Positions 1 through 64,000 of a stretch of DNA of 64,000 nt are shown here, one piece after another. The stretch's first letter is position 1. Each line of letters starts with the position of its first letter. The DNA lies in the NCBI GenBank assembly GCA_017459985.1, contig JAFUBX010000036.1:97111-161110 (forward strand), written 5' to 3'. The DNA is from Parasporobacterium sp. GTDB lineage: Bacteria > Bacillota > Clostridia > Lachnospirales > Lachnospiraceae. A program made the position numbers and the translations under genes. The notes below the pieces were generated by a model. That model made no database searches. It saw only the letters and a list, made by a program, of their open reading frames with translations, and was not told the origin of the DNA.

Positions 1-944
1 GCAACGCCGGTCTCGAAGAATGCCTTCTGCACCAGAGCAGCATCTTCTTCACCCAGCATGTTCAGCGCGCCGCCTGCTGTCTCAACTGCTTCCTTTACGC
101 CATCATCCATGGTACCGGCGGTTTCGCAGGCAAATTCCTGGGTAGCTTTGACTGCTTCTTCGAAGACAGCCTTTGTGGCGTCATCAAAGCTGTTCCACTT
201 GTCCAGATTGATGGTAATGAAGTTTCCCGCGGTGTAAGTGCCGTCCTTCAGGAAATAAGGCATGACTTCCTGCAGACTCATGGAGACCAGGGCTGCGGAT
301 GACATATAACCAACCTCTGCAACACCTCTGGAGAGCTGATCATAGTAATCCCAGGGCATCATGGCCACAACGTTGAATCCCAGTGCTTCCATGGCAGTCT
401 GGTTCATGCCGATCCCCAGCTTCAGACCTTTCATATCCGCCAGAGAAGTGTATTCCCTCTTGGTAATAAAGGAATTGGAGCCGCCCGGCATGCTGCCCAG
501 CATATGGATATTGCTTTTTTCGATCTCTTCCTGAACCAGAGGAGCAGTCTTTTCATTCCGGAAAGCGATGGTATCCATCAGATTGATGGAATCTTCAAAT
601 CCGGTAAGTACCTGTGACGGGAAGTTCAGAAGAGATAATTTGTCTGTATACATGGACTGACCGATCACAGACATGTCTGCTCCGCCTGCTCCGACGAATG
701 CCAGTTCTTCTCCCATTGCTGCATAGGTGCCGCCCCAGTAGATCTCCACAGAGATGGCTCCGTCTGACAGTTCTGCCAGTTTATCCTTCAGGAAAGAAAT
801 AAACTGTCCGGCGAACTCATTCTCGGAATATGTGGTGGTGAGCACCAGACTCTGGGGTGCGATTGCTTCCTGTGCGCTGACTGCAAATGCCATGGAGCAT
901 ACCATGACCAGAGTCAGCACGATTGCCAGTAAACGTTTCTTCAT
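1..944 (-). CDS. dctP: TRAP transporter solute-binding protein DctP (partial, 3' end outside window)
   Basis: This is the extracytoplasmic binding subunit of a tripartite ATP-independent transporter; it captures an organic acid, often a C4-dicarboxylate or sugar acid, and hands it to the membrane subunits. The start at 944 is followed by a signal peptide (MKKRLLAIVLTLVMVCSMAF...) and preceded by GGAGG at 953-957. Further in, the segments VYWGGTYAAMGEE-like, NFPSQVLTGFEDS and LGSMPGGSNSFITKR match the DctP family pattern. About 314 codons are present of a usual 330-350, so only the C-terminus is missing. It is the last gene of the dctQ-dctM-dctP run, 43 bp after dctM. The ligand cannot be read from sequence. 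Confidence 0.9.
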   Translation of the reverse strand, partial: MKKRLLAIVLTLVMVCSMAFAVSAQEAIAPQSLVLTTTYSENEFAGQFISFLKDKLAELSDGAISVEIYWGGTYAAMGEELAFVGAGGADMSVIGQSMYTDKLSLLNFPSQVLTGFEDSINLMDTIAFRNEKTAPLVQEEIEKSNIHMLGSMPGGSNSFITKREYTSLADMKGLKLGIGMNQTAMEALGFNVVAMMPWDYYDQLSRGVAEVGYMSSAALVSMSLQEVMPYFLKDGTYTAGNFITINLDKWNSFDDATKAVFEEAVKATQEFACETAGTMDDGVKEAVETAGGALNMLGEEDAALVQKAFFETGV

Positions 945-987
945 TGTTTTTTCCTCCATTTTTATCTGTTAATAATTGTATCCGTTA

Positions 988-2298
988 TTAATATCCCATA
1001 AGTTTCGGGAGAAACTCCACGATCTGGGGGACTGCCCCCATAATGAAGATGGCCACCAGGTCCAGGACAAAGAAGGGTATGACTCCTTTAAAGATCTCTG
1101 AAGTCCCGATCCGCAGCGCATTGGAAACGGCAAAGACATTCATTCCGATTGGCGGTGTCATGCCGGCAGCGTCACACAGCATCACCAGTACCACGCAGAG
1201 AACGAAGGGATTGTAACCCAGCCCTGTCAGCAGCGGAAATACGATCGGCACCGTGATGATGATAATCGATGCAATATCCATGACACATCCGCAGATCACA
1301 TAGAAGATCACGACCAGGGTAAAGACCAGGATCGGCGCCATATGAGCGCTGGCAATGGCATTGGCCAGTCCATCCGCCAGCCGGGTCATGGAAATAAACC
1401 GGCTGAAGATGGAGCCTGCAATAATGATCGGGAAGATGCCCGCATTCATGACCGAGGCTTCCCAGATGCAGTGCAGGATCCGTTTGGGTTTGATCCCTTT
1501 GATCAGAGCATAGATGATCAGGGCAACGGATGCGACAGCACCGGCCACGGTGGACGGGAACAATCCGGTCAGGGTTCCGCCTACGATCAGGGCAAATACC
1601 AGGATGAAGGGAATCAGGTACCTGAGAGACTTGACTTTCTCCTTCATCGGAACCTTTTCCAGCACATCCTTTCCGGGCACCTTCTTCGGGAAGATCAGGA
1701 TGTAAACCCGGATGCACAGACAAAGCAGAATGATCATGATAATTCCCAGGGACAGTCCGTACATCAAAGTGGTTCCGATGGACAGGTCGGTCATCAGACA
1801 GAACAGAATGATCGGAACACTGGGCGGGATCAGGGAAGACAGAGATCCTGCTCCTACAATGGCTCCCAGAGAGAGCCTGCGGTCATAATGGTTCTTTTCC
1901 AGCTCCGGCATGGCGATCTTGCCGAACACCACATTGCCTGCCACCGAGATTCCCGAGCAGGCGCCGAAAACAGCATTGGCTCCTACGATCGCATACAGAA
2001 GTCCTCCTCTGGACCTTCCAAACCATTTGTTCATGGAATCGAAGGCCCCCTGGGCAATTCCCGTTTCCCCTGCCAGTGTTCCCACCAGCATAAACAACGG
2101 CAATACCGCATAGGTATAGTTCGCTCCCAGGGTAAAGGGTGCCTGTGTAAACTGCAGTGTTAATATTTTGGTGCCTCCCAGGATCAGAAAGCCCAGGAAG
2201 GAGCATCCCATCATGGAAACCCAGATCGGGACCCCGATGAATACAAGAACCATCAAGAGGGCAAAGATTCCGATGCCGACCCATGCTGCTGTTGCCAT
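988..2298 (-). CDS. dctM: TRAP transporter large permease DctM
   Basis: The large membrane subunit of the TRAP transporter forms the sodium-driven translocation path. I chose the start at 2298, giving 436 residues beginning MATAAWVGIG, because GGAAAGGAGG lies just upstream and the longer reading would add a hydrophilic non-family extension. The protein is a chain of long hydrophobic segments with family motifs such as IPPSVPIILF and TPPIGMNVFAV near the C-terminus, and its length is normal for the family. The start lies one base after the dctQ stop, so the two are translationally coupled. Family assignment is secure, the substrate unknown. Confidence 0.93.
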   Translation of the reverse strand: MATAAWVGIGIFALLMVLVFIGVPIWVSMMGCSFLGFLILGGTKILTLQFTQAPFTLGANYTYAVLPLFMLVGTLAGETGIAQGAFDSMNKWFGRSRGGLLYAIVGANAVFGACSGISVAGNVVFGKIAMPELEKNHYDRRLSLGAIVGAGSLSSLIPPSVPIILFCLMTDLSIGTTLMYGLSLGIIMIILLCLCIRVYILIFPKKVPGKDVLEKVPMKEKVKSLRYLIPFILVFALIVGGTLTGLFPSTVAGAVASVALIIYALIKGIKPKRILHCIWEASVMNAGIFPIIIAGSIFSRFISMTRLADGLANAIASAHMAPILVFTLVVIFYVICGCVMDIASIIIITVPIVFPLLTGLGYNPFVLCVVLVMLCDAAGMTPPIGMNVFAVSNALRIGTSEIFKGVIPFFVLDLVAIFIMGAVPQIVEFLPKLMGY

Positions 2299-2299
2299 A

Positions 2300-2893
2300 T
2301 CACTCTTCCTCCTTTCCATTCTTTGCAGCTTCTGCCACCTGCGGCGGCAATGCTGCCTCCTGAACCGGCAATGCGCCCATCCGGCGCTCCGGCGCGATCC
2401 AGATCTCCCGGAATACGGACCACAGAAATGCAACGGCCACGGTCAGATATCCGATGGCGATGATGGCTGCAAAGGGCCATACCAGAAATGCATTTCCCGC
2501 AGATGAGGACCTGGTCGCCGAGTTCAGCTTGTCCATCATCAGACTGAATTCGCATTTACATAAGAACGCGCAAAGGAATGCGCCTAAGGCGTAGCCGAAG
2601 ATCTTGATGCCCTTCTGTACGGCTTTCGGAAACTTGTTGCTTAACAGATCCACCACGGTATTTCCCCGCTCCACCTGAATAAATCCCATCGACAGAAATA
2701 CGACCGGAATATTCAGATACGTGACCCAGTCTGTCCCATTTGGAACACTCTGGGAAAAAATCGCAGTTCCGAGGGAATCCACGGTGGCCAGCACCGCGAT
2801 CAGGATCAGGGCAACGGCTGCTGCCAGAGAAAAACCATACATGATCTTAAATACGATCCGGTCGATCTTTTCGGCCCATGCATGTACCTTCAT
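2300..2893 (-). CDS. dctQ: TRAP transporter small permease DctQ
   Basis: This 197-residue protein is the small membrane subunit that docks the binding protein to DctM. Four hydrophobic segments are visible, the first near residues 14-36 and the last near 155-175, as in DctQ proteins. The C-terminus is charged and Ala/Pro/Glu-rich and ends one base before dctM. A GGGAGG ribosome site precedes the start. Gene order dctQ-dctM-dctP after a dehydrogenase and a dehydratase suggests that the imported acid or its derivative is handled by those two enzymes. Confidence 0.9.
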   Translation of the reverse strand: MKVHAWAEKIDRIVFKIMYGFSLAAAVALILIAVLATVDSLGTAIFSQSVPNGTDWVTYLNIPVVFLSMGFIQVERGNTVVDLLSNKFPKAVQKGIKIFGYALGAFLCAFLCKCEFSLMMDKLNSATRSSSAGNAFLVWPFAAIIAIGYLTVAVAFLWSVFREIWIAPERRMGALPVQEAALPPQVAEAAKNGKEEE

Positions 2894-2956
2894 GTTTTTC
2901 CTCCCTTTTTATTGTTCGATCAATGTTCCGCCTGCGCAGCTTCAGAAGCTGCTTTT

Positions 2957-4444
2957 TCAGGCTTTCTGCGGCAGAGAGACCTCTGCACTCCCCTCGATCC
3001 AGGCTCTCTGATTGATGTCCTGGATCCACCAGATCAGCCGGGCGATCGCCTTGCCGTTCTTGTAATATCTCTCCACGACCTGGGAATGCACTTCCGCGAT
3101 ATCCCTGGTCAGACCATGGGTACTGATCATCATCCCCTCTGCTGCCGGAGCGGACTGGATAAACGCATGATAGTACGGGCTTTTCGGCACCGGTTTTCCA
3201 TAAACAGCGTGGGTTCCTGCCGGCATGATGCTCCAGTTGATGCTTTCGATCCTTCCGGCGTCTCCCATCCAGTTATTAAGATGATGGATCGCCAGATCCC
3301 GGCCGACATAATTGATGATGGCGGCTCGTTCATCCCCGGCAGCTGCGTGGATATCCGCGGTATCCAGATCTTCGTCCGGGGTCTCCTTCGTCTCTTTGGC
3401 ATCTTCGGAATCCAGCTTCTCATCCAGAGCCTCTCCTCTTCCGTCATCCACCATAAATGCTGTCCGGACGCCGTCGGGGATCGCCGGCGTATAATCCTCC
3501 GGGTTCGGAAGACGGTAGATTCCGTGGGAGTCCTGCGTCATAGTCCGGAATATTTCCGAATCCAGGATCTCCTTTTTCATCGTCCGGGTTCCACCGATTC
3601 CCTGTCCATAGGGAGCAGACGGAAGCGCACAGTCAATGATCGGCCCCTCCAGCGTCAGAGCCGGCTGATCTCCCACCCTGACATCTTCAAAGTATCTCGG
3701 TTCACTTCCGCGGATCTCTTCCTTCTCCCAGATACTCTTCATATACTCATAATCCGTATCGGTATAATAGTGATCTTCCTTGGAGCACCAGTCCGGATCC
3801 TCCCAGAATCCCGCAAAGCCCATGGCCTCAAAATTCTCTGGTTTCCTGCCGGGCTTATAAGTCTTAACACTTTCCATATAGTGGAAATAAACGTGATTTA
3901 CGATTTCCCCTTTCTGGTTGTACACGGTGCCCTCATTATAAAGAGCACAGCTCCTGTAGATGGAACCCTTTTCCGGAGTCAGATCCATCATTTCCCGTTT
4001 GTCGATCACCATATACAGGGTATCTCCTGCATAGACATCGTTCACATGTTCCACATGATGGCTGGCCTGAGAAACCAGCAAAGTATCCCGGGCTGCCGGC
4101 GGAAACGGAGAGGTATAGGAATCATCGTGGGCACCGAAGGTAAAATAAGCGGGAATATCTGCATAACCTGCTTTTTTTGCATATTCCCTGTCGTTGAACA
4201 GCGGATTTTCCTGCTCGTATTTCTGATGATTGTAACGGATCATGTTTTCCGTCACGGGAACCACCGGTCCCAGACCCGGCGTATTCTCCGGCAGGGTCCC
4301 GCTGATCAGAGCCTGTACATCAACAGGTCCCCGGTTGTTGATCCGTTCCAGTTCCCGGAAGAAAGCGTCCACATAGGGCTTTTCCTGCTCATCGTATTTG
4401 CCCGGATAACGGATGATAAAATCGTCTTTGTTAAAATCTCTCAT
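2957..4444 (-). CDS. MaoC-like double-hotdog dehydratase family protein
   Basis: This 495-residue soluble protein resembles the FAS1-like / MaoC dehydratase superfamily, whose members hydrate or dehydrate acyl-CoA or free hydroxy-acyl compounds in the cytoplasm. The pattern seen is an N-terminal half with VYAGDTLYMVIDKREM and a C-terminal half with IHHLNNWMGDAG and KSPYYHAFIQSAPAAEGM. This fits two fused hotdog domains split by a charged linker (residues about 310-350, rich in Asp, Glu and Lys). No strict catalytic D-x(4)-H pair could be confirmed by eye. It sits between a zinc dehydrogenase and TRAP genes, so a role in catabolism of the imported acid is likely but inferred. Confidence 0.6.
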   Translation of the reverse strand: MRDFNKDDFIIRYPGKYDEQEKPYVDAFFRELERINNRGPVDVQALISGTLPENTPGLGPVVPVTENMIRYNHQKYEQENPLFNDREYAKKAGYADIPAYFTFGAHDDSYTSPFPPAARDTLLVSQASHHVEHVNDVYAGDTLYMVIDKREMMDLTPEKGSIYRSCALYNEGTVYNQKGEIVNHVYFHYMESVKTYKPGRKPENFEAMGFAGFWEDPDWCSKEDHYYTDTDYEYMKSIWEKEEIRGSEPRYFEDVRVGDQPALTLEGPIIDCALPSAPYGQGIGGTRTMKKEILDSEIFRTMTQDSHGIYRLPNPEDYTPAIPDGVRTAFMVDDGRGEALDEKLDSEDAKETKETPDEDLDTADIHAAAGDERAAIINYVGRDLAIHHLNNWMGDAGRIESINWSIMPAGTHAVYGKPVPKSPYYHAFIQSAPAAEGMMISTHGLTRDIAEVHSQVVERYYKNGKAIARLIWWIQDINQRAWIEGSAEVSLPQKA

Positions 4445-4492
4445 GGTTCTGAACTCCTTATACTGAATCCCTGTTACTTCTGTTTCGGCTGA

Positions 4493-5527
4493 TTATGGTT
4501 CCAGAAGGACCCTTGCCACATCCAGCTTGCCCTGGATCTGATCTATGATCATCTGCTCCGCCTGTTCCAGCGGCGCTTTGTAGGTTGTGAACACCTCCGT
4601 CCGGAATTTGCCTGCCCGGATCATTTCAAAGAGCTGATGAATCTCTTCCTTCGTATAAGTAAAGGAGAATTTCAGATCATACTCCATCGGTCCCATCTGC
4701 GCGGTACGGATCTGCGCCGGATTGGCGTCGCTGCCGATGCTCATGATCTGACCATTCGGCATACACAGGTCGATACAGCCGTATAATGCATGGATATTGC
4801 CTGCTGCTTCGAAGCAGACATGAGCGCCATTCTGATGCGCCAGCAGCTCTTTTGCCCTGTTCAGGTTTTCCTCCGTCGGATCAAAGGCGTAATCCGCCCC
4901 TGCCTCAAGGGCCCGCTCCCGGCAGGAGGGCTTTTTATCAAACGCGATCACGATTCTGGCTCCTGCCAGCTTCGCGCTTTCCACTACGGACAATCCAACC
5001 GATCCGCAGCCGAATACCACTGCAGTATCTCCCAGCCGGAGTTCTGATCTGCGGACCGCATGGAATCCCACCCCTACCAGGTCAAACAAAACCGCCTGCT
5101 CGAGGGGCATGCCCTCCGGGATCCGGAACAGTTCATTCTGCGGAAAATGAGACAGTACATACTCTGCATAAGCGCCCTGAGTCCCCGGTCCAATGCCCAG
5201 TGTATTCGGAAATGCATGGACACAGGTATTCGGATGACCGGTATTGCAGGAATAGCATTGTCCGCAGTCTCCGGGAGGGCCGACTGCCACCAGATCTCCC
5301 ACCGCAACACAGGTCACGCCTTCTCCTGTCTCTTCCACGATTCCTACCGATTCATGTCCCGGGATGGTTCCCGGGTGCAGAATCCCTTCATTTCCGTAGG
5401 CATGGATATCCGTTCCGCAGATCCCGCACAGAAGCACCTTCACCAGTACCTGTCCGGGCCCGGGAACCGGCTTTTCCATTTCTATCAGCTCCATATTCCG
5501 GACACCGTTATATCGAATGGCTTTCAT
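4493..5527 (-). CDS. Zinc-dependent medium-chain alcohol dehydrogenase (threonine/sorbitol dehydrogenase type)
   Basis: This is an NAD(P)-dependent oxidoreductase of the zinc MDR family, acting in the cytoplasm on a secondary alcohol or polyol. The catalytic zinc site is visible as CGICGTD with GHE about 25 residues on. The structural zinc loop is GDCGQCYSCNTGHPNTC, with all four cysteines. The Rossmann motif is VFGCGSVGL. I chose the start at 5527 (344 residues, MKAIRYNG), which has AAGGA at a good distance; the ATG at 5533 is too close to it. It heads the dehydrogenase-dehydratase-TRAP run. Substrate not determinable; tagatose/galactitol- or threonine-type activities are alternatives. Confidence 0.85.
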   Translation of the reverse strand: MKAIRYNGVRNMELIEMEKPVPGPGQVLVKVLLCGICGTDIHAYGNEGILHPGTIPGHESVGIVEETGEGVTCVAVGDLVAVGPPGDCGQCYSCNTGHPNTCVHAFPNTLGIGPGTQGAYAEYVLSHFPQNELFRIPEGMPLEQAVLFDLVGVGFHAVRRSELRLGDTAVVFGCGSVGLSVVESAKLAGARIVIAFDKKPSCRERALEAGADYAFDPTEENLNRAKELLAHQNGAHVCFEAAGNIHALYGCIDLCMPNGQIMSIGSDANPAQIRTAQMGPMEYDLKFSFTYTKEEIHQLFEMIRAGKFRTEVFTTYKAPLEQAEQMIIDQIQGKLDVARVLLEP

Positions 5528-5597
5528 TTTCATTTCCTTAACCTTTACGAATTTTTTGTTATTCCTATTTTCCCATGCACAAAAACAAAAATCCAAT

Positions 5598-5622
5598 TGT
5601 CAACTTGAATGGGGTCATTCAA
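5598..5622 (-). promoter_or_regulatory. Candidate -35 box with adjacent inverted repeat upstream of the dehydrogenase-TRAP run
   Basis: On the minus strand a TTGACA (5598-5603) follows directly after a perfect inverted repeat, TTGAATG-ACCC-CATTCAA (5605-5622). No good -10 hexamer is seen at the ideal spacing, so this may be an activator site or the tail hairpin of the upstream pseudogene. Confidence 0.35.
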
Positions 5623-6227
5623 TTTCGGAATTGCCAAACAGCGCCGGGAATATATGATACAGATAGGTATTCATGGCGGACATGCTGTGCTTGCCGCCGT
5701 TCATCATGGAACAGCTGGTGTTTTTTCCGGTGATGAAGACATCATCATATTCCAGGAGAGACTTCATCTGCTCGGTGGCGACTTCGAAGGCAACATCCTC
5801 CGTGCCGGTGGCGACAAACAGATAAAAATCATCAGCGGTATATCCCTGTTCCTTCACCGCGTCATACAGTACCTTTGCGGAAAGGTCACTGTCCCAGATT
5901 CCGAAGAGGCCGCTTTCCCCGTCATCCCAGGAAGCCTCACTGATCGGCAGGAACCAGCAGAAATAATCCATCTTCTGGATAAATGCATACCAGGCGGCGG
6001 TTCCTCCCAGGGAAAATCCGGCAATGGCACGATGCTCCCGGGAGTCCGGAAGAATCCTGCATTTCTCCTTCTCCGGATTCTCCTGCGCTGTCATCCTGCA
6101 GTTCTCCGGATAATCCGGAGAGTTCACTTTCCGGCTCTGCTTCTTCTCCTGCAGGGACAATCCCTGCCATCATAACCATCCATATACCAAACAGCAGAAT
6201 CCCTGCTGTGATTTTTCTCATCTTCAT
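5615..6227 (-). pseudogene. Remnant of an exported esterase gene (internal deletion with frame change)
   Basis: The first part, from the start at 6227, encodes a lipophilic leader (MKMRKITAGILLFGIWMVMM...) followed by an acidic stretch, then runs on in the wrong frame. In another frame from about 6030 to 5615 the C-terminal half of a CE1/esterase-D-like hydrolase is readable: the nucleophile elbow GFSLGG after a SREHRAIAG segment, and a C-terminal GGKHSM segment. Compared with the intact relatives at 55320-56372 and 59169-60290, the central N-terminal half of the hydrolase domain is missing. A large deletion that joined two frames explains this. A short separate esterase fragment gene is the less likely alternative, because no ribosome site is seen before it. 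Confidence 0.7.
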
Positions 6228-6256
6228 ATCTTATTCAGGCCCTTCTTATGGTAAAC

Positions 6257-6294
6257 AAACAGCAGAGAGACGGGACCCCATCTCTCTGTTGTTT
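6257..6294 (-). terminator. Stem-loop downstream of the sugar-binding protein gene
   Basis: Arms at 6257-6270 (AAACAGCAGAGAGA) and 6281-6294 pair over 14 positions with one G-T pair, loop 10. It lies 43 bp after the stop of the minus-strand gene at 6337 and is followed there by GTTT. Confidence 0.65.
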
Positions 6295-6336
6295 CATTAT
6301 TTCAATATACAGTTACACAGGATCCTGTGATCCGGA

Positions 6337-7512
6337 TTAGTACAGGAATTCATCCACTCTGTACTGCTCAGCGGTATCTACATCGCCCAGCTTCCACAGA
6401 AGTTCGAATCCGTATACGTTCCATGCTGTGATATCATCATAGTACGGAGTATTGTAATCCCACTCATAGTTCTCGCTGCCGCAGACACCCAGAAGGATTG
6501 CTGCCAGCTTGCCGCCGGTTGCGGAATAGGTCAGGTCATTGGCATATTTGTCTACTTCGTGGAATGCTGCATCCTGCTCCTCGGTACCAACACCGCCGAA
6601 GGAAGCATAGCCTTTGATGGCATTTGCAGAATGATCTTCCGCAACTTCACCGACCATCTCCATGAAGGTATCATCCTGGGAATAGCACGGAATGACACAG
6701 AAATCTGCCATATCGATGCCGTTGATCTCGCCGTACTCCTGGCAGGCAGCTGCGATACCCATTGCGTTGTCCGGCTCATAGCAGATGAATACACGGCAGT
6801 TCGGGTTTGCAGACAGGGTTGCCTGAGCATTGCTGTATGCGGTATCGAAGGAAGAGTTTCCATAGGACTGGGTTGCGGATACAGCAACCAGATTGTCAGA
6901 CTCTTCAATGGTTCCGAAGATGGCGTTGGAACGATAGATACCATCGATGATGCCGGTGTAGTAGTCGACTGCTACTTCGTATTTTCCATCTTCATTGGTC
7001 GGGATCTCGCCGCCTTCTGCGGTTCTCTTCTCGATCCAGTCCTGAGCAGTGTAGACAGCATACTGACCGGTCAGGTCATAAGCAGTTGCAATAAATCCTG
7101 CGACCGGATAAGCCGGAGCAACACCCAGCATGGTCACTGCGATACCTGCTTCTCTTGCCTCAGCGCATGCACCTTCCAGAAGGTCAATGTCCATAGCTGC
7201 GATCATCAGAGCGCCGACGTTGCCGGCTGCGATGGCCTGCTCAACAAATTCCACCTGAGATGCGGGCTGTCCCTGTGCATCCTTGGTTGCGTAGATCCAG
7301 CCTTCTTTTTCCATTTCATAACCCATGGAATCTGCATGAACCAGAAGTCCGGGAACTCCCGTGGTGGGAAGGATTGCCCATACTTCCTTGTTGCCGTTCC
7401 AGGTGAACTCCACGGCATCCCCGTCCTGTGCCGGAGCTTCCTCCGCCATGACTGCACCTGCCAGTGCCAGCACCATAACTGCTGCCAGCATGATTGCTAA
7501 AAACTTCTTCAT
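6337..7512 (-). CDS. Sugar ABC transporter substrate-binding protein (periplasmic-binding type 1 fold)
   Basis: An exported 391-residue binding protein of the ribose/galactose-binding family. A signal peptide (MKKFLAIMLAAVMVLALAGAVMA) precedes mature EEAPAQDG. The fold pattern is seen in VEQAIAAGNVGALMIAAMD (the n-site region), in AYDLTGQYAVYTAQDWIEKR and in NPNCRVFICYEPDNAMG, as in sugar-binding proteins that sense a bound sugar between two lobes. No permease or ATPase gene is adjacent; the neighbour upstream is a beta-helix gene 21 bp away, so it may be co-transcribed with that group and work with a transporter elsewhere. It could also act as a sensor. The stem-loop at 6257-6294 follows. 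Confidence 0.85.
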   Translation of the reverse strand: MKKFLAIMLAAVMVLALAGAVMAEEAPAQDGDAVEFTWNGNKEVWAILPTTGVPGLLVHADSMGYEMEKEGWIYATKDAQGQPASQVEFVEQAIAAGNVGALMIAAMDIDLLEGACAEAREAGIAVTMLGVAPAYPVAGFIATAYDLTGQYAVYTAQDWIEKRTAEGGEIPTNEDGKYEVAVDYYTGIIDGIYRSNAIFGTIEESDNLVAVSATQSYGNSSFDTAYSNAQATLSANPNCRVFICYEPDNAMGIAAACQEYGEINGIDMADFCVIPCYSQDDTFMEMVGEVAEDHSANAIKGYASFGGVGTEEQDAAFHEVDKYANDLTYSATGGKLAAILLGVCGSENYEWDYNTPYYDDITAWNVYGFELLWKLGDVDTAEQYRVDEFLY

Positions 7513-7533
7513 TAAATATTACCTCCTATTTTT

Positions 7534-9801
7534 TTATTCCTGAGGAGCTTCGGCCGGAGCCTCTGCTGCCTCGGATTCACCATTTTCAGACTCCGGTGAT
7601 TCCCCATCGGATTCCCCTGCTTCAGACTCTGCTGCTTCGCCTTCCGACTCGCCTGCTTCGGATTCTGCTGCTTCTGCTTCCTCATTCTCGGATTCTCCGC
7701 TGGAGGAACCATCATCTGCGCCTGCCACATAGACGAACTTCTCGCCATAGGTTCCCGGAGCTGCTTCTTCGTCAGCCGGAACAACCAGGAAGGATCCGTC
7801 TCCCAGATCTGTAACTTCTGCAAATACATGGGCTCCTTCTGCGATATCCAGATAGGTCACCAGGGAAGCGGCTGCCGGTTTCCATGTACCATTCACAGTC
7901 ACATCCAGATGTGCGGCTCCATTGTAATAGATCTGGTTGATCACATGGCATACCAGATAATATTCCATAGTGGAGAATTTCGTGAACTGCAGAGCAACTG
8001 CTTCATCCTTGTTCTCGGTTACTTCCCCGTTTGCATCCAGGAATACATACTCCACATCATCCAGGCCGGCATAGAAACCAGTCTGTTCTGCATGGGCGGC
8101 ATTGGCTTCATCGATGGCTGCGATCACGTCATCCACATTTCTTCCGTTCAGGAACATACCATGTACATGGCTGGTCAGAGCAATGTCGCCATTCAGGACA
8201 GCGTCTTCTGCGATGGTAACATCCAGAGCGTCCGGAGCCTGCTCATAATATCCGGATCCGTTATAGACATCACCGGTGTACTCGCCGTTGGAGAAGGTCA
8301 CAGTACCATAGGTACCCGGAGTGGTCTTCTCATAGTAAGCAACGGTGCCGGCATCGGTCGGATTCTCTACTTCACGGTATCCGCCGTCCGGAGCGTCTTC
8401 ATAATAGGTCTTGGACGGATCCACTGCGGAGTCTTCGGTAAATACATAAGAAGCTTCTGCTTCAAATGCTTCGGTCGGAAATCCGGGTGCTTCTTCCAGA
8501 TAAATACCAAAGGGATCAAATCCGCCGATGGTGGTATTATCATTATCCATCAGCTGTACCAGAACGCCGTTGCCCGGATTCAGTTCTGCGCCATCAAAAT
8601 ACCAGTCCACGTTTGCGTCTCTGTAGATGGCAATTGCATCTGCCGTATTAAATACAGAACCTTCTCTCAGAGTGACAGTACCTGCAGTCTGTCCCAGGAA
8701 ACCAAATACGGTATTAACGACAGAGTCTTTGTCTTCTTCTGCTGTATAAGTATAGATCACATCGCCGGTTGCGCTGTCTGTTGCTTCATAGGTTTCCCCT
8801 GCCTTCAGGCCCTGGAAATAAGCATCTCCGCCGTAATCCACAACCGCCCAGGTAGCGCCATTGATGTCAACGCCGTAGAAGTTCTCTACGGAGCTTCCGA
8901 TCATGAATGCTGCGTATGCGGAACCATAAGCATCCTCATCATAGCCCAGGATCTTCCAGCCGCTGTTCATGCCGCCGGCAGATTCCGGAAGTACATTCAG
9001 AGAGGTATTGTACAGCCAGTAATAAGGTGCGGTGCAACCGTCAGTGGACAGAACTGCCCAGCCGCCGGAGGTAACTTCGGAATCCGCAATGACCAGATTC
9101 GGATTTACGCCGAGAACATTGATCGTACGGACGGCACCTTGAAGGCTCAGTACCCACGGAGGAGAAATCATGACGTCGGTCTGAGCTGTATTGTGATAGT
9201 CTTCATAAAAATCCTTGAACGGATTGGCTCCGACTGCTGTCAGGACGGAGTCCTCCACAAACAGATTGGAACCGGTAACATTGGCGAAGGATCTCACGAT
9301 TCCTTCACTGAGGAAATTCACATCCTTAACATAAACATTGCTGCCGTCTACTTCTGTAATTGCAGCACCCATTCCGGTGAAGTCGGAATCATAGGTTCCG
9401 TCGCCATCATCATGGACATAGAGATCACCGGTAACATTGACTGTGCCTTCTCCGAAGACACGGACTGCGGTGAATCCTTCTCCCTCCACCTCATCCTGAA
9501 GTGTCAGGGAATACGTTCCGCCTTCCTCTGTGACACGGTCTGCCCAGTTGGAATTGGCTTCATCGATTTCGCCGTCTGTAACAGCTACGCCGACATAGAT
9601 ATGTCCCATATCATGTTCTTCACGATTGACCGTGGTATTGTTCGTGCCGAACTCAGACACAGTCATATCTTCGATGCTGGACACATTCAGTCCTGCCTGT
9701 GCGCCGGGTGCCGGTTCGGCTGCAAACGCTGTGAAAGAGCTGGTCACAACCAAAGCCGCTGCAGTGCAGGCTGCGAAGATCATTTTGTTTCTTTTCTGCA
9801 T
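7534..9801 (-). CDS. Exported right-handed beta-helix protein with acidic Ser/Glu-rich tail
   Basis: A 755-residue exported protein; start at 9801 is supported by AAGGAG and a signal peptide (MQKRNKMIFAACTAAALVVTSSFTAFA). The body shows short repeated strand-turn units rich in Asn, Gly, Val and Ile, for example SNVYVKDVNFLSEGI and SNLFVEDSVLTAVG, the look of a parallel beta-helix as in polysaccharide lyases and surface adhesins. It shares SGGWAVLSTDG with the next gene's DGWGALSTEG at a matching position, so the two are paralogs. Residues from about 700 on are a Glu/Ser/Gly/Ala low-complexity tail with no cell-wall anchor motif visible. No catalytic residues are recognisable. Binding or cleaving a complex glycan is a guess from the fold. 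Confidence 0.7.
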   Translation of the reverse strand: MQKRNKMIFAACTAAALVVTSSFTAFAAEPAPGAQAGLNVSSIEDMTVSEFGTNNTTVNREEHDMGHIYVGVAVTDGEIDEANSNWADRVTEEGGTYSLTLQDEVEGEGFTAVRVFGEGTVNVTGDLYVHDDGDGTYDSDFTGMGAAITEVDGSNVYVKDVNFLSEGIVRSFANVTGSNLFVEDSVLTAVGANPFKDFYEDYHNTAQTDVMISPPWVLSLQGAVRTINVLGVNPNLVIADSEVTSGGWAVLSTDGCTAPYYWLYNTSLNVLPESAGGMNSGWKILGYDEDAYGSAYAAFMIGSSVENFYGVDINGATWAVVDYGGDAYFQGLKAGETYEATDSATGDVIYTYTAEEDKDSVVNTVFGFLGQTAGTVTLREGSVFNTADAIAIYRDANVDWYFDGAELNPGNGVLVQLMDNDNTTIGGFDPFGIYLEEAPGFPTEAFEAEASYVFTEDSAVDPSKTYYEDAPDGGYREVENPTDAGTVAYYEKTTPGTYGTVTFSNGEYTGDVYNGSGYYEQAPDALDVTIAEDAVLNGDIALTSHVHGMFLNGRNVDDVIAAIDEANAAHAEQTGFYAGLDDVEYVFLDANGEVTENKDEAVALQFTKFSTMEYYLVCHVINQIYYNGAAHLDVTVNGTWKPAAASLVTYLDIAEGAHVFAEVTDLGDGSFLVVPADEEAAPGTYGEKFVYVAGADDGSSSGESENEEAEAAESEAGESEGEAAESEAGESDGESPESENGESEAAEAPAEAPQE

Positions 9802-9845
9802 AGTTTTACTCCTTCCGTTTCTTTTTTGTAACGATTCAAACACCG

Positions 9846-9871
9846 GGAGGCAGATCGCTCTATCTGCCTCC
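9846..9871 (-). repeat. Intergenic hairpin between the two beta-helix genes
   Basis: A perfect 10-bp stem (GGAGGCAGAT / ATCTGCCTCC) with a 6-base loop lies between the two beta-helix genes. No T-run follows on the minus strand, so partial termination or RNA processing that sets different expression of the two genes is more likely than full termination. Confidence 0.55.
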
Positions 9872-9894
9872 TTCGGGTGTATTGACTCCATCAA

Positions 9895-11289
9895 TTATTC
9901 TGTTACAACCAGTTTTCCGCCGCTGAACAGATCATATTCCCCGGCCGGTCCTCCGGCTGCACGGATCGTCACGCCCTTCGGTGCATCGATCTGGTTCAGG
10001 AAGAGCTCTCCGCTGAGGGTGACTTCGGAATCCCCGGTTGCATACCAGTAGCTGCGCACATCCATCTGAAGATTTGCCCCATGGATCGCACCGGTCATGT
10101 GCACCTTCCGGAAGTCCAGATACATCTCTCTCTGGGTATCCTCATGCAGGAAATCCCCTTCCAGCTTCATTTCCTCGAAGGCCGCACGGATGCCGAAGGG
10201 ATGATCATTGGGAATGGTGCGGGCGGGATCGTCATTCACTTCGGAGCGGAGAATGATCCCCAGATCGGACTGCAGTTCGGTACGGTAGAAATGCAGATCA
10301 GTGTTCTCGCTTCTGCATAACATCACTTCCCTGCAGGAATGGATTCTGCTGTTCTTCACTTCCATCTCCCCGACTTCTTCCGGTGTGCCGTTCACATTAT
10401 GAATCAGGGCAAAATAAGCGCCGTTTTCGCAGACACATTCGTCAAAGTGGGCATCGGATTTGCCGGCCAGAAGTATGGACATATCCGCCACATCAAAGTT
10501 GCAGCGGTTGAAAAAGACATGGCAGTCCGGATCCGCATAGGTTCCATATCCCCTCTTGGTGACGATAATGTCGCAGTCGTTGGCTTCCAGATATAAGAAC
10601 CCCTCTGCGCCTTCCGTGGACAGCGCTCCCCATCCGTCACAGATGATCTTGCTGTCATAGAAATAGCTGTAGGAGTTGGTCATGGTGCAGTGAGCGCGGC
10701 TGTTGCCTTCGATCAGAAGGCTCTTCGGCGGGGTTGCCATCGGCTCTGTGATGGGCTCATATCCGTCTCCCCAGGGTTCCCCATGGGACCAGAGAACCGA
10801 ATCGTAGACATACAGTCTGGAACCTGTTTCCGCCGTAGTGCAGAAGCGGCTCTTGCCGTATCCGTTGATGACCGCGTTGCGGACCGTTACGGTTGCTCCG
10901 TTTCTGGCGGAAACGCCGGTATCGGGGCCTCCCAGCCCTTTGCCGATCCCTTCCAGGGTGATATAGGCGTTTTCAACAATGGCATTTGTTTCGGGACCAT
11001 CGCAGTACACGCCGCCGTCTTTGCCGTCATAACCCACAACCTTCAGATTGTAAATATGCTGGCCGTCGATCTGTCCGCCCATCAGAATCTCCGGATTGGC
11101 CACCTGGGCTATCCCATCCCGGACTTCCACTGCGGCCTTTGCGTCTTCATATCCAGCGAACCAGTCAAATACTTCTCCGCCGGGATTCATGATCTGGTTG
11201 ACGGTTGTTACCAGATCGGCCACCTTTAATGTGATCTGGCCGTGCTCCTGTTCATTGACGGCCGGTTTCTTAAACTCCAGTTTCTTCAT
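9895..11289 (-). CDS. Beta-helix protein without signal peptide, paralog of the exported one
   Basis: A 464-residue protein starting at 11289 (GAGGAAA upstream). It has no hydrophobic leader, so it appears cytoplasmic, unlike its paralog downstream. Strand-turn units repeat through the chain: NAIVENAYITLEGIGKG, ATVTVRNAVINGYGKS, RAHCTMTNSYSYFYDS and DCHVFFNRCNFDVADMS. This is typical of right-handed beta-helix folds. The order dehydrogenase, cytoplasmic beta-helix, exported beta-helix, sugar-binding protein suggests one pathway for a sugar or glycan derivative. No known lyase or epimerase active-site motif was found. Sure of the fold class, not of function. Confidence 0.65.
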   Translation of the reverse strand: MKKLEFKKPAVNEQEHGQITLKVADLVTTVNQIMNPGGEVFDWFAGYEDAKAAVEVRDGIAQVANPEILMGGQIDGQHIYNLKVVGYDGKDGGVYCDGPETNAIVENAYITLEGIGKGLGGPDTGVSARNGATVTVRNAVINGYGKSRFCTTAETGSRLYVYDSVLWSHGEPWGDGYEPITEPMATPPKSLLIEGNSRAHCTMTNSYSYFYDSKIICDGWGALSTEGAEGFLYLEANDCDIIVTKRGYGTYADPDCHVFFNRCNFDVADMSILLAGKSDAHFDECVCENGAYFALIHNVNGTPEEVGEMEVKNSRIHSCREVMLCRSENTDLHFYRTELQSDLGIILRSEVNDDPARTIPNDHPFGIRAAFEEMKLEGDFLHEDTQREMYLDFRKVHMTGAIHGANLQMDVRSYWYATGDSEVTLSGELFLNQIDAPKGVTIRAAGGPAGEYDLFSGGKLVVTE

Positions 11290-11344
11290 TTTCCTCTATT
11301 CCATTCTTTCTCTGTCTTAAAACTATCCGCGCTGCCCTCAGATG

Positions 11345-11398
11345 CCGTGAGACATAAAGCATCAGATGAAGGGAGTCGATCTGATGCTTTATGTTCGG
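11345..11398 (-). terminator. Strong stem-loop between dehydrogenase and beta-helix genes
   Basis: Perfect 16-bp arms at 11352-11367 (ACATAAAGCATCAGAT) and 11379-11394, extended by GCCG/CGGC after a small bulge, loop 11. It follows the stop of the minus-strand dehydrogenase at 11438. The T-run is poor, so it may be an attenuator inside one operon rather than a full stop. Confidence 0.6.
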
Positions 11399-11437
11399 CA
11401 CATTTATAGGAAGGTAACGATAATTTGCATCATAAAA

Positions 11438-12499
11438 TTACAGGGTCGGATCGATCAGGATCTTGATCTGGCCGGTACGGTCTTTCCGGTCAACGCCCTT
11501 TTCCACGCAGTCATCCAGGGCGATCACATCGGTCACCATTCCCGGGAACTCGATTTTCTTCTTTGCCAGCATCTCAAGATACATTTCGATCTCTTCCGGT
11601 GTATAGGTGAAGCTGCAGATCAGCTCGATCTCTCTCGGGATCACCGGTGCCAGTGACAGCTGGTTCAGAGGCTCTCCGATAATACCTACCAGAAGCACCT
11701 GGCTTCCGGCCTTTGCCACCTGCATGACACAGTTCAGCAGGCTGGCCTGATTACCGGCACATTCCAGTGTCACATCTGCGCCGTCATTGTTGCCCAGGGC
11801 TTCCCGGACTGCCTTGCCCAGATCCGGACAGGTCTTTGCATTAATATAGGCATCTGCTCCGTACTGCCGGCAGATGGCTTCCTTCGGATCGCTGGTTCCG
11901 ATGGCAACGACGGTTCTTGCGCCGGCTGCCTTGGCAATCTGGATTGCTGCCAGTCCGATGGGGCCGGTTCCTGAGATAGCCACAGTATCTCCGAATTTGA
12001 AATTGGATTTCCGGAGAGCATGAAGGGAAACACAGATCACGTCGAATAAAACCGCATCCTTCTCATCCACACCTTCCGGAACCGGAATAATCATGGTGTG
12101 GGCCGGATCATCGATCAGCATATATTCTGCATAACCGCCATCCGGGCCGCCGATGCCGTTGGTTCTCGGAAAACCGTGCTCACAGATGTTTGGTCTTCCC
12201 TGGGAGCAGGGAGTGCAGTGTTCTTTACAGTAGGATGGAGGTCCACATAATACTTTATCCCCTACCTGGAATCCTTCCACTCCTTCTCCCAGCTCATAAA
12301 CCGTGGCTACATTTTCATGGCCCAGTACGATTACCGGCTTTACGATCTCATATTTATAGGCTTCCATATCTGTTCCGCAAACACCGCAGTAATCGATCTT
12401 AACGACCATCTGGCCAGGGCCTGCCTTCGGGATATCCCGCTCTTCGATTCTGATGTCTCCTGCCCCGTAAAAAACGGCAACTTTCATTTTGTTTTCCAT
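11438..12499 (-). CDS. Zinc-dependent medium-chain alcohol dehydrogenase, second copy
   Basis: A 353-residue cytoplasmic zinc MDR oxidoreductase. The catalytic zinc motif is CGVCGTD followed by GHENVA. The structural zinc loop is CKEHCTPCSQGRPNIC, with four cysteines. The coenzyme motif is ISGTGPIGLAAIQ. Start at 12499 has AAGGAG at 8 bases. It shares the pattern of the enzyme at 4493-5527 (LFDV, SFTYT-EEI near the C-terminus), so the two are related paralogs that probably oxidise similar polyols or sugar alcohols. It opens a minus-strand group with the beta-helix genes and faces a LysR gene that likely controls it. Confidence 0.86.
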   Translation of the reverse strand: MENKMKVAVFYGAGDIRIEERDIPKAGPGQMVVKIDYCGVCGTDMEAYKYEIVKPVIVLGHENVATVYELGEGVEGFQVGDKVLCGPPSYCKEHCTPCSQGRPNICEHGFPRTNGIGGPDGGYAEYMLIDDPAHTMIIPVPEGVDEKDAVLFDVICVSLHALRKSNFKFGDTVAISGTGPIGLAAIQIAKAAGARTVVAIGTSDPKEAICRQYGADAYINAKTCPDLGKAVREALGNNDGADVTLECAGNQASLLNCVMQVAKAGSQVLLVGIIGEPLNQLSLAPVIPREIELICSFTYTPEEIEMYLEMLAKKKIEFPGMVTDVIALDDCVEKGVDRKDRTGQIKILIDPTL

Positions 12500-12522
12500 A
12501 TTGTCTCCTTCGCCTGATGCAT

Positions 12523-12558
12523 AGTATAGATAAATTTCTCAGTCTGTGATAAATTTCT
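12523..12558 (-). promoter_or_regulatory. Candidate promoter and direct-repeat operator before the second dehydrogenase
   Basis: A -10 like TATACT lies at 12523-12528 on the minus strand. Two exact copies of an 11-mer (GATAAATTTCT on the plus strand, 12529-12539 and 12548-12558, period 19) cover the space up to the -35 region, where no good hexamer is seen. This fits a regulator-dependent promoter, with the divergent LysR gene as candidate. The 340-bp gap 12500-12838 otherwise shows nothing recognisable. Confidence 0.45.
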
Positions 12559-12838
12559 TCGTATTAGTTTTATCAGCCTGAACTTCAATTGAAAATCACT
12601 TTGATTGTTTGGAAATTACAACCCTCAGAACCTGCTTTCCGGGGAATCTCCCTCTGCTTTTCCTTTTCCTTCAAGCTTTTCTTTCCCGACAGCTCTGCCG
12701 GTTCTGAAATTTACAACTGATTGGTTCGGAATTCCCATGTTGCAGCCGGAAAAGCGGAGATATAATGCGGATTGTAAGATCACAACCATTTCTGTGATGC
12801 AGCAATTTTCCTGTAACCGGAAAAGAAAAGGAGATCCG

Positions 12839-13717
12839 ATGAACAGACTGGATATTTTCTGTTTTACGTCGATTGCCAGGACAAAAAGTTTTTCCGCTAC
12901 CGCCCGGGAACTTCGGATTTCCCAGCAGGCAGTCAGCAAACATATCCGCAACCTGGAAACGGAGCTGGGGTATCCCCTGTTTTTCCGGGACCGTACGTTT
13001 CTGGAGCTGACAAAAGCCGGGGTATATCTTCTGGATTACCTGTCGGAACGTGCGCAGATCCTGAAGGGGATTCAGACCGAATTCCTCTCCGGGGATACTT
13101 CCGGAACGCTCAATATCGGCTGTTCCCAATGGGTCGGAAGTCCCGGCTGGTTTCATGATGCAGTCCGTAGATTTCATGGGGAGCGAAAGGATCTGGAGAT
13201 CCATATGCAGGATCTGGATGCCCCGGAAGCAGTGCAGGCAATCCGGGAGAACCGGATCGATGTATTTCTGGCTTCCCGGTATATGGCCCGGCACATTCCC
13301 TCCCAATGGGACAGTCTGGTTGTCCGGAAACAGCCTCTTTACCTCATCGGCGACCGGCACTTCTCCTTGAAGGATGAACAGCGTGAATTCTTTCCGTTTT
13401 ATGTTTCCTCCGCCGGCGAGGAAAATGAGAATGCCATCCGGCTGCAGGTTCTTAAGACCTGCGGAAAACTGGGATTTGTACCCCGGGACATCATCTGCTG
13501 TCCGGATATGGGAACGGTCATGCTGAACATTATTCTGAACGGCGGGATCACTCTGGGTTCCTATCCTCCGGAGCGGGGGAATATCCGGGATTTTTCCTGC
13601 TGGGATACAGGGCTTCAGGCCGAGATCCTGATTTGTCTGCCTTATATCAGCCGGAACCCTTACGCCCGTCAGTTTGCCGGATATCTGCAGAAAAAGGAGG
13701 GAAATGCATATGAATAA
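12839..13717 (+). CDS. LysR-family transcriptional regulator
   Basis: A 292-residue DNA-binding regulator; the start at 12839 has AAAAGGAG just upstream, and an upstream in-frame ATG would add an unrelated leader. The N-terminal winged helix is clear: FTSIARTKSFSATARELRISQQAVSKHIRNLE, with residues 17-37 as helix-turn-helix. The rest is the periplasmic-binding-like effector domain, here rather short. The gene is divergent from the dehydrogenase/beta-helix group and overlaps the next LysR gene by 8 bases. LysR proteins usually control the neighbouring divergent operon in answer to a metabolite; that is inference here. Confidence 0.85.
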   Translation: MNRLDIFCFTSIARTKSFSATARELRISQQAVSKHIRNLETELGYPLFFRDRTFLELTKAGVYLLDYLSERAQILKGIQTEFLSGDTSGTLNIGCSQWVGSPGWFHDAVRRFHGERKDLEIHMQDLDAPEAVQAIRENRIDVFLASRYMARHIPSQWDSLVVRKQPLYLIGDRHFSLKDEQREFFPFYVSSAGEENENAIRLQVLKTCGKLGFVPRDIICCPDMGTVMLNIILNGGITLGSYPPERGNIRDFSCWDTGLQAEILICLPYISRNPYARQFAGYLQKKEGNAYE

Positions 13718-14681
13718 GGTTCAGATCGACTGTTTTCTGGCCGCTGCCCATACCGGCTCCATCACTTCTGCGGCGAATGATCTGTTTCTTTCTCCCCAGG
13801 TGGTCAGCCAACATATCCTGAACCTGGAAAAGCAGCTGGATAAGGCTTTATTTATCCGAAGCAGGAACGGCGTGTCACTCACGCCGGAGGGACAGCATTT
13901 TTATTCTTATGCCGTCCAATGGAGCGGTCTTTATGAAAACACGCTTCGCAGGATCGAGGAATATTATGCCAGCATCTCCGCTTCTTTCCGGATCGGGATC
14001 TCCGAATATATTGATGTGATGGGACAGATCTCCGGAGACATTGCTTCTTTCCGGGAGAAGTATCCCCAGATATCCATGACCGGAAGTCAGGATAAAAACC
14101 GGGTCCTGCTGGAGAAGATCCGGAGCGGAAGCCTGGACGCAGCGATCATCAATGAAATGCAGATCCTCTCAGGCGATGAATTTGACTACAGACCCTTCGC
14201 GAAGGAGGATCTGCGGCTTTATATTTCAGGAGAACTTTCCCGGGATCTGAAACACAAAAAGACAGAAATCACTATGGAAGAACTGCAGGAACTCTGCAGG
14301 GATCTTCCCCATATCAGTACCAGCTACGGGGCCTGGGAAAGCTCGGACTGGGAAGAGATCTCGCATCGGATGACAAACTTCCTGGGGTATGATTTTTCCA
14401 GACATTATGAAGCGACAAATTTCCGTTCCTGTGTTCTGAATCTGAATACGGTTCCCTGCTCCGTAGTATGTGATGCGCGGTTCGGATATCTCCCGCCGGA
14501 GAACCCATTCTTCAGCCTGCCTCTGAAGGCGGAAACCTATCTTTGCATCCTGTGGCACAGAAAAAACGAGAATCCCCTGATCCAGGATTTCATCCGGCAC
14601 ATGACAGATTACTATTCTGAGCCAACGGTCCTACCGCCAGGGCCCCGGAACATGATTGCAAGCTCTTCTGAAATGGATTAG
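13710..14681 (+). CDS. LysR-family transcriptional regulator, second and overlapping
   Basis: A 323-residue LysR-type regulator. The helix-turn-helix is in FLAAAHTGSITSAANDLFL and SPQVVSQHILNLEKQL. The ATG at 13710 is chosen over 13704 because AAGGAGGG (13695-13701) has good spacing only to the later one. The gene starts inside the end of the upstream LysR gene in another frame, so translation is coupled and the two may act as a pair. The effector domain is divergent. The next gene is an acetyltransferase 30 bp on, probably in the same transcript. Confidence 0.83.
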   Translation: MNKVQIDCFLAAAHTGSITSAANDLFLSPQVVSQHILNLEKQLDKALFIRSRNGVSLTPEGQHFYSYAVQWSGLYENTLRRIEEYYASISASFRIGISEYIDVMGQISGDIASFREKYPQISMTGSQDKNRVLLEKIRSGSLDAAIINEMQILSGDEFDYRPFAKEDLRLYISGELSRDLKHKKTEITMEELQELCRDLPHISTSYGAWESSDWEEISHRMTNFLGYDFSRHYEATNFRSCVLNLNTVPCSVVCDARFGYLPPENPFFSLPLKAETYLCILWHRKNENPLIQDFIRHMTDYYSEPTVLPPGPRNMIASSSEMD

Positions 14682-14711
14682 TATTATCAGAAAAGGAAAA
14701 GGAGTTAAGCC

Positions 14712-15353
14712 ATGAGGGAAGAAGAGAAATTATTATCCGGCATCTTATTCAGTCCTTTCGACCCCGAGCTGCGGGCATTGAAACTGAAAACCCATAAACT
14801 GAACGTGGATTATAATCAGACATATGAAGATGAAGAAGAGAAACGTTCGAAGATTCTGACAGAGATCCTTGGTGAATTCGGGGATGGCGGATTTATCCAG
14901 GGGCCGATCGCATTCCATTACGGAAAACACACCCGGATCGGGAAAAACTTTTTCGGCAATTTCAATCTGACCGTGCAGGATGACGCAGAGGTCGTAATTG
15001 GTGATGACTGCAATTTCGGCCCGAATGTTACCATTGTGACCCCGGTACATCCGCTCCTTCCGGACGAGCGAAAGGAAATGATGAATGCGCAGGGGGAACG
15101 AAAGCATCTGTGCTACGCCCGCCCTGTTCATATCGGACACGACTGCTGGTTTGGCGCATCTGTGACTGTCTGCCCCGGAGTCACGATCGGAGATAATTGT
15201 GTGATCGGAGCCGGAAGTGTCGTCACCCGGGATATTCCTTCAGACAGCTTTGCTGCCGGTGTCCCTTGCCGGGTGATCCGCAGGATTACAGAGAAAGACA
15301 GTATGATCTATCACCCGGAGGTCCTTGCCGACAACCAGGTGATCCCCCGATGA
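14712..15353 (+). CDS. Hexapeptide-repeat sugar O-acetyltransferase (maltose/galactoside acetyltransferase type)
   Basis: A 213-residue left-handed beta-helix enzyme that moves acetyl from acetyl-CoA to a sugar hydroxyl. The hexapeptide pattern is clear in AEVVIGDDCNFGPNVTI and in VHIGHDCWFGASVTVCPGVT. The presumed catalytic histidine lies in VTPVHP, as in NodL/LacA/Maa enzymes. Length and the N-terminal charged helix fit the family. It is the last gene after two LysR genes and is followed by a stem-loop at 15363-15391. Such enzymes may detoxify non-metabolised sugars. Confidence 0.86.
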   Translation: MREEEKLLSGILFSPFDPELRALKLKTHKLNVDYNQTYEDEEEKRSKILTEILGEFGDGGFIQGPIAFHYGKHTRIGKNFFGNFNLTVQDDAEVVIGDDCNFGPNVTIVTPVHPLLPDERKEMMNAQGERKHLCYARPVHIGHDCWFGASVTVCPGVTIGDNCVIGAGSVVTRDIPSDSFAAGVPCRVIRRITEKDSMIYHPEVLADNQVIPR

Positions 15354-15362
15354 CAGCAAAAC

Positions 15363-15391
15363 TCCGGGCTGCACGAATGTGACAGCCCGGA
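15363..15391. terminator. Bidirectional stem-loop between acetyltransferase and hydrogenase operon ends
   Basis: A 9-bp perfect stem (TCCGGGCTG / CAGCCCGGA, loop 11) lies between two converging genes. On the minus strand GTTTTG follows, so it can end the hydrogenase operon as well as the plus-strand unit. Confidence 0.6.
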
Positions 15392-15401
15392 ATTCTCAAT
15401 A

Positions 15402-15451
15402 ACTGCGTTTGTCTTAAAAAACCACGTTTGTCTTAAACTGCGTTTGTCTCA
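15402..15451 (+). repeat. Three short tandem copies of a CGTTTGTCTTAA motif
   Basis: The motif CGTTTGTCT(T/C)AA occurs three times, at about 15405, 15425 and 15441, in a 120-bp gap between converging genes. Its TTTGTC core recalls the larger arrays at 33.8 and 42.3 kb, but the spacing (about 16-20 bp) differs. Confidence 0.5.
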
Positions 15452-15476
15452 AGCGGCCAAATGATCCGGCATTCTT

Positions 15477-17300
15477 TTACGCTTTGTGGCGTACGATCCG
15501 TTTCGGAACGTCCTTTTCCTCTTCCACCACAGTGCCTACCCGGAAGGTGTCACGGCCTGCATAGGTTGTATGCAGAAGTTCGTGTGCAATGTGGGAGTTC
15601 GGCTCCTTCAGGAACTTGTCATACAGTTCCTTGATCTGCGGATTGTTGTGGGACTGACGGATCGCCTGCCGCTCATCTTCACTGTACAGAGCATTGGCAC
15701 GTTTCTGACGATAGTTGTCAATGATATCCAGATCCTCATTCGGCAGGAAGCAGTGTCTGATGTACGGCATACCGCCGCCATTGACACAGCCGCCCGGACA
15801 GCACATAATCTCAATGAAATGATACTTGCTGGTGCCTTCCTTGATCTGATCCAGAAGCACTTTGGCATTTCTCATGCCGCTGGTGATCGCCACATTCACG
15901 GTCATGCCGCCCATTTCCAGAGAAGCTTCCCGGATATCTTCGAATCCACGGACCTCCTTGAACTCAATCGGATCGTGCTCCTTGCCCTCCAGTACATAAT
16001 AAGCAGTACGAAGAGCCGCCTCCATAACACCTCCGGTCACGCCGAAGATAACGCCGGCGCCGGAGTAATCGCCCATGATGTCCTGATCATATTCTTCATC
16101 CGGAAGTTTATGGAACAGGATCCCGGCGCGTTTGATCATGTCGCTCAATTCTCTGGTGGTAACGACCGCATCCACATCCTTGATTCCGTCCTTGATCATC
16201 TGCGGACGTTCCTTCTCAAACTTCTTGGCCGTACAGGGCATGATGGAAACAACGAAGATGTCCTTCGGATCAATTCCCTTCTGCTGCGCATAATAGCTCT
16301 TCAGGATGGCACCTTGCATCATATGCGGAGATTTGCAGGATGATACATGGGGAAGAAGATCGTCATAGTAGGTCTCTGCATAATTGATCCATCCCGGTGA
16401 GCAGGATGTGATCATCGGAAGAACACCTCCGTTTTTCACTCTGTCAAGAAGCTCGGTTGCTTCTTCCATAATGGTAAGGTCTGCGCCGAAATCGGTATCA
16501 TAGACCTTCTCAAATCCCAGACGTTTCAATGCTGCAACCATCTTGCCGGTCACCGGAGTTCCGATCGGAAGTCCGAATTCCTCGCCAAGGGCTGCTCTGA
16601 CAGCCGGCGCGGTCTGGACGATCACATGTTTTCCGGATGCCATGGCATGATAGATCTTGTCATCTTCGGGCTTGCTCATCAAAGCTCCGGTCGGACAGAC
16701 AGATACGCACTGTCCGCACATCAGACACGGTGATTCTGCCAGGGAAATATTGTTGACCGGGCCGACGATGGTGTCAAATCCGCGGTTAATAAATCCGAGA
16801 ACACCTTTGCCATGGGCCTGCTCGCAGCGGACAATACATCTGCCGCACAGGATACACTTGCTGGTATCACGGATAATGGAAGGACTTAATTCATCATAGG
16901 TGGTTTCGGTTTTCTCGCCCTTGAACATATCCTCCCGGGCACCGACCAGCTTTGCCACATGAAGCAGCTCGCAGCGGCCGTTCTTATCGCAGGCCTGACA
17001 GTTGGATGCATGGTTGCTCAGAATGACCTCCACACTATAGCGTCTGGCTTCCAAGGCCTTCGGAGAGGAAATCTTGACTTCCATACCCTCACTGACGGGA
17101 TAGACACAGGATGCAACCAGCCCTCTGGCTCCTGTTGCTTCCACAAGACAGACACGGCAGGAGCCGCGGCTGCATTCTCCATCATGGAAGGAACACAGGG
17201 TAGGGATCTCATAACCGCACTGACGGGCAGCCTGAAGGATGGTAATGCCTTCTTCCACCTGATAGGATACGCCTTCAATTTTGATGTTAACTTTGCTCAT
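15477..17300 (-). CDS. hndD: [FeFe]-hydrogenase catalytic subunit (HndD/HydA type)
   Basis: The 607-residue catalytic subunit of a multimeric cytoplasmic hydrogenase that makes or uses H2. In order it shows a [2Fe-2S] domain (residues about 1-80, CSFHDGECSRGSCRVC), a His-ligated [4Fe-4S] motif (HASNCQACDKNGRC), two [4Fe-4S] motifs (CILCGRCIVRC and CLMCGQCVSVC) and the H-cluster domain. H-cluster motifs are TSCSPGW near 300, MPCTAKKFE near 354 and MCCPGGC near 500. The last has Cys where Ala is usual (MACPGGC). It is downstream of the NuoE- and NuoF-like subunits, as in electron-bifurcating HydABC/Hnd enzymes that couple NAD(P)H and ferredoxin to H2. Confidence 0.95.
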   Translation of the reverse strand: MSKVNIKIEGVSYQVEEGITILQAARQCGYEIPTLCSFHDGECSRGSCRVCLVEATGARGLVASCVYPVSEGMEVKISSPKALEARRYSVEVILSNHASNCQACDKNGRCELLHVAKLVGAREDMFKGEKTETTYDELSPSIIRDTSKCILCGRCIVRCEQAHGKGVLGFINRGFDTIVGPVNNISLAESPCLMCGQCVSVCPTGALMSKPEDDKIYHAMASGKHVIVQTAPAVRAALGEEFGLPIGTPVTGKMVAALKRLGFEKVYDTDFGADLTIMEEATELLDRVKNGGVLPMITSCSPGWINYAETYYDDLLPHVSSCKSPHMMQGAILKSYYAQQKGIDPKDIFVVSIMPCTAKKFEKERPQMIKDGIKDVDAVVTTRELSDMIKRAGILFHKLPDEEYDQDIMGDYSGAGVIFGVTGGVMEAALRTAYYVLEGKEHDPIEFKEVRGFEDIREASLEMGGMTVNVAITSGMRNAKVLLDQIKEGTSKYHFIEIMCCPGGCVNGGGMPYIRHCFLPNEDLDIIDNYRQKRANALYSEDERQAIRQSHNNPQIKELYDKFLKEPNSHIAHELLHTTYAGRDTFRVGTVVEEEKDVPKRIVRHKA

Positions 17301-17316
17301 GATTCTCCCTCCTTTC

Positions 17317-19182
17317 CTATTCTACTCTGATTGCATTGAACTTACAGGTATGCACACAGGTACCGCACTTCACGCACTTCTCCTGATCGACCACGAACGG
17401 AGTCTTGCCGGGCACGCCGCTGATGGCCTCCACCGGACATGCTCTGGAACATGCGGAGCATTTCTTACAGATATCCGGATCGATCACGAAGCGGATCATT
17501 CCCTTACATACCTTGGAAGGACATTTCTTATCAACTACATGAGCAATATATTCTTCCCTGAAGTTGCGCATGGTGGACTGGATCGGGTTGGCCGCCGTCT
17601 GTCCCAGCGCGCACAGAGAATTGGACTTGCAGACTGCACTTAACACTTCCAGGTCATCGAAATCCTGCAGCGAGCCTCTGCCGTCGGTGATCCGTTCCAG
17701 GATCTCCAGCATACGCTTGGTTCCGATCCGGCAGGGAGAACATTTGCCGCAGCTCTCGTCCCGGATAAATCCCATATAGAATTTGGCCACGTCAACCATA
17801 CAGTTGTCTTCGTCCATGACAATGGCGCCGCCGGATCCCATCATGGAGCCTGCTGCCACCATATTGTCAAAATCGATCGGAGTATCCAGCATATCGGCCG
17901 GAAGAGATCCGCCGGAAGGTCCGCCGGTCTGGATCGCCTTGAACTCTTTTCCGTTCTGAATGCCGCCGCCGATCTCATAGATCAGTTCTCTTAAGGTGAT
18001 TCCCATCGGGATCTCCACCAGTCCGACATTATTGACCTTGCCTCCGAGGCAGAACACCTTGGTTCCGGGGCTCTTCTCAGTTCCGTACTGACGGAAATTC
18101 TCGACGCCCTCTCTCAGAATATAAGGAACGGTGGCCAGAGTCTCCACGTTATTTACGATGGTCGGTTTGCCCCACAGACCGGAAACAGCCGGGAACGGCG
18201 GTCTCGGACGCGGCATACCTCTCTGTCCCATGATGGAATTCAGAAGGGCGGTCTCCTCGCCGCAGACGAAGGCGCCGGCGCCAAGTCTGACATGGGCGTG
18301 GAAACTGAATCCGCTGCCCAGAATGTTGTCACCCAGAAGTCCTGATTCTTCTGCCTGTTTGATAGCAGACCGTACTCTGCGGACGGCCACCGGATACTCA
18401 GCACGGATATAAAAATACCCTTCACTTGCACCGATCGCATAACCGGCTATTGCCATACCTTCAATGACGGCCAGCGGGTTGTCCTCCAGGATGCTTCTGT
18501 CCATGAACGCACCCGGGTCGCCTTCATCACCGTTGCAGACCACGTATTTCTCAGTGTCATTGGAAGCTGCCGCGAATTTCCATTTCATTCCGGTGGGGAA
18601 TCCGCCGCCGCCGCGGCCTCTGAGGCCAGAATCCAGAACGGTCTGCCAGACCTCCTCCGGTTTCATGGACAACGCATTCATCAGTCCCTGATAACCGTCA
18701 ACCGCCAGTGCTTCTTCGATCTTATTGGGATCGATGACACCGCAGCCATGCAGAGCGATCCGTTTCTGTTTTCTGTAGAACGGATAGTCCTCCAGCTTCC
18801 GGATCTTCTCTTTGGTCTGAGGATCTTCATAGACCAGATGATCCACGATCATGTTGTCCCGGATATCCTTGACAACGATCTCCTCCACATTATAGGCAGA
18901 AACCAGACGATAGGTCACATCCTCCGGATAGATCCGGACGAAGGGGCCTTCGGAACAGAGGCCGAAGCATCCGACGACACGGATCTCCGCCTTATCCTGC
19001 AGCTTGAAATTTTCGAGACATTCCTCGAATCGTTTCTTAATCTCCATGGTTCCGCCGGACATACATCCGGTTCCGCCGCAGAGGCAGATATACTTCTTTC
19101 CGTCTTTTCCGCTGAATTTCGCTTTCAGTTCGGCTGCATAACGGGCTGCATCTTTTCTGAGTTCTTCACAGCTTGTATACAT
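17317..19182 (-). CDS. hndC: NADP(H)/NAD(H)-oxidising hydrogenase subunit (HndC, NuoF-like)
   Basis: A 621-residue flavoprotein subunit that oxidises NAD(P)H and passes electrons towards the hydrogenase. An N-terminal thioredoxin-like [2Fe-2S] domain is seen (CLCGGTGCMSGG, then GCFGLCSEGP). Next comes the FMN/NAD part with GRGGGGFPTGMKW and FVCGEETALLNSI, then the iron-sulfur motif CGKCSPCRIGT. At the C-terminus two ferredoxin [4Fe-4S] motifs end the chain (CKKCSACSRACP and CVKCGTCVHTC). Its start overlaps the hndA stop by one base (TAATG). No separate hndB gene exists, and the N-terminal domain may supply that part. Confidence 0.94.
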   Translation of the reverse strand: MYTSCEELRKDAARYAAELKAKFSGKDGKKYICLCGGTGCMSGGTMEIKKRFEECLENFKLQDKAEIRVVGCFGLCSEGPFVRIYPEDVTYRLVSAYNVEEIVVKDIRDNMIVDHLVYEDPQTKEKIRKLEDYPFYRKQKRIALHGCGVIDPNKIEEALAVDGYQGLMNALSMKPEEVWQTVLDSGLRGRGGGGFPTGMKWKFAAASNDTEKYVVCNGDEGDPGAFMDRSILEDNPLAVIEGMAIAGYAIGASEGYFYIRAEYPVAVRRVRSAIKQAEESGLLGDNILGSGFSFHAHVRLGAGAFVCGEETALLNSIMGQRGMPRPRPPFPAVSGLWGKPTIVNNVETLATVPYILREGVENFRQYGTEKSPGTKVFCLGGKVNNVGLVEIPMGITLRELIYEIGGGIQNGKEFKAIQTGGPSGGSLPADMLDTPIDFDNMVAAGSMMGSGGAIVMDEDNCMVDVAKFYMGFIRDESCGKCSPCRIGTKRMLEILERITDGRGSLQDFDDLEVLSAVCKSNSLCALGQTAANPIQSTMRNFREEYIAHVVDKKCPSKVCKGMIRFVIDPDICKKCSACSRACPVEAISGVPGKTPFVVDQEKCVKCGTCVHTCKFNAIRVE

Positions 19183-19670
19183 TATGCCTCCCCTCCTTTC
19201 TGGCGGTACTCAGCAATAATTCCTGCCACTTCATTCACCTGAACACGGGAATAAATCTTTCCATTGATCGTAACGGCAGGCGCTGCGGCACAGGCGCCGA
19301 GGCAGCGCAGCGCGTCAATGGAGAACAGCCCGTCTTCAGTGGTCTCTCCCGGCCGGATCCCCAGGATCTCCGAAAACTGGTCAATGATCTGCTGTGCTCC
19401 CTTTACATAGCAGGCAGTTCCCAGACAGCAGCCGATCACGTATTTGCCCTTCGGTTCCTGGGAAAACAGCGAGTAAAAGGTTACGACGCCGTGGATCTCC
19501 GGAACGGAAATGCCGGTAAAGTCCGAAACGGCTTCCTGCACATCCATCGGAATATATCCGAATTCATTCTGGATATCACTCAGGATCATGATCAGAGGTG
19601 TCTTCTCCTGCTCATAGCTGCTGCAGATCTCGCGGATCCTTGCAACAGCAGTGTCACTTAAGTGTGCCAT
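19182..19670 (-). CDS. hndA: NuoE-like [2Fe-2S] hydrogenase subunit (HndA)
   Basis: A 162-residue thioredoxin-fold [2Fe-2S] protein, the small subunit of the bifurcating hydrogenase. Cluster ligands are visible as CCLGTACYVKGA and CLGACAAAP. The N-terminal helical part (EKTPLIMILSDIQNEFGYIP) is typical of NuoE. Length is usual. It is the first gene of the operon and lies 33 bp from a perfect palindrome that sits on the promoter. Confidence 0.94.
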   Translation of the reverse strand: MAHLSDTAVARIREICSSYEQEKTPLIMILSDIQNEFGYIPMDVQEAVSDFTGISVPEIHGVVTFYSLFSQEPKGKYVIGCCLGTACYVKGAQQIIDQFSEILGIRPGETTEDGLFSIDALRCLGACAAAPAVTINGKIYSRVQVNEVAGIIAEYRQKGGEA

Positions 19671-19702
19671 AGTTCACTTCCTCCCCTTTTTATTACAAAC
19701 AA

Positions 19703-19764
19703 AAACTATTGTATGGAATTCCATACAATAGTTTCATAGTACTCTATCTGATGCTGTGTGTCAA
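19703..19764 (-). promoter_or_regulatory. Hydrogenase operon promoter with 32-bp palindromic operator
   Basis: On the minus strand TTGACA (19759-19764) and TACTAT (19736-19741) are 17 bp apart, a near-consensus vegetative promoter. Starting 1 bp beyond the -10, at 19703-19734, is a perfect 32-bp palindrome with half AAACTATTGTATGGAA. It would cover the transcription start, the classic place for a repressor. In RNA the same sequence folds into a 14-bp hairpin followed by TTTTTG, so early termination is an alternative. Redox repressor Rex sites look different (TTGTTAA-N4-TTAACAA). Confidence 0.75.
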
Positions 19765-19832
19765 TTCAAGTTATGTTTTTGTCATCATAGTTATCATTTT
19801 GTCAGCCCGGTTATTCCTTTGACAATGCTGCC

Positions 19833-22298
19833 TCAGGACCGCCGGTACTCGACCTTCCGCAGGATCTCGTCGATCTTTTTCGGAAGATCCGGGATCGGAG
19901 TGAAGAAAATTGCTCCGGCCAGATTGCTGGCGGCGTTGTTCTCCACTGTGGCAAGAACTTCGTCAAAGGCGCCCGGAACCGCCTCAGTCAGAGCCCGGAC
20001 CGCATTCTCGTCCGCCACGATATCCTGGATATAGGTCTCTCCGCTGTAGGGGTGCAGAAAATCCACCGTCGGAACATAGGTATACTCGTAGGTCCCGGTC
20101 TTAAGTTCCGGCTCTTCGGATTCCGGATGATACGGAAGCACAAGATGCGCGCAAGCTCCCTCCGGCACCGTCACACGGACCTTCAGTTTTCCGTCCTCAA
20201 GGATCTTCCAACCGCTCTCCCAGGTACCCGCCGGAGAATCAAAGGCAAGACCGATTTCCTGCAGCCGGTAATTCGGATGCGGGCAGATCCGGGCCTTCTT
20301 CCATCCCGGGGCGGCGCTTTGCAGACCCGCAATGCAGGAGTACACCGCGCTGGCCACCGCTCCGTAGGAATAGTGGTTCAGGGAGTTCATTCCCGTCGGG
20401 CTCAGAGTTCCGTCCGGCATCACGGAGTTCCAGCGTTCCCATATAGTGGTGGCCCCCAGATTGACCGCATACAGCCATCCCGGAAAGTCTTCCGTCAGCA
20501 GCATCCGGTAAGCGTCGTCATCCATACCGGCTTCAAACAGGGTCTGCAGCAGGAATCCTGTCCCGACAAATCCGGTCTTGAGCCTCAGCTTGTCCCTGCA
20601 AAGACGCTGTCTGAATCCTTCCAGGATCTTGTCCCTGTCCGGATACAGGCCGAAATGGATCGCCAGAATATACCCGGTCTGGGTATCAATGCAGAGTCTT
20701 CCGTTGGGGGAGAAGAATTCCTGCCGGATCGCTGATTTGATCTCCTCCGCCAGGGCCTGATAGCGTTTGTGGTCCTCTTCCCGTTCCAGGACAGCGGCAG
20801 CCTTTGCGGTCAGCTCTGTGGAATACCAGTAATACACAGTCCTCACATAAACATCATCGGTACCGCCCTTGAAAGCATTGGGACTTGCCCCGTCCAGTGC
20901 CAGCCAGTCTCCGAAGCAGTGTCCCTGCTTCAGGATATGGGTGCCTCCCTCCGCCTGGTCCTTTCCGATCAGCACCTCCAGATAGTCCCTCATCAGAGGA
21001 TAGGCCTCTTCCAGATTTTCCCGGTTCCCATAGTGTTCATACATGGTCCAGGGAATGATGGTGGCGGCATCCGCCCAGGCAGGCCCTCCCGGCGCTCCAT
21101 CCTTCAGGCATGGGCTGAACATGGCCACATCCCCCTGCAGATAGGTCACCTGATCATACCTCAGATCCCGGAGAAACTTCTTATAAAAATCCTCACAGTT
21201 CATATGGAAGCAGGCCGTATCGGCAAATACCTGGGCATCTCCAGTCCAGCCCAGACGCTCGTCCCTCTGGGGGCAGTCCGTCGGCACATCCAGGAAATTT
21301 CCCCGCTGGCCCCACAGAGAATTTTCCAGGAGGCGGTTCAGTTTGTCATTGGAGGTATGAACCGTCATGGTCCCGGGAAGATCTGTATACAGCACCACGC
21401 CGGTCACATCCTCCGCCCGGATCTCTTCCTCCGATTCCACCAGAGCATAGCGGAACCCGAAATACGTAAACATCGGTTCCACATCCCGTTCGGTGCCGTC
21501 CGAAATATAAGTAAATCCGCCGTTGGCACTGCGGTAGTTGGAATTGCAGAAGCACTCGTCGATCAGGATCTCGCCGAAGGTCAGATGAATCTTATTTCCC
21601 TTCTTCAGACGGCTGTGGATCCGGACGATCCCGGCCATATTCTGTCCGAAATCCAGGATCTTCTCCCCTTTGGGAGAGATGATCAGCTCAGGCTTCAGTT
21701 CCATTTTGGCCCGGACCGGCGGACAGATCTCCGGGATCAGATGAAATGTTTTATCCGTGATTCTGCAGGATACGGCATCGCCTACAGCCGCCGCTCCCTC
21801 CACAATAGCCATATCCTCCGGCGCGCCGAAGGTATCATCCCGGACTTCTCCGTCATAGATGGAATTGGAACGGATACAGCTCTTCCGGGCGGTCCAGCTG
21901 TCATCCGTACAGATCCGGCATTCTCCGCCGTCCGCCATACAAACCTGCAGTTTTGCAGCCAGGAGATATTCCTCTCCCCAGATCCGATCTCCCGGCATCA
22001 GTCCGAAGCGGCCTTTATACCAGCCGTTTCCCAGATATACCTCGATCCGGTTCTCTCCGGATGTCAGCAAAGATGCCACATCCAGTTCCTGATACCTAAG
22101 ATATCCGTCATAATCATTGAATCCCGGAGTCAGGTAGGCATCGCCGGCTTTCTTTCCGTTAATAAATGCCTGGTAAAGCCCCAGTCCCGTGATCTGCAGC
22201 ACCGCCGTTTCCGGCTGTTTCTCAAGGGAAAAGATCTTTGTGAATTTCGGTGATTCTTTGATATCTGAAGTGATAAACGGTACCCGCTCCAAAGCCAT
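19833..22298 (-). CDS. Alpha-L-rhamnosidase, glycoside hydrolase family 78
   Basis: An 821-residue retained (no signal peptide) enzyme that cuts terminal alpha-L-rhamnose from glycosides such as flavonoid rutinosides or plant polysaccharide side chains. The GH78 signature PTDCPQRDERLGWTGD is intact, followed by GDWLALDG and TTIWERWNSV, which hold the expected acidic residues. The N-terminal half carries the beta-sandwich domains (NGKKAGDAYLTPGFNDY). Start at 22298 is chosen because AAGGAGGAA precedes it and the earlier in-frame ATG overlaps that site. It ends the operon with the GH3 gene 18 bp upstream. Confidence 0.93.
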   Translation of the reverse strand: MALERVPFITSDIKESPKFTKIFSLEKQPETAVLQITGLGLYQAFINGKKAGDAYLTPGFNDYDGYLRYQELDVASLLTSGENRIEVYLGNGWYKGRFGLMPGDRIWGEEYLLAAKLQVCMADGGECRICTDDSWTARKSCIRSNSIYDGEVRDDTFGAPEDMAIVEGAAAVGDAVSCRITDKTFHLIPEICPPVRAKMELKPELIISPKGEKILDFGQNMAGIVRIHSRLKKGNKIHLTFGEILIDECFCNSNYRSANGGFTYISDGTERDVEPMFTYFGFRYALVESEEEIRAEDVTGVVLYTDLPGTMTVHTSNDKLNRLLENSLWGQRGNFLDVPTDCPQRDERLGWTGDAQVFADTACFHMNCEDFYKKFLRDLRYDQVTYLQGDVAMFSPCLKDGAPGGPAWADAATIIPWTMYEHYGNRENLEEAYPLMRDYLEVLIGKDQAEGGTHILKQGHCFGDWLALDGASPNAFKGGTDDVYVRTVYYWYSTELTAKAAAVLEREEDHKRYQALAEEIKSAIRQEFFSPNGRLCIDTQTGYILAIHFGLYPDRDKILEGFRQRLCRDKLRLKTGFVGTGFLLQTLFEAGMDDDAYRMLLTEDFPGWLYAVNLGATTIWERWNSVMPDGTLSPTGMNSLNHYSYGAVASAVYSCIAGLQSAAPGWKKARICPHPNYRLQEIGLAFDSPAGTWESGWKILEDGKLKVRVTVPEGACAHLVLPYHPESEEPELKTGTYEYTYVPTVDFLHPYSGETYIQDIVADENAVRALTEAVPGAFDEVLATVENNAASNLAGAIFFTPIPDLPKKIDEILRKVEYRRS

Positions 22299-22316
22299 AA
22301 CAGTTCCTCCTTGCAT

Positions 22317-24011
22317 TTAAAACCTGGTATCCCATAATCCGCAGAAAGGATCGATCGGTGAAACGCCCTGAAACTCGCTCCGCCCCAGGATCTTTTCCAC
22401 CACTGCCTCAATCACATGGGGCGAATGGCAGTATCCGTTGATATAAGTATGGATCATCGGAACATCCTGCAGATGATAGGGATTTCCCACACTGATAAAC
22501 AGGGTCGGCACCTCCTGGGCAAACCACGGGATATTGTTGCCTGCTCCGAACAGCGTATGCCAGTTGATCCTGGCGGTTGTCTTGTTGGAAGCATTTTCAA
22601 TATTACCAATATAGATTACCAGATCGTAAAGCTTTTTGAAATCCTCAACCGCGCTGTTCTGGAAAATCGTTTCCAGCGTCTCCGGCACATACTCCGTCAC
22701 TTCAAATCCTTCCTTCGTCAGAAGCTCCGTAAACTGCGCCTTTACCCGGTCATTGGAGTCAAAGTCTCCCAGGATTTCCAGGAGCACTTTCCTGTGTTTC
22801 TCCGGGGAAACGGGCAGAAGCTGCACCGTGTCCTTCACAAGGGTCACGCCCTTGTCCGCGCACTCCCGGGCCCAGCGCTGATGCTCTTCGCAGGAGACGA
22901 CCTTCAGATCCTCCCGGGTCCGGAAAATGCTGCCGTCCGCTTTTTTCTCCGGCAGATGCATGGCCGCCTTAACCGCCAGAATCCGGGTAACGGCTTCATC
23001 CAGACGCTTCCGGCTCAGCCGCCCGTTTCGGATTCCTTCCTTCATATACCGGATATCCTCATCCAGGTCCTTGGTAAAGAGAAGTACATCCGCTCCGTTC
23101 TCAATGGCATCCGGAACGCTCTCCCTGCGGACCGTATTGGACAGAAGTCCCACCATCGGAGAAGCGTCGGTGGAGATCAGTCCATTGAATCCCAGCTCGC
23201 CCCGCAGATACCCGGTCATGATATTTCTGGAATTGGAGGCGGGGATTACCTTCTCACAGGGTTTGCCGTCAAAGAACTCCTCCATGGCCGGCATGGCCAC
23301 ATGGCCCACCATGGCCGTAATGGCGCCTTCCTCTATCATGGTCCGGTAGATCCGTCCGTAGGTGTTCTCCCATTCCTCCAGGTTCATGGTATTGGCACTG
23401 GTCATCAGATGCTGATCCCGGTAATCCACGCCATCTCCGGGAAAATGCTTGATGGAATAGATCATTCCGCTTTCGCTAACCCCTTTGATATACTGCCGGC
23501 CCATTCGGATGACCCGGTCCGGATCATTGCCATAGGTCCGGACATTGGTGATGGGATTCAGGTAATTCAGGTCCAGATCCAGCACCGGCGCAAAGGCCCA
23601 GTTGGCACCGACCGCGCTGCCCTCGTCTCCGCAGATCCTGCCCAGACGATAGGCCTGTTCCTCCTCGTCCGTGGCGGCGATCAGCATCTGCCGGCCCATG
23701 TAGGTGCCTTCCTTCATGATACCGTTTCCGCCATCCTCGAAGTTGGCGGCGATCAGAACCGGAACCCGGGATTTTTCCTGCAGATAATTACAGGCGTCCT
23801 GGGTCTGCTCCGCCCCGTTGACCCGCATCATCACCGCACCGAACCGGTAGCTGCCCAATGTCTGGTCGATGAACTCTTTGCTTACAAACTGCAGCAGCGG
23901 GCAGAACAGCTGCTCTGCTTTCTCATCCTCCGTCATATCCGCCAGGGTCTGTTCCACCCAGGCGATCTGACTGTCATCCAGATAAAACGGTTTTGCTTTC
24001 AGATCGATCAT
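22317..24011 (-). CDS. Glycoside hydrolase family 3 enzyme (NagZ-like short form)
   Basis: A 564-residue cytoplasmic GH3 enzyme. The family hallmark KHFPGDG is followed by YRDQHLMTSAN, giving the His region of NagZ-type enzymes. The nucleophile is the Asp in LISTDASP, near residue 278. The C-terminal alpha/beta domain is present, so the protein is longer than plain NagZ. Beta-N-acetylhexosaminidase or beta-glucosidase activity are both possible. Its start overlaps the stop of the upstream permease by ATGA. It probably removes a beta-linked sugar from the imported rhamnoside or glycan piece. Confidence 0.88.
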   Translation of the reverse strand: MIDLKAKPFYLDDSQIAWVEQTLADMTEDEKAEQLFCPLLQFVSKEFIDQTLGSYRFGAVMMRVNGAEQTQDACNYLQEKSRVPVLIAANFEDGGNGIMKEGTYMGRQMLIAATDEEEQAYRLGRICGDEGSAVGANWAFAPVLDLDLNYLNPITNVRTYGNDPDRVIRMGRQYIKGVSESGMIYSIKHFPGDGVDYRDQHLMTSANTMNLEEWENTYGRIYRTMIEEGAITAMVGHVAMPAMEEFFDGKPCEKVIPASNSRNIMTGYLRGELGFNGLISTDASPMVGLLSNTVRRESVPDAIENGADVLLFTKDLDEDIRYMKEGIRNGRLSRKRLDEAVTRILAVKAAMHLPEKKADGSIFRTREDLKVVSCEEHQRWARECADKGVTLVKDTVQLLPVSPEKHRKVLLEILGDFDSNDRVKAQFTELLTKEGFEVTEYVPETLETIFQNSAVEDFKKLYDLVIYIGNIENASNKTTARINWHTLFGAGNNIPWFAQEVPTLFISVGNPYHLQDVPMIHTYINGYCHSPHVIEAVVEKILGRSEFQGVSPIDPFCGLWDTRF

Positions 24012-24994
24012 ATTGTCTCCTTCCGTTTAAACGCCTTCTTGATCATATGGATCCAGTTCATGCCCTGGGCGGACACCACATTCAGCATCAGAATGAAGAT
24101 ACCCGTCACGATGGTGGCGATGGCAGCTCCTGTTTCATTGGAGAAGACTGCTTTCAGGCCATAGTTCAGCAGGCACAGGGTAATGGAACCCATGATGATG
24201 CCGATGGTGTCTCCGCAGAAATTCACCAGCATCAGGCCGATAAATACGGGCAGAATGTTGCTGAACAGTTCCCCGACGGTGGTCAGGGAGGAGAAGGAGG
24301 CATTGTGGATGCTCTTGGTCAGCCAGATGATGGTGGCCAGGCCAAACAGAAGGCCGCTGAAGATATAGGAGATGATGACGTTTTTATTCTCATTGATTCC
24401 GATATTCACCGCCGACTGCTGATTGTTGGACAGCAGCACCGCCTGTTTGCCGGTGGTGGTGAAATAGCTGTAGAACGCATAGATCGCGATGGCGATCACC
24501 AGCGGGATCAGCACCATCGGGAAGGTGGCAAATACCCGGAGCGTCATGTTGGGAACCAGGTTGACGCCGGTGCCGTTATACAGAAGACAGGTGATGGACT
24601 CATACAGCATGGCCATGCCAATGGTGGCAATGATGATCGGCAGCCGGCCGTAGACATACAGGAAGGATACCAAAAGACTCAGAACCACGCAGATGGCCAG
24701 AGCCAGCACCACCATCAAAAGCACATTGTTGCCGGAGTCCCGGGCAATGTTGCCCGCCAGAATCCCGGCGATCAGCATGATGGCACCGCCGGAGAAGTCA
24801 AACCGTCCGCATTTGAACTGCAGACCGATCCCCAGGGCGCAGGTGATGGACACCGCGATATCCACCGACAGCGTTTTCCACATGGCCCAGGTGCCGAAGA
24901 ACATTTTCCCGTTGGCGTAGCAGAGGATCATCATGACGATATACATACCTACTGGAAGCATCAGCGTGCCTCCGATTTTCTTTAAGATCTTCAT
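24008..24994 (-). CDS. Ribose-type sugar ABC transporter permease (second)
   Basis: A 328-residue membrane protein of the RbsC family forming half of the sugar channel. About eight to ten hydrophobic segments are visible. Conserved stretches KCGRFDFSGGAIMLIAG and GLMLVNFCGDTIGIIMGS match the family pattern. It overlaps the GH3 gene by four bases and lies 18 bp after the other permease gene, so the pair forms a heterodimer in one operon. Confidence 0.92.
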   Translation of the reverse strand: MKILKKIGGTLMLPVGMYIVMMILCYANGKMFFGTWAMWKTLSVDIAVSITCALGIGLQFKCGRFDFSGGAIMLIAGILAGNIARDSGNNVLLMVVLALAICVVLSLLVSFLYVYGRLPIIIATIGMAMLYESITCLLYNGTGVNLVPNMTLRVFATFPMVLIPLVIAIAIYAFYSYFTTTGKQAVLLSNNQQSAVNIGINENKNVIISYIFSGLLFGLATIIWLTKSIHNASFSSLTTVGELFSNILPVFIGLMLVNFCGDTIGIIMGSITLCLLNYGLKAVFSNETGAAIATIVTGIFILMLNVVSAQGMNWIHMIKKAFKRKETI

Positions 24995-25012
24995 AATCTG
25001 TTCTCCTCCTTT

Positions 25013-25999
25013 CTACCTTGGCAGAACGCCTCTGCTCTTACGGCAGGTGATCAGTACAACGATAATAAAGATAATGGCTTTGATCAGATTGACGGTATTG
25101 ACCGGAATGCCGATCATGGGAAGTCCCACATTCAGCAAAGAGAAGGTGAAGGATCCCAGCACTGCGCAGGATACCCGGGACTTCATGCCGCCGGACAGGG
25201 GCATGCCGCCCAGAATTAGGGCAACCATGACGTTCATCTCAAATCCGGTTCCTGTGGAGTCGGAGGCGGACCCGGTATACCCCATCTGGAAGATGGCGGC
25301 TACCACCACGAAAACGCCCATGATCACATAGGCGATCACTTTATATTTCACCAGATTGATGCCGCTCTGCTCCGCAGCCACCGGGTTGGCGCCGATGGCC
25401 CTGGCATTCTTTCCGAATTTCGTATAATTAAACAGGAAGGTCACGATGAGCACTTCCACCACCAGCACGATCACCATAAGCCATACATTTTTAAAGATAT
25501 GATGATCGAAACTTTTCAGGGCCACATTCCGGGAACCCATGTTATTGTAGATCAGGGTGCTGATGCCTCCCAGAACCATCATGAATACCAGGGAGGATAC
25601 CACGGAATGGATGTGGAGCAGCTCTCCCGTTGCGCCGTTGACGATGCCGATGAATACTGCGATCACCAGACAGATCAGAATGCCCAGGATCAGGGATCCG
25701 GTGCTGTTGGTCACGGCGACGATGATCGTTGCATACAGTCCCACCTGTTTTCCGATACTGATATCCATACTTCCCAGAGAATAAACAAAGACAGCGCCGA
25801 CGGAAAGGATGGCCAGAACGATCACGTCCGAGATCAGGGTGGAAAGCTTGGAAGCGGACCAGATACTCTCTCCGAACAATGGAGTCGTGATTGAGAAAAA
25901 GACGATACAGAACAGCACGCCGCCATACCCCGCCAGGGCAGCGCCGTGGGTCCGGAACCAGTCCTTTGAAAATACTTTTACTGCTGCTGTGTTTTCCAT
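25013..25999 (-). CDS. Ribose-type sugar ABC transporter permease (first)
   Basis: A 328-residue RbsC-family membrane protein. Motifs seen are SLGSMDISIGKQVGLYA, the usual DLSVG-type loop in variant form, and VMVALILGGMPLSGG near residues 265-280, also a family mark. It works with the second permease and the ATPase encoded 16 bp upstream. Confidence 0.92.
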   Translation of the reverse strand: MENTAAVKVFSKDWFRTHGAALAGYGGVLFCIVFFSITTPLFGESIWSASKLSTLISDVIVLAILSVGAVFVYSLGSMDISIGKQVGLYATIIVAVTNSTGSLILGILICLVIAVFIGIVNGATGELLHIHSVVSSLVFMMVLGGISTLIYNNMGSRNVALKSFDHHIFKNVWLMVIVLVVEVLIVTFLFNYTKFGKNARAIGANPVAAEQSGINLVKYKVIAYVIMGVFVVVAAIFQMGYTGSASDSTGTGFEMNVMVALILGGMPLSGGMKSRVSCAVLGSFTFSLLNVGLPMIGIPVNTVNLIKAIIFIIVVLITCRKSRGVLPR

Positions 26000-26015
26000 G
26001 TTCTTTCCTCCTTTC

Positions 26016-27524
26016 TCAGATCATGTATTCAATGATGTCTGTCTGTTTCAGATCCTTCGAGCGTTCCAGCTGGGCGGTTACCTCAAAATCCTTCATGATG
26101 ATCAGGCGGTCGGACATTCCGATCAGTTCCGACAGCTCCTCCGAGATCATCAGGATAGCCTTGCCCTCCTTCTTCATCTCTTCGATGAGGGCGTACATGG
26201 CCTGCTTGACGCCGATATCCACGCCCCGGGTCGGGCAGTCCATGACGATGACATCAGATCCCTTGGCTGTCCACTTTGCGAAGGAAACCTTCTGCTTGTT
26301 GCCGCCGGACAGGGTGTTGACATACTGTTTGCCGCTGCCGCATTTGATGCGGAAGGCTCCGATCTGGGCATCCGACAGTTTCTTCTCATCCTTCGGCCGG
26401 ATAAATCCGCCTTTGGTAAGGGCTGTCAGGGAAGGCAGCACGATATTGGTCTGAATGGGGGCATCCAGGATAATGGCCTCCAGATCCCGGTTCTTACTGA
26501 TGTATCCGATGCCGGATTCGATGGCCTGCAGGCAGGATTTGATGGGTTTGCCATTCCGGAGGACCTGGCCTTTCTCCAGTTTCTCCAGTCCGTAGGCGGC
26601 TTTTCCGATCTCGTGCATCCCGCAGCCGGAAAGGCCTCCCATGCCCACGATCTCCCCTTTCCGAAGCTGCAGGGAGAAATCTTTGATGGGACCGAAGGAG
26701 ATGTTCTGCAGCTCCAGAGCCACTTCCTCCTGATGGGAGGGAGTGAAATCTTCCCGGAAATACTTCTCGCCGATCTCCCGGCCAACCATCATCAGACGGA
26801 TCTTCTGCACCGCATCCGGGGCATCCATTTCTTCCCGGGTCAGATGGCCGATGATGTCGCCGTCCCGCAGCACCGTCAAATCCGTACACTGCTCCAGGAT
26901 CTCATCCATGTCATGGGATACGAAGACAACCGCTTTATTGTCCTGTTCAGTCATTTTATGGATCAGCTTATACAGGATCTCACGGCCTTCATGGGAAAGC
27001 GCCGTTGTTGTTTCGTCCACCACCAGGATCTCTGTGTCATCCGTCACACAGCGTACAATCTCGATGAGCTTGCGGTCTTCAAAGGTCAGGCGATCGATGG
27101 GATCCCTTCCTCTGATATTGGTGATCCCGAATTTCTTCAGCAGTTCATCCGCCCGCTTGTACATCTTGCTCATGTTGATCAGGCCGCCTTTGGAAAAGTC
27201 CTGCTCCTGACCGGCGAACAGATTTTGTGCCACGGTAACATGCGGAATGGTGTTGGCCTCCTGCAGGATCATGGAAATACCCTGATGCTGGGAATCCACC
27301 ATGCTCTTCGGATGCCAGGGCTGTCCCTTGTAAATCATCTCGCCGCTGGTGGCCGGCTGCATGCCTGCCGCAATGGACATGATGGTGGACTTGCCGGAGC
27401 CGTTCTCGCCGATCAGTCCCCGGATTTCTCCCCGGCAGATCTGAATGTCCACGTCCTTCAAAGCAATGGTGGGGCCGAAGGCCTTATGCATATGCTTTGC
27501 TTCAAATATAACTTCGTGTGCCAT
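26016..27524 (-). CDS. Sugar ABC transporter ATP-binding protein (RbsA/MglA type, two ATPase domains)
   Basis: A 502-residue tandem ATPase that energises sugar uptake. The first domain has the Walker A GENGSGKSTIMSI, a short signature region and the Walker B VVDETTTALS. The second has a degenerate P-loop (GGLSGCGMHEIGK), as usual in RbsA, and a good signature LSGGNKQKVSFAKW. GVDIGVKQAMY follows. It is the second gene of the operon after the binding protein, with a hairpin between. Confidence 0.94.
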   Translation of the reverse strand: MAHEVIFEAKHMHKAFGPTIALKDVDIQICRGEIRGLIGENGSGKSTIMSIAAGMQPATSGEMIYKGQPWHPKSMVDSQHQGISMILQEANTIPHVTVAQNLFAGQEQDFSKGGLINMSKMYKRADELLKKFGITNIRGRDPIDRLTFEDRKLIEIVRCVTDDTEILVVDETTTALSHEGREILYKLIHKMTEQDNKAVVFVSHDMDEILEQCTDLTVLRDGDIIGHLTREEMDAPDAVQKIRLMMVGREIGEKYFREDFTPSHQEEVALELQNISFGPIKDFSLQLRKGEIVGMGGLSGCGMHEIGKAAYGLEKLEKGQVLRNGKPIKSCLQAIESGIGYISKNRDLEAIILDAPIQTNIVLPSLTALTKGGFIRPKDEKKLSDAQIGAFRIKCGSGKQYVNTLSGGNKQKVSFAKWTAKGSDVIVMDCPTRGVDIGVKQAMYALIEEMKKEGKAILMISEELSELIGMSDRLIIMKDFEVTAQLERSKDLKQTDIIEYMI

Positions 27525-27565
27525 AAAAACCTCCCCTATACGATTTCTTCCCTATCATATGAACA

Positions 27566-27589
27566 GGCCGCCGCTTAAAGGCGGCGGCC
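27566..27589 (-). repeat. GC-rich hairpin between binding-protein and ATPase genes
   Basis: A perfect 9-bp stem (GGCCGCCGC / GCGGCGGCC) with a 6-base loop lies just after the binding-protein stop. Such hairpins in sugar ABC operons are known to stabilise the binding-protein message or cut down the downstream genes; that role here is inferred. Confidence 0.65.
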
Positions 27590-27612
27590 CATACATGGAA
27601 TCCGGTTCTGAA

Positions 27613-28800
27613 TTATTCGGCCAGAGCGTCCGCTCCCAGCAGAGCGTCGCTATGGAAGGTCTCCTGCAGCAGCGCATAGGTGGCGTCCGGATTGTTTCTC
27701 CTGCACAGTTCGTTTACAACCATGTCAACCGGGATCTGGGCATCTGCAGCCTGGGTGGTTCCCAGCATTGCCTTGGTCATAACGGCGTCGATGTCCGCAT
27801 CGCTGTCAATGATATATTCGAATGCGTCAATTCTCTCTACGACGAAATCATCAAACTGATTGCCGGTGATGGCATTGTCCAGCAGAACCAGGGAATAAGC
27901 CGGATTCTCAGCCGGAGAAACGGTAATGCTGGCAATGATCTTGCCTTCGCTGTCTCCGATGGAGGAAATAATGCCTGCATCGGTATCAAATCCGGAGGTG
28001 ACCAGCTTCATGGCCGGGTTGCACATGCCGTTGCCGATGGCGGATACCAGCGGAGGATAGATGAACTGGATGCCTGCGCAGAAGCCCATGATGGCGTCCA
28101 CATTGCCGTTATCGCCATCCAGGAACCAGGAGTCCTCCAGAGGAGCGAACATTAAAGTGGTGGTATCTCCGACGATCTCGATCTTGTCTTCATCAGCTGC
28201 GGTGGCATTGTATTCTTCCACCATGCCTTTGAAAGCGGCAGCAGCCACTTCCAGGTTCGGATATGCAAATCCCGGGAAATTCACCAGAGCTACTTTATGG
28301 AACCCTTTTTCAATACATGCGTTGAAGTAGGTCTTTGCGGTGTCAGCGCCGTCGATATGTCCGTCAGCGATGGTTCCGAGGAAATGATCATTTTCCAGAA
28401 CGCCTGCATTCTCGCCGCCTTCTCCGAATACGGAATTCATATCCGTGTTGTATCCGGCCACATACAGATCCGGATACTCTTCCATGATGGCCAGCAGACC
28501 GCCGTCCTGGCTGGTAATCAGGCCAACCACATCATTGGTCATGCCGTTCTTGACAGCCTGCAGATTGCCGGAAGCGTCATTGAAGCTGTCGCCGTAAACA
28601 ACGCTAAACTTATATCCCAGAGCGCTGCAGAGTTCTCCGAGATAATTCACTGCTGCATCATACTGAGCGCCTGCGGTCAGATTGGACAGCCACATAATGG
28701 TGCCGCCTGCCGGTGCTTCTTCTGCCATCGCCGGTGCTGCGCATGCAAACAGGGTGATTGCCGCAACGATAGCCAATACACGTCTTAATGCTTTTTTCAT
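27613..28800 (-). CDS. Sugar ABC transporter substrate-binding protein
   Basis: A 395-residue exported binding protein. The start at 28800 has GGAGGTAG upstream and a signal peptide (MKKALRRVLAIVAAITLFACAAPAMA). A Cys lies in LFAC, so lipid anchoring is possible though the box is weak. The body shows the type 1 periplasmic-binding fold, with AVKNGMTNDVVGLITSQDGG, VALVNFPGFAYPN and VDAIMGFCAGIQF. First gene of the operon with an ATPase, two permeases, GH3 and GH78, so the ligand may be a rhamnose-containing or beta-linked oligosaccharide. Confidence 0.88.
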   Translation of the reverse strand: MKKALRRVLAIVAAITLFACAAPAMAEEAPAGGTIMWLSNLTAGAQYDAAVNYLGELCSALGYKFSVVYGDSFNDASGNLQAVKNGMTNDVVGLITSQDGGLLAIMEEYPDLYVAGYNTDMNSVFGEGGENAGVLENDHFLGTIADGHIDGADTAKTYFNACIEKGFHKVALVNFPGFAYPNLEVAAAAFKGMVEEYNATAADEDKIEIVGDTTTLMFAPLEDSWFLDGDNGNVDAIMGFCAGIQFIYPPLVSAIGNGMCNPAMKLVTSGFDTDAGIISSIGDSEGKIIASITVSPAENPAYSLVLLDNAITGNQFDDFVVERIDAFEYIIDSDADIDAVMTKAMLGTTQAADAQIPVDMVVNELCRRNNPDATYALLQETFHSDALLGADALAE

Positions 28801-29024
28801 TTTACTACCTCCTGAAAAGATGCTCATTGTTTTACTGCTTATAATTTTATTAGAAAACTGTCCATTTTTTAATGGGAATTTTTTAGAAATTTTGTGGATT
28901 ATTTTATCTATATTCCGTAAATTCAAAATTATCTCTTGCAGGAAATAATATTTTGCCGAAAACGCATTAATTATTTGATGTTTTACTTTATTTACCGTCT
29001 TACAGGGAAAGGTCTATTCAGAGA

Positions 29025-30140
29025 TCACAATGATAAGTTGTCCCTTTTATATAGAATATTTTGGCTGTCTGCCATTTCAGTTGTCTTGTCTTTGCGGTAC
29101 TCTTTAGGAGTAACCCCATATTCTTTACGAAATGTTTTATGGAAATGGGAACGGTCCTCGTATCCGCATTCAATACTAATGTCTTCAATCGGCATATTGG
29201 AAAATTCCAGAAGTTTTGCGGCATAGCGCATACGGGCCGTTTTTACCAGCTGTGAAAAACTTCTGCCGGAATACTGGGAGATAAGTCTGGACAGATAGGT
29301 CTCGGAATAATTGAAATATCGGGCAGTTTCTCTTAGAGTGACAGTACGGAAATGTTCCTGGATATAGCGAAGAACCGGCAATATTTTTTTATCCGTTTCT
29401 CCCAGAGTGGATCCCGCAATAAAATCATATTCATGTTTTTCCAGGAGGTGAATAAACAATTCTTCCAGTTTATTGATCAGCAGCCGGTTGCGAAACCGCA
29501 TCTGCGAATCCGAAATGGCAATCATTTCCCGGACAATATCCGTCAGCTCCTGCTCAATCCCGGTACGACAGTAAATATAAGGATAATAGGAATTGCATAA
29601 AGACACCCTCGTAAAGAAATCGGAAATAATGTCTTCCTTATTCAGCAGGTTGATAAATACTGACTGAAATGTCTCTCTTTTGATCAGAATGTTTACCACA
29701 ATGGTTTCATCATCGAAAACAGAGAGTGCATGCACCGTTTCCGGAGCGATAAAACAGATATCTCCCGGACGGAACGTAAGCTCCTGTCCGGATACCTCTT
29801 CCTTTAAAATGCCGCGGATCACATACTGAATATTAAAAAACTGATTCTTGTGCCGGAACACCGGCATATAGCGGGCATGAATATTCAGATAAACATCTTC
29901 CATTCCGCCAAAGAAGATATCATCGTTAAGATTGGCCGCTGTTTCCAGATGGCTGAGGATCTCTCTGACTGCAGACAAATCATCAGAATAAGCAGAAAGG
30001 ATTTCTGTCAGCCTGCGGTCCGTTGAAAACGCCTCTATTGCCTGTGCTGGTGACAGCTGATGTTCATATATGTATTTGAAGGCTGTTTCCATAGGGGTAA
30101 AGTCCGCCTCTAGCCGGTATACCAGATTCTGAAGAGCCAT
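29025..30140 (-). CDS. AraC-family transcriptional regulator with cupin domain
   Basis: A 371-residue regulator. The middle holds a cupin-like sensing domain (FRPGDICFIAPETVHAL). The C-terminal 100 residues hold the two helix-turn-helix units: VTLRETARYFNYSETYLSRL and MPIEDISIECGYEDRSHFHK. The gene lies directly upstream of, and in the same direction as, the sugar operon that starts at 28800, so it is the likely activator. The 224-bp gap between them is AT-rich and would hold that promoter, but no clear hexamer pair is seen. Confidence 0.88.
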   Translation of the reverse strand: MALQNLVYRLEADFTPMETAFKYIYEHQLSPAQAIEAFSTDRRLTEILSAYSDDLSAVREILSHLETAANLNDDIFFGGMEDVYLNIHARYMPVFRHKNQFFNIQYVIRGILKEEVSGQELTFRPGDICFIAPETVHALSVFDDETIVVNILIKRETFQSVFINLLNKEDIISDFFTRVSLCNSYYPYIYCRTGIEQELTDIVREMIAISDSQMRFRNRLLINKLEELFIHLLEKHEYDFIAGSTLGETDKKILPVLRYIQEHFRTVTLRETARYFNYSETYLSRLISQYSGRSFSQLVKTARMRYAAKLLEFSNMPIEDISIECGYEDRSHFHKTFRKEYGVTPKEYRKDKTTEMADSQNILYKRDNLSL

Positions 30141-30180
30141 GTTCGTACAACTCCTTCCCTATCCCTTAAATCTCTTTCCT

Positions 30181-30492
30181 TTAATCATACTCAAAAATCC
30201 CCTGTACGGCATCTGAAACATTCATTAGCTGCGCATAGGAAATATAATCCACCTTTTTGCAATTTCTTTGCGCCGGATCAATGAGTTTTATCTGTTCACA
30301 TATTGCCGTTCCGGAAGCACCGTGATTTCCATTAACGCTGATGTGCAGCGGGCCTTCCGCAATTCCCGGGATCAAAGGGCATACATGAAAAACGCCGCTT
30401 GCTTTAATGAACGCATTTTTACTGATGATAAGAAAAGTGTCCTTGTAATCGGAGATTCTGATCACATCTCCCTGACAATAATACTTGCTCAC
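30181..30492 (-). CDS. MazF/PemK-like toxin (mRNA interferase family)
   Basis: A 103-residue protein of the MazF family, endoribonucleases that cut free mRNA. GDVIRISDYKDTFLIISKN and GVFHVCPLI match the family's N-terminal strand pattern, although the usual arginine after the first strand is not clearly present. The start overlaps the antitoxin stop by ATGA, which is normal for the pair. The AraC gene follows 40 bp on in the same direction. Confidence 0.75.
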   Translation of the reverse strand: MSKYYCQGDVIRISDYKDTFLIISKNAFIKASGVFHVCPLIPGIAEGPLHISVNGNHGASGTAICEQIKLIDPAQRNCKKVDYISYAQLMNVSDAVQGIFEYD

Positions 30493-30731
30493 ACTAATTC
30501 CTTCCCGACAGGATCCCCCCAGTCAAAATCATATACTTCCATTTTCCCGTCAAACTGTGCCAATCGTTCTTCAAATGACTGATGCCGGAAGATTTTATGA
30601 AGGATGATGGCATGTTCCTGTATTTCCACAGATAAATGATCGTCCGTTTCGATCCCTGCCTTCTCCAGAATACTTTTTGATAGTCTTATCCCCTGGCTGT
30701 TTCCCCACGGTTTAATGGCGACCCGCTCCAT
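30489..30731 (-). CDS. MazE-like antitoxin (AbrB/SpoVT fold)
   Basis: An 80-residue protein whose N-terminus (IKPWGNSQGIRLSKSILEKAG) is the swapped-hairpin DNA-binding domain of MazE antitoxins. Its acidic C-terminus ending in DFDWGDPVGKELV is the usual toxin-wrapping tail. AAAGGAGGAA precedes the start. Just upstream, two AACGTAT copies (30761-30785) could be its own operator; this is tentative. Confidence 0.82.
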   Translation of the reverse strand: MERVAIKPWGNSQGIRLSKSILEKAGIETDDHLSVEIQEHAIILHKIFRHQSFEERLAQFDGKMEVYDFDWGDPVGKELV

Positions 30732-30916
30732 AAATATTTCCTCCTTTCATTTTGCTTATAACGTATCGGTAGTTTAAACGTATATACATATTAACATGTG
30801 GGAAAACTGTCTGCAATCCCCTTTTGATTTGCATTCTTATGATTTTCCGATATACTGAAAGAGTCATCCGTTATTATCCGGAAAATACACAAGTTTTACA
30901 GTAAGGAGCAGTGAGC

Positions 30917-33457
30917 ATGAGCAGCGCAGAAAAGAAACATCCCGGCAGCCGTAATTTTCTTCCCTTTTCTATTTGTTATCGAAGTGCGGAAACCCCGGTG
31001 GATGACTGGCATGCGGAGACGGAACTGTTTTTTATTCTGACGGGCAACGCCCGGGTAATTCTCCGGGACCGTTCGTTTCCGGTGCAAAGCGAGGATGTCT
31101 TTCTGATCAATGCCGCCGATATCCGGGAGATCAGCGGAACCTCCTGGGAAGCGGTGATCCTGACATTCCGGCAGGATCTGCTGCCGGATCTGAAATCCTC
31201 CTGCACTGCCCGTTTCGACCTGTGTTCCAGCGGCAATACCTATTCTACCCGGTATGACTATGTCCGGTACTGCCTGGCGCAGCTGGTATCTTTTGAGAAA
31301 AAGGAAGAACAGGCCTTCAGCGCTCTTGGTATTTTCTACAATCTCTACAGCCATCTCCTGGCCAATTTTCCGGCAGCTCCTGCTCCGGCAATGAATGCCG
31401 GGGAACAGAACCGGGATCGGCTCTTGGAAATTATCCATTATGTGAATGAGCACTTCCGGGAAAACCTCACCCTGAATGAAACGGCTGCAAGATTTTCTCT
31501 TACAGCTCCCTACTTTTCCGCCTTTTTTAAAAAGCAGTCCGGCAAAACCTTTGGGGAGTATTATAACGATGTACGGCTCAGCCACGCGGTGAAGGAACTG
31601 CTGGGCTCTTCTGCCTCCATCGAATCCATTGCCCTGCAGAATGGATTCGGGGATGCCCGGGCATTTACTTCCCTGTTTAAAAAATCCTATGGCACTCTTC
31701 CGAACGCCTACCGCAAGCTCCATCGGACGGATTTTGATCCCGCTGCCGTTACTTCCTCTTTGCCATCGGCTCCCGCTGGGGCACCTCTGATGGATCCCCC
31801 GCAGCTTTCTGCCTTTCCCAGCCTGATGAAATATACCGGGGTTTTCCGGGAGGAAGCGGACTTTATCACCGCCTCCAGTGAAAACCCCCGCATCTTTGAT
31901 GCAGGTGACGTAAGCTTTCTGGCCGGGGGAACTACGCTTTCCCACAATTATCACCGTATGATCTGCGTTGGGTCTGCCCGGCAGTTTCTGTATAAGGAAG
32001 TGCAGGATATGCTGATCCGGGTGCAGCAGGAGATCCGCTTCCAGTATGTGAAATTCCACGGTCTTCTTTCGGATGAGATGATGGTATATACGGAGGACAA
32101 AGACGGGACGCCCCATTATTCCTTCACACTGATCGACAAGGTTCTGGACTTTCTGCAGAGTGTCGGCATGAAGCCTTTATTCCAACTGTCCTTTATGCCG
32201 GTTGCGCTGGCGGAGGATCCCCATCGGCTGATGGATTTTTATCACTATAACACCTCGCCTCCGAAGGATCTGAAAAAATGGACTGATCTGGTGGACGCGA
32301 CGGTCCGTCACTGCGTTGCACGCTACGGGCTGGAGGAAGTCAGGAGCTGGCTGTTCTGTGTCTGGAATGAGCCGGATGAAACCGTCGAACAGTTTTCCTG
32401 GAATGACAAGGACCGGTTCTTCCGGTTTTACGAAGCAACCTATAAGACAGTCAAATCCATCTGTCCGGAATTCCGGTTCGGTACTCCTTCCCTGCTGCTG
32501 TCGGTACAGAAGGAATATGGCTGGGCCAGGGACTTTTTCCTATTTACAAACTCTCATGCCTGCAATCCGGATTTTCTGAATATCCATTACTATGATAACA
32601 GCCTGTTTGAGGGGGATTCCAGCGACCGGGTCCGCAGTGAGAAAGGACTTTCCACAGAGAATATGGAACATTCCTTTCCTCTGACCGCCGACCCCCACGC
32701 CATGATGAAATTTATCAACAATGTCAAAGCCCTGACCCGGAAACACAACATGCGTTCCATTCCGATTTATCTGACGGAATGGAATCTGACCATCTCCCAT
32801 CGGGACCTCATTAATGACACCTGTTTCAAGTCCTGCCATCTGGTCAAGAATCTGCTGGAAAATTACGACCGGTTGGAATCCTTCAGCTATTGGAGTCTGA
32901 CAGATTTTATCGAAGAAATGCAACTCTCCCCGGATCTGTATCACGGAGGCCTGGGGTTGTTTACCTTTAATGGTATTCCAAAGGCCAATTACAATGCGTT
33001 TCTTCTTTTGGGAAAACTAGGGAATGAACTGCTCCGGAAGGGAGAGGGATATTTCATTACCCGCGCGGAAAACAGCATCCGGATCCTGCTGTACAACTAC
33101 GAACACTACTCCCGGCTGTTCGCCACCGGCCACCGGACAGAATTAAATATTATTGACCGGTATTCTCCGTTTGAAGAAATGAGTACCGCCCAGTTCGCAG
33201 TCCGGCTGTCGGATCTTCCGGGAAGCCGCGTTCTGATCAAAGAATATTTCGTGAACCAGTATGCCGGGAGCAGTTATGACACCTGGGCCCGCATGGGCTC
33301 CCAGCCGTTAAACTCCCGGGAAGACTATAATCTTCTGATGCAGGAATCCCGGCCGGGCCTTCACCTGCACCGGGAGCCGGTTCTAGACGGCGTCCTCCCT
33401 TTACACGTCCGTCTGGCGCCGCTGGAAGTGAGGCTGATCGAAGTTGATCTGCTATGA
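30917..33457 (+). CDS. AraC-type regulator fused to GH39 glycosidase
   Basis: An 846-residue fusion. Residues about 1-140 form a cupin-like sensor. Residues 170-275 carry an AraC DNA-binding domain (NLTLNETAARFSLTAPYFSAF, then SIESIALQNGFGDARAFTS). From about 290 on is a GH39 barrel with acid/base Glu in CVWNEPDE near 485 and nucleophile Glu in YLTEWN near 620, followed by a beta-rich tail. GH39 enzymes are beta-xylosidases and relatives. Both catalytic residues are kept, so the enzyme part may be active or serve as the sugar sensor. ATG at 30917 is chosen because AGGAG lies 8 bases before it. No signal peptide. Confidence 0.88.
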   Translation: MSSAEKKHPGSRNFLPFSICYRSAETPVDDWHAETELFFILTGNARVILRDRSFPVQSEDVFLINAADIREISGTSWEAVILTFRQDLLPDLKSSCTARFDLCSSGNTYSTRYDYVRYCLAQLVSFEKKEEQAFSALGIFYNLYSHLLANFPAAPAPAMNAGEQNRDRLLEIIHYVNEHFRENLTLNETAARFSLTAPYFSAFFKKQSGKTFGEYYNDVRLSHAVKELLGSSASIESIALQNGFGDARAFTSLFKKSYGTLPNAYRKLHRTDFDPAAVTSSLPSAPAGAPLMDPPQLSAFPSLMKYTGVFREEADFITASSENPRIFDAGDVSFLAGGTTLSHNYHRMICVGSARQFLYKEVQDMLIRVQQEIRFQYVKFHGLLSDEMMVYTEDKDGTPHYSFTLIDKVLDFLQSVGMKPLFQLSFMPVALAEDPHRLMDFYHYNTSPPKDLKKWTDLVDATVRHCVARYGLEEVRSWLFCVWNEPDETVEQFSWNDKDRFFRFYEATYKTVKSICPEFRFGTPSLLLSVQKEYGWARDFFLFTNSHACNPDFLNIHYYDNSLFEGDSSDRVRSEKGLSTENMEHSFPLTADPHAMMKFINNVKALTRKHNMRSIPIYLTEWNLTISHRDLINDTCFKSCHLVKNLLENYDRLESFSYWSLTDFIEEMQLSPDLYHGGLGLFTFNGIPKANYNAFLLLGKLGNELLRKGEGYFITRAENSIRILLYNYEHYSRLFATGHRTELNIIDRYSPFEEMSTAQFAVRLSDLPGSRVLIKEYFVNQYAGSSYDTWARMGSQPLNSREDYNLLMQESRPGLHLHREPVLDGVLPLHVRLAPLEVRLIEVDLL

Positions 33458-33525
33458 CCATCATGGTTTTCCGGCCGCCATCTGGTTTTGGCTGTCGTAT
33501 TTTTAATGAATGCCGAATTTTTCTA

Positions 33526-33628
33526 TTGACAGACCCTCTTGTAATACAGTACAGTTTGACTATGAATCATGTGATATTTGCCAATTATTATAAGGCCTGC
33601 AGACGTTTCCCGCGCTGCAGGCCTTTTC
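33526..33628 (+). other. Short promoter-to-terminator unit without a reading frame (unit A)
   Basis: TTGACA (33526-33531), 18 bp, TACAGT (33550-33555), then about 37 bp later an 11-bp perfect stem (AAGGCCTGCAG / CTGCAGGCCTT, 33592-33602 and 33615-33625) and TTTT. The stem may also end the GH39 gene. The start part resembles unit B at 48814: both contain TTGACAGA and TTGTAWTACASTA. A small RNA or the scar of a lost gene is possible. Confidence 0.45.
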
Positions 33629-33753
33629 ATTTGAGTAATACAGTATACTCCCTGACCAGCATTTTCATCTTCATCCCCGGGCACCAATCCTACCACAGGG
33701 GCTGTTTGTTTCCTTTCCGGAAGCAGACTCTGTGACCGTGACAAAGGCTCTTC

Positions 33754-34007
33754 CATAGAACATATTTGTCTCAATTTCGATTTTTTATTATTTTGGGGAT
33801 AGTTTGTCATCTCAAATGAGCATTTTCGAAAAATGAGACAGCTGGCCATATCCGCAGATCCACGTCTTTAAATATTTGAGGATAATTTTTATCCTCAAAC
33901 GAGACAATTTAACATTTTGAGGATATTCAGCAATGCCTCATTTTTTTGATTTTTCGTATAGAGGATATTTACTATCCTCAAACTAAAGGTTTTATCACTA
34001 TGAGATA
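33754..34007 (+). repeat. Intergenic repeat array with ~41-bp period upstream of a PD-(D/E)XK gene
   Basis: The motif TTTGAGGATA recurs in phase, with GAGGATA or a variant at about 33795, 33835, 33878, 33919, 33961 and 34002 (steps 40, 43, 41, 42, 41); a weak copy may lie at 33758. Two units (33875-33899 and 33961-33979) hold an internal inverted repeat, GAGGATA...TATCCTC. The last step contains TTTTATCACTATGAGATAT, which recurs before the Uma2 gene at 55.1 kb. The array ends 130 bp before the gene at 34138. Confidence 0.75.
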
Positions 34008-34137
34008 TTCTTCCGGAGAACGCAGCAGCAATTTCGGTGGATGCTTCCGAAGAGCACGGCAACCGTTTCGTTATATGATCCCGGAGAGTACCATCAGCAA
34101 TCCCGGATAATCCCGGCAATACAGGAAGGAGATCATG

Positions 34138-34938
34138 ATGTCAAGTATTATCAATCTATTATCAGAAAGCAAAACACTCGCTGCAAAAATTAATCAGATG
34201 GAGCAGCTATTGAAGAATGCTCCGGATGGGAGTCTAGTTGCAAGAGCCACAGGAGATGGAAACTATCGTTATTCCAGAAAAGAAAAGCTTCCAGATGGAA
34301 GAATCAGAGAGACTTATCTCAATAAGTCTGAAATGGACGCAGCTGTACTTCTTGCAAATAAAATGCTCGCCACAAGGAGTCTTCCGGAACTACGGCAAGA
34401 AAAAGAGCTGATTGACAAGCTGATCCGGATCCGTCAGAGGACCAATGCGGAAGAACAATTCCGTTCAGCCCATCCAGGCATCAGCCGTTTGCTCACGATT
34501 GGCAGCAATGTTTATACTGAATCCGCATTGCTGTGGAAACAGCAATCGTACAATAGGAACATGAAGTACCCGGAACAGCTCCGGTATTCCACGGTTATTC
34601 CAGGTCTGATGGTCCGCAGCAAATCTGAGGCTGACATCATTGCGCGGCTGGAACATTACGGAGTCCCTTATCATTATGATGAGGTCACTAATATTAATGG
34701 CACTGATATCGCGATTGATCTGAAGTGTCTGAACCAATCAGCAAATAAAATCTGGTATTGGGATCACAGAGGGATGATGGACAACACTCATTATATTGAA
34801 AAGACCAGATTTTGCGATGAGATTTTTTACAATGCCGGTATCCTCCCCGGAATTAATCTGATCATCACAACAGAAACAAAGACGCAGCCGCTGGATATCC
34901 AGTGGGTAGATACTTTGATCCGTTACTATCTGTTATAA
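34138..34938 (+). CDS. PD-(D/E)XK nuclease-like protein of the gut-Clostridium RSKSE/W(E/D)H family
   Basis: A 266-residue protein of unknown role. The N-terminal 130 residues are charged and helical. The C-terminal half has the pattern VRSKSEADIIARLEHYGVPY, then a strand pair IAIDLKCLN, then IWYWDHRGMMD and INLIITTETKTQPL. From memory of the family this is a PD-(D/E)XK nuclease-like fold with a usual WEH motif, here WDH. Relatives often occur in several copies in gut Clostridia. I chose ATG at 34138 because AGGAG lies 6 bases before it; 34135 is possible. It follows the periodic array directly and has no obvious partner gene. Cutting activity is not shown. Confidence 0.6.
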   Translation: MSSIINLLSESKTLAAKINQMEQLLKNAPDGSLVARATGDGNYRYSRKEKLPDGRIRETYLNKSEMDAAVLLANKMLATRSLPELRQEKELIDKLIRIRQRTNAEEQFRSAHPGISRLLTIGSNVYTESALLWKQQSYNRNMKYPEQLRYSTVIPGLMVRSKSEADIIARLEHYGVPYHYDEVTNINGTDIAIDLKCLNQSANKIWYWDHRGMMDNTHYIEKTRFCDEIFYNAGILPGINLIITTETKTQPLDIQWVDTLIRYYLL

Positions 34939-34954
34939 AACCTTCCCCGGCGGG

Positions 34955-36235
34955 TCACCCGATGATCCTCCGCACTTCCTGAAGGGACAGGCCCTGTTCC
35001 GATGCGATCCGGTTCAGATCGTCATATTCGTATTTTTCACGGGTTACGCCATAGCCGGAGGAAATCTTGCAGTGCACCGGTCCCAGGGAAGTGTCCCGGG
35101 TCTCGATGCGGCGGTCCAAAATGTACCGTCTGGTCGCGGTTTCCCGGACGCCCAGGGTACTCGTGTGCCGGAAAAATGCCGCCAGCACCTCGTCCTTGAC
35201 GTTCTCCTGACACATAGCGCGAAGAAGCACCCCGGGGCGGGATTTTTTCATACCGATCGGGACCGTATATACTTCTCTGGCGCCTGCCTCGAACAGACGG
35301 TCCATGGCAAAACTGATCTCTTCCGCCGTCATATCATCCACATTGCAGGAAAGTTCCAGTACCAGATCCTCGGGAATTTCCTGTTTCCCGAGCATTGCCC
35401 GGACACAGTTGGCTGCTTCAAAATCTTTCTTTCCCATGCCGTACCCAATCCCGGATACGCTCATCTGGGGCATCGGACAGAATCTGCTTACAAAATGCTT
35501 CAGCAGCGCCGCTCCTGTCGGGGTACACAGCTCTCCCCGGATCCGGCCGGACCAGATGGGAACATCTTTGAGGATCTGAGCCGTGGCCGGCGCGGGGACG
35601 GGAAGGATCCCATGGGCGCAATGAACCTGACCGGATCCCACATGGACGGGAGAGGCAAGGATCTGATCCGGTGCCAGGACATCGATCAGCAGGCAGACCG
35701 CGGTGACATCCGCAACCGCGTCCATCGTTCCCACCTCATGAAAATGGATCTGCGGCACCGGAACGCCATGAACCTGGCTTTCTGCCTCCGCGATCAGCCG
35801 GTATACAGAAAGGATGTCCTTCTTCACTTTGGCGGATAGCTCCAGATGATCCACGATCTGCTCGATTTCGGGGAGGCTGCTGTGGGAGTGCGGATGGGAA
35901 TGGTCATGTCCGCCATCGTGGTCGTGCAGATGTTCGTGGGAATGCTCGTGCTCGTGCTCATGAGAGTGCTCATGAGAATGCCCGTGCTCGTACGGATGCC
36001 CGTGCTCATGCTCATGGATCCCTTCACCTTCTTCGATGCCTTCCACAAGCACTTTCATATGGGTGCCGGTGATCCCGCATTTTACAGAGGGTTCCCTCAC
36101 AAACCGGACCCCCGGGATCCCCAGACCATTCAGTTTCTCCAAAAATGATTCCGGATCCGGAAGCAGTTCCAGCAGCGCAGCCGTCAGCATATCCCCGGCG
36201 GCTCCCATGCTGCAGTCCAAATACAGTATCCTCAT
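34955..36235 (-). CDS. larC: Nickel pincer cofactor biosynthesis protein LarC (uninterrupted form)
   Basis: A 426-residue enzyme that inserts nickel into the pyridinium-dithiocarboxylate precursor to make the nickel-pincer cofactor of lactate racemase LarA. It starts MRILYLDCSMGAAGDM and keeps IHFHEVGTMDAVADV and GELCTPTGAALLKHF. A histidine-rich stretch (residues about 74-118, alternating His and Glu) probably binds nickel. In Lactobacillus plantarum larC is read through a programmed frameshift; here it is one open frame. Its start overlaps larB by ATGA. No larA or larE is in the window. Confidence 0.93.
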   Translation of the reverse strand: MRILYLDCSMGAAGDMLTAALLELLPDPESFLEKLNGLGIPGVRFVREPSVKCGITGTHMKVLVEGIEEGEGIHEHEHGHPYEHGHSHEHSHEHEHEHSHEHLHDHDGGHDHSHPHSHSSLPEIEQIVDHLELSAKVKKDILSVYRLIAEAESQVHGVPVPQIHFHEVGTMDAVADVTAVCLLIDVLAPDQILASPVHVGSGQVHCAHGILPVPAPATAQILKDVPIWSGRIRGELCTPTGAALLKHFVSRFCPMPQMSVSGIGYGMGKKDFEAANCVRAMLGKQEIPEDLVLELSCNVDDMTAEEISFAMDRLFEAGAREVYTVPIGMKKSRPGVLLRAMCQENVKDEVLAAFFRHTSTLGVRETATRRYILDRRIETRDTSLGPVHCKISSGYGVTREKYEYDDLNRIASEQGLSLQEVRRIIG

Positions 36236-36987
36236 GATTTTACCTCCATGTGATTGATCATGCTGGCCAGATATCCTGCGCCGAATCCATTATCGATATT
36301 GACTACGCTGACTCCGCTGGCGCAGGAATTCAGCATCGACAGAAGGGCAGACAGTCCGTGGAAGGAAGCGCCGTATCCCACGCTGGTCGGCACCGCGATC
36401 ACCGGACAGTCCGCAAGTCCTCCGATCACGCTGGCCAGTGCGCCTTCCATTCCCGCAATTGCAATGATCACACTGGCCTGCATGATCTCTTCTTTGTGGG
36501 CCAGAAGCCTATGAAGGCCCGCCACCCCCACATCATACAGCCGGGTGACCTGATTTCCAAGGAACTGTGCCGTCAGCGCTGCTTCTTCCGCCACAGGAAT
36601 ATCGCTGGTTCCGCCGGTGGCAACCACAATGGTCCCAATCCCATCCGCTTCCCGGACGGGGCCCAGAAGCGCTACCCGGGCGTCCACATGATAATCCAGC
36701 GGATACACGCCGCCAATCTCCCGGGCGGCTTCTTCCGGGAGCCGGGTGATCAGGATCCTGTTCTGTCCATGCTCCTGCATGACCTTGATAATTCCCTTGA
36801 TCTGCTCTGCTGTCTTGCCGGCGCCGTAGATCACCTCATTGGCCCCCTGCCGGATTCTGCGGTGCAGATCCACCTTCGCATAACCGATATCTTCAAAAGG
36901 CTGATTCTTTAACTGAAGGAGAGCCTCGTCCACAGACAGCTCTCCTTTCTTTACCATTTCCAGTAATTGTTTTGTTTCACTTTGCAT
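36232..36987 (-). CDS. larB: Nickel pincer cofactor biosynthesis protein LarB
   Basis: A 251-residue carboxylase/hydrolase that carboxylates nicotinic acid adenine dinucleotide in the first step of the pincer cofactor. The AIR-carboxylase-like part is clear: TIVVATGGTSDIPVAEEAALTA, and SVIIAIAGMEGALASVIGGL with TSVGYG. The start at 36987 (MQSETKQLLEMV) gives the normal length; the ribosome site is weak. It is read from its own promoter at 37157-37185, with a leader of about 160 bases. Confidence 0.92.
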   Translation of the reverse strand: MQSETKQLLEMVKKGELSVDEALLQLKNQPFEDIGYAKVDLHRRIRQGANEVIYGAGKTAEQIKGIIKVMQEHGQNRILITRLPEEAAREIGGVYPLDYHVDARVALLGPVREADGIGTIVVATGGTSDIPVAEEAALTAQFLGNQVTRLYDVGVAGLHRLLAHKEEIMQASVIIAIAGMEGALASVIGGLADCPVIAVPTSVGYGASFHGLSALLSMLNSCASGVSVVNIDNGFGAGYLASMINHMEVKS

Positions 36988-37129
36988 AGGTTTATGCCCT
37001 GAAAAATCCTCTTTAAAACAAAAAGATATCCGTTCTCTCTTCAGAGAAAACGCATACCTTCCTGGTATACAGGTATTATTGTCTGAAAATTCCGAAAAAC
37101 CGTTCGATGCCCGCTGCTTCTGCACAGGC

Positions 37130-37185
37130 GGTCCGCTTCCTGCGGACCATGTGAATCTTATACAATGCTTTCCTGCATTTGTCAA
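37130..37185 (-). promoter_or_regulatory. larBC promoter and 5' hairpin of a long leader
   Basis: On the minus strand TTGACA (37180-37185) and TATAAG (37157-37162) are 17 bp apart, close to consensus. A perfect 7-bp hairpin (GGTCCGC-loop 5-GCGGACC, 37130-37148) lies at the expected 5' end of the RNA. The leader (36988-37150) holds further small hairpins, such as TTCTCT-GAAG-AGAGAA at about 37033-37048, so it may be a structured regulatory leader. It matches no riboswitch I recognise. Confidence 0.7.
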
Positions 37186-37199
37186 GAATCGCCCGGGAT

Positions 37200-37682
37200 T
37201 CAGATCGCGGAATCGCCCGGACATCGGATCCTGGTCCCGGACCGGGCAGAATCGCCGGCAGTCCCGGATGCAGTCTTTGCAGTATATCGACGGATCTCCA
37301 GGATGGCAGCCTGGATCAGCGCACCGGTCCCGGTGTCGGGAATCCCGGCAATGATATTATCACAATGATTAAAGGGAATCAGAACTCTGACCGCCCTGCT
37401 TTGGGCGACCGCCAGCGCCATTTGCGGAGTCACCTCTCCCAGCAGGGAATCCGCAATCACGATCCCAATCGGGCCCACAATCACATCCGCAGTCCGGCAG
37501 CCGACAATTACTGCATTTTCTCCCGTTGCTGCCTGATCGGCTCCCGCCTTCAGCATGGCCATAGTGGCTGTCGTATTTGTTCCCACGGCCAGAATGTGTG
37601 TATCCGGCAGCTGCTGCTTCAGCGCCGCCACCAGCTGTTTTCCGATTCCGCCGCCCTGGGCATCGATGATCATAATATTCAT
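37200..37682 (-). CDS. DUF3842 family protein
   Basis: A 160-residue small cytoplasmic protein. IMIIDAQGGGIGKQLV is a Rossmann-like glycine loop, and AVGTNTTATMAMLKAGAD, ATGENAVIVGCR and DVIVGPIGIVIADSLLGE are the marks of DUF3842, a family of unknown function in Clostridia. The start at 37682 has GGGAGAG upstream. It lies directly before the larBC promoter in the same direction. About 20 C-terminal residues are Arg/Ser/Gly-rich and look non-family. Confidence 0.82.
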   Translation of the reverse strand: MNIMIIDAQGGGIGKQLVAALKQQLPDTHILAVGTNTTATMAMLKAGADQAATGENAVIVGCRTADVIVGPIGIVIADSLLGEVTPQMALAVAQSRAVRVLIPFNHCDNIIAGIPDTGTGALIQAAILEIRRYTAKTASGTAGDSARSGTRIRCPGDSAI

Positions 37683-37862
37683 GCGTTTGCTCTCCCTTGT
37701 TCTGATAATATCTGAAAAACGCCGCGGTCTCTGTCGTCCGTTCCTCCCCGTCTGCCAATCGATCCCTGATCGATCCCTTCCGGCCGCAGCAAATATCCTT
37801 TCGTTTGACATTTATCCGGGAAGTCACTATAGTTTAAGGAAAAGAATGCCGGGTCCTGATGC

Positions 37863-38192
37863 TCAGGACTGCGGGTTCTGCGCCAGACGAACCGTCTGAA
37901 GGAGTTCCTCCCTTCTGCGGGGACTGAAGGGTACGGTATCCGCATTTTCCATCACCAGATAGCCATCCCCGATCCGTGCGATCTTACGGGATGAGACAAT
38001 ATAGTTCCGGTGGCAGCGGAAGAACCCCAGAGGTGTCAGATATTCCACTGCTTTCGCGAAGGAAACCAGGCTGTCGACCTTCCTGTCTTCGCAGACAAAG
38101 GTCGTCCGGTCATGAAAGGACTCTGCATAGAGCAGCTCTTCCAGGCGTATGGTCACGGGGCCCTGCCCGCTTTTTACGGTAAATCTCCGCAC
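37863..38192 (-). CDS. Stand-alone LytTR DNA-binding domain protein
   Basis: A 109-residue protein made only of a LytTR domain, with no receiver domain. The pattern LEELLYAESFHDRTTFV and GFFRCHRNYIVSSRKIARIG is diagnostic. I chose the GTG at 38192, which has GGAGGTAATACC before it; longer ATG versions lack a ribosome site. It is divergent from the GH2 gene at 38295, so it may control that gene. Confidence 0.8.
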   Translation of the reverse strand: MRRFTVKSGQGPVTIRLEELLYAESFHDRTTFVCEDRKVDSLVSFAKAVEYLTPLGFFRCHRNYIVSSRKIARIGDGYLVMENADTVPFSPRRREELLQTVRLAQNPQS

Positions 38193-38294
38193 GGTATTAC
38201 CTCCGGCAATTGTTTCTGACGCCACTCTATTATACAATAAGATCCTGCGGCTGTCCGCAGTCTGAACCATAAAATTTCAAAGAAAGGGGCCAAG

Positions 38295-41200
38295 ATGAAA
38301 GCAAATAATTTTAATCACAATTGGAAATTCTGGGAGATCACCAATTCCTTTGCCCTGAACTGGGCACCGCCGGCAGATGCCAGGGTGCTGGATCTTCCCC
38401 ATGACGCCATGATCGAGATTCCTCAGGACCCAGAGGCCCGTTCCGGTGCAAATACCGGATACCGCAAGGGCGGCATTTACAGCTACTCCAAAACTCTTCA
38501 GGTCAATGATCCCGGCAGGAACTACATTCTGAAGATCGAAGGCGCCTATATGAATGCCTTTGTCTATGTCAACGGGCAGCTGGCAGGTAAGCGTCCCTTC
38601 GGTTATACTGTTTTCTATGTTCCGCTGAACAAATATCTGAACTTCGGGCAGGAGAATGAGATCCGCATCCAGGTCCGCTCCGGCGCGGAACCGAATTCCC
38701 GCTGGTATCCCGGAACCGGACTGTACCGGGATGTCTTTCTGCTGGAATCCGGCCCCCAGTTCATAAAGCCCGACAGTCTGCAGATCCGTACACTGAGTAT
38801 CCCCGGTCAGACAAATCCGCAGATGCCCGGCAGTACAGACGCCCGGATCCGGGTGTCCTCTGTGATCGCTGTTTCCGATCCGGACAGGGAATATACGCTG
38901 GAAGCCGTGATTTTTGATGCCGACGGCAATCAGACCGCATCAAGACTGGTTCGTCTGGAGAAATCCCCGACAAAGGATTCTTCTGCCGAAGCATATCTTC
39001 CGGATCTGTTTACCCTGTATCCGGCAGAGGTTGAACTGTCCGTGCCTTCCCCCTGCCTGTGGAATGTGGATACTCCGTATCTGTACACCTGCAGATTGGC
39101 CCTTAAGGATTCTGCAGGAAAGGAACTGGATTCCCATACCGACAGCTTCGGTCTGCGTACCCTGTCCCTGAGTCCGGAAGAGGGATTGAAGGTAAACGCA
39201 AAACCCGTCAAACTGCGCGGCGCCTGCATTCATCACGACAGCGGCATGCTCGGTTCCAGGACCTATGAAGAAGTCCAGATCCGCCAGATTCTGAAATTAA
39301 AAGAGGCCGGATTCAATGCAATCCGCTGTTCCCACAACCCGGCGGCGCCGGCTCTTCTCCGGGCCTGTGACAAGGTCGGAATGTATGTCATGGATGAAGC
39401 ATTTGATATCTGGGTCCGGCATAAATCCGATTATGATTACGGCATGTATTTTGATGAGTGGTGGGAAGCAGACATTGAGTCCATGGTGAAAGACGCCTTC
39501 AATCATCCCTCTGTTCTGATGTATTCCATCGGAAATGAAATTCCTGAGATCGGCACCCCGCAGGGAGAGGAAATCACCCAAAAGCTCTGCAGCAAAATAA
39601 AATCCATTGACGAGACCCGTTATACTCTGGCGGCTGTCAACGGGATCTTCTCGGTCGGCGACCAGATGGGTCAGATCGTGTCCGATGTGGCTGCTGACCT
39701 GAAAGAACAGGGCCGCAGCGACGGCAATGTCAATGATTTTATGGCCTTCATGCATGCCTATATGAATGATATGGTCTGCCATCCGATCGTTGACGCGACG
39801 ATCTCGGTCCCCTTCCGTCATACGGATATCGCCGGTTATAATTACATGGGACACCGCTATTCTATCGAGCACGATCTGCATCCGGAACGGGTGATCGTCG
39901 GCAGCGAAAGCGGAATCGGCGATATCGCCTCTGACTGGCCCATGATCCTGCAGCTGCCCTATGCAATCGGAGATTTCTGCTGGACCGGATGGGAATACCT
40001 GGGAGAGGCCGGCATCGGAGCACCGAATTACAACAATGGCAGCAATCCCTTTGGCAATGCCCAGTTCCCTCTGCAGATCTCCGGAACCGGAAGCATTGAT
40101 ATCACCGGATACCGTCTGCCGATGTCCTTCTATCGGGAGATCGTGTTCGGCCTGCGGAAGGATCCCTACATTGCAGTGAAGGATCCCGTCCACTATGGAG
40201 AAGGCCTGATCACCAACCCCTGGATCATTTCCGATGCCATCGGAAGCTGGAGTTGGAGCGAATATACCGGCAAACCGGTCGTGATCGAGGTCTATTCTGA
40301 TTCCGAGGAGGTGGAATTACTGAAAAACGGCGTTTCCCTCGGCAGAAAACCCGCCGGATCCAACTGCCGGTTTATCACACAATTTGAAACCACTTATGAG
40401 CCCGGAACACTGACTGCCGTTTCCTATGCAGGCGGTGAAGAAACCGGGCGCTGCGAGATTTCCAGCCCCGGGGAGCAGCTGTTCCTGTCTCTCACGGAAG
40501 AGCCGGTATATGCAGACTCCCTGCCTGCATTTGAATATCCCGCTCCTGCCCCGGCGCAGTCTGCACCTTTAGCGGGACAGCCAGTTTCCGGGATTGGGCA
40601 GTCCTTTTCCGGTATCGGGCAGTCGACTCCCGGGATAGACAATACGATCAATCAGTATTTTGAAGGAAAGGCCCCCCTGTCCTCCGCCAACTTTGACAGT
40701 GCGTCCTTCGCGGAAAAGATGAAAACCGAATATGAAGCATCCAGTATCCGCGCGAAGGAATTTTCCGAGCAGCTCAAGGCTTCTTATCTGAGCGGAAATG
40801 TCGGAAAGCCGGAACTGATCCTGGACCTGAAGGATTCCAGCCTTTTGCAGCAGTCAGGAGCAGCTGCCGATGGGACCTCCGCCGGCGGAAATTCCTCTGA
40901 TGCCGCCGATTTGGCAGGCTCCGGTGATGCAGCAGGTTCCGGTGATGCGGCAGGTTCCGGTGATGCGGCAGGTTCCGGTGAAGCGGCCCCTGCAAACGCC
41001 GCGGAAGCTTATGAGCCGATGTTCTTCGAAGGGCAGGACGTCCCTGACCCGCAGATCCGGTTTATTGAGATCGAGATTGTGGACGAGTACGGGATCCTGG
41101 CTACTGACCGGGACAGCGTGATCCATCTGAAGATCGACGGCGAAGCCCGGATGCTGGCCTTCGGAAGCGCGGATCCGAAGCCGTCCTATAATTACAATGA

Positions 41201-41321
41201 AACGACCACCCGTACCTGGCTCGGAAGAGCCCAGCTGATCATCGCGAAGCCTGCTGATGCAGCTGTGTCTGTGATCACAGTTACCACCGAATCCGGGCTG
41301 GAAAGAACGATTGAAATCTGA
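38295..41321 (+). CDS. Glycoside hydrolase family 2 enzyme (beta-galactosidase type)
   Basis: A 1008-residue cytoplasmic enzyme cutting beta-galactosides or related beta-linked sugars. The sugar-binding N-terminal domain has SRWYPGTGLYRDVFLL. The central barrel has GACIHHDSGMLGS and NAIRCSHNPAAPALL, the acid/base Glu in SIGNEIPEIG near 415 and the nucleophile Glu in VGSESGIG near 537. Beyond the barrel the protein carries a long low-complexity linker (residues about 755-900), with a fourfold AGSGDA repeat, and a final beta domain. No signal peptide. Beta-glucuronidase or beta-mannosidase activity cannot be excluded. AAAGGGG precedes the start. Confidence 0.92.
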   Translation: MKANNFNHNWKFWEITNSFALNWAPPADARVLDLPHDAMIEIPQDPEARSGANTGYRKGGIYSYSKTLQVNDPGRNYILKIEGAYMNAFVYVNGQLAGKRPFGYTVFYVPLNKYLNFGQENEIRIQVRSGAEPNSRWYPGTGLYRDVFLLESGPQFIKPDSLQIRTLSIPGQTNPQMPGSTDARIRVSSVIAVSDPDREYTLEAVIFDADGNQTASRLVRLEKSPTKDSSAEAYLPDLFTLYPAEVELSVPSPCLWNVDTPYLYTCRLALKDSAGKELDSHTDSFGLRTLSLSPEEGLKVNAKPVKLRGACIHHDSGMLGSRTYEEVQIRQILKLKEAGFNAIRCSHNPAAPALLRACDKVGMYVMDEAFDIWVRHKSDYDYGMYFDEWWEADIESMVKDAFNHPSVLMYSIGNEIPEIGTPQGEEITQKLCSKIKSIDETRYTLAAVNGIFSVGDQMGQIVSDVAADLKEQGRSDGNVNDFMAFMHAYMNDMVCHPIVDATISVPFRHTDIAGYNYMGHRYSIEHDLHPERVIVGSESGIGDIASDWPMILQLPYAIGDFCWTGWEYLGEAGIGAPNYNNGSNPFGNAQFPLQISGTGSIDITGYRLPMSFYREIVFGLRKDPYIAVKDPVHYGEGLITNPWIISDAIGSWSWSEYTGKPVVIEVYSDSEEVELLKNGVSLGRKPAGSNCRFITQFETTYEPGTLTAVSYAGGEETGRCEISSPGEQLFLSLTEEPVYADSLPAFEYPAPAPAQSAPLAGQPVSGIGQSFSGIGQSTPGIDNTINQYFEGKAPLSSANFDSASFAEKMKTEYEASSIRAKEFSEQLKASYLSGNVGKPELILDLKDSSLLQQSGAAADGTSAGGNSSDAADLAGSGDAAGSGDAAGSGDAAGSGEAAPANAAEAYEPMFFEGQDVPDPQIRFIEIEIVDEYGILATDRDSVIHLKIDGEARMLAFGSADPKPSYNYNETTTRTWLGRAQLIIAKPADAAVSVITVTTESGLERTIEI
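40914..40985 (+). repeat. Four tandem 18-bp units inside the GH2 gene
   Basis: Four in-frame copies of GCAGGTTCCGGTGATGCG, with one or two changes in the first and last, encode AGSGDA units in a linker of the GH2 enzyme. Copy number is likely to vary between strains. Confidence 0.85.
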
Positions 41322-41345
41322 TTTCAGCCGCACGAAATGAGAAAA

Positions 41346-41406
41346 AAGAACCCGGAGTTCCTGTAACCATAAGTGATTCAGCAACTCCGGGTTCTTCATG
41401 TTATTC
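41346..41406. terminator. Long-looped stem after the GH2 gene
   Basis: Perfect 14-bp arms (AAGAACCCGGAGTT at 41346-41359 and its complement at 41393-41406) enclose a 33-base loop. The run of A before it gives a T-tract on the minus strand, so it can act in both directions. Confidence 0.6.
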
Positions 41407-41437
41407 TGCCTTTGCCGGATTCCTCATCCAGAGCTTA

Positions 41438-42253
41438 ATGGATTTGCAGTTTCCGATTCATCTGCAATCACCCTCTGACGGATTACGCCGTAACCGGGAT
41501 GACACGATCTGCAGCATCAGATCCAGATACGTTCCCAGGAAATGTTTTATTCACATTGACGATCTGAACAAGATTCCGGTATATGTTGCCTGTCCTGAGT
41601 ATTGTTTTCTGAATGCAGCGACACACCTGTCGTTTCCGGAATTGATTCAATTTGGTTATTCCCTGTGCGCAAAATATGTTCCCGATCCGGATGCAGATTA
41701 TGGACAGCGGGCACGGGTTCCTCTCACAAATGTCAGTAATATTACCCGTTTTCTGTCCTTTTGTGATCATGCCCACGGAGACAGGAATGCCCGACGGGCT
41801 GTGAAGCATATTCTCGATAATTCCAATTCTCCAATGGAAACCAAGCTGGCCATGGCAGCTGTTCTGCCATTCCTGCAGGGAGGATTCGCTTTAAAACATC
41901 TGGAAATGAATCGGTATGTAGCGCTGACGCCGCAGGGCCGGGCTTTATTAGGCATTGATTCCTGCTGCTGCGATATGGTCTGGGATCAGGAAAAAATCAT
42001 TTTAGAATATGACAGCAATCTGACGCACCTGGAAGCCAGGCAGCATGCAATGGATAAGAAACGTGCTTCTGCACTTTCCATGGCCGGATGCAAAGTCATC
42101 AGCATCACTGCCGATGTTCTCCACAACTTTACTGCCTTCGAGAAGACATTTCTTTCTCTCCGATGGACTTTAGGAATGAGAACCGACCAACACCGGTTTG
42201 CATCCTGTCGAAGGCAGCGATACGACCTCTATCAGTTCCTCCTGAGACATTGA
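41438..42253 (+). CDS. DUF559/Vsr-like nuclease-fold protein, N-terminally short copy
   Basis: A 271-residue protein whose C-terminal half has the PD-(D/E)XK pattern of DUF559: Glu in NSPMETKLAMA, Asp in CDMVWDQEKI, then ILEYDSNLTHLE and ARQHAMDKKRASALS. It is clearly homologous to the 335-residue protein at 48977-49984, with shared EYDSNLTHL and CFL-AA-HLS segments, but lacks about 55 N-terminal residues. There is no good ribosome site at 41438, so it may be a decaying copy. The mirror repeat array at 42281-42504 begins 28 bp after its stop. Confidence 0.55.
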   Translation: MDLQFPIHLQSPSDGLRRNRDDTICSIRSRYVPRKCFIHIDDLNKIPVYVACPEYCFLNAATHLSFPELIQFGYSLCAKYVPDPDADYGQRARVPLTNVSNITRFLSFCDHAHGDRNARRAVKHILDNSNSPMETKLAMAAVLPFLQGGFALKHLEMNRYVALTPQGRALLGIDSCCCDMVWDQEKIILEYDSNLTHLEARQHAMDKKRASALSMAGCKVISITADVLHNFTAFEKTFLSLRWTLGMRTDQHRFASCRRQRYDLYQFLLRH

Positions 42254-42280
42254 GGCTGAAGTGTAAGCTTTTCCCTTTAC

Positions 42281-42504
42281 TGACACAAAATTGTCGGTTA
42301 CGTTTGACGGTATCCATCCGGTTGACACAAAATTGTCAGTTACGTTTGATATTTAGGCAATCATCTGCACATTTTTATCATCTACGTTTGATTCTGTCAA
42401 ACGTAACCGACAAAAACGTGTATGCACTACCAATAGACTCAAACGTAACCGACAAAAACGTGTTCGCACAGCCAATAAATTCAAACGTAACCGACAAAAA
42501 CGTG
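42281..42504. repeat. Mirror repeat array, 3 direct + 3 inverted units, 42-bp period
   Basis: Direct units start at 42281, 42323 and 42365, sharing TACGTTTGA; the first two share a 27-base block containing ATTGTCRGTTACGTTTGA. Inverted units start at 42397, 42439 and 42481, each with an identical 24-base block containing TCAAACGTAACCGACAAAAA. All steps are exactly 42 bp. The two halves meet near 42394. The linkers of the inverted half are also similar, so the whole 42-bp unit is repeated. It lies between two converging genes. Confidence 0.9.
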
Positions 42505-42517
42505 CCTGTGCTGCCGA

Positions 42518-43414
42518 TTATCCGATTCTCTCCTCCAGAAATGCCAGAATATCCGCATTTGCCTGATCGGCGTAATCCCCCGCGAATCCGTGGTTGGCGC
42601 CTTCATAAACCAGAAGCTCTGCGTTTTCATAGACTTCCAGGGCTTTCTCCGAATAGGAAATATCCACCAGGCGATCGTTGTCCCCGTGCAGAAGAAGAAC
42701 TTCTCCTGTATAGGCACCAATCACATCATAGATATCCATGGACATGGCATCCAGAGAATAGACCGCTCCCAGTTCCTGTCCCATAAACCGCTCTGTCTCA
42801 GGAACATTCTCAATAGATCCGTGTCGTTCCCAGCAGTCATCCTGCAGAGCAAATGCCGGAAATTCCAGCACCATCGCCTTGATATCTTCCGGCCTCTGCG
42901 CAGCGGTATATGCGCTCACATATCCGCCCTGACTCTGTCCCACCAGGAACAGGTTCTCCGGTTCTGCCCATTCCTGTCCGGCAATCTGGTCGATCACCTC
43001 GGAAAGCTGTGCTGATTCAGTCAGCACGGACATATGGGACATATCTCCGTCAGCCGCCCCGCTTCTGGAAGCTGCACTTCCGCCGATAAAATCAAAGGCA
43101 TATGCAGCAAAGCCATGTTCTGCCAGATATTTCGCTACCGGGCCAGTCACATCGGCAGTGCTTCCGAATCCATGGGAGATGATCACGGTCGGATAAGTCT
43201 CCTGAACCTCCATCGGAAGGTATAATACCCCATAAACAGGTCCTTCCTCTGATTCCAGCCAGAATTCCTCACTTTGGCACAGCTCTTCCTGCACGGTTTT
43301 CTCCCCGGCTGCTGCCGGTGCCGGCTGGGCTGCTAGTCCCTGCACTCCCCCAAGAGCGGTTAAACAATAACCTGCTGCCAAAACTCCTGCTATCAGTTTC
43401 CTCACATTCATCAT
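42518..43414 (-). CDS. Exported alpha/beta hydrolase (dienelactone hydrolase / cinnamoyl esterase type)
   Basis: A 298-residue exported hydrolase with a signal peptide (MNVRKLIAGVLAAGYCLTALGGVQGLAA). The oxyanion loop is SHGFGSTAD, the nucleophile elbow GQSQGG, the acid HGDNDRLV and the catalytic histidine GANHGF. This full triad fits serine esterases of the cinnamoyl-esterase/BAAT type. It is not one of the seven island paralogs. It lies 85 bp after the hydrolase at 43500 in the same direction, so it is probably co-transcribed. ATG at 43411 is equally possible. Confidence 0.83.
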   Translation of the reverse strand: MMNVRKLIAGVLAAGYCLTALGGVQGLAAQPAPAAAGEKTVQEELCQSEEFWLESEEGPVYGVLYLPMEVQETYPTVIISHGFGSTADVTGPVAKYLAEHGFAAYAFDFIGGSAASRSGAADGDMSHMSVLTESAQLSEVIDQIAGQEWAEPENLFLVGQSQGGYVSAYTAAQRPEDIKAMVLEFPAFALQDDCWERHGSIENVPETERFMGQELGAVYSLDAMSMDIYDVIGAYTGEVLLLHGDNDRLVDISYSEKALEVYENAELLVYEGANHGFAGDYADQANADILAFLEERIG

Positions 43415-43499
43415 AAACCTCTTTTATTCCTGTTTCTTCTGATCTTACAGATTATGATCCGCCAATCACTTCGATCCGCTGATTCCTGAGTTTTACCGG

Positions 43500-44708
43500 T
43501 TATTCCGCGATTCTCAGGCTCTGCATAAAGGCATCTGCCTGTCCTGGCCATTCCTTACAGCCTTCTGCAGCGGTAGATGATGTTCCGGGACCAAATCCGT
43601 GCTTGGCGTCCGGGATCATATACAGCTGTGCCGGAACCAGATCCTTCACATAATCATAGACATCCTGGGCATTTTTCGGATCCACCATATCGTCAGCCAT
43701 GCCGTGGGCAATGTAGAAGGCGGGCAGATTGGGATTGGCATCGGAAAGGAAGCTCGACATGGATCCGTAAATCGGCATTGCCACATCCAGATCGGAATTC
43801 ACGGCATCCAGTTCATCCGGCGTATAAGTACTGACGCCAAGATCGGCCGGAGTCAATGCGCCATAGCAATTGAAAACGGTTCCCATAATCGTTCCACCGC
43901 CGCCGGAAAAACCAGCTGCTGCGATCATATCCTGGCCTCCCCAGCCTTCCTGCCCGGCATTATATCTGACGATCCGGATAGCTCTCTGCAGATCCATAAA
44001 AATGTCCATCTGGGAAAACGGAGCCACACGCCGCTGCAGCAGGAAGCAATTGTATCCGAGATCATTGAAAACCGGAATGGCTGCATATCCTTCGGCAGGA
44101 TTGCTTCTGGCTGAAAATCCGCCGCCGGAGATCAGAATGATGTTCCCCTTGGCCTGAGTCGGATCATCCAGTAAGCATTTAATCAGCACAGGACCTTGTC
44201 CAAACCCGTCCATTTCGCTGGCATCCAGCGCTTCCTGGGTCAACTCTGCTTCTTCCCCATCTACCACAGGTCCGACATTCGCGGTGAACCACTCATAACC
44301 GTTTGTGTTATCCTCAGCGCTGGTGCCCCACAGGAACCATGCACCGTCTGCAATAGAAACTGTCTGTACGAGGTCAGACTGTGCCTCCACGACCTTCTGC
44401 GCATCCTCCAGAGACTTTGTCCTCTTGAACTGACGGCTGTAAACCTTGGAGTATGCATCATAGGATTCCTCGGTAAATAACAGTTCAAATGCCTGAATGA
44501 TCCGGAAGTTCCGGTTCATCAGCCTGATGTATTCCTCTTCCGGCGCATCTGCCGGGATCTCCCAGAGAAAGTCTGTGATATCCTGTACAACACCATCAAC
44601 TACTGCATCCCCGGTTGCGGCTTCTTCCGCCTGGATATTGATTCCGGCAAACAGTGTCAAACACAAAGAAGCTGCGAGAATCCACATTATCAGTTTTTTC
44701 AACTTCAT
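43500..44708 (-). CDS. Exported alpha/beta hydrolase, island paralog 1
   Basis: A 402-residue exported protein; start at 44708 has GGAGGG 7 bases upstream and a signal peptide (MKLKKLIMWILAASLCLTLFAGINIQA). About 130 helical residues (DFLWEIPADAPEEEYIRLMN...) come first. The hydrolase domain follows: glycine-rich ISGGGFSARSNPAEGYAA, then LQRRVAPFS, the nucleophile elbow GFSGGGG near residue 267 and the histidine KHGFGPG near 368. The region resembles carbohydrate and polyphenol esterases with a Ser-His-Asp triad. Closest in the window to the frameshifted copy at 61680. Confidence 0.82.
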   Translation of the reverse strand: MKLKKLIMWILAASLCLTLFAGINIQAEEAATGDAVVDGVVQDITDFLWEIPADAPEEEYIRLMNRNFRIIQAFELLFTEESYDAYSKVYSRQFKRTKSLEDAQKVVEAQSDLVQTVSIADGAWFLWGTSAEDNTNGYEWFTANVGPVVDGEEAELTQEALDASEMDGFGQGPVLIKCLLDDPTQAKGNIILISGGGFSARSNPAEGYAAIPVFNDLGYNCFLLQRRVAPFSQMDIFMDLQRAIRIVRYNAGQEGWGGQDMIAAAGFSGGGGTIMGTVFNCYGALTPADLGVSTYTPDELDAVNSDLDVAMPIYGSMSSFLSDANPNLPAFYIAHGMADDMVDPKNAQDVYDYVKDLVPAQLYMIPDAKHGFGPGTSSTAAEGCKEWPGQADAFMQSLRIAE

Positions 44709-44746
44709 TTTGTTTCCCTCCATTGTCCATTATTTTTTAACTACGC

Positions 44747-44817
44747 ACTGCAGAACACAGGAGCTCTCACTTCTGTGTTCTGCAGTATAAATTCCTCACC
44801 GCAACAACATCGTGACA
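44747..44817 (-). promoter_or_regulatory. Conserved hydrolase-island promoter box with start-site hairpin (paralog 1)
   Basis: On the minus strand the box TGTCACGATGTTGTTGCGGT (44798-44817) lies 9 bp before TATACT (44784-44789). The RNA would begin inside a perfect 14-bp hairpin (ACTGCAGAACACAG, 44747-44760 with 44773-44786). No -35 hexamer is seen, so an activator probably binds the box. Confidence 0.65.
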
Positions 44818-44839
44818 GAAGAACTGGATTTTGCACTCT

Positions 44840-46450
44840 TCACTGCAGAATCATCACTCTGCCAACGCCGATGATGGTTTCCATATCAATATTCACGCCA
44901 TCTTCTCCGAAATAGTATTCATGCCGGGCATCTCCCACATCATACAGAAAATCGCTTTCAAACAGATCGCTGATGGTCCTCAGCTGCAGATGGAAGGCCT
45001 GATCTTCGGGAAGATACACATTCATATCACCATCCACGGTTTCCAGATTGTAGGTGTCTGCAATCACACCTATAATGTCGATTTCGCCCGCGGAAGCATA
45101 GATGGAAATATTATCCAGAACAACCCCCTCCGGAACCTGCACCAGGATATTTCCGTCCTCTTCTGTCTGCAGGATCTCAGTTCCGCCATAATACTCGACG
45201 GTGACGGAACCGGTGTCACTGGTGATGCCGATGATATTGGCCTCCGCTGATAACACACTCTCTGTGTCTTCTTTCATTTCTGCGCCATCGGCTGCTGCCT
45301 GATGATAGCCGCGGTTTTCCTGCATAAATACATCCGCCTCTGTTGGCCACTGGGCGCACTCCCCGGTTGCTTTAATAGCGCCTTCCTGCCCGACGCCAAA
45401 TCCATGCCCCGCACCTTCGTAGACAATCAATTGGGACGGAACGATGTCTTTCGTATAATCATAATAGTTTTCCAGTCTCTGGGTGGCACCGGTGGCATCC
45501 TCCGAACCGGCCACCATGAAAAGAGCCGGCCAATGCCCTGTTTCCGTGAGCATCCGGTCATTTCCGGTATAAACCAGGATTCCGACGTTGAAATCGCCAT
45601 CAATGGCATCGATCTCATCCGGCACATAGCTTAAGGCGCCCATATCCACCGGTGTCTGATCAAAATATGCATTTTCAATCACGTCAATGACTTTTAAGCC
45701 GCCCGCTGAAAATCCGCACAGTGCGATGCAGTCCATGCCGCCCCAGCCCTCTTGTTCCCCAAGATATTTCACCAGTCGGATAGCCCGCATGGTATCCATA
45801 TCCACGTCGGTCTGAGAGTAAGGGTTCATACGGCAGTCTACGACAAAGGCATTATAGCCCAACGCCTGAAATACTTCCGCTGCCGGGAATCCCTCCCCAT
45901 CGTTGGTGCGGCTGCCCCCGGAAAACAGCAGGACATTGCCTTTTGCCTCAGAAGGATCCTCCAGCAGATAGTTGATCATATAAGGGACGAATCCATATCC
46001 ATCCAGCTGCCCTGCATCCAGCTCTTCTTCCGCATATTCTTTATCCCCGGCATTCGGCATATTCTCCGCATCCCACAGGAAGGTGATTCCTTCCGCGACG
46101 CTTTTTACCTGTTCCAGATTCTGCAGGGCTTCCACAAATTCCTCCCGGGCGCCTTCTTTATTCTGGTTCAAATGTACGCTGGCCACATAGACTTTATGGA
46201 AGGATTCTTCCGTAAACAGCGGTTCCATTTCTTTCACAATCTTGTAATTGCGGGACCTGGCCAGTTCAAAGGCTTCATCGTCCATATCCGTGCTGATCTC
46301 CCAGAGATACTCCCCGATGTCCTGCAGCACTTTGGCATCCGAAACAGATACATTTGCATCGGTCACCTCTTCTCCTGCAAAACTGATTGCAGGAACAGTC
46401 AATGTCACTAATAATAAAATTGACAATAACATGCACAACCGTTTTTTCAT
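44840..46450 (-). CDS. Exported alpha/beta hydrolase, island paralog 2, with beta-rich C-terminal domain
   Basis: About 536 residues with signal peptide MKKRLCMLLSILLLVTLTVPA. It has the helical N-terminal domain and the hydrolase domain of the island family, with LFSGGSRTNDGEGFPAAEVF, nucleophile GFSAGG near 248 and GAGHGFGVG as the histidine loop. It adds a C-terminal beta domain (about 130 residues: GSVTVEYYGGTEIL..., DNISIYASAGEIDIIG), not seen in most paralogs, which may bind substrate. It starts just after the kinase stop at 46502, so kinase and hydrolase share a transcript. ATG at 46456 is an alternative start. Confidence 0.8.
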   Translation of the reverse strand: MKKRLCMLLSILLLVTLTVPAISFAGEEVTDANVSVSDAKVLQDIGEYLWEISTDMDDEAFELARSRNYKIVKEMEPLFTEESFHKVYVASVHLNQNKEGAREEFVEALQNLEQVKSVAEGITFLWDAENMPNAGDKEYAEEELDAGQLDGYGFVPYMINYLLEDPSEAKGNVLLFSGGSRTNDGEGFPAAEVFQALGYNAFVVDCRMNPYSQTDVDMDTMRAIRLVKYLGEQEGWGGMDCIALCGFSAGGLKVIDVIENAYFDQTPVDMGALSYVPDEIDAIDGDFNVGILVYTGNDRMLTETGHWPALFMVAGSEDATGATQRLENYYDYTKDIVPSQLIVYEGAGHGFGVGQEGAIKATGECAQWPTEADVFMQENRGYHQAAADGAEMKEDTESVLSAEANIIGITSDTGSVTVEYYGGTEILQTEEDGNILVQVPEGVVLDNISIYASAGEIDIIGVIADTYNLETVDGDMNVYLPEDQAFHLQLRTISDLFESDFLYDVGDARHEYYFGEDGVNIDMETIIGVGRVMILQ

Positions 46451-46501
46451 TCTCATTTTTCCTTTCCGTTTTTCGGACTTCTCCGTATTTTGTTTACCCA
46501 C

Positions 46502-47827
46502 TTATGCTTTCAGCAAAACAGTCAAACGCACCCATGGCTCATCCGACATCAGAGAAACAGTTCCTCCATATTTCTCCGCTGTATAACGGATTCCCTTGAA
46601 GCCGTAACCATGATGCTGTTTATCATCTTTTGTAGTTACTAATTCTCCATCCTTGTATTCCAACGGGGTTTCGCTGATATTTTCCACACAGATTGCCAGA
46701 TATCCCTGCTGCCGCATCGCCTTGACATGAATCAACCGCCGATCCGGATCCGGAATTTTCATAACTGCTTCAATGGCGTTGTCCAATGCTCCGCCGAAAA
46801 TCACACACAGGTCATCGATAGCAATATTCGCAAACAGCTCTCCATCCATGACATAACTGAGATGAATCCCATTCAGCAGGCAATACTGATTTTTCTCCCA
46901 GAGGATCGTGTCCAACACCGGGTTGCCCGTAAGCCGTTCCGGTTCGATCTGTGCCACTTTTTCCTCCAGGCTGTCCAACCAGTCCTTTTGCTGTTCAACA
47001 GGAATATCTGATTTGATAATAGCAATCTGATTTTTCAGGTCATGATATTTCTGGTTGATGATTTCAGCGTTTCGACTGGCCTGCTCATACTGCCCTTTTT
47101 GTTTATCAAAGACATTGCTGATCATTTCCAACTCATGCCGCACCTGCAGATATCCTTTCCAGATCCGCCGCCCATAGAGAATGAACAATGCCACAAGAAC
47201 ATACACCCACCGGGGAATCAGTCCCAGACTCCGGTCCCAGACCTCAAACAGATTCTGCACCATGAAAACCTGCTGCGCATTGCTGAGCGCATATGCCAGC
47301 AAGGTGATAATCAGCGTGATGATCAGATCCTTTACCGATGCTTCATAGCGCCGTACCAGATCATAAAAGGCCCGCTCCGCAAAAAAGACAATGGTGAATA
47401 TGACTGCAAATACAACAACAATCAAAAGCCAGCGTCCTGTACCTGCAGGGATGTGCCCGCCCTGTATAAATACATACTGCAGGAACATTTCAATTCCCCA
47501 GGCCAGTTCGGATACCAGGAAAGCGTACAAACCCGTCATAACCGCCGTGATCAGCCGCATATTGCAGTTCAGGTAAATATGAAGGATCATAAGAGCAATA
47601 TATAGACAGGTCCGCAGCAGAAGCTGCGGCAATGTTTCCATTGAGGCAAAAGGCATTGCTTTGGTTGTAATCCACATACCAAAGGTCTGAACCAGCAGCA
47701 TTGCGAGGGAGATTGCTGCAGATGTCAGCTTTCCAAACCTTTTGGGCGGCCGTGTTATATAAATCACGCAGGCAATCCATTCTCCCAACACAGTCAGAAA
47801 ATAGGGCCCATTCAGCCAATTAAGCAT
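46502..47827 (-). CDS. GHKL-type sensor histidine kinase (AgrC/natK type)
   Basis: A 441-residue membrane kinase. About six hydrophobic segments fill residues 1-210. A coiled-coil region leads to YHDLKNQIAI, with the phosphorylated His near residue 265. The GHKL ATPase domain has GGALDNAIEAV and HGYGFKGI. This is the AgrC-type kinase of LytTR systems, sensing a small molecule or peptide through the membrane domain. Start at 47827 has AAAGGAAA. It is divergent from the response regulator at 47996 and followed directly by a hydrolase gene. Confidence 0.9.
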   Translation of the reverse strand: MLNWLNGPYFLTVLGEWIACVIYITRPPKRFGKLTSAAISLAMLLVQTFGMWITTKAMPFASMETLPQLLLRTCLYIALMILHIYLNCNMRLITAVMTGLYAFLVSELAWGIEMFLQYVFIQGGHIPAGTGRWLLIVVVFAVIFTIVFFAERAFYDLVRRYEASVKDLIITLIITLLAYALSNAQQVFMVQNLFEVWDRSLGLIPRWVYVLVALFILYGRRIWKGYLQVRHELEMISNVFDKQKGQYEQASRNAEIINQKYHDLKNQIAIIKSDIPVEQQKDWLDSLEEKVAQIEPERLTGNPVLDTILWEKNQYCLLNGIHLSYVMDGELFANIAIDDLCVIFGGALDNAIEAVMKIPDPDRRLIHVKAMRQQGYLAICVENISETPLEYKDGELVTTKDDKQHHGYGFKGIRYTAEKYGGTVSLMSDEPWVRLTVLLKA

Positions 47828-47879
47828 ATGTTTCCTTTCTGGTTCCGGCACATCGTCCTCTACCCTATATGATGGATTT

Positions 47880-47942
47880 AGTATAGCATGCCTTCAAAAC
47901 TGCCTCAATTGACACTTCGTAAATGGTCCGTTTAGTTCGTAA
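47880..47942 (-). promoter_or_regulatory. Kinase-hydrolase promoter with LytTR-like direct repeats upstream of -35
   Basis: On the minus strand TTGAGG (47903-47908) and TATACT (47880-47885) are 17 bp apart. Directly upstream are two copies of A(C/G)TTCGTAA on the plus strand, at 47914-47922 and 47934-47942, period 20 bp. LytTR activators such as AgrA bind paired 9-bp direct repeats in this position, about two helical turns apart. Confidence 0.65.
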
Positions 47943-47960
47943 CCTGCATTTTCATTTGTG

Positions 47961-47996
47961 TTTACTTTTTTTCCTGTTTTTTATATAGTTTACGTA
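47961..47996 (+). promoter_or_regulatory. Promoter of the response regulator, predicted leaderless transcript
   Basis: TTTACT (47961-47966) and TATAGT (47984-47989) are 17 bp apart. Counting from the -10, the start site falls on base 47996, the A of the start codon. No ribosome site is present before this ATG, which agrees with a leaderless message. Confidence 0.55.
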
Positions 47997-48709
47997 TGAT
48001 TCGAATTGCAGTTGCAGAAGATGAATTGAATACTTTTGAAACCATTCGCGGCTATATTGATCAATATGCAGAGGAAAAGCAGCTTGAAGTGAAGGTCGAC
48101 CATTTCTCGAATGGGCTTCTCATCTCTGACTCTTACCGCCCAGAATATGATATCGTTCTGATGGACGTGGATATGCCCCTGATGAACGGGATCTCTGCAG
48201 CCAAAATCATACGAGAAAAAGATCCTGAGGTCATCATCATTTTCATCACGAATCTTTCCCAGTATGCAATCCAGGGGTACTCGGTACAGGCATACGATTA
48301 CATTTTAAAGCCTATTAAATACTTTTCTTTCATACAGTTTTTTGATCGGGCCGTCACGCGCCTCAGGAAAAACAGCACCCAGCCATATATTACAATATCT
48401 ATGAAAGAAGGCTTACGAAAAGTTGCGATATCAGATCTTTACTACATCGAAGTCCAGAACCACACCCTGTCCTACCACACTGCATCGGGTACCTTTCAGG
48501 CTACCGGAAAAATGAAGGAACTGGAAAGTTCATTACATTCCCATCATTTCAGCCGCTGTAATAACAGTTACCTTGTGAATCTTGCTTATGTGGACTGTAT
48601 CCTGGAAAACGATGCCGTCGTTCACGGTGAACCGCTCCCTGTCAGCCGTTCCCGCAAGAAAGACTTCTCTTCTGCACTGATTTCCTACATCAGTACCCAC
48701 CTGAAATAA
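47996..48709 (+). CDS. LytTR-family response regulator
   Basis: A 237-residue regulator. The receiver domain has AEDE near the N-terminus, the phosphorylated Asp57 in YDIVLMDVDMP and Lys in YILKPIK near 106. The LytTR DNA-binding domain (residues about 130-235) has SDLYYIEVQNHTLSYH and FSRCNNSYLVNLAYVD. It pairs with the divergent kinase and lies inside the esterase island, so it is the best candidate controller of the hydrolase genes. No Shine-Dalgarno is seen; see the leaderless promoter. Confidence 0.92.
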   Translation: MIRIAVAEDELNTFETIRGYIDQYAEEKQLEVKVDHFSNGLLISDSYRPEYDIVLMDVDMPLMNGISAAKIIREKDPEVIIIFITNLSQYAIQGYSVQAYDYILKPIKYFSFIQFFDRAVTRLRKNSTQPYITISMKEGLRKVAISDLYYIEVQNHTLSYHTASGTFQATGKMKELESSLHSHHFSRCNNSYLVNLAYVDCILENDAVVHGEPLPVSRSRKKDFSSALISYISTHLK

Positions 48710-48813
48710 TGGCAAAACAAAGCACCGGTTTCTTAAGCCGTGGTTCATAATTGACAGGAATATAAGCATATTCATGCTATCATCCACAAATTTCAAAGAA
48801 ATATAGAAACACC

Positions 48814-48925
48814 TTGACAGAGGGCATTGTATTACACTAAATTAACCATATGTCGATTATTTTAACGGATCAAATTTTTTATATGTTTCATGCACAGCAG
48901 GAGACCCGAAAGGGTCTCCTGTTTT
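48814..48925 (+). other. Short promoter-to-terminator unit without a reading frame (unit B)
   Basis: TTGACA (48814-48819), 18 bp, TAAATT (48838-48843), then about 55 bp to a perfect 10-bp stem (CAGGAGACCC-GAAA-GGGTCTCCTG, 48898-48921) followed by TTTT. This would give an RNA of about 75 bases. It resembles unit A at 33526 in its first 25 bases and lies just before a nuclease-like gene. The terminator may also end the regulator message. Confidence 0.5.
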
Positions 48926-48976
48926 GTATTACAACTTACAGGGCAAGATCCTATTTTCCTTTGAAGGAGGTATTTT

Positions 48977-49984
48977 ATGATAATTCCTATTATTTACCCT
49001 TCTGCCATTCAATTTTGGATGGACAGTAATTTGCTGAATTACTCAGATAGCTTTTCTCTAGAGAAACGGTATCCTGCTTTATTGCCAGATCATTATGAAT
49101 TTCATCCCACATCTTCTGTTGCAGCAAAAATCTCTCAGCAATTTGGATTTACTTATCCAATTCACGTAATGGCCCCGGATATTGTCAGTCGAAGAATTAA
49201 CAATTATTTTTCCAGCGGTTTAAAGCCGTGCCATCTACCATCCGACAGTTTTATCGAGATTGATTCTTTTCGCATTCAGTCTGGAGATAAATCTGATATA
49301 TACAGTATTTATCTTGCCTCTCCGGAGCTATGCTTTCTGGAAGCTGCTGTTCATCTGTCACTTATTGAATTGATTAAGCTGGGATATGATCTGTGTGCTA
49401 TTTACCTGACCGACACTACAGCTGATTATCACCATACCAGCCGAAAAATAATTGCTACTCAGCAAAGCATTGCTGCATATCTGGAAACAATGACAAATAT
49501 AAAAGGAATCAAGAAAGCACGTACAGCAATCCGTCACGTTCTAAACAGATCCAATTCTCCCAGGGAAACCATGCTGTCTATGATTTTAACACTTCCCATG
49601 TCCATGGGCGGTTATGGAATATACAAGCCGGAATTAAATGAAAGGGTCCAACTGTCTGAACAAGGATCACAGATTTTGCATAGAGACTATTGTATCTGCG
49701 ATATTGTTTGGGAGAACAAAAAAATAATTGTAGAATATGACAGTAATCTGACCCATCTCAATTCTACACAGCATGAACTGGACAAAGCCAGAATAAGTGC
49801 CTTGACATTGTCCGGGTATCAGGTAATTACTCTGACACCTGCAAATATGCGCAGTCTATCTGACCTGGATAATATATGTACTGCTCTACGTTGGAAATTG
49901 GGACTCCATAAAGAATGTGCACGCCTAAACAAATATAATGAAAAAAGACGAGCATTATACAAGTATCTTAAAGAATCGACATGA
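48977..49984 (+). CDS. DUF559/Vsr-like nuclease-fold protein, full copy
   Basis: A 335-residue protein of unknown role. The N-terminal 170 residues have no hallmark I know; the start (MIIPIIYPSAIQFWMDSN) has a strong AAGGAGG. The C-terminal part follows the DUF559 order: Glu near 196 in NSPRETMLSMI, Asp near 241 in CDIVWENKKI, then VEYDSNLTHLN near 252 and a conserved helix TQHELDKARISAL. These could form a PD-(D/E)XK active site. The gene is AT-richer than its neighbours, a hint of transfer. A mirror repeat array begins 49 bp after its stop. It may be a repeat-specific nuclease or a DNA-binding protein with the nuclease fold. Confidence 0.6.
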   Translation: MIIPIIYPSAIQFWMDSNLLNYSDSFSLEKRYPALLPDHYEFHPTSSVAAKISQQFGFTYPIHVMAPDIVSRRINNYFSSGLKPCHLPSDSFIEIDSFRIQSGDKSDIYSIYLASPELCFLEAAVHLSLIELIKLGYDLCAIYLTDTTADYHHTSRKIIATQQSIAAYLETMTNIKGIKKARTAIRHVLNRSNSPRETMLSMILTLPMSMGGYGIYKPELNERVQLSEQGSQILHRDYCICDIVWENKKIIVEYDSNLTHLNSTQHELDKARISALTLSGYQVITLTPANMRSLSDLDNICTALRWKLGLHKECARLNKYNEKRRALYKYLKEST

Positions 49985-50032
49985 ACCAACTTGCACTTAC
50001 AACCTCGAACCCTTACTGCCAGTACCTTACAG

Positions 50033-50272
50033 CGCAGATATTTCGATTGTGACTATTTATTTGGTATTGATTTCGCAGATTTTTCGGTTGTGACTACCCA
50101 GCAAAATCTCCTGACGCAGAATTTTCAGTTGTGATCACTGCTAAAGTCATTGTTTATACAGATTTTACTTTTTTAGGTGATGGCTGTTCTGTGAAAGATG
50201 ACTGCAATGTATCATAACTGTAAAATTTGCGAATCCGAATGGATGAAAGTTGTCACAAGTGTTAAAATTGCG
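50033..50272. repeat. Mirror repeat array, 3-4 direct + 2 inverted units, 41-bp period
   Basis: Direct units start at 50033, 50074 and 50115, with the form CGCAGATTTTTCGGTTGTGA and a few changes; a weak fourth lies near 50157. Inverted units lie at 50212-50231 (16 of 20 match) and 50253-50272 (14 of 20). Steps are 41 bp within each half. A third inverted unit expected at 50294 is not convincing. The layout is the same as in the array at 42281 and the core TC(G/A)GTT(A/G) is shared. Confidence 0.8.
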
Positions 50273-50370
50273 TCGTATACCCATTTACACAAATCAGTTG
50301 TTACCATATGAATAATAAATCCGAACTTCTGCCAGATATTCCTCTTCGTTTCCCAGAGTTATGATCGAAA

Positions 50371-50410
50371 AGAGAGTCTCGAATCGGGTTTCCCGAATTC
50401 GAGACTCTCT
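50371..50410 (-). terminator. Strong stem-loop after hydrolase paralog 3
   Basis: Perfect 14-bp arms (AGAGAGTCTCGAAT / ATTCGAGACTCTCT), plus an inner CGGG-TTT-CCCG, lie 51 bp after the minus-strand stop at 50462. TTTTCG follows on that strand. Confidence 0.85.
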
Positions 50411-50461
50411 TTCAAAATTATGTCTGTATGAAAAAGCTATGTTATTAACCTTCTTGTAGAA

Positions 50462-51976
50462 TTATCTTGCCACCCACTCTTGCGCACTTGCCACTGCATC
50501 ATCCCATATGAGCTGTGCATCTCCGGTCATGAAACCAGTCAGGTCGTAGGTTACATCAACGATACCATCTTCTACGGTACCTTCCAGGATCTGATTTTCA
50601 TCAAATGCTTCCCATGTCAGATAGAAAGCAGTCTGATCGTCATTGGTATATGCAGTAATTTCCGCATCTCCGAATCCATAGGTTCCGTCAAAGACCTTCA
50701 CCTGTGTATAATCTGCGGGAATATCACCATCAGTTCCTTCTTCCGCAGGAGCCGCATCCTCTGCGATTGCTTCCGGTACTTGTGCTGTATCTGCTTCCGG
50801 GAGTTCTGCCGGAGCTGCGCCGGTGGAATGTCCCTTGTTTGCCATCATGAATTCATCGGCATAGCCCGGCCACAAAGCACATTCTTCGGTACCCTTCAGT
50901 GCGCCTTCCTGACCAACACCGAATCCATGGCCGGCACCTTCGAATATATCAATTCTTGCGGGAATGCCCAATTCTACAAGACGGTTATAGACTTCCTGAA
51001 TATGATCTGCCGCACCGGTTTCATCCTCAGATCCTGCACACATGTACATTGCCGGGATATTCGGATTTTCGCAGTCTTCATCCAGATGACCGCCATAGAT
51101 CGGCATGGTAACATCCGTATCGCTGTTCACAGCATCAATCTCATCCGGTACATAAGTGGAACAGTATTTGGTCGGGTTCAGATCCCCATAAAGATTATTC
51201 ACCGGACCCATGACGGTGGCGGCACCGCCGGACCATCCGCAGTCTGCGATCATATCCTGGCCACCCCAACCCTCCTTTTCTGCATAGTAACGGACCATAC
51301 GGATCGAGCGCTGCATATCCATGAAGATATCTTCATCGGAATACGGACGGATTCTTCTCTGCAAAACAAAGACGTTGTATCCAAGGTTGTTAAACACTTC
51401 GATGGCCGGATAAGCTTCACCGGAATTGCTGCGGTTGGTCATACCGCCGCCGGAAACCACAATAATATTACCCTTTGCCTGGGTGGGATCTTCCAGAAGG
51501 CATTTGATCAGAAGCGGAATGAAACCATAGGAATCCAGCACGCCTTCATCCAGTTCTTCCTCAGTAAACTCTTCGCCATCCAGGCAGGGCATATTGTCTG
51601 CATCCCACAGGAAATATACGCCATCCGCCACAGACTGGGTGAGGATCAGATTCTCCTGAGCCGTCATGAATTCTTCCTTGTAGCCGTCTTTTTTCTGTTT
51701 TGCATGTACACTTGCTACATACAGTGCATGGAAGGTATCGGCATCCACCATCGGCTCCAGGGACTGCACGAACTTATAGTTTCTCTGGGAATACTTGTAG
51801 AAATCCTCATCGGACATATCCGTGGACAGCTCCCACAGATAGTCTCCGATATCCTTCGGATCTGCCTGCTTAATCTCCTCTTCTGCCGCTTCCCCGGCAG
51901 GTTCTGCCATCGCGGTAATGGAAAACAGGCTCATCACCATGATTGCAGCCAATAACATGACTAATAATTTTTTCAT
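50462..51976 (-). CDS. Exported alpha/beta hydrolase, island paralog 3, with C-terminal beta domain
   Basis: A 504-residue exported protein (signal peptide MKKLLVMLLAAIMVMSLFSITAMA). Order: helical N-terminal domain (DIGDYLWELSTDMSDEDFYK), VVSGGGMTNRSNSGEAYPA, LQRRIRPYSDED, nucleophile GWSGGA near 248, CAGSEDETG as the likely acid and GAGHGFGVG as histidine. After about residue 400 follow an Ala/Pro/Glu linker and a small beta domain (DGTYGFGDAEITAYTN, ILEGTVEDGIVDVTYD) also found in the frameshifted copy at 61680. The terminator at 50371-50410 ends the unit. Confidence 0.83.
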   Translation of the reverse strand: MKKLLVMLLAAIMVMSLFSITAMAEPAGEAAEEEIKQADPKDIGDYLWELSTDMSDEDFYKYSQRNYKFVQSLEPMVDADTFHALYVASVHAKQKKDGYKEEFMTAQENLILTQSVADGVYFLWDADNMPCLDGEEFTEEELDEGVLDSYGFIPLLIKCLLEDPTQAKGNIIVVSGGGMTNRSNSGEAYPAIEVFNNLGYNVFVLQRRIRPYSDEDIFMDMQRSIRMVRYYAEKEGWGGQDMIADCGWSGGAATVMGPVNNLYGDLNPTKYCSTYVPDEIDAVNSDTDVTMPIYGGHLDEDCENPNIPAMYMCAGSEDETGAADHIQEVYNRLVELGIPARIDIFEGAGHGFGVGQEGALKGTEECALWPGYADEFMMANKGHSTGAAPAELPEADTAQVPEAIAEDAAPAEEGTDGDIPADYTQVKVFDGTYGFGDAEITAYTNDDQTAFYLTWEAFDENQILEGTVEDGIVDVTYDLTGFMTGDAQLIWDDAVASAQEWVAR

Positions 51977-52086
51977 TTACAACTCCTTTCCAATCAGTCC
52001 ATACAGAAGCATATTTGTAAATATCAAATCGTTCCTGTAAATAATACCAACAGTTATTTTTCAGAACAACATACGATGTGTAATGA

Positions 52087-53898
52087 TTATTCTCCCGGAA
52101 CTTCCTCTGCCGGAGATTCCCCTTCTGCAGACTCGCCTTCTGCGGATTCCCCTTCGGATTCTCCGCCTTCGGAGCCGGCGCTCTGTCCAACGCCCAGGAT
52201 CCCGTCCACATCAGCCGTTGCCGGATCATATGCGGTCCATTCGATTTCACCTGCTGCATCCTTTGCAATGATGTAAGGCAAAATGGAGTTATCCATATCC
52301 GTGGTCCACCAGGTGCCGTTACAGTCCATAACCGTATGGCCTGTGCCGTTGATGACGATACCTTCGCAGTACTGCACGGTGTTGTTATCAAAGAAGGTCA
52401 GGAAGCCCACATAATAGAATTCGTGATTATCATCGGTCCATACCACCAGGGTGGTTTCCGATCCAGCCGGGATGCCGGGTGCATTTTCCAGAACGGTCAT
52501 CAGTGTATATTTCTCCGGAAGGATGGAGTAGTCAATGTCTGTGCCATGGGCTGCAGAGTACAGGCCGCAGGATACCACTTCGTATTCTGCCTTGGACTGA
52601 TTCATCATCCAGAGTTTGATGGACTGGTCATTGGCACCGGGATAGGAGCTGTTATGAAGCTTGCCTTCCGGATAATAATACGTGGTAACGCCGGTGATCG
52701 GGTCAGAAATATAGCCGCCATCTTCCATAAGAGCCCATTCGGTGCGGTCTCCCAGAAGGGTATTGAAATCTTCCGCGGTATACAGATGCCAGAAAATATC
52801 CACGTCGGGGACCATGCCGAACTCCACCAGTTTGGTATAAGCCGTTGCGTAACGGATCGGAGTGGAGGTAGTGTCGCCGATGGACTGCACCATCATGACT
52901 TTGGTTCCGGACTCGGCCAACTGCACAAGTTCTGCATCGGACCAGGGAGTTTCCGCATCGATTTTCACTGTGTCTTCCAGCTGATCGCTGCCTGCTGCGT
53001 CATCATAGTTATAGCCGCCGTCGAAGATCACAATGCCGGTAGCCAGGCCCGGATAGCGGCTGACAAACTGCATGGTAAAATTGGATCCTGCGGATTCGCC
53101 GGTAATGAACACCCGGTTGGCATCGACTTTACCTTCCTCAATTAGACGGTTGATTTCATCTGCGATGGCTGCGCACAGATCATCGGTTTCTCCTTCATTT
53201 CTCTGCGGATACAGGGCATAGCATTTCATGATATCCTGCGCATCGTCTTTGGCAAAAGATACCAGGAAGTTGGCGCCATAGATGTCGCCGGTTGTGGAGA
53301 TGCCGGAACCGCCGGAATTAAACACCACCAGCGGAAACGCTCCTGCTTCTTCCGCACCTTCCGGCGTGTAAAGATAAGTATCCAGTGTTGCGGTACCGGA
53401 TGTTAAAGTATATTCTTCGAAGGATTCTACCACAGGATCCGAAAACTCAATCTCGGTTGTGGCATTTACATCGAAAGCCGGATTGGTGCAGGAGAATGCC
53501 CAATAGCCATCCCGGCCATAGCTGTTATTGGGATAGAATGCGGGCACTTCCACTGTGACGGTGTCCGCTGTAAAGAAAATGCCGGTTGCCTGTGCATCAA
53601 AGAAATCCTTGTATTCCATGGCGTCATAGCACAGATAAGTGCCCTGGAAATCTTCTGCTGTCATGTCCAGCAGATCTGCCGTGGAATCCACATAATAGGT
53701 AAAGGAATGAATCGCCTTGCCATAGGGTTCTGATGTGCAGTTGGCGACGATTTTGTTTACGGTCACTTCGGCGGTTGCCTCAGCGGCGGGAACTTCTGTT
53801 CCCATGTCGTCTGCGGCAGGTGCATCCGCAGCAAGGGCTGCTGTCGGGACTGCAAGTGTACAGACAGTTACGAGTGCTGCCAGTTTTCTCCATTTCAT
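52087..53898 (-). CDS. Large exported alpha/beta hydrolase with acidic tail
   Basis: A 603-residue exported hydrolase not close to the seven paralogs. Signal peptide MKWRKLAALVTVCTLAVPTAALA; N-terminal beta domain about 150 residues; then VVFNSGGSGIS as oxyanion loop, nucleophile elbow GESAGSN near 275, IFDGGYNYDD, and a histidine probably in YSAAHGTD. It resembles secreted PHB-depolymerase/feruloyl-esterase-like hydrolases. The C-terminus is a Gly/Glu/Ser repeat tail (EGESAEGESAEGESP), like that of the beta-helix protein at 7534. Gap to the next hydrolase is 110 bp. Confidence 0.72.
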   Translation of the reverse strand: MKWRKLAALVTVCTLAVPTAALAADAPAADDMGTEVPAAEATAEVTVNKIVANCTSEPYGKAIHSFTYYVDSTADLLDMTAEDFQGTYLCYDAMEYKDFFDAQATGIFFTADTVTVEVPAFYPNNSYGRDGYWAFSCTNPAFDVNATTEIEFSDPVVESFEEYTLTSGTATLDTYLYTPEGAEEAGAFPLVVFNSGGSGISTTGDIYGANFLVSFAKDDAQDIMKCYALYPQRNEGETDDLCAAIADEINRLIEEGKVDANRVFITGESAGSNFTMQFVSRYPGLATGIVIFDGGYNYDDAAGSDQLEDTVKIDAETPWSDAELVQLAESGTKVMMVQSIGDTTSTPIRYATAYTKLVEFGMVPDVDIFWHLYTAEDFNTLLGDRTEWALMEDGGYISDPITGVTTYYYPEGKLHNSSYPGANDQSIKLWMMNQSKAEYEVVSCGLYSAAHGTDIDYSILPEKYTLMTVLENAPGIPAGSETTLVVWTDDNHEFYYVGFLTFFDNNTVQYCEGIVINGTGHTVMDCNGTWWTTDMDNSILPYIIAKDAAGEIEWTAYDPATADVDGILGVGQSAGSEGGESEGESAEGESAEGESPAEEVPGE

Positions 53899-54069
53899 TT
53901 GATGATGTCCTCCTCTTCAAGAAATTGTTTTCAGGTTCTTTAGTCCGATTTTCCAAAATCCGGGCACATGTATATTCCCAGCATACGGAACTATTCGGAG
54001 GATATCATCTTCATTTTCCCTGCTCAATGCAGGATTCGTAATCGGTCGTTTTCATGCGTAAATTGCAGC

Positions 54070-55029
54070 TTACCGGTAATCTTTAATATATTCATATACA
54101 GCGTTGAAATCTACAGAGAACTCTTCCTTCCAGATCAATACCGGGATTTTGCTGGTGAAATTGTAAAGCTTTGGCAATTCCTCATGTTCCAGATCATATA
54201 CTACAACAATGAGTTTATCCGGATCAATCATCCAGTATTCCCTCACTCCTGCCTCTGAATACTTTGCCAGTTTCAGCGTCATATCCTTCTTCCTGGTAGA
54301 ATGGGACAATATCTCAATGATGAAATCCGGAGCGCCAAATACCCTGCCATTTTTAATCAGTGTTTCTGGTCTGCACAGGATCAGGATATCCGGCTGAACC
54401 ACCGTCTTATCATCCTGGTCCAGCTGCACGTCTACCGGCGAAAACACCGGTTTGCATGGTCCCTTCTGTTCCTCGATATGACGCATCAGCTGATGGACTA
54501 TCTGGGTGGCAATCAACTGATGATTTACCCTTGGCGCTGCCAGGTCATAAAAAACACCATCTATCAATTCTACCCGCAGATCGTCCGGGAGCGCCAGATA
54601 GTCTTCCAGCGTATAACTTCCCTGCTTTTTATTTGGATACATACTTCGGATGAAAGCATCTGCCAGGGCTCCGAAGCCTGTATAATCATCCGGATAATCT
54701 GTCTCTTCTTTTCGGGCAGTGCTGCCGGCAATATAAGGGGTCCCCGGATCTTCAAGTACCTTCGTCCCTGCATTTTCACTGGTGCCAGTATAATTTACTG
54801 GCGTATCAGGCTCTACTCTGGATCCCGCTCGAAAATGGAACCGCGGATTCGAATGGCTGCCATCTGACAGTACTGATTCTAATGCCAGAACAGTCTCTCG
54901 TCTGGGAGAGGATGTTGTCCCGCCAAACAGTTTGTTCACTGTGCTTAACGGAACGCCGGAAAGCCTAGCAATATCCCGGTTGGTATACCCCAGTTCTTTT
55001 TTACGCTCCTTCATCTCCTGTATCGTCAT
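54070..55029 (-). CDS. Uma2-family (DUF820) nuclease-fold protein with N-terminal helix-turn-helix
   Basis: A 319-residue fusion. Residues 1-55 are an XRE/LacI-like helix-turn-helix (GYTNRDIARLSGVPLSTVNKL). The C-terminal Uma2 domain has YLALPDDLRVELIDGVFYDL, VQPDILILC, APDFIIEILSHSTRKKDM and KYSEAGVREYWMIDP. These are the Glu, Asp, Glu-x-Leu and Lys marks of its PD-(D/E)XK fold. Such proteins are common and mostly uncharacterised. The N-terminal domain suggests binding to a defined DNA site. Its upstream region shares a 19-base motif with the array at 34 kb. Confidence 0.82.
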   Translation of the reverse strand: MTIQEMKERKKELGYTNRDIARLSGVPLSTVNKLFGGTTSSPRRETVLALESVLSDGSHSNPRFHFRAGSRVEPDTPVNYTGTSENAGTKVLEDPGTPYIAGSTARKEETDYPDDYTGFGALADAFIRSMYPNKKQGSYTLEDYLALPDDLRVELIDGVFYDLAAPRVNHQLIATQIVHQLMRHIEEQKGPCKPVFSPVDVQLDQDDKTVVQPDILILCRPETLIKNGRVFGAPDFIIEILSHSTRKKDMTLKLAKYSEAGVREYWMIDPDKLIVVVYDLEHEELPKLYNFTSKIPVLIWKEEFSVDFNAVYEYIKDYR

Positions 55030-55096
55030 ATTGTTTCTCTCCTATTAAATGCCCCTGTCTTCTGGTAAACTATAAAAAATGTTCTGGTTATAGTAT

Positions 55097-55182
55097 TTTT
55101 ATATCACAAAATGGCTTTTATCACAATGAGATATATCCACATTTTATCCATATAGATAATTATTCATCCTATATTTATCCTT
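55097..55182 (-). promoter_or_regulatory. AT-rich upstream region of the Uma2 gene with TTTTATC repeats
   Basis: TTTTATC or a close form recurs at about 55099, 55116, 55142 and 55173. The block at 55116-55134 (TTTTATCACAATGAGATAT) matches 18 of 19 bases at 33990-34008. The gap 55030-55319 holds nothing else but two GGATATGAC copies (55209, 55224) and the stem-loop at 55246. Confidence 0.45.
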
Positions 55183-55245
55183 TTATTGCAATAAGCCTCT
55201 AAAATTTGGGATATGACGATTTTGGATATGACCATCATGCAACAA

Positions 55246-55280
55246 ACAGGCAGGGCGGTGGCCCTGCCTGTCTGCTTTTT
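55246..55280. terminator. Stem-loop between hydrolase and Uma2 genes
   Basis: Perfect 11-bp stem ACAGGCAGGGC / GCCCTGCCTGT with GGTG loop. It lies 39 bp after the minus-strand stop at 55320. The long T-run (CTTTTTT) is on the plus strand; the minus side has TTTGTTG. Confidence 0.75.
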
Positions 55281-55319
55281 TAAGGAGAAATTCCATTATG
55301 AAAAATTATCAGTAACCGC

Positions 55320-56372
55320 TTATTTGAAGATAATGCTTCTGTTATTTGCCAGAATATACGGGAAGAACAGATCATTATGAGCATATTCTGAAATGGTAAA
55401 GTAGAAGTTGTTCACTACCGGATCGGTACCGTAGGAGAAGGTATCGGTCTGCTCATAGAAATACTGCATCATCGGGACAAAATCTGCCATCATCTTCTGA
55501 TCCGCGTTGCCGCCGACGTAGCAGCTCAGGAAGAAGTCCAGATCCGGATGAGCATCCAGGATTTCTTTTACATAAGCGAACTTCTCTTCTACTGTCTCAG
55601 CAGATCTTCCATCCAGTGGGTTGATGCCGCCGCTGCAGGGCATCCAGTATTTAAAGTATTCAAAATCTTCATGCATCACGTTCCAGGTGCACATGGATCC
55701 TCTGGAATAGCCGGCCCAGGCGCGATGGTCACGAGTTGCCTTGATGCCTTCATCCGAAAAGTCTTCGCAGTATACATTGAACTGGCTCTCAATCTGCGGA
55801 ATCAGATCTTCCACGATTTCTCTGTAATAGAAGCTGCGGTCGCCGCCTTCCACGCCATCAGGTGTTACAAATCCATCTTCCGGAATATCAAAATAGAAAG
55901 TCGGGCAGATGATGATGCATTTGTCCAGAAGGCCAACCTCATCATCAAACAGGTTGTTGAACAGATTGTTGCAGTTGGCGGATTTCATAATGTGATCCCA
56001 GAACTCATTGGGAGATCCGCCATTTCCATGCTGGAAATAGATCACATTGTACTTGGTTTCCGTGTCATTCTCATCGTAGCCATAAGGAAGATATACAGTC
56101 ACATACTTGGTGTAGGTCTCGCCATCTTCATAAGCGTCCGTGGTGTAATGGGTACGAATGACCGTTCCCTTGTTTTCGTTTTCAATCAGATTGTAACCGG
56201 TGGGCAGTACATCCCATACAATGGGAACGTCGAAAACATCCTCATTCACAATGGTATCCCAGGTTTCAAAATCCGGTTCCGGCTCCGCCTCATCGGCAAA
56301 AGCGGTCATGACACCGCACAGCATTGTCAGCGCGATCACCAGGGAGACCACACTCCATAAAACTTTTTTCAT
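55320..56372 (-). CDS. Exported CE1/feruloyl-esterase-like hydrolase (copy 1)
   Basis: A 350-residue exported esterase of the esterase-D/CE1 type (signal peptide MKKVLWSVVSLVIALTMLCGVMTAFA). Features: VYLPYGYDENDTETKYN, YFQHGNGGSPNEFW, the nucleophile in AWAGYSRGS near 215, and a histidine in EYAHNDLFF near the end. Feruloyl and acetyl-xylan esterases and many xylanase-linked CE1 domains have the same order. It is a paralog of the protein at 59169 and of the remnant at 5615. The conserved island box at 56448 controls it. Confidence 0.87.
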   Translation of the reverse strand: MKKVLWSVVSLVIALTMLCGVMTAFADEAEPEPDFETWDTIVNEDVFDVPIVWDVLPTGYNLIENENKGTVIRTHYTTDAYEDGETYTKYVTVYLPYGYDENDTETKYNVIYFQHGNGGSPNEFWDHIMKSANCNNLFNNLFDDEVGLLDKCIIICPTFYFDIPEDGFVTPDGVEGGDRSFYYREIVEDLIPQIESQFNVYCEDFSDEGIKATRDHRAWAGYSRGSMCTWNVMHEDFEYFKYWMPCSGGINPLDGRSAETVEEKFAYVKEILDAHPDLDFFLSCYVGGNADQKMMADFVPMMQYFYEQTDTFSYGTDPVVNNFYFTISEYAHNDLFFPYILANNRSIIFK

Positions 56373-56433
56373 TTTTTCAACCTCCGTTATTATTCAAAAT
56401 CGTTTATTTTTTGACATCAATTTTTCATTCGTC

Positions 56434-56467
56434 ATTTTACAACATCTACCGCAACAAGACCGTGACA
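56434..56467 (-). promoter_or_regulatory. Conserved hydrolase-island promoter box (CE1 copy 1)
   Basis: Box TGTCACGGTCTTGTTGCGGT (56448-56467) is 9 bp before TAAAAT (56434-56439) on the minus strand, 62 bp before the gene start. It differs in 2 of 20 bases from the box of paralog 1. Confidence 0.65.
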
Positions 56468-56489
56468 CGAAATGATTATCTATCTGTGG

Positions 56490-56698
56490 CGCAATTTTTT
56501 CAGTTATGATTAAAAACATAATCTCTTTCGCGCATTTTTTTCGGTTATGTATAATAGTTTTTTATAATATCGGATTATTTATGTTTTATTATATACACTA
56601 CTGGAGTTTTTGCGTTGGCTTGCGGGCTTGATCTACACGCAACCGAAATATTTGCGCTGGCCTGCGGGCTTGATCTATACACAACTGAAATATCCGCG
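56490..56698. repeat. Mirror repeat array, direct and inverted units, 41-42-bp period, no adjacent nuclease gene
   Basis: Direct units at 56490-56509 and 56531-56550 (each 16 of 20 to CGCAGATTTTTCGGTTGTGA), with a faint third near 56572. Inverted units at 56595-56614 (12 of 20), 56637-56656 and 56679-56698 (16 of 20 each). The last two sit in a repeated 42-bp segment that includes GCGGGCTTGATCTA. It lies between two minus-strand hydrolase genes; the nearest nuclease-type gene is Uma2, 1.5 kb away. Confidence 0.8.
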
Positions 56699-56705
56699 CA
56701 GATTC

Positions 56706-57902
56706 TTATTCTACAATAAACGACGGGATCCCGGTCAGGTACCAATAGCTGCGGTTTGTCTGATAGTTCTTATGCGCCTGCATGAATTCATCTGCCTGGT
56801 AGGGCCACAGTTCGGTACCTTCCACTGTTCCAGTAGCAGGCGGTAGACCGACACCAAAGCCATGCGGCGCGCCATCTACAATATAGAGTTCCGCGGGAAG
56901 TCCGTATTCCAAAGCTTTCTCATACAAGGCTGTTGAATTTTCCGGGCCATTACCATCTTCAGAACCAACGCAAATATAGAACGCCGGCAGATAAGGATTT
57001 TCTTCCGGTGTCACAACCAGTCCTTGGGCTGCCCCGTAGATCACCATCTCCACGTCCACGTCGCTGGAGATCTCGTCAATCTCATCCGGAATATAATCAG
57101 AATCATACCGGGAAGCATTCACCATTCCATAAAGATAGTTGACTGAACCACCCAGAATCGTGCTGCCGCCGCCGGACCATCCAAGAGCTGCGTACATATC
57201 CTGACCACCCAGATCATTTTCCATAACATAATACTTCGCTACTTTCACGAAACGGTTATAGTCCATATAGATGTCCTCTTCGGAATATGGACCTACCCGG
57301 CGCTGCAACAAGAAATAGTTATATCCCAAATCATTGAAGACCTCTGAGGCAGGATATCCTTCAGAACCATTGGACCACACCCGCATGCCACCACCGGATA
57401 CGGCAAAAATATTGCCTTTGACCTGACTCTGATCTTCCAGCAAATACATGATAGCAAATGGTTTAAAGCCATACCCGAACATCTGGGAAGTATCAATATC
57501 TTCTTCAGTAAACTCCTCCCCATCCACGCAGGGCATGTCCGTTCCGTCCCAGATAAAGAGGATCCGGTCCGCCAGAGTATCGTTTTCAATCAGCGCATCC
57601 CTGGCCTCCATAGCGACAATCACCCCTTCCATAGTTGCCTCTTTTTTCATCTTTGTAACCGCCTTATTGTATGCTTTGTATGAGTCTTCTTCAAAGATCG
57701 GTTTTAAAGACTGGATATTTTTAAAATTCCGGTTTTCCAAAGCAATTGCCGTTTCCACATCTGCATCTGCAGGAATCTCAGTAATAAACCGGTCATAATC
57801 CCGGGGCTGCACTTCTGGAAAAGCAACATCTACTGCGAAAGCCGGAACTGCAATACACCATATCATGATCAAACATATGATCCCCATTACTCCCTTTTTC
57901 AT
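56706..57902 (-). CDS. Exported alpha/beta hydrolase, island paralog 4
   Basis: A 398-residue exported protein (MKKGVMGIICLIMIWCIAVPAFA). The helical N-terminal domain (AIALENRNFKNIQSLKP) leads to VSGGGMRVWSNGSEGYPA, LQRRVGPYSEEDIYMDYN, nucleophile GWSGGG near 243, VGSEDGNG as likely acid and GAPHGFGVG as histidine. It lacks the extra C-terminal beta domain. It is most like the copy at 60366. A gap of 130 bp to the gene upstream suggests read-through from that unit. Confidence 0.84.
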   Translation of the reverse strand: MKKGVMGIICLIMIWCIAVPAFAVDVAFPEVQPRDYDRFITEIPADADVETAIALENRNFKNIQSLKPIFEEDSYKAYNKAVTKMKKEATMEGVIVAMEARDALIENDTLADRILFIWDGTDMPCVDGEEFTEEDIDTSQMFGYGFKPFAIMYLLEDQSQVKGNIFAVSGGGMRVWSNGSEGYPASEVFNDLGYNYFLLQRRVGPYSEEDIYMDYNRFVKVAKYYVMENDLGGQDMYAALGWSGGGSTILGGSVNYLYGMVNASRYDSDYIPDEIDEISSDVDVEMVIYGAAQGLVVTPEENPYLPAFYICVGSEDGNGPENSTALYEKALEYGLPAELYIVDGAPHGFGVGLPPATGTVEGTELWPYQADEFMQAHKNYQTNRSYWYLTGIPSFIVE

Positions 57903-58032
57903 ATGTACTCCTTCTTTGTACTATAAATGCTGGTTCAAACTTGACTTCTTTCCTTTATCCCGAAAGGAGAGACTGGCCGTTCCAGTGTTAAATCTTACAG
58001 TATCGGATCCCAATCCTGTATTCTCGTCTGCT

Positions 58033-58995
58033 CTATGATTCTTTATTAGACCGATTCCGGTGTCCGAATTCCACATCCAGGAAAGTTTCCAACTGGTCGA
58101 TCATCTGATCCGATCCGGCATAGTTATAGCCCATGGCAAAGGGGCCGTTGATGCCGCCATACATATGAAGTTCACATTCGGTAACCGGGTTCAGGGCAAG
58201 ATATGCCGTGACGCAGAAGCCGGAAGCGAAATGTCCGGATGCCCCGGCGAAGAAGAATGCCGGCCAGGACTGGGGATAATTAGGATCATCCTCTGAGAGA
58301 ATCAAAACCGGATTAGCAATGTCCACAGCAGCTCCGGCAGTATCGTGGGTGGAGCCTGCAGCATAAACACAGGCAACTACGCCCACACTGGCATCCATTT
58401 TATCGATATCATCACAGATATAGTCCGGATAGATACTGTCAGGAGTAATATCGCCCGATAGCATGATACTCTGAGCGTAGACATGCATGGCCCCAGCGGA
58501 AAATCCCATGGCTGCGATATGATCAATGGCTCCGATGCCTTTTTCTTCTGAATAGTATTTGATATAGCGGACCGCCCGCTGCGCATCCAAGGTGGCATCC
58601 ACACTTTCATAGGGCTGCACACGGTAATCCAGAAGATATGCATTATAGCCAATGGAATTGAGCCATTCACAGCAGGGGATTCCTTCTCCGGGGTTGCTGC
58701 GCATCCGGTCGCCACCACCGGAGAGAACAATTACATTTCCTTTTGCTGCAGACTGATCCTCCAGCAAATAAGCGTTCAAATGTGGCACAAATTCCGCATC
58801 GTCTGTTGCACCAGTAAAATCATACTCTGCGGCAGCTTCTTCCACTGCCATAGTCACGCCCCAGATGTTCCAGACCTCATGGTTTTCTTCCTGCGCATCT
58901 GCCACGGTATCCCGGGCAAACGCCATCGCCGGAAAAATACTTATTATCATAGAAAAACAAAGAACCATTATTATTTGTTTGAAAACTCTTTTCAT
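58033..58995 (-). CDS. Exported alpha/beta hydrolase, island paralog 5, shortened and divergent
   Basis: A 320-residue exported protein (start at 58995, GGAGG 5 bases upstream). It lacks the helical N-terminal domain but keeps LSGGGDRMRSNPGEGIPC, LDYRVQPYESVDATLDAQRAVR and a nucleophile elbow GFSAGA near 165. The loop that carries the histidine in all other copies (GAxHGFGxG) reads GGINGPFAMGYN here, so the catalytic histidine seems lost, and the acidic loop is also changed to GASGHFASGF. It may use another histidine, or be a binding protein. Confidence 0.75.
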   Translation of the reverse strand: MKRVFKQIIMVLCFSMIISIFPAMAFARDTVADAQEENHEVWNIWGVTMAVEEAAAEYDFTGATDDAEFVPHLNAYLLEDQSAAKGNVIVLSGGGDRMRSNPGEGIPCCEWLNSIGYNAYLLDYRVQPYESVDATLDAQRAVRYIKYYSEEKGIGAIDHIAAMGFSAGAMHVYAQSIMLSGDITPDSIYPDYICDDIDKMDASVGVVACVYAAGSTHDTAGAAVDIANPVLILSEDDPNYPQSWPAFFFAGASGHFASGFCVTAYLALNPVTECELHMYGGINGPFAMGYNYAGSDQMIDQLETFLDVEFGHRNRSNKES

Positions 58996-59064
58996 GAATT
59001 CCTCCTGATAATTCATCATCGAAATGGCTGATCCTCACCATTTTGCCTTAACATATTCCTTTAT

Positions 59065-59098
59065 AAAATACCAGATTTCCTGCAACAACAGCGCAACA
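59065..59098 (-). promoter_or_regulatory. Conserved hydrolase-island promoter box (paralog 5)
   Basis: Box TGTTGCGCTGTTGTTGCAGG (59079-59098) is 9 bp before TATTTT (59065-59070), with a second possible -10 TATAAA just beyond. It is the most divergent of the four boxes. Confidence 0.5.
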
Positions 59099-59117
59099 GC
59101 ATCGTCCGGAAAAGAAG

Positions 59118-59150
59118 AAAGAGCCTCATCAAAACCTGACGAAGCTCTTT
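59118..59150 (-). terminator. Terminator after CE1 copy 2
   Basis: AAAGAGC and GCTCTTT frame an imperfect longer stem, TTCGTCA with TGATGAG, followed by CTTCTTTTCC on the minus strand, 19 bp after the gene's stop at 59169. Confidence 0.7.
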
Positions 59151-59168
59151 TCATATACAACAAGTGCA

Positions 59169-60290
59169 TTACCGGAACAATACAGTGGCCGCGTTATACA
59201 GAGAATACGGCATATACAGATCGTTATGCAGAAAATCGGAACGGACAAAGTAGATATTATTAACAACCGGATCATTTCCAAAGGAGAAGGTGTCTGTCTG
59301 CTGCGCATAATAAGCAAATTCTTCACTCATCAGTATTGCCAGCTGAATCAGATCCCGGCTTCCGGAAACAGCGGCAGCATCTTTGTCGCTTCCTGCAGTA
59401 CCATAGATGAAGAAGTCCAGATCCGGGTGAGCATCAATGGCTTCCTTCAGATAAGTATAGGCATCATCAATTTCCTTATCCAAACCGATTTCATCCCGAA
59501 GGCGAAGCGGTGCACTCATCGGCATCCAGTATTTGAAATATTCCAGGTCATGATGGAACAGATAATAGGTACAAAGACTGCCTCTGGAATACCCTGCCCA
59601 TGCTCTGTGATCGCGGGTTGCCTTGATTCCTTCTTCCGAAAAATCCTCACAATAAACATTTAACTGGCTTTCCACTGCAGGAATCAGATCTTCCACGACT
59701 TCCCGATAATAATTTGCAGGGATTGTGTTCTCTTCATTTACAAAACGGCCATCCCCGGCCGGATTATCGGAAGGGGTCGTATATTCCGCCTCATCATATT
59801 CCAGATAGAAGGTCGGGCAAACAATGATCATGGGTTCCACCACCTGATGATCCGGATCGAAAATATTGTTCAGAAGATTCATTGGATGCAGCTTTTTCAT
59901 GTCATGATCAAAGAGTTCATTGGGGGAGCCGCTGTTTCCATGCTGGAAATACAGGACATTGTATTTCGTATCTTTGTCCTCCGGATCGTAGCCATAGGGA
60001 AGGTACACCCGGCAAAATTTTTCATATTCCACCCCATCTTCATAGACATCGGTAGTATAATGAATCATCATATCAGAGCCTTTGTGTTCGGTATCGTATT
60101 CGTTGTATCCATCTGGAAGCATATAGAAATCCAAAGATTCTTTAACAATCCCCTCTGTTGTAATGACGGTAAAATTTTCAAAATCCGTTGAGGGTTCTTC
60201 AGTTTCCCCGGCAAATGCATGACCGGGGATCAGCATACTGCACAGCAAGGCTAATACCAAAGTGATAATAGATATCTTTTTCTTTTTCAT
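59169..60290 (-). CDS. Exported CE1/feruloyl-esterase-like hydrolase (copy 2)
   Basis: A 373-residue exported esterase (MKKKKISIITLVLALLCSMLIPGHAFA). It keeps the pattern of copy 1: VYLPYGYDPEDKDTKYN, YFQHGNSGSPNELF, AWAGYSRGSLC with the nucleophile Ser, and DFLHNDLYMPY with the likely histidine. It has an inserted loop with Asp and Gly (GTAGSDKDAAAVSG) before the histidine region, which copy 1 lacks. It follows paralog 6 by 75 bp in the same direction, so the two share a transcript and perhaps act on the same substrate in turn. Confidence 0.87.
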   Translation of the reverse strand: MKKKKISIITLVLALLCSMLIPGHAFAGETEEPSTDFENFTVITTEGIVKESLDFYMLPDGYNEYDTEHKGSDMMIHYTTDVYEDGVEYEKFCRVYLPYGYDPEDKDTKYNVLYFQHGNSGSPNELFDHDMKKLHPMNLLNNIFDPDHQVVEPMIIVCPTFYLEYDEAEYTTPSDNPAGDGRFVNEENTIPANYYREVVEDLIPAVESQLNVYCEDFSEEGIKATRDHRAWAGYSRGSLCTYYLFHHDLEYFKYWMPMSAPLRLRDEIGLDKEIDDAYTYLKEAIDAHPDLDFFIYGTAGSDKDAAAVSGSRDLIQLAILMSEEFAYYAQQTDTFSFGNDPVVNNIYFVRSDFLHNDLYMPYSLYNAATVLFR

Positions 60291-60365
60291 AGGTGAAGTC
60301 CTCCTGTTATCGCAAAAAACAGTACTATTTTCTGTTACCTGCTGGCATATCCGGTCGACTGATTG

Positions 60366-61514
60366 TTAGTACCGGTCTGTCTGATAGCCCAGATGTGCCT
60401 GCATAAATTCATCGGCATGCATCGGCCATTCTTCCGTGCCCGGTGCCTGGCCGGTGGCCGGGGAAAGGCCAACGCCAAAGCCATGTTCCGCGCCTTCGAT
60501 CATGTTCAGCTCTGCCGGAACGCCCAATGCAGTCACAGCATCGTACAGATCATAAGAACCCTGCGGATCGACAGTGGAATCCTCGGTGCCCTGGCAAATA
60601 TAGAAGCAAGGCAGGTTCGTATTTCCTCCTTCCGGATCATAGCTGCCGCCATAAATCGCCATGGCCACATCCAGGTCCGCATTGATGGCATCGATCTCAT
60701 CCGGTACATAATCGGAATCATAATCTGCCGGCGTCACATCGCCATAGAAATAATTGATGCTTCCCAGAAGCGTGAAACTTCCACCGGACCAGCCGACGCC
60801 GGCAAACATGTCCTGCCCGCCGTAGCCTTCCTCTTTGGCATGATATTTCACCAGACGGATCAGCCGCTGATAGTCCATGAAGATATCTTCGTTGGAATAG
60901 GGCTCTACTCTTCTCTGCAGCAGGAAGAAATTGTACCCGAGATCATTAAACACCTGAGCTGCCGGGTAACCTTCGGCATTATTGGCCCAGACCTTCATGG
61001 CGCCGCCGGAGCAGGCAATGATGTTGCCCTTGCAGGCGGACTGATCTTCCACCAGATATTTGATGGCAATGGGCTCATAGCCGTAGCCGAACATCTGGCT
61101 GGCATCCAGATCCTCTTCCGTATATTCCTCGCCGTCCACACAGGGCATCATATCTTCGTTCCAGATAAACCAGATTCGATCCGCTACCGACTCCACTTCC
61201 ACCAGGGCTTCCCTGGCTTCTACCGCCGCCTGCACCGCTTCCATGGTTTCTTCTTTTTTCATAGTGGAAACAGCTTTGTTATAGGCTTTGTAAGAATCTG
61301 CATCAAACAGCACCTGCATGGCAATGATATGCTTGTTATTGCGTTTTTCAATCTTGATTGCGGTTTCCACATCCGCATCTGCCGGGATCTCCTGAATCAG
61401 CCGGGCGTAGTCTTTTTCTTCAGTTTCCGATTCTGCTGCTATCGCGGTCAAAGCCCCCGCCAGCATTCCCAGACACATGATGACTGTGAACATTCCACAT
61501 AAAAATCGTTTCAT
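60366..61514 (-). CDS. Exported alpha/beta hydrolase, island paralog 6
   Basis: A 382-residue exported protein (MKRFLCGMFTVIMCLGMLAGALTAIA). It has the helical N-terminal domain (RLIQEIPADADVETAIKIEKRN), ACSGGAMKVWANNAEGYPA, LQRRVEPYSNEDIFMDYQR, nucleophile GWSGGS near 244, CQGTEDSTVD as acid and GAEHGFGVG as histidine. Full triad. The 165-bp gap upstream contains a GTCAGCA/TGCTGAC hairpin (about 61552-61575) and a second one near 61630 that may end the neighbour at 61680. Confidence 0.85.
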   Translation of the reverse strand: MKRFLCGMFTVIMCLGMLAGALTAIAAESETEEKDYARLIQEIPADADVETAIKIEKRNNKHIIAMQVLFDADSYKAYNKAVSTMKKEETMEAVQAAVEAREALVEVESVADRIWFIWNEDMMPCVDGEEYTEEDLDASQMFGYGYEPIAIKYLVEDQSACKGNIIACSGGAMKVWANNAEGYPAAQVFNDLGYNFFLLQRRVEPYSNEDIFMDYQRLIRLVKYHAKEEGYGGQDMFAGVGWSGGSFTLLGSINYFYGDVTPADYDSDYVPDEIDAINADLDVAMAIYGGSYDPEGGNTNLPCFYICQGTEDSTVDPQGSYDLYDAVTALGVPAELNMIEGAEHGFGVGLSPATGQAPGTEEWPMHADEFMQAHLGYQTDRY

Positions 61515-61679
61515 CTTCTCTTCTCCTTAAACAACTATTTCTTAACCACTGAGTCAGCAGGTATATGCTTGCTGACACCCGGTGTTCAAACAAGAATATA
61601 ATATTAAAAAAGAAAACTAAGGAAAATGACCGGATTTGACAGGAAGCCGGACTATTCATGATGTTTTTTGAAAGGATTT

Positions 61680-63207
61680 TTATTCCCGCACAATCGGTTC
61701 CCATGGGTCTTCGATGGAGATGGCATCTTCATACATCATCTGCGCATCATCATCTGCAAAACCAATGGCATTATAGGTTACGGTTACCACACCATCTTCC
61801 ACAGTTCCTTCAATCACGTTCTGGCGGTGCATCACGGTATATTCGGCGTGGAATTCCGTTTCCTCCTCATTCATGGCGAAATACACATCACTGTTGGTGA
61901 AGGTATAAAAACCATAGAAAGATTTCGCCTTGGTAAATTTTTCAGGGATCTCAGAATCATTTACTTCTTCATTTTCCGATGCAATCTGACTACGATTCAC
62001 AGAGAACCCTTTGTTGTCCATCATAAACGCATCGGCCTGAATCGGCCATTGCGCACATGCCTCCGGAACATTGGACGACTGGCCCACACCAAATCCGTGA
62101 TGTGCACCGTCTACCATATAGATTTGCGCCGGAACAGCATCTTTAATCATCTCATACAGACTGGTGCAGCCTTCGATCACGCCTTCTACCGTATCCTCAT
62201 TTCCATAAGTGATATATGTAGCCGGCCAATTCGGGTTATCTTCGGTATAGAGCAGCGAAGCCTGCACACCATAGGCGAAGTTAGCCACATCCAGATCAGA
62301 GTTCACCTCATCAATCTCATCCGGAATATAGGAGGTAGCCCCTTCATCGGCAGGAGTCAATTCTCCATAAGCAAGGCGGACCGCTGCCATAATGGTACCG
62401 CCGCCACCAGAAAATCCCGCCGCTGCGATCATATCCTGACCGCCCCAGCCTTCTTTTTCGGCATGATAACGAACCAAACGAATGGCCCGCTGCATATCCA
62501 TGGCGATATCTTCATAAGAGAATGGTGCTACACGACGCTGCAACAGAAAGCAATTGTAACCCAGAGCATTGAAACAGGGGATCGCGGCATAGCCTTCCGC
62601 AGGATTGCTGCGTTCTATAAATCCGCCGCCTGAAATCAGCACAATATTACCCTTTGCCTGAGTCGGATCATCCAGCAGGCACTTGATCAGTACCGGTCCC
62701 TGGCCATAACCATCCATATGGCTCTCGTCCAGTGCTTCTTCCGTCAATTCCGCTTCTTCCCCATCTACTACAGGGCCCACATTTCCGGTAAACCATTCAT
62801 AACCATTGACATTGTCCTGCGCATTGGTTCCCCACAGGAACCATGCACCATCTTCAATGGAGGTATGCTGCACCAACACACTCTGGGCTTCTACCACCTT
62901 CTGCGCATCTTCGAAAGACTGGCTGCGCTTGAACTGCCGGCTGTATACTTTCGAATACTCGTCATAGGACTCTTCCGTAAACAAAAGTTCAAAGGCCTGG
63001 ATGATCCGGAAGTTCCGGTTCATCAATTTGATATATTCCTCTTCAGAAGCATCTTCCGGAATCTCCCAGATATTCGGAAATATCCTGTACCACGCCGTTC
63101 ACCGTTGCAAGATTCTCTTTGACATTCTCCTGTGCGAAAGTCCTGCTGCCAGTAAACATCGACAGTCCCAGTAGCATAGCTATCAGTATCACTATCATAC
63201 GCCTCAT
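61680..63207 (-). pseudogene. Exported alpha/beta hydrolase, island paralog 7, frameshifted near residue 45
   Basis: From the start at 63207 (GGAGAG upstream) a signal peptide MRRMIVILIAMLLGLSMFTG and the mature start run to VVQDISEYLG, where the frame meets a stop. The rest, WEIPEDASEEEYIKLMNRN to the C-terminus, is open in another frame from about 63071. Compared with paralog 1 (FLWEIPADA) two bases are missing at the TATCTGGGAG site (63067-63076). Everything else is intact: LISGGGFIERSNPAEGY, GFSGGGG, GAHHGFGVG and the C-terminal beta domain. It is a recent frameshift, a phase-variable form or a sequencing error. Confidence 0.75.
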
Positions 63208-63280
63208 GATTATCTCTCCATTCTCATTCTGCTTTCCCGCGAAGTAATGCGGGCAATATCCCACTTCCTGTTCATCGGCT

Positions 63281-63314
63281 ACTATAGCAAATAAACCGCA
63301 ACAACTCTGTAACA
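63281..63314 (-). promoter_or_regulatory. Conserved hydrolase-island promoter box (paralog 7)
   Basis: Box TGTTACAGAGTTGTTGCGGT (63295-63314) is 9 bp before TATAGT (63281-63286) on the minus strand, 74 bp before the start at 63207. An extra TTGTGAC copy lies 15 bp further upstream, towards the divergent gene at 63419, which has its own TATACT at about 63361. Confidence 0.62.
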
Positions 63315-63418
63315 ATCTGGAAAGTCACAAAATAGCATTACCGTTTTGCTTAAAATAGTATATACTGACAATAGCAGGATACCAATTATTGGCATTACAG
63401 AATTGGAGGAAATAACGA

Positions 63419-64000
63419 ATGAATATGAAGAAACACAAAATATGGGGATTCGGGCTGTCCCTGCTTATGGCAGTTATGATGGCCGCTATGCCGCTGACAT
63501 CCTTCGCAGAGATCAAATCCGGCGAAGAGGAGGTCGAGATTCTCCCGCCCAGCGGCAATCTGGATTTTAGCGATGCCATTCAGAAAGAACTGACCGTTAT
63601 GGTGGACGGGGAGCAGATGAAGGTGACGGAATATGAGGATTTTTACATTCCGGAGCCTACCCTGGAGGATCAGCGGATCAGTATTTATGTGCCGGAGGGA
63701 GCCACTGCGGATTCCCCTATCATCCTGTGTGTAAATAATGCGGGCTGGATGATGAACAGTTATAAGAGCCGCACTAAAGTGGCGAAGGATGATCCGGAAA
63801 ACCTGGCGGAATATTCCAGCAGTGATGACAGTGATAAAGTCGGAATGATTCTGTCCAGGAACTATGTGCTGGTAAGCTATGGCTGCCGCGCCAGAAACGA
63901 TGATCCGGTGAATGGCATTTATAACGGTCATTCTCCGGCCACGGTGGCGGACACCAAGGCCGTGATCCGCTATCTGCGCTATAATCAGGAAGCGCTGCCG
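63419..64000 (+). CDS. Exported tannase/feruloyl-esterase-like hydrolase (partial, runs off right edge)
   Basis: The first 194 codons of an exported esterase. GGAGGAA precedes the start, and the signal peptide MNMKKHKIWGFGLSLLMAVMMAAMPLTSFA is clear. SPIILCVNNAGWMMNSY, ILSRNYVLVSYGCRARN and ATVADTKAVIRYLRYNQEALP follow the order of bacterial subtype-B tannases (compare PILMPNTVGGY, YVVVAAGIRGR, DMKAAIRYVKYNQGRLP in the Lactobacillus plantarum enzyme, from memory). The nucleophile elbow lies beyond the window. Divergent from paralog 7. Substrate would be galloyl or other phenolic esters. Confidence 0.7.
   Translation, partial: MNMKKHKIWGFGLSLLMAVMMAAMPLTSFAEIKSGEEEVEILPPSGNLDFSDAIQKELTVMVDGEQMKVTEYEDFYIPEPTLEDQRISIYVPEGATADSPIILCVNNAGWMMNSYKSRTKVAKDDPENLAEYSSSDDSDKVGMILSRNYVLVSYGCRARNDDPVNGIYNGHSPATVADTKAVIRYLRYNQEALP

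Follow-up and report, generated by a model that had tools for sequence, protein, structure and literature searches.

The question raised by this locus is what kind of element sets short repeats first in one orientation and then in the other, at a regular step, at three places in one stretch of bacterial DNA. The window, meaning the whole stretch analysed, comprises 64,000 nt of the Parasporobacterium sp. draft genome GCA_017459985.1 (JAFUBX010000036.1:97,111-161,110, forward strand), and a preliminary description of it reported three arrays (A1, A2 and A3) of a single design. The arrays belong to dispersed repeat families paired with a gene family, a point missed in that description. We put the probability at roughly 0.6 that they are non-autonomous, mostly intergenic repeats with a cognate protein of ~335 aa, that the gene for this protein has a copy of the element immediately 3' of it, and that a nuclease drives their spread. 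The gene and repeat counts given below for this genome (families T1, T2 and T3) rest on 2.332 Mb (66%) of the draft, and the comparison set for the genus consists of 14 genomes, namely this one and 13 relatives labelled G001 and so on. The control for enrichment was the reversed pattern run on identical sequence. The features are listed in Table 1.

Table 1. Arrays and array-linked genes in the genome under study; positions refer to the window unless a contig is named.
Feature	Position	Strand	Description
A1, family T1	42284..42504		24-bp units, 3 direct followed by 3 inverted; steps of 42 bp in each half, 5-bp gap at the centre; direct units start at 42284, 42326, 42368, inverted units at 42397, 42439, 42481; start-to-start steps 42, 42, 29, 42, 42
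A2, family T2	50033..50272		3 direct and 2 inverted units, 41-bp steps; direct units start at 50033, 50074, 50115, inverted units at 50208, 50249; steps 41, 41, 93, 41
Copy of A2	C21:72130-72377		88% copy
A3	56490..56698		2 direct T1-like and 3 inverted units, 41-42-bp steps per half; direct units start at 56490, 56531, inverted units at 56591 (degenerate), 56633, 56675; steps 41, 60, 42, 42; no family gene nearby
Relic of array-linked gene	41438..42253	+	272 aa align with P0002 at 38% identity; its stop precedes A1 by 31 bp
P0002	48977..49984	+	intact, 335 aa; weak DUF559/PD-(D/E)XK match; stop 49 bp before A2
Third family gene	C127:15664-16686		found by protein profile, not via the repeat; stop 73 bp before a T3 array

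The direct-then-inverted layout was confirmed in all three arrays, and the start positions of the units bear out steps of 41-42 bp inside each half. The single design holds with qualification, as A2 and A3 are built more loosely, with wider middles than in A1, and A3 has only two direct units. All steps in A1 had been given as exactly 42 bp, which is correct within each half but not across the centre. The 24-base block said to be identical in the inverted units of A1 is exact, TCAAACGTAACCGACAAAAACGTG being present in all three. The unit is 24 bp long and, in the consensus drawn from the 52 units listed in this genome, reads CRC(A/G)-(A/T)5-NN-C(G/A)GTT(A/G)(C/T)G-tail, with a tail that is mostly TTTGA in A1-type units, ACTA in A2 and looser in A3. 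Several units depart from the core proposed earlier, TC(G/A)GTT(A/G)(C/T)G, among them direct unit 3 in A1, direct unit 1 in A2 and inverted unit 1 in A3. Spacers can be alike within one array half, for example in A1.

The units are strongly enriched in the genome, where the preliminary description had left open that a search would find no enrichment. The pattern CACN8CGGTTACGTTTGA, with up to 3 mismatches, has 60 matches in the whole genome and its reverse 15. In the 2.33 Mb, 45 T1 units match CRCRWWWWWNNCRGTTRYGKTTGA with up to 2 mismatches, whereas its reverse has 2 matches. The 45 units fall into 14 loci, and at 12 of these there are at least two units. The loci on C113 and C121 duplicate, within the draft, those on C92 and C64, leaving 12 independent loci. 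ORFs of at least 150 aa make up 86% of the sampled sequence, yet none of the 14 loci is for the most part within one. The T2 pattern was found at four loci: A2, its copy on C21, one outer unit of A3, and a single match in a long ORF, which was taken for chance. The homology between A2 and its copy starts a few bases outside the first unit and stops just past the last. T1 spacers vary freely between loci, which lends no support to recent movement of T1, and the ends of T1 are less defined than those of T3.

In this genome the pairing with genes is one to one. A protein-profile search of the 2.332 Mb found three family genes, whose stops lie 31, 49 and 73 bp before arrays, and each has its own repeat family (the relic T1, P0002 T2 and the C127 gene T3), so that T1, T2 and T3 are each a private repeat family with a partner gene here. 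Within the same 2.33 Mb, an array lies at most 100 bp downstream of 22 of 1704 ORFs of at least 150 aa, and 162 of 20000 random positions fall within 100 bp of an array. No units of the genes' own families were found 5' of the three genes. In the relic the part matching about the first 60 aa of P0002 is absent; this relic is the partner of T1, with its 12 independent loci. No family gene was found near A3 or other T1 arrays within the stretches examined. A tblastn search with P0002, mostly over loci selected for arrays, found relatives only beside arrays (the A1 relic, two genes in G003, and one each in G005 and G007). The G003, G005 and G007 genes came from loci fetched for their arrays, a bias in the tblastn linkage that is the reason why the genome under study was searched by protein profile. 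In G003 (L129, TATCA) and G005 (L134, TGTCA) the tail of the gene-linked array is also the tail of the solo array in the same species. Behind the second G003 gene (L130) comes a stretch rich in repeats of another unit type, and in G007 the array lies 180 bp upstream of the gene, with none visible behind it. Both cases weigh against the proposed pairing, as does the relic state of the T1 partner.

The unit of T3, CGCATTGCTGCATTTTTTCGGCAG, differs from those of T1 and T2. It occurs 126 times in 38 loci of the 2.33 Mb, compared with 0 for the reversed pattern, and 29 loci have at least two units. An alignment of the 28 copies with at least three units has sharp element ends, with consensus ends TACCGCAATGCT...AGCATTGCGGTA that are inverted over 12 bp. 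A simple rule located both ends at 28 of the 38 loci; 17 of these elements are 219-221 bp long and the others 55-264 bp. The flanks look unrelated, except in one group (C59 170184, C14 89866 and C125 77029), and 7 of the 38 loci lie mostly within ORFs of at least 150 aa, some of which are perhaps spurious. No target duplication was evident at 28 T3 loci, and joined flanks found no empty site in the 2.33 Mb. T3 looks plainly mobile.

The linked protein probably carries a PD-(D/E)XK domain of the Vsr/EDxHD type, a tentative assignment made from weak profile matches and conserved residues. D242, E253, Y254, H260 and D269 are invariant in seven aligned proteins of the genus and are kept in a Collinsella protein described below. 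These residues fall in a C-terminal pattern, E-Y-D/E-S-x-L-x-H ... D, that resembles those of EDxHD/Vsr-like homing endonucleases and DUF559 proteins, and which we take to be Vsr/EDxHD-like; the two groups share a fold relation. Matches to DUF559 stay below the curated cut-off (best E 0.0025, and E<=1 in 4 of 7 members), and for the T3-linked protein no Pfam family comes within E<=1. Among PDB profiles the strongest match, at E 0.13 over the E-to-D stretch, is to the mobile intron protein 3r3p. An AbiEi-like N-terminus was considered and rejected; Pfam gave no AbiEi match, and a comparison with one annotated AbiEi-type protein gave nothing. Titles and some abstracts in the literature contained no EDxHD, Vsr or DUF559 member paired with dispersed repeats, nor the present association of gene and repeat.

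It may be supposed that the protein binds the 24-bp units through the two conserved blocks that flank the A/T tract. Several units in each arm would be bound on one face of the helix and the arms would then be brought together. The protein would cut or nick in trans, in such a way that the element spreads and the gene stays put. Mobilisation by the nuclease is in our view the likeliest mechanism; the unit, its spacing, the mirror layout, the dispersal, the sharp T3 ends and the linkage and pairing of genes with repeats in this genome are observed, whereas binding of the units by the protein, its nuclease activity and its role in the spread are inferred.

A profile search of 205 loci added only three homologues, all from Collinsella, which belongs to another phylum. 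WP_320678086.1, a hypothetical protein of Collinsella aerofaciens, was found by protein similarity and is 27% identical to P0002 over 68% of its length. A mirror element starts 13 bp past its stop codon, on the 3' side only, with 42-nt arms that are 79% complementary and 165 nt apart. Three more elements of this kind, without the gene, were found with the unit GTGCA(A/T)4TNNGAGTATTC (up to 2 mismatches) in 450 of the 900 kb of the record, and there were no further family genes in the 450 kb examined. No such element lies beside two more distant Collinsella homologues (L203 and L204). It is possible, at somewhat less than even odds, that a selfish or domesticated partnership exists in two phyla, in which a PD-(D/E)XK-like nuclease disperses phased mirror sites in trans and each lineage has private families. 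A 1785-bp circular record with a distant homologue was considered as an excised circle and set aside; it has no array and its ORF reads like an IS transposase.

Among known systems the nearest are the REP, BIME and REPIN repeats with their RAYT (TnpA_REP) genes. In the parts of three reports that concern us here, these are species-specific extragenic repeats of many copies, found as opposed pairs and multi-unit arrays, and the RAYT gene adjoins a repeat copy, with gene type and repeat type going together (PMC2817692, PMC8266576, PMC8049555). As far as those parts go, the present families are alike in having dispersed opposed repeats, a partner gene beside a copy and a repeat type matched to the gene type. 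They differ in that the linked protein has no Y1 domain and that the whole mirror element stands on the 3' side only (at the three genes of this genome and in Collinsella), not as repeats on both sides of the gene. REP units are GTAG-tagged hairpins, unlike T1 and T2 units, which are roughly 24-bp bipartite sites at helical spacing. The Y1 family PF01797 was detected in 5 of the 14 genus genomes and not in the array-bearing drafts G003, G005, G007, G010 and G011, and none of the seven Y1 loci scanned, out of 11, has a T1 or T3 unit; a Y1 transposase was accordingly rejected as a general driver. Because neither the Y1 transposase nor two-sided flanking was found, this is not a REP/RAYT system, and the best reading, by analogy, is that it may work like one with a different enzyme. 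BrickBuilt elements are short, non-coding, intergenic and dispersed, with tandem units inside and inverted ends, and their 23-bp repeats have no spacers (PMC4596501). The arrays share with them, as described in that abstract, short dispersed intergenic elements, tandem units and inverted ends, but have spacers and a linked gene, and the abstract reports no linked gene (PMC4596501).

The arrays could instead be ordinary MITEs, that is, decayed derivatives of an unrelated transposon that has been lost or is missing from the draft, with the neighbouring genes as passengers that tolerate insertion. Dispersed copies with defined terminal inverted repeats are a feature of MITEs and are present in T3, and both the single A2 copy, bounded near the outer units, and the position of most arrays next to the 3' ends of genes would fit. 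What MITEs do not predict is that three of three family genes should each have a different repeat family, or that an element should be linked to the homologue in Collinsella. The candidate transposons were also not found with the arrays, and none sharing the repeat ends was found in the sequence searched. Transposons of the IS21, Mu and Tn7 types carry several transposase sites, in direct orientation on one side and inverted on the opposite side. The arrays resemble these in site layout but no istA/istB or Mu/Tn7-type gene was found with them. The 30 IS21 loci fetched with NF033546 over 61 genomes had no array, two having a single weak unit-like match. IstB gives weak matches in the genome under study (56 bits at best, with 4 of the 5 above the cut-off), the model also matches 13 of 14 control genomes, and by length and place these proteins look like other ATPases. 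In this genome all matches to the IS21-transposase model fall below the cut-off, and PF09299, for the Mu/Tn7 type, was found in 2 of the 14 genus genomes and not in this one. Both types of end were rejected. We therefore regard ordinary MITEs as unlikely.

The mirror layout is not confined to one genome, the other point on which the preliminary description might have failed. A unit model gave candidate matches in 11 of the 14 genus genomes at E<=1, this one included, and direct-then-inverted units with other tails are clear in 7 of the 13 relatives (G001, G003, G005, G006, G007, G008 and G011). The reverse order, with opposed units and tails outward, was found in G010 and in part of the G011 arrays. 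The exact T1 pattern had no match in viral contigs and four in genomes, about what we estimate for chance. A model called R2, run on one genome for each of 200 genera, found the array only in the genome under study and four weak outside matches without such an array, though R2 is fitted to 42-bp pairs only, so that other spacings would escape it, and stricter filters were applied. No phage or plasmid match was found for A1, no relatives of P0002 or P0003 in viral contigs, and no phage match for the G007 protein.

In this genome, units of the same orientation follow one another at steps of 31 or 41-43 bp, and in the relatives at 30, 41-42 or 50-52 bp, near 3, 4 or 5 helical turns. In the relatives the steps are 30 bp in 21 of 23 cases in G006 (42 bp in the remaining two), 41 bp in G008, which has the 3+3 plan of A1, 42 bp in G001 and G011, 50-51 bp in G005, and 51-52 bp in G007 and one G003 array. 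The phase coherence R, taken at 10.5 bp, comes to 0.90 over 70 steps and to 0.92 over nine per-family values, though the values within either set are not independent. The helical phasing proposed for the 42-bp step is thus upheld for T1, T2 and the relatives. It does not carry over simply to T3, since T3 spacing is mainly 40-42 and 61 bp, and 61 bp, its commonest step, is not a whole number of turns.

Phasing of this kind suits cooperative binding, and it is conceivable, though rather improbable, that the arrays are host DNA-binding sites of an insulator or nucleoid-organising type, bound by the linked protein as a regulator, selected and immobile. In T1 and in the G006 and G005 copies, spacers and interiors seem unrelated on inspection whereas units and steps persist, which would fit such sites. 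The genomic contexts speak against it. By a rough ORF rule, 38 arrays comprise 27 between tandem genes, 8 between convergent and 2 between divergent genes, and 1 unclassed; they mostly adjoin gene 3' ends and have no link to promoters. The array on C59 lies between genes read as comEC and holA, yet no array was seen by eye upstream of holA in the 11 relatives that have upstream sequence (two others had none). It marks a deletion or insertion point, because the gene it abuts is cut to its last 33 codons but is complete in G006 and G012. The apparent mobility of T3 is also at odds with immobile host sites, and agrees with spread by the linked nuclease.

The data lend no support to the large cruciform suggested earlier. 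Arrays are often lopsided (4+1, 1+4 or 3+1), and in 6 of the 9 independent T1 arrays with both unit directions the top strand shows the same base in the A/T tracts, and the opposed tracts would therefore not pair. The three solo elements of Collinsella match these six arrays in having an A tract at one end and a T tract at the other, in both orientations. An RNA-level element, with long hairpins as terminators or structured RNA, could draw on the close inverted pairs (29-30 bp start to start in nine T1 arrays, with a gap of 5-6 bp) and on the position beside gene 3' ends, but is very improbable and was rejected on tract orientation, given the A/T tracts that would not pair in those six arrays, a T tract whose orientation is not always that of the adjacent genes and the sharing of one inverted unit by several direct units.

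The dispersal and pairing suggest a novel type of partnership between gene and repeat, one that spreads inside bacterial genomes. To our knowledge, the spread of repeats that lack their own transposon has been worked out in depth only for REP/RAYT. If nuclease-driven spread is correct, the arrays would represent a second, independent solution to the same task, acting on double-stranded DNA, and an unrelated enzyme tied one to one to private families would mean that repeat populations of this sort have more than one origin. A simple recognition code would follow as well, made of the tail sequence and a spacing of 3, 4 or 5 turns, together with a new family of candidate sequence-specific DNA-binding proteins, the likely site adjoining each gene.

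Two minor observations may be added. A gene for a LytTR regulator lies near A2, and LytTR boxes were considered as a possible reading. One of the solo elements in Collinsella encloses a gene annotated as an IS256 transposase.

The T3 element, the third dispersed repeat family of the genome, has consensus ends that form a 12-bp inverted repeat, and its length is 219-221 bp in 17 of the 28 copies that were measured in this genome. Shorter forms, of 57, 97 and 160 bp for example, are also present. Similar flanking sequence on at least one side was observed at three copies (C59:170184, C14:89866 and C125:77029), which are possibly an old insertion in a gene that was duplicated.

The contigs C92 and C113, each of which carries a malic-enzyme gene and the same array, diverge soon past the outermost array unit, after which a gene read as dnaX is found on one side and one read as tig on the other. 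This split may represent a strain difference, a rearrangement at the array, or an assembly error.

The truncated gene beside the C59 array was read by us as PD-(D/E)XK-like. A complete version of 272 amino acids lies at the same place in two related species of the genus (G006 and G012), and a distant relative (28%) is found at 34423-34935 of the window. An annotated IS256 transposase gene lies between the two units of one Collinsella mirror element, at L209:8298-10044.

Several proteins of the hydrolase/esterase run in the window have signal-peptide-like starts, and two have the mirror arrays A1 and A2 behind them.

Coordinates of the features discussed
Feature	Location	Remark
T3 element	C127:15462-15588	outside the window; much copied (37 other loci, own genome)
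Malic-enzyme gene with the same array	C92:5341-5477; C113:354-490	two contigs
Gene remnant beside C59 array	L047, ~1829-1927	final 33 codons only
Collinsella mirror element	L209:8298-10044	two units 1.7 kb apart
Separate palindromic pair, CCGGTTAACGTTACCA / TGGTAACGTTAACTGG	L072, reverse complement, ~2590-2660	upstream of another ORF
Alpha/beta-hydrolase or esterase run	window 42518-60290	matches weak to clear
Examples from this run	window 42518-43414, 50462-51976, 55320-56372, 58033-59019, 59169-60290	
GHKL-type histidine kinase and LytTR response regulator	window 46502-48709	divergent
Uma2-type putative endonuclease	window 54070-55029	helix-turn-helix domain
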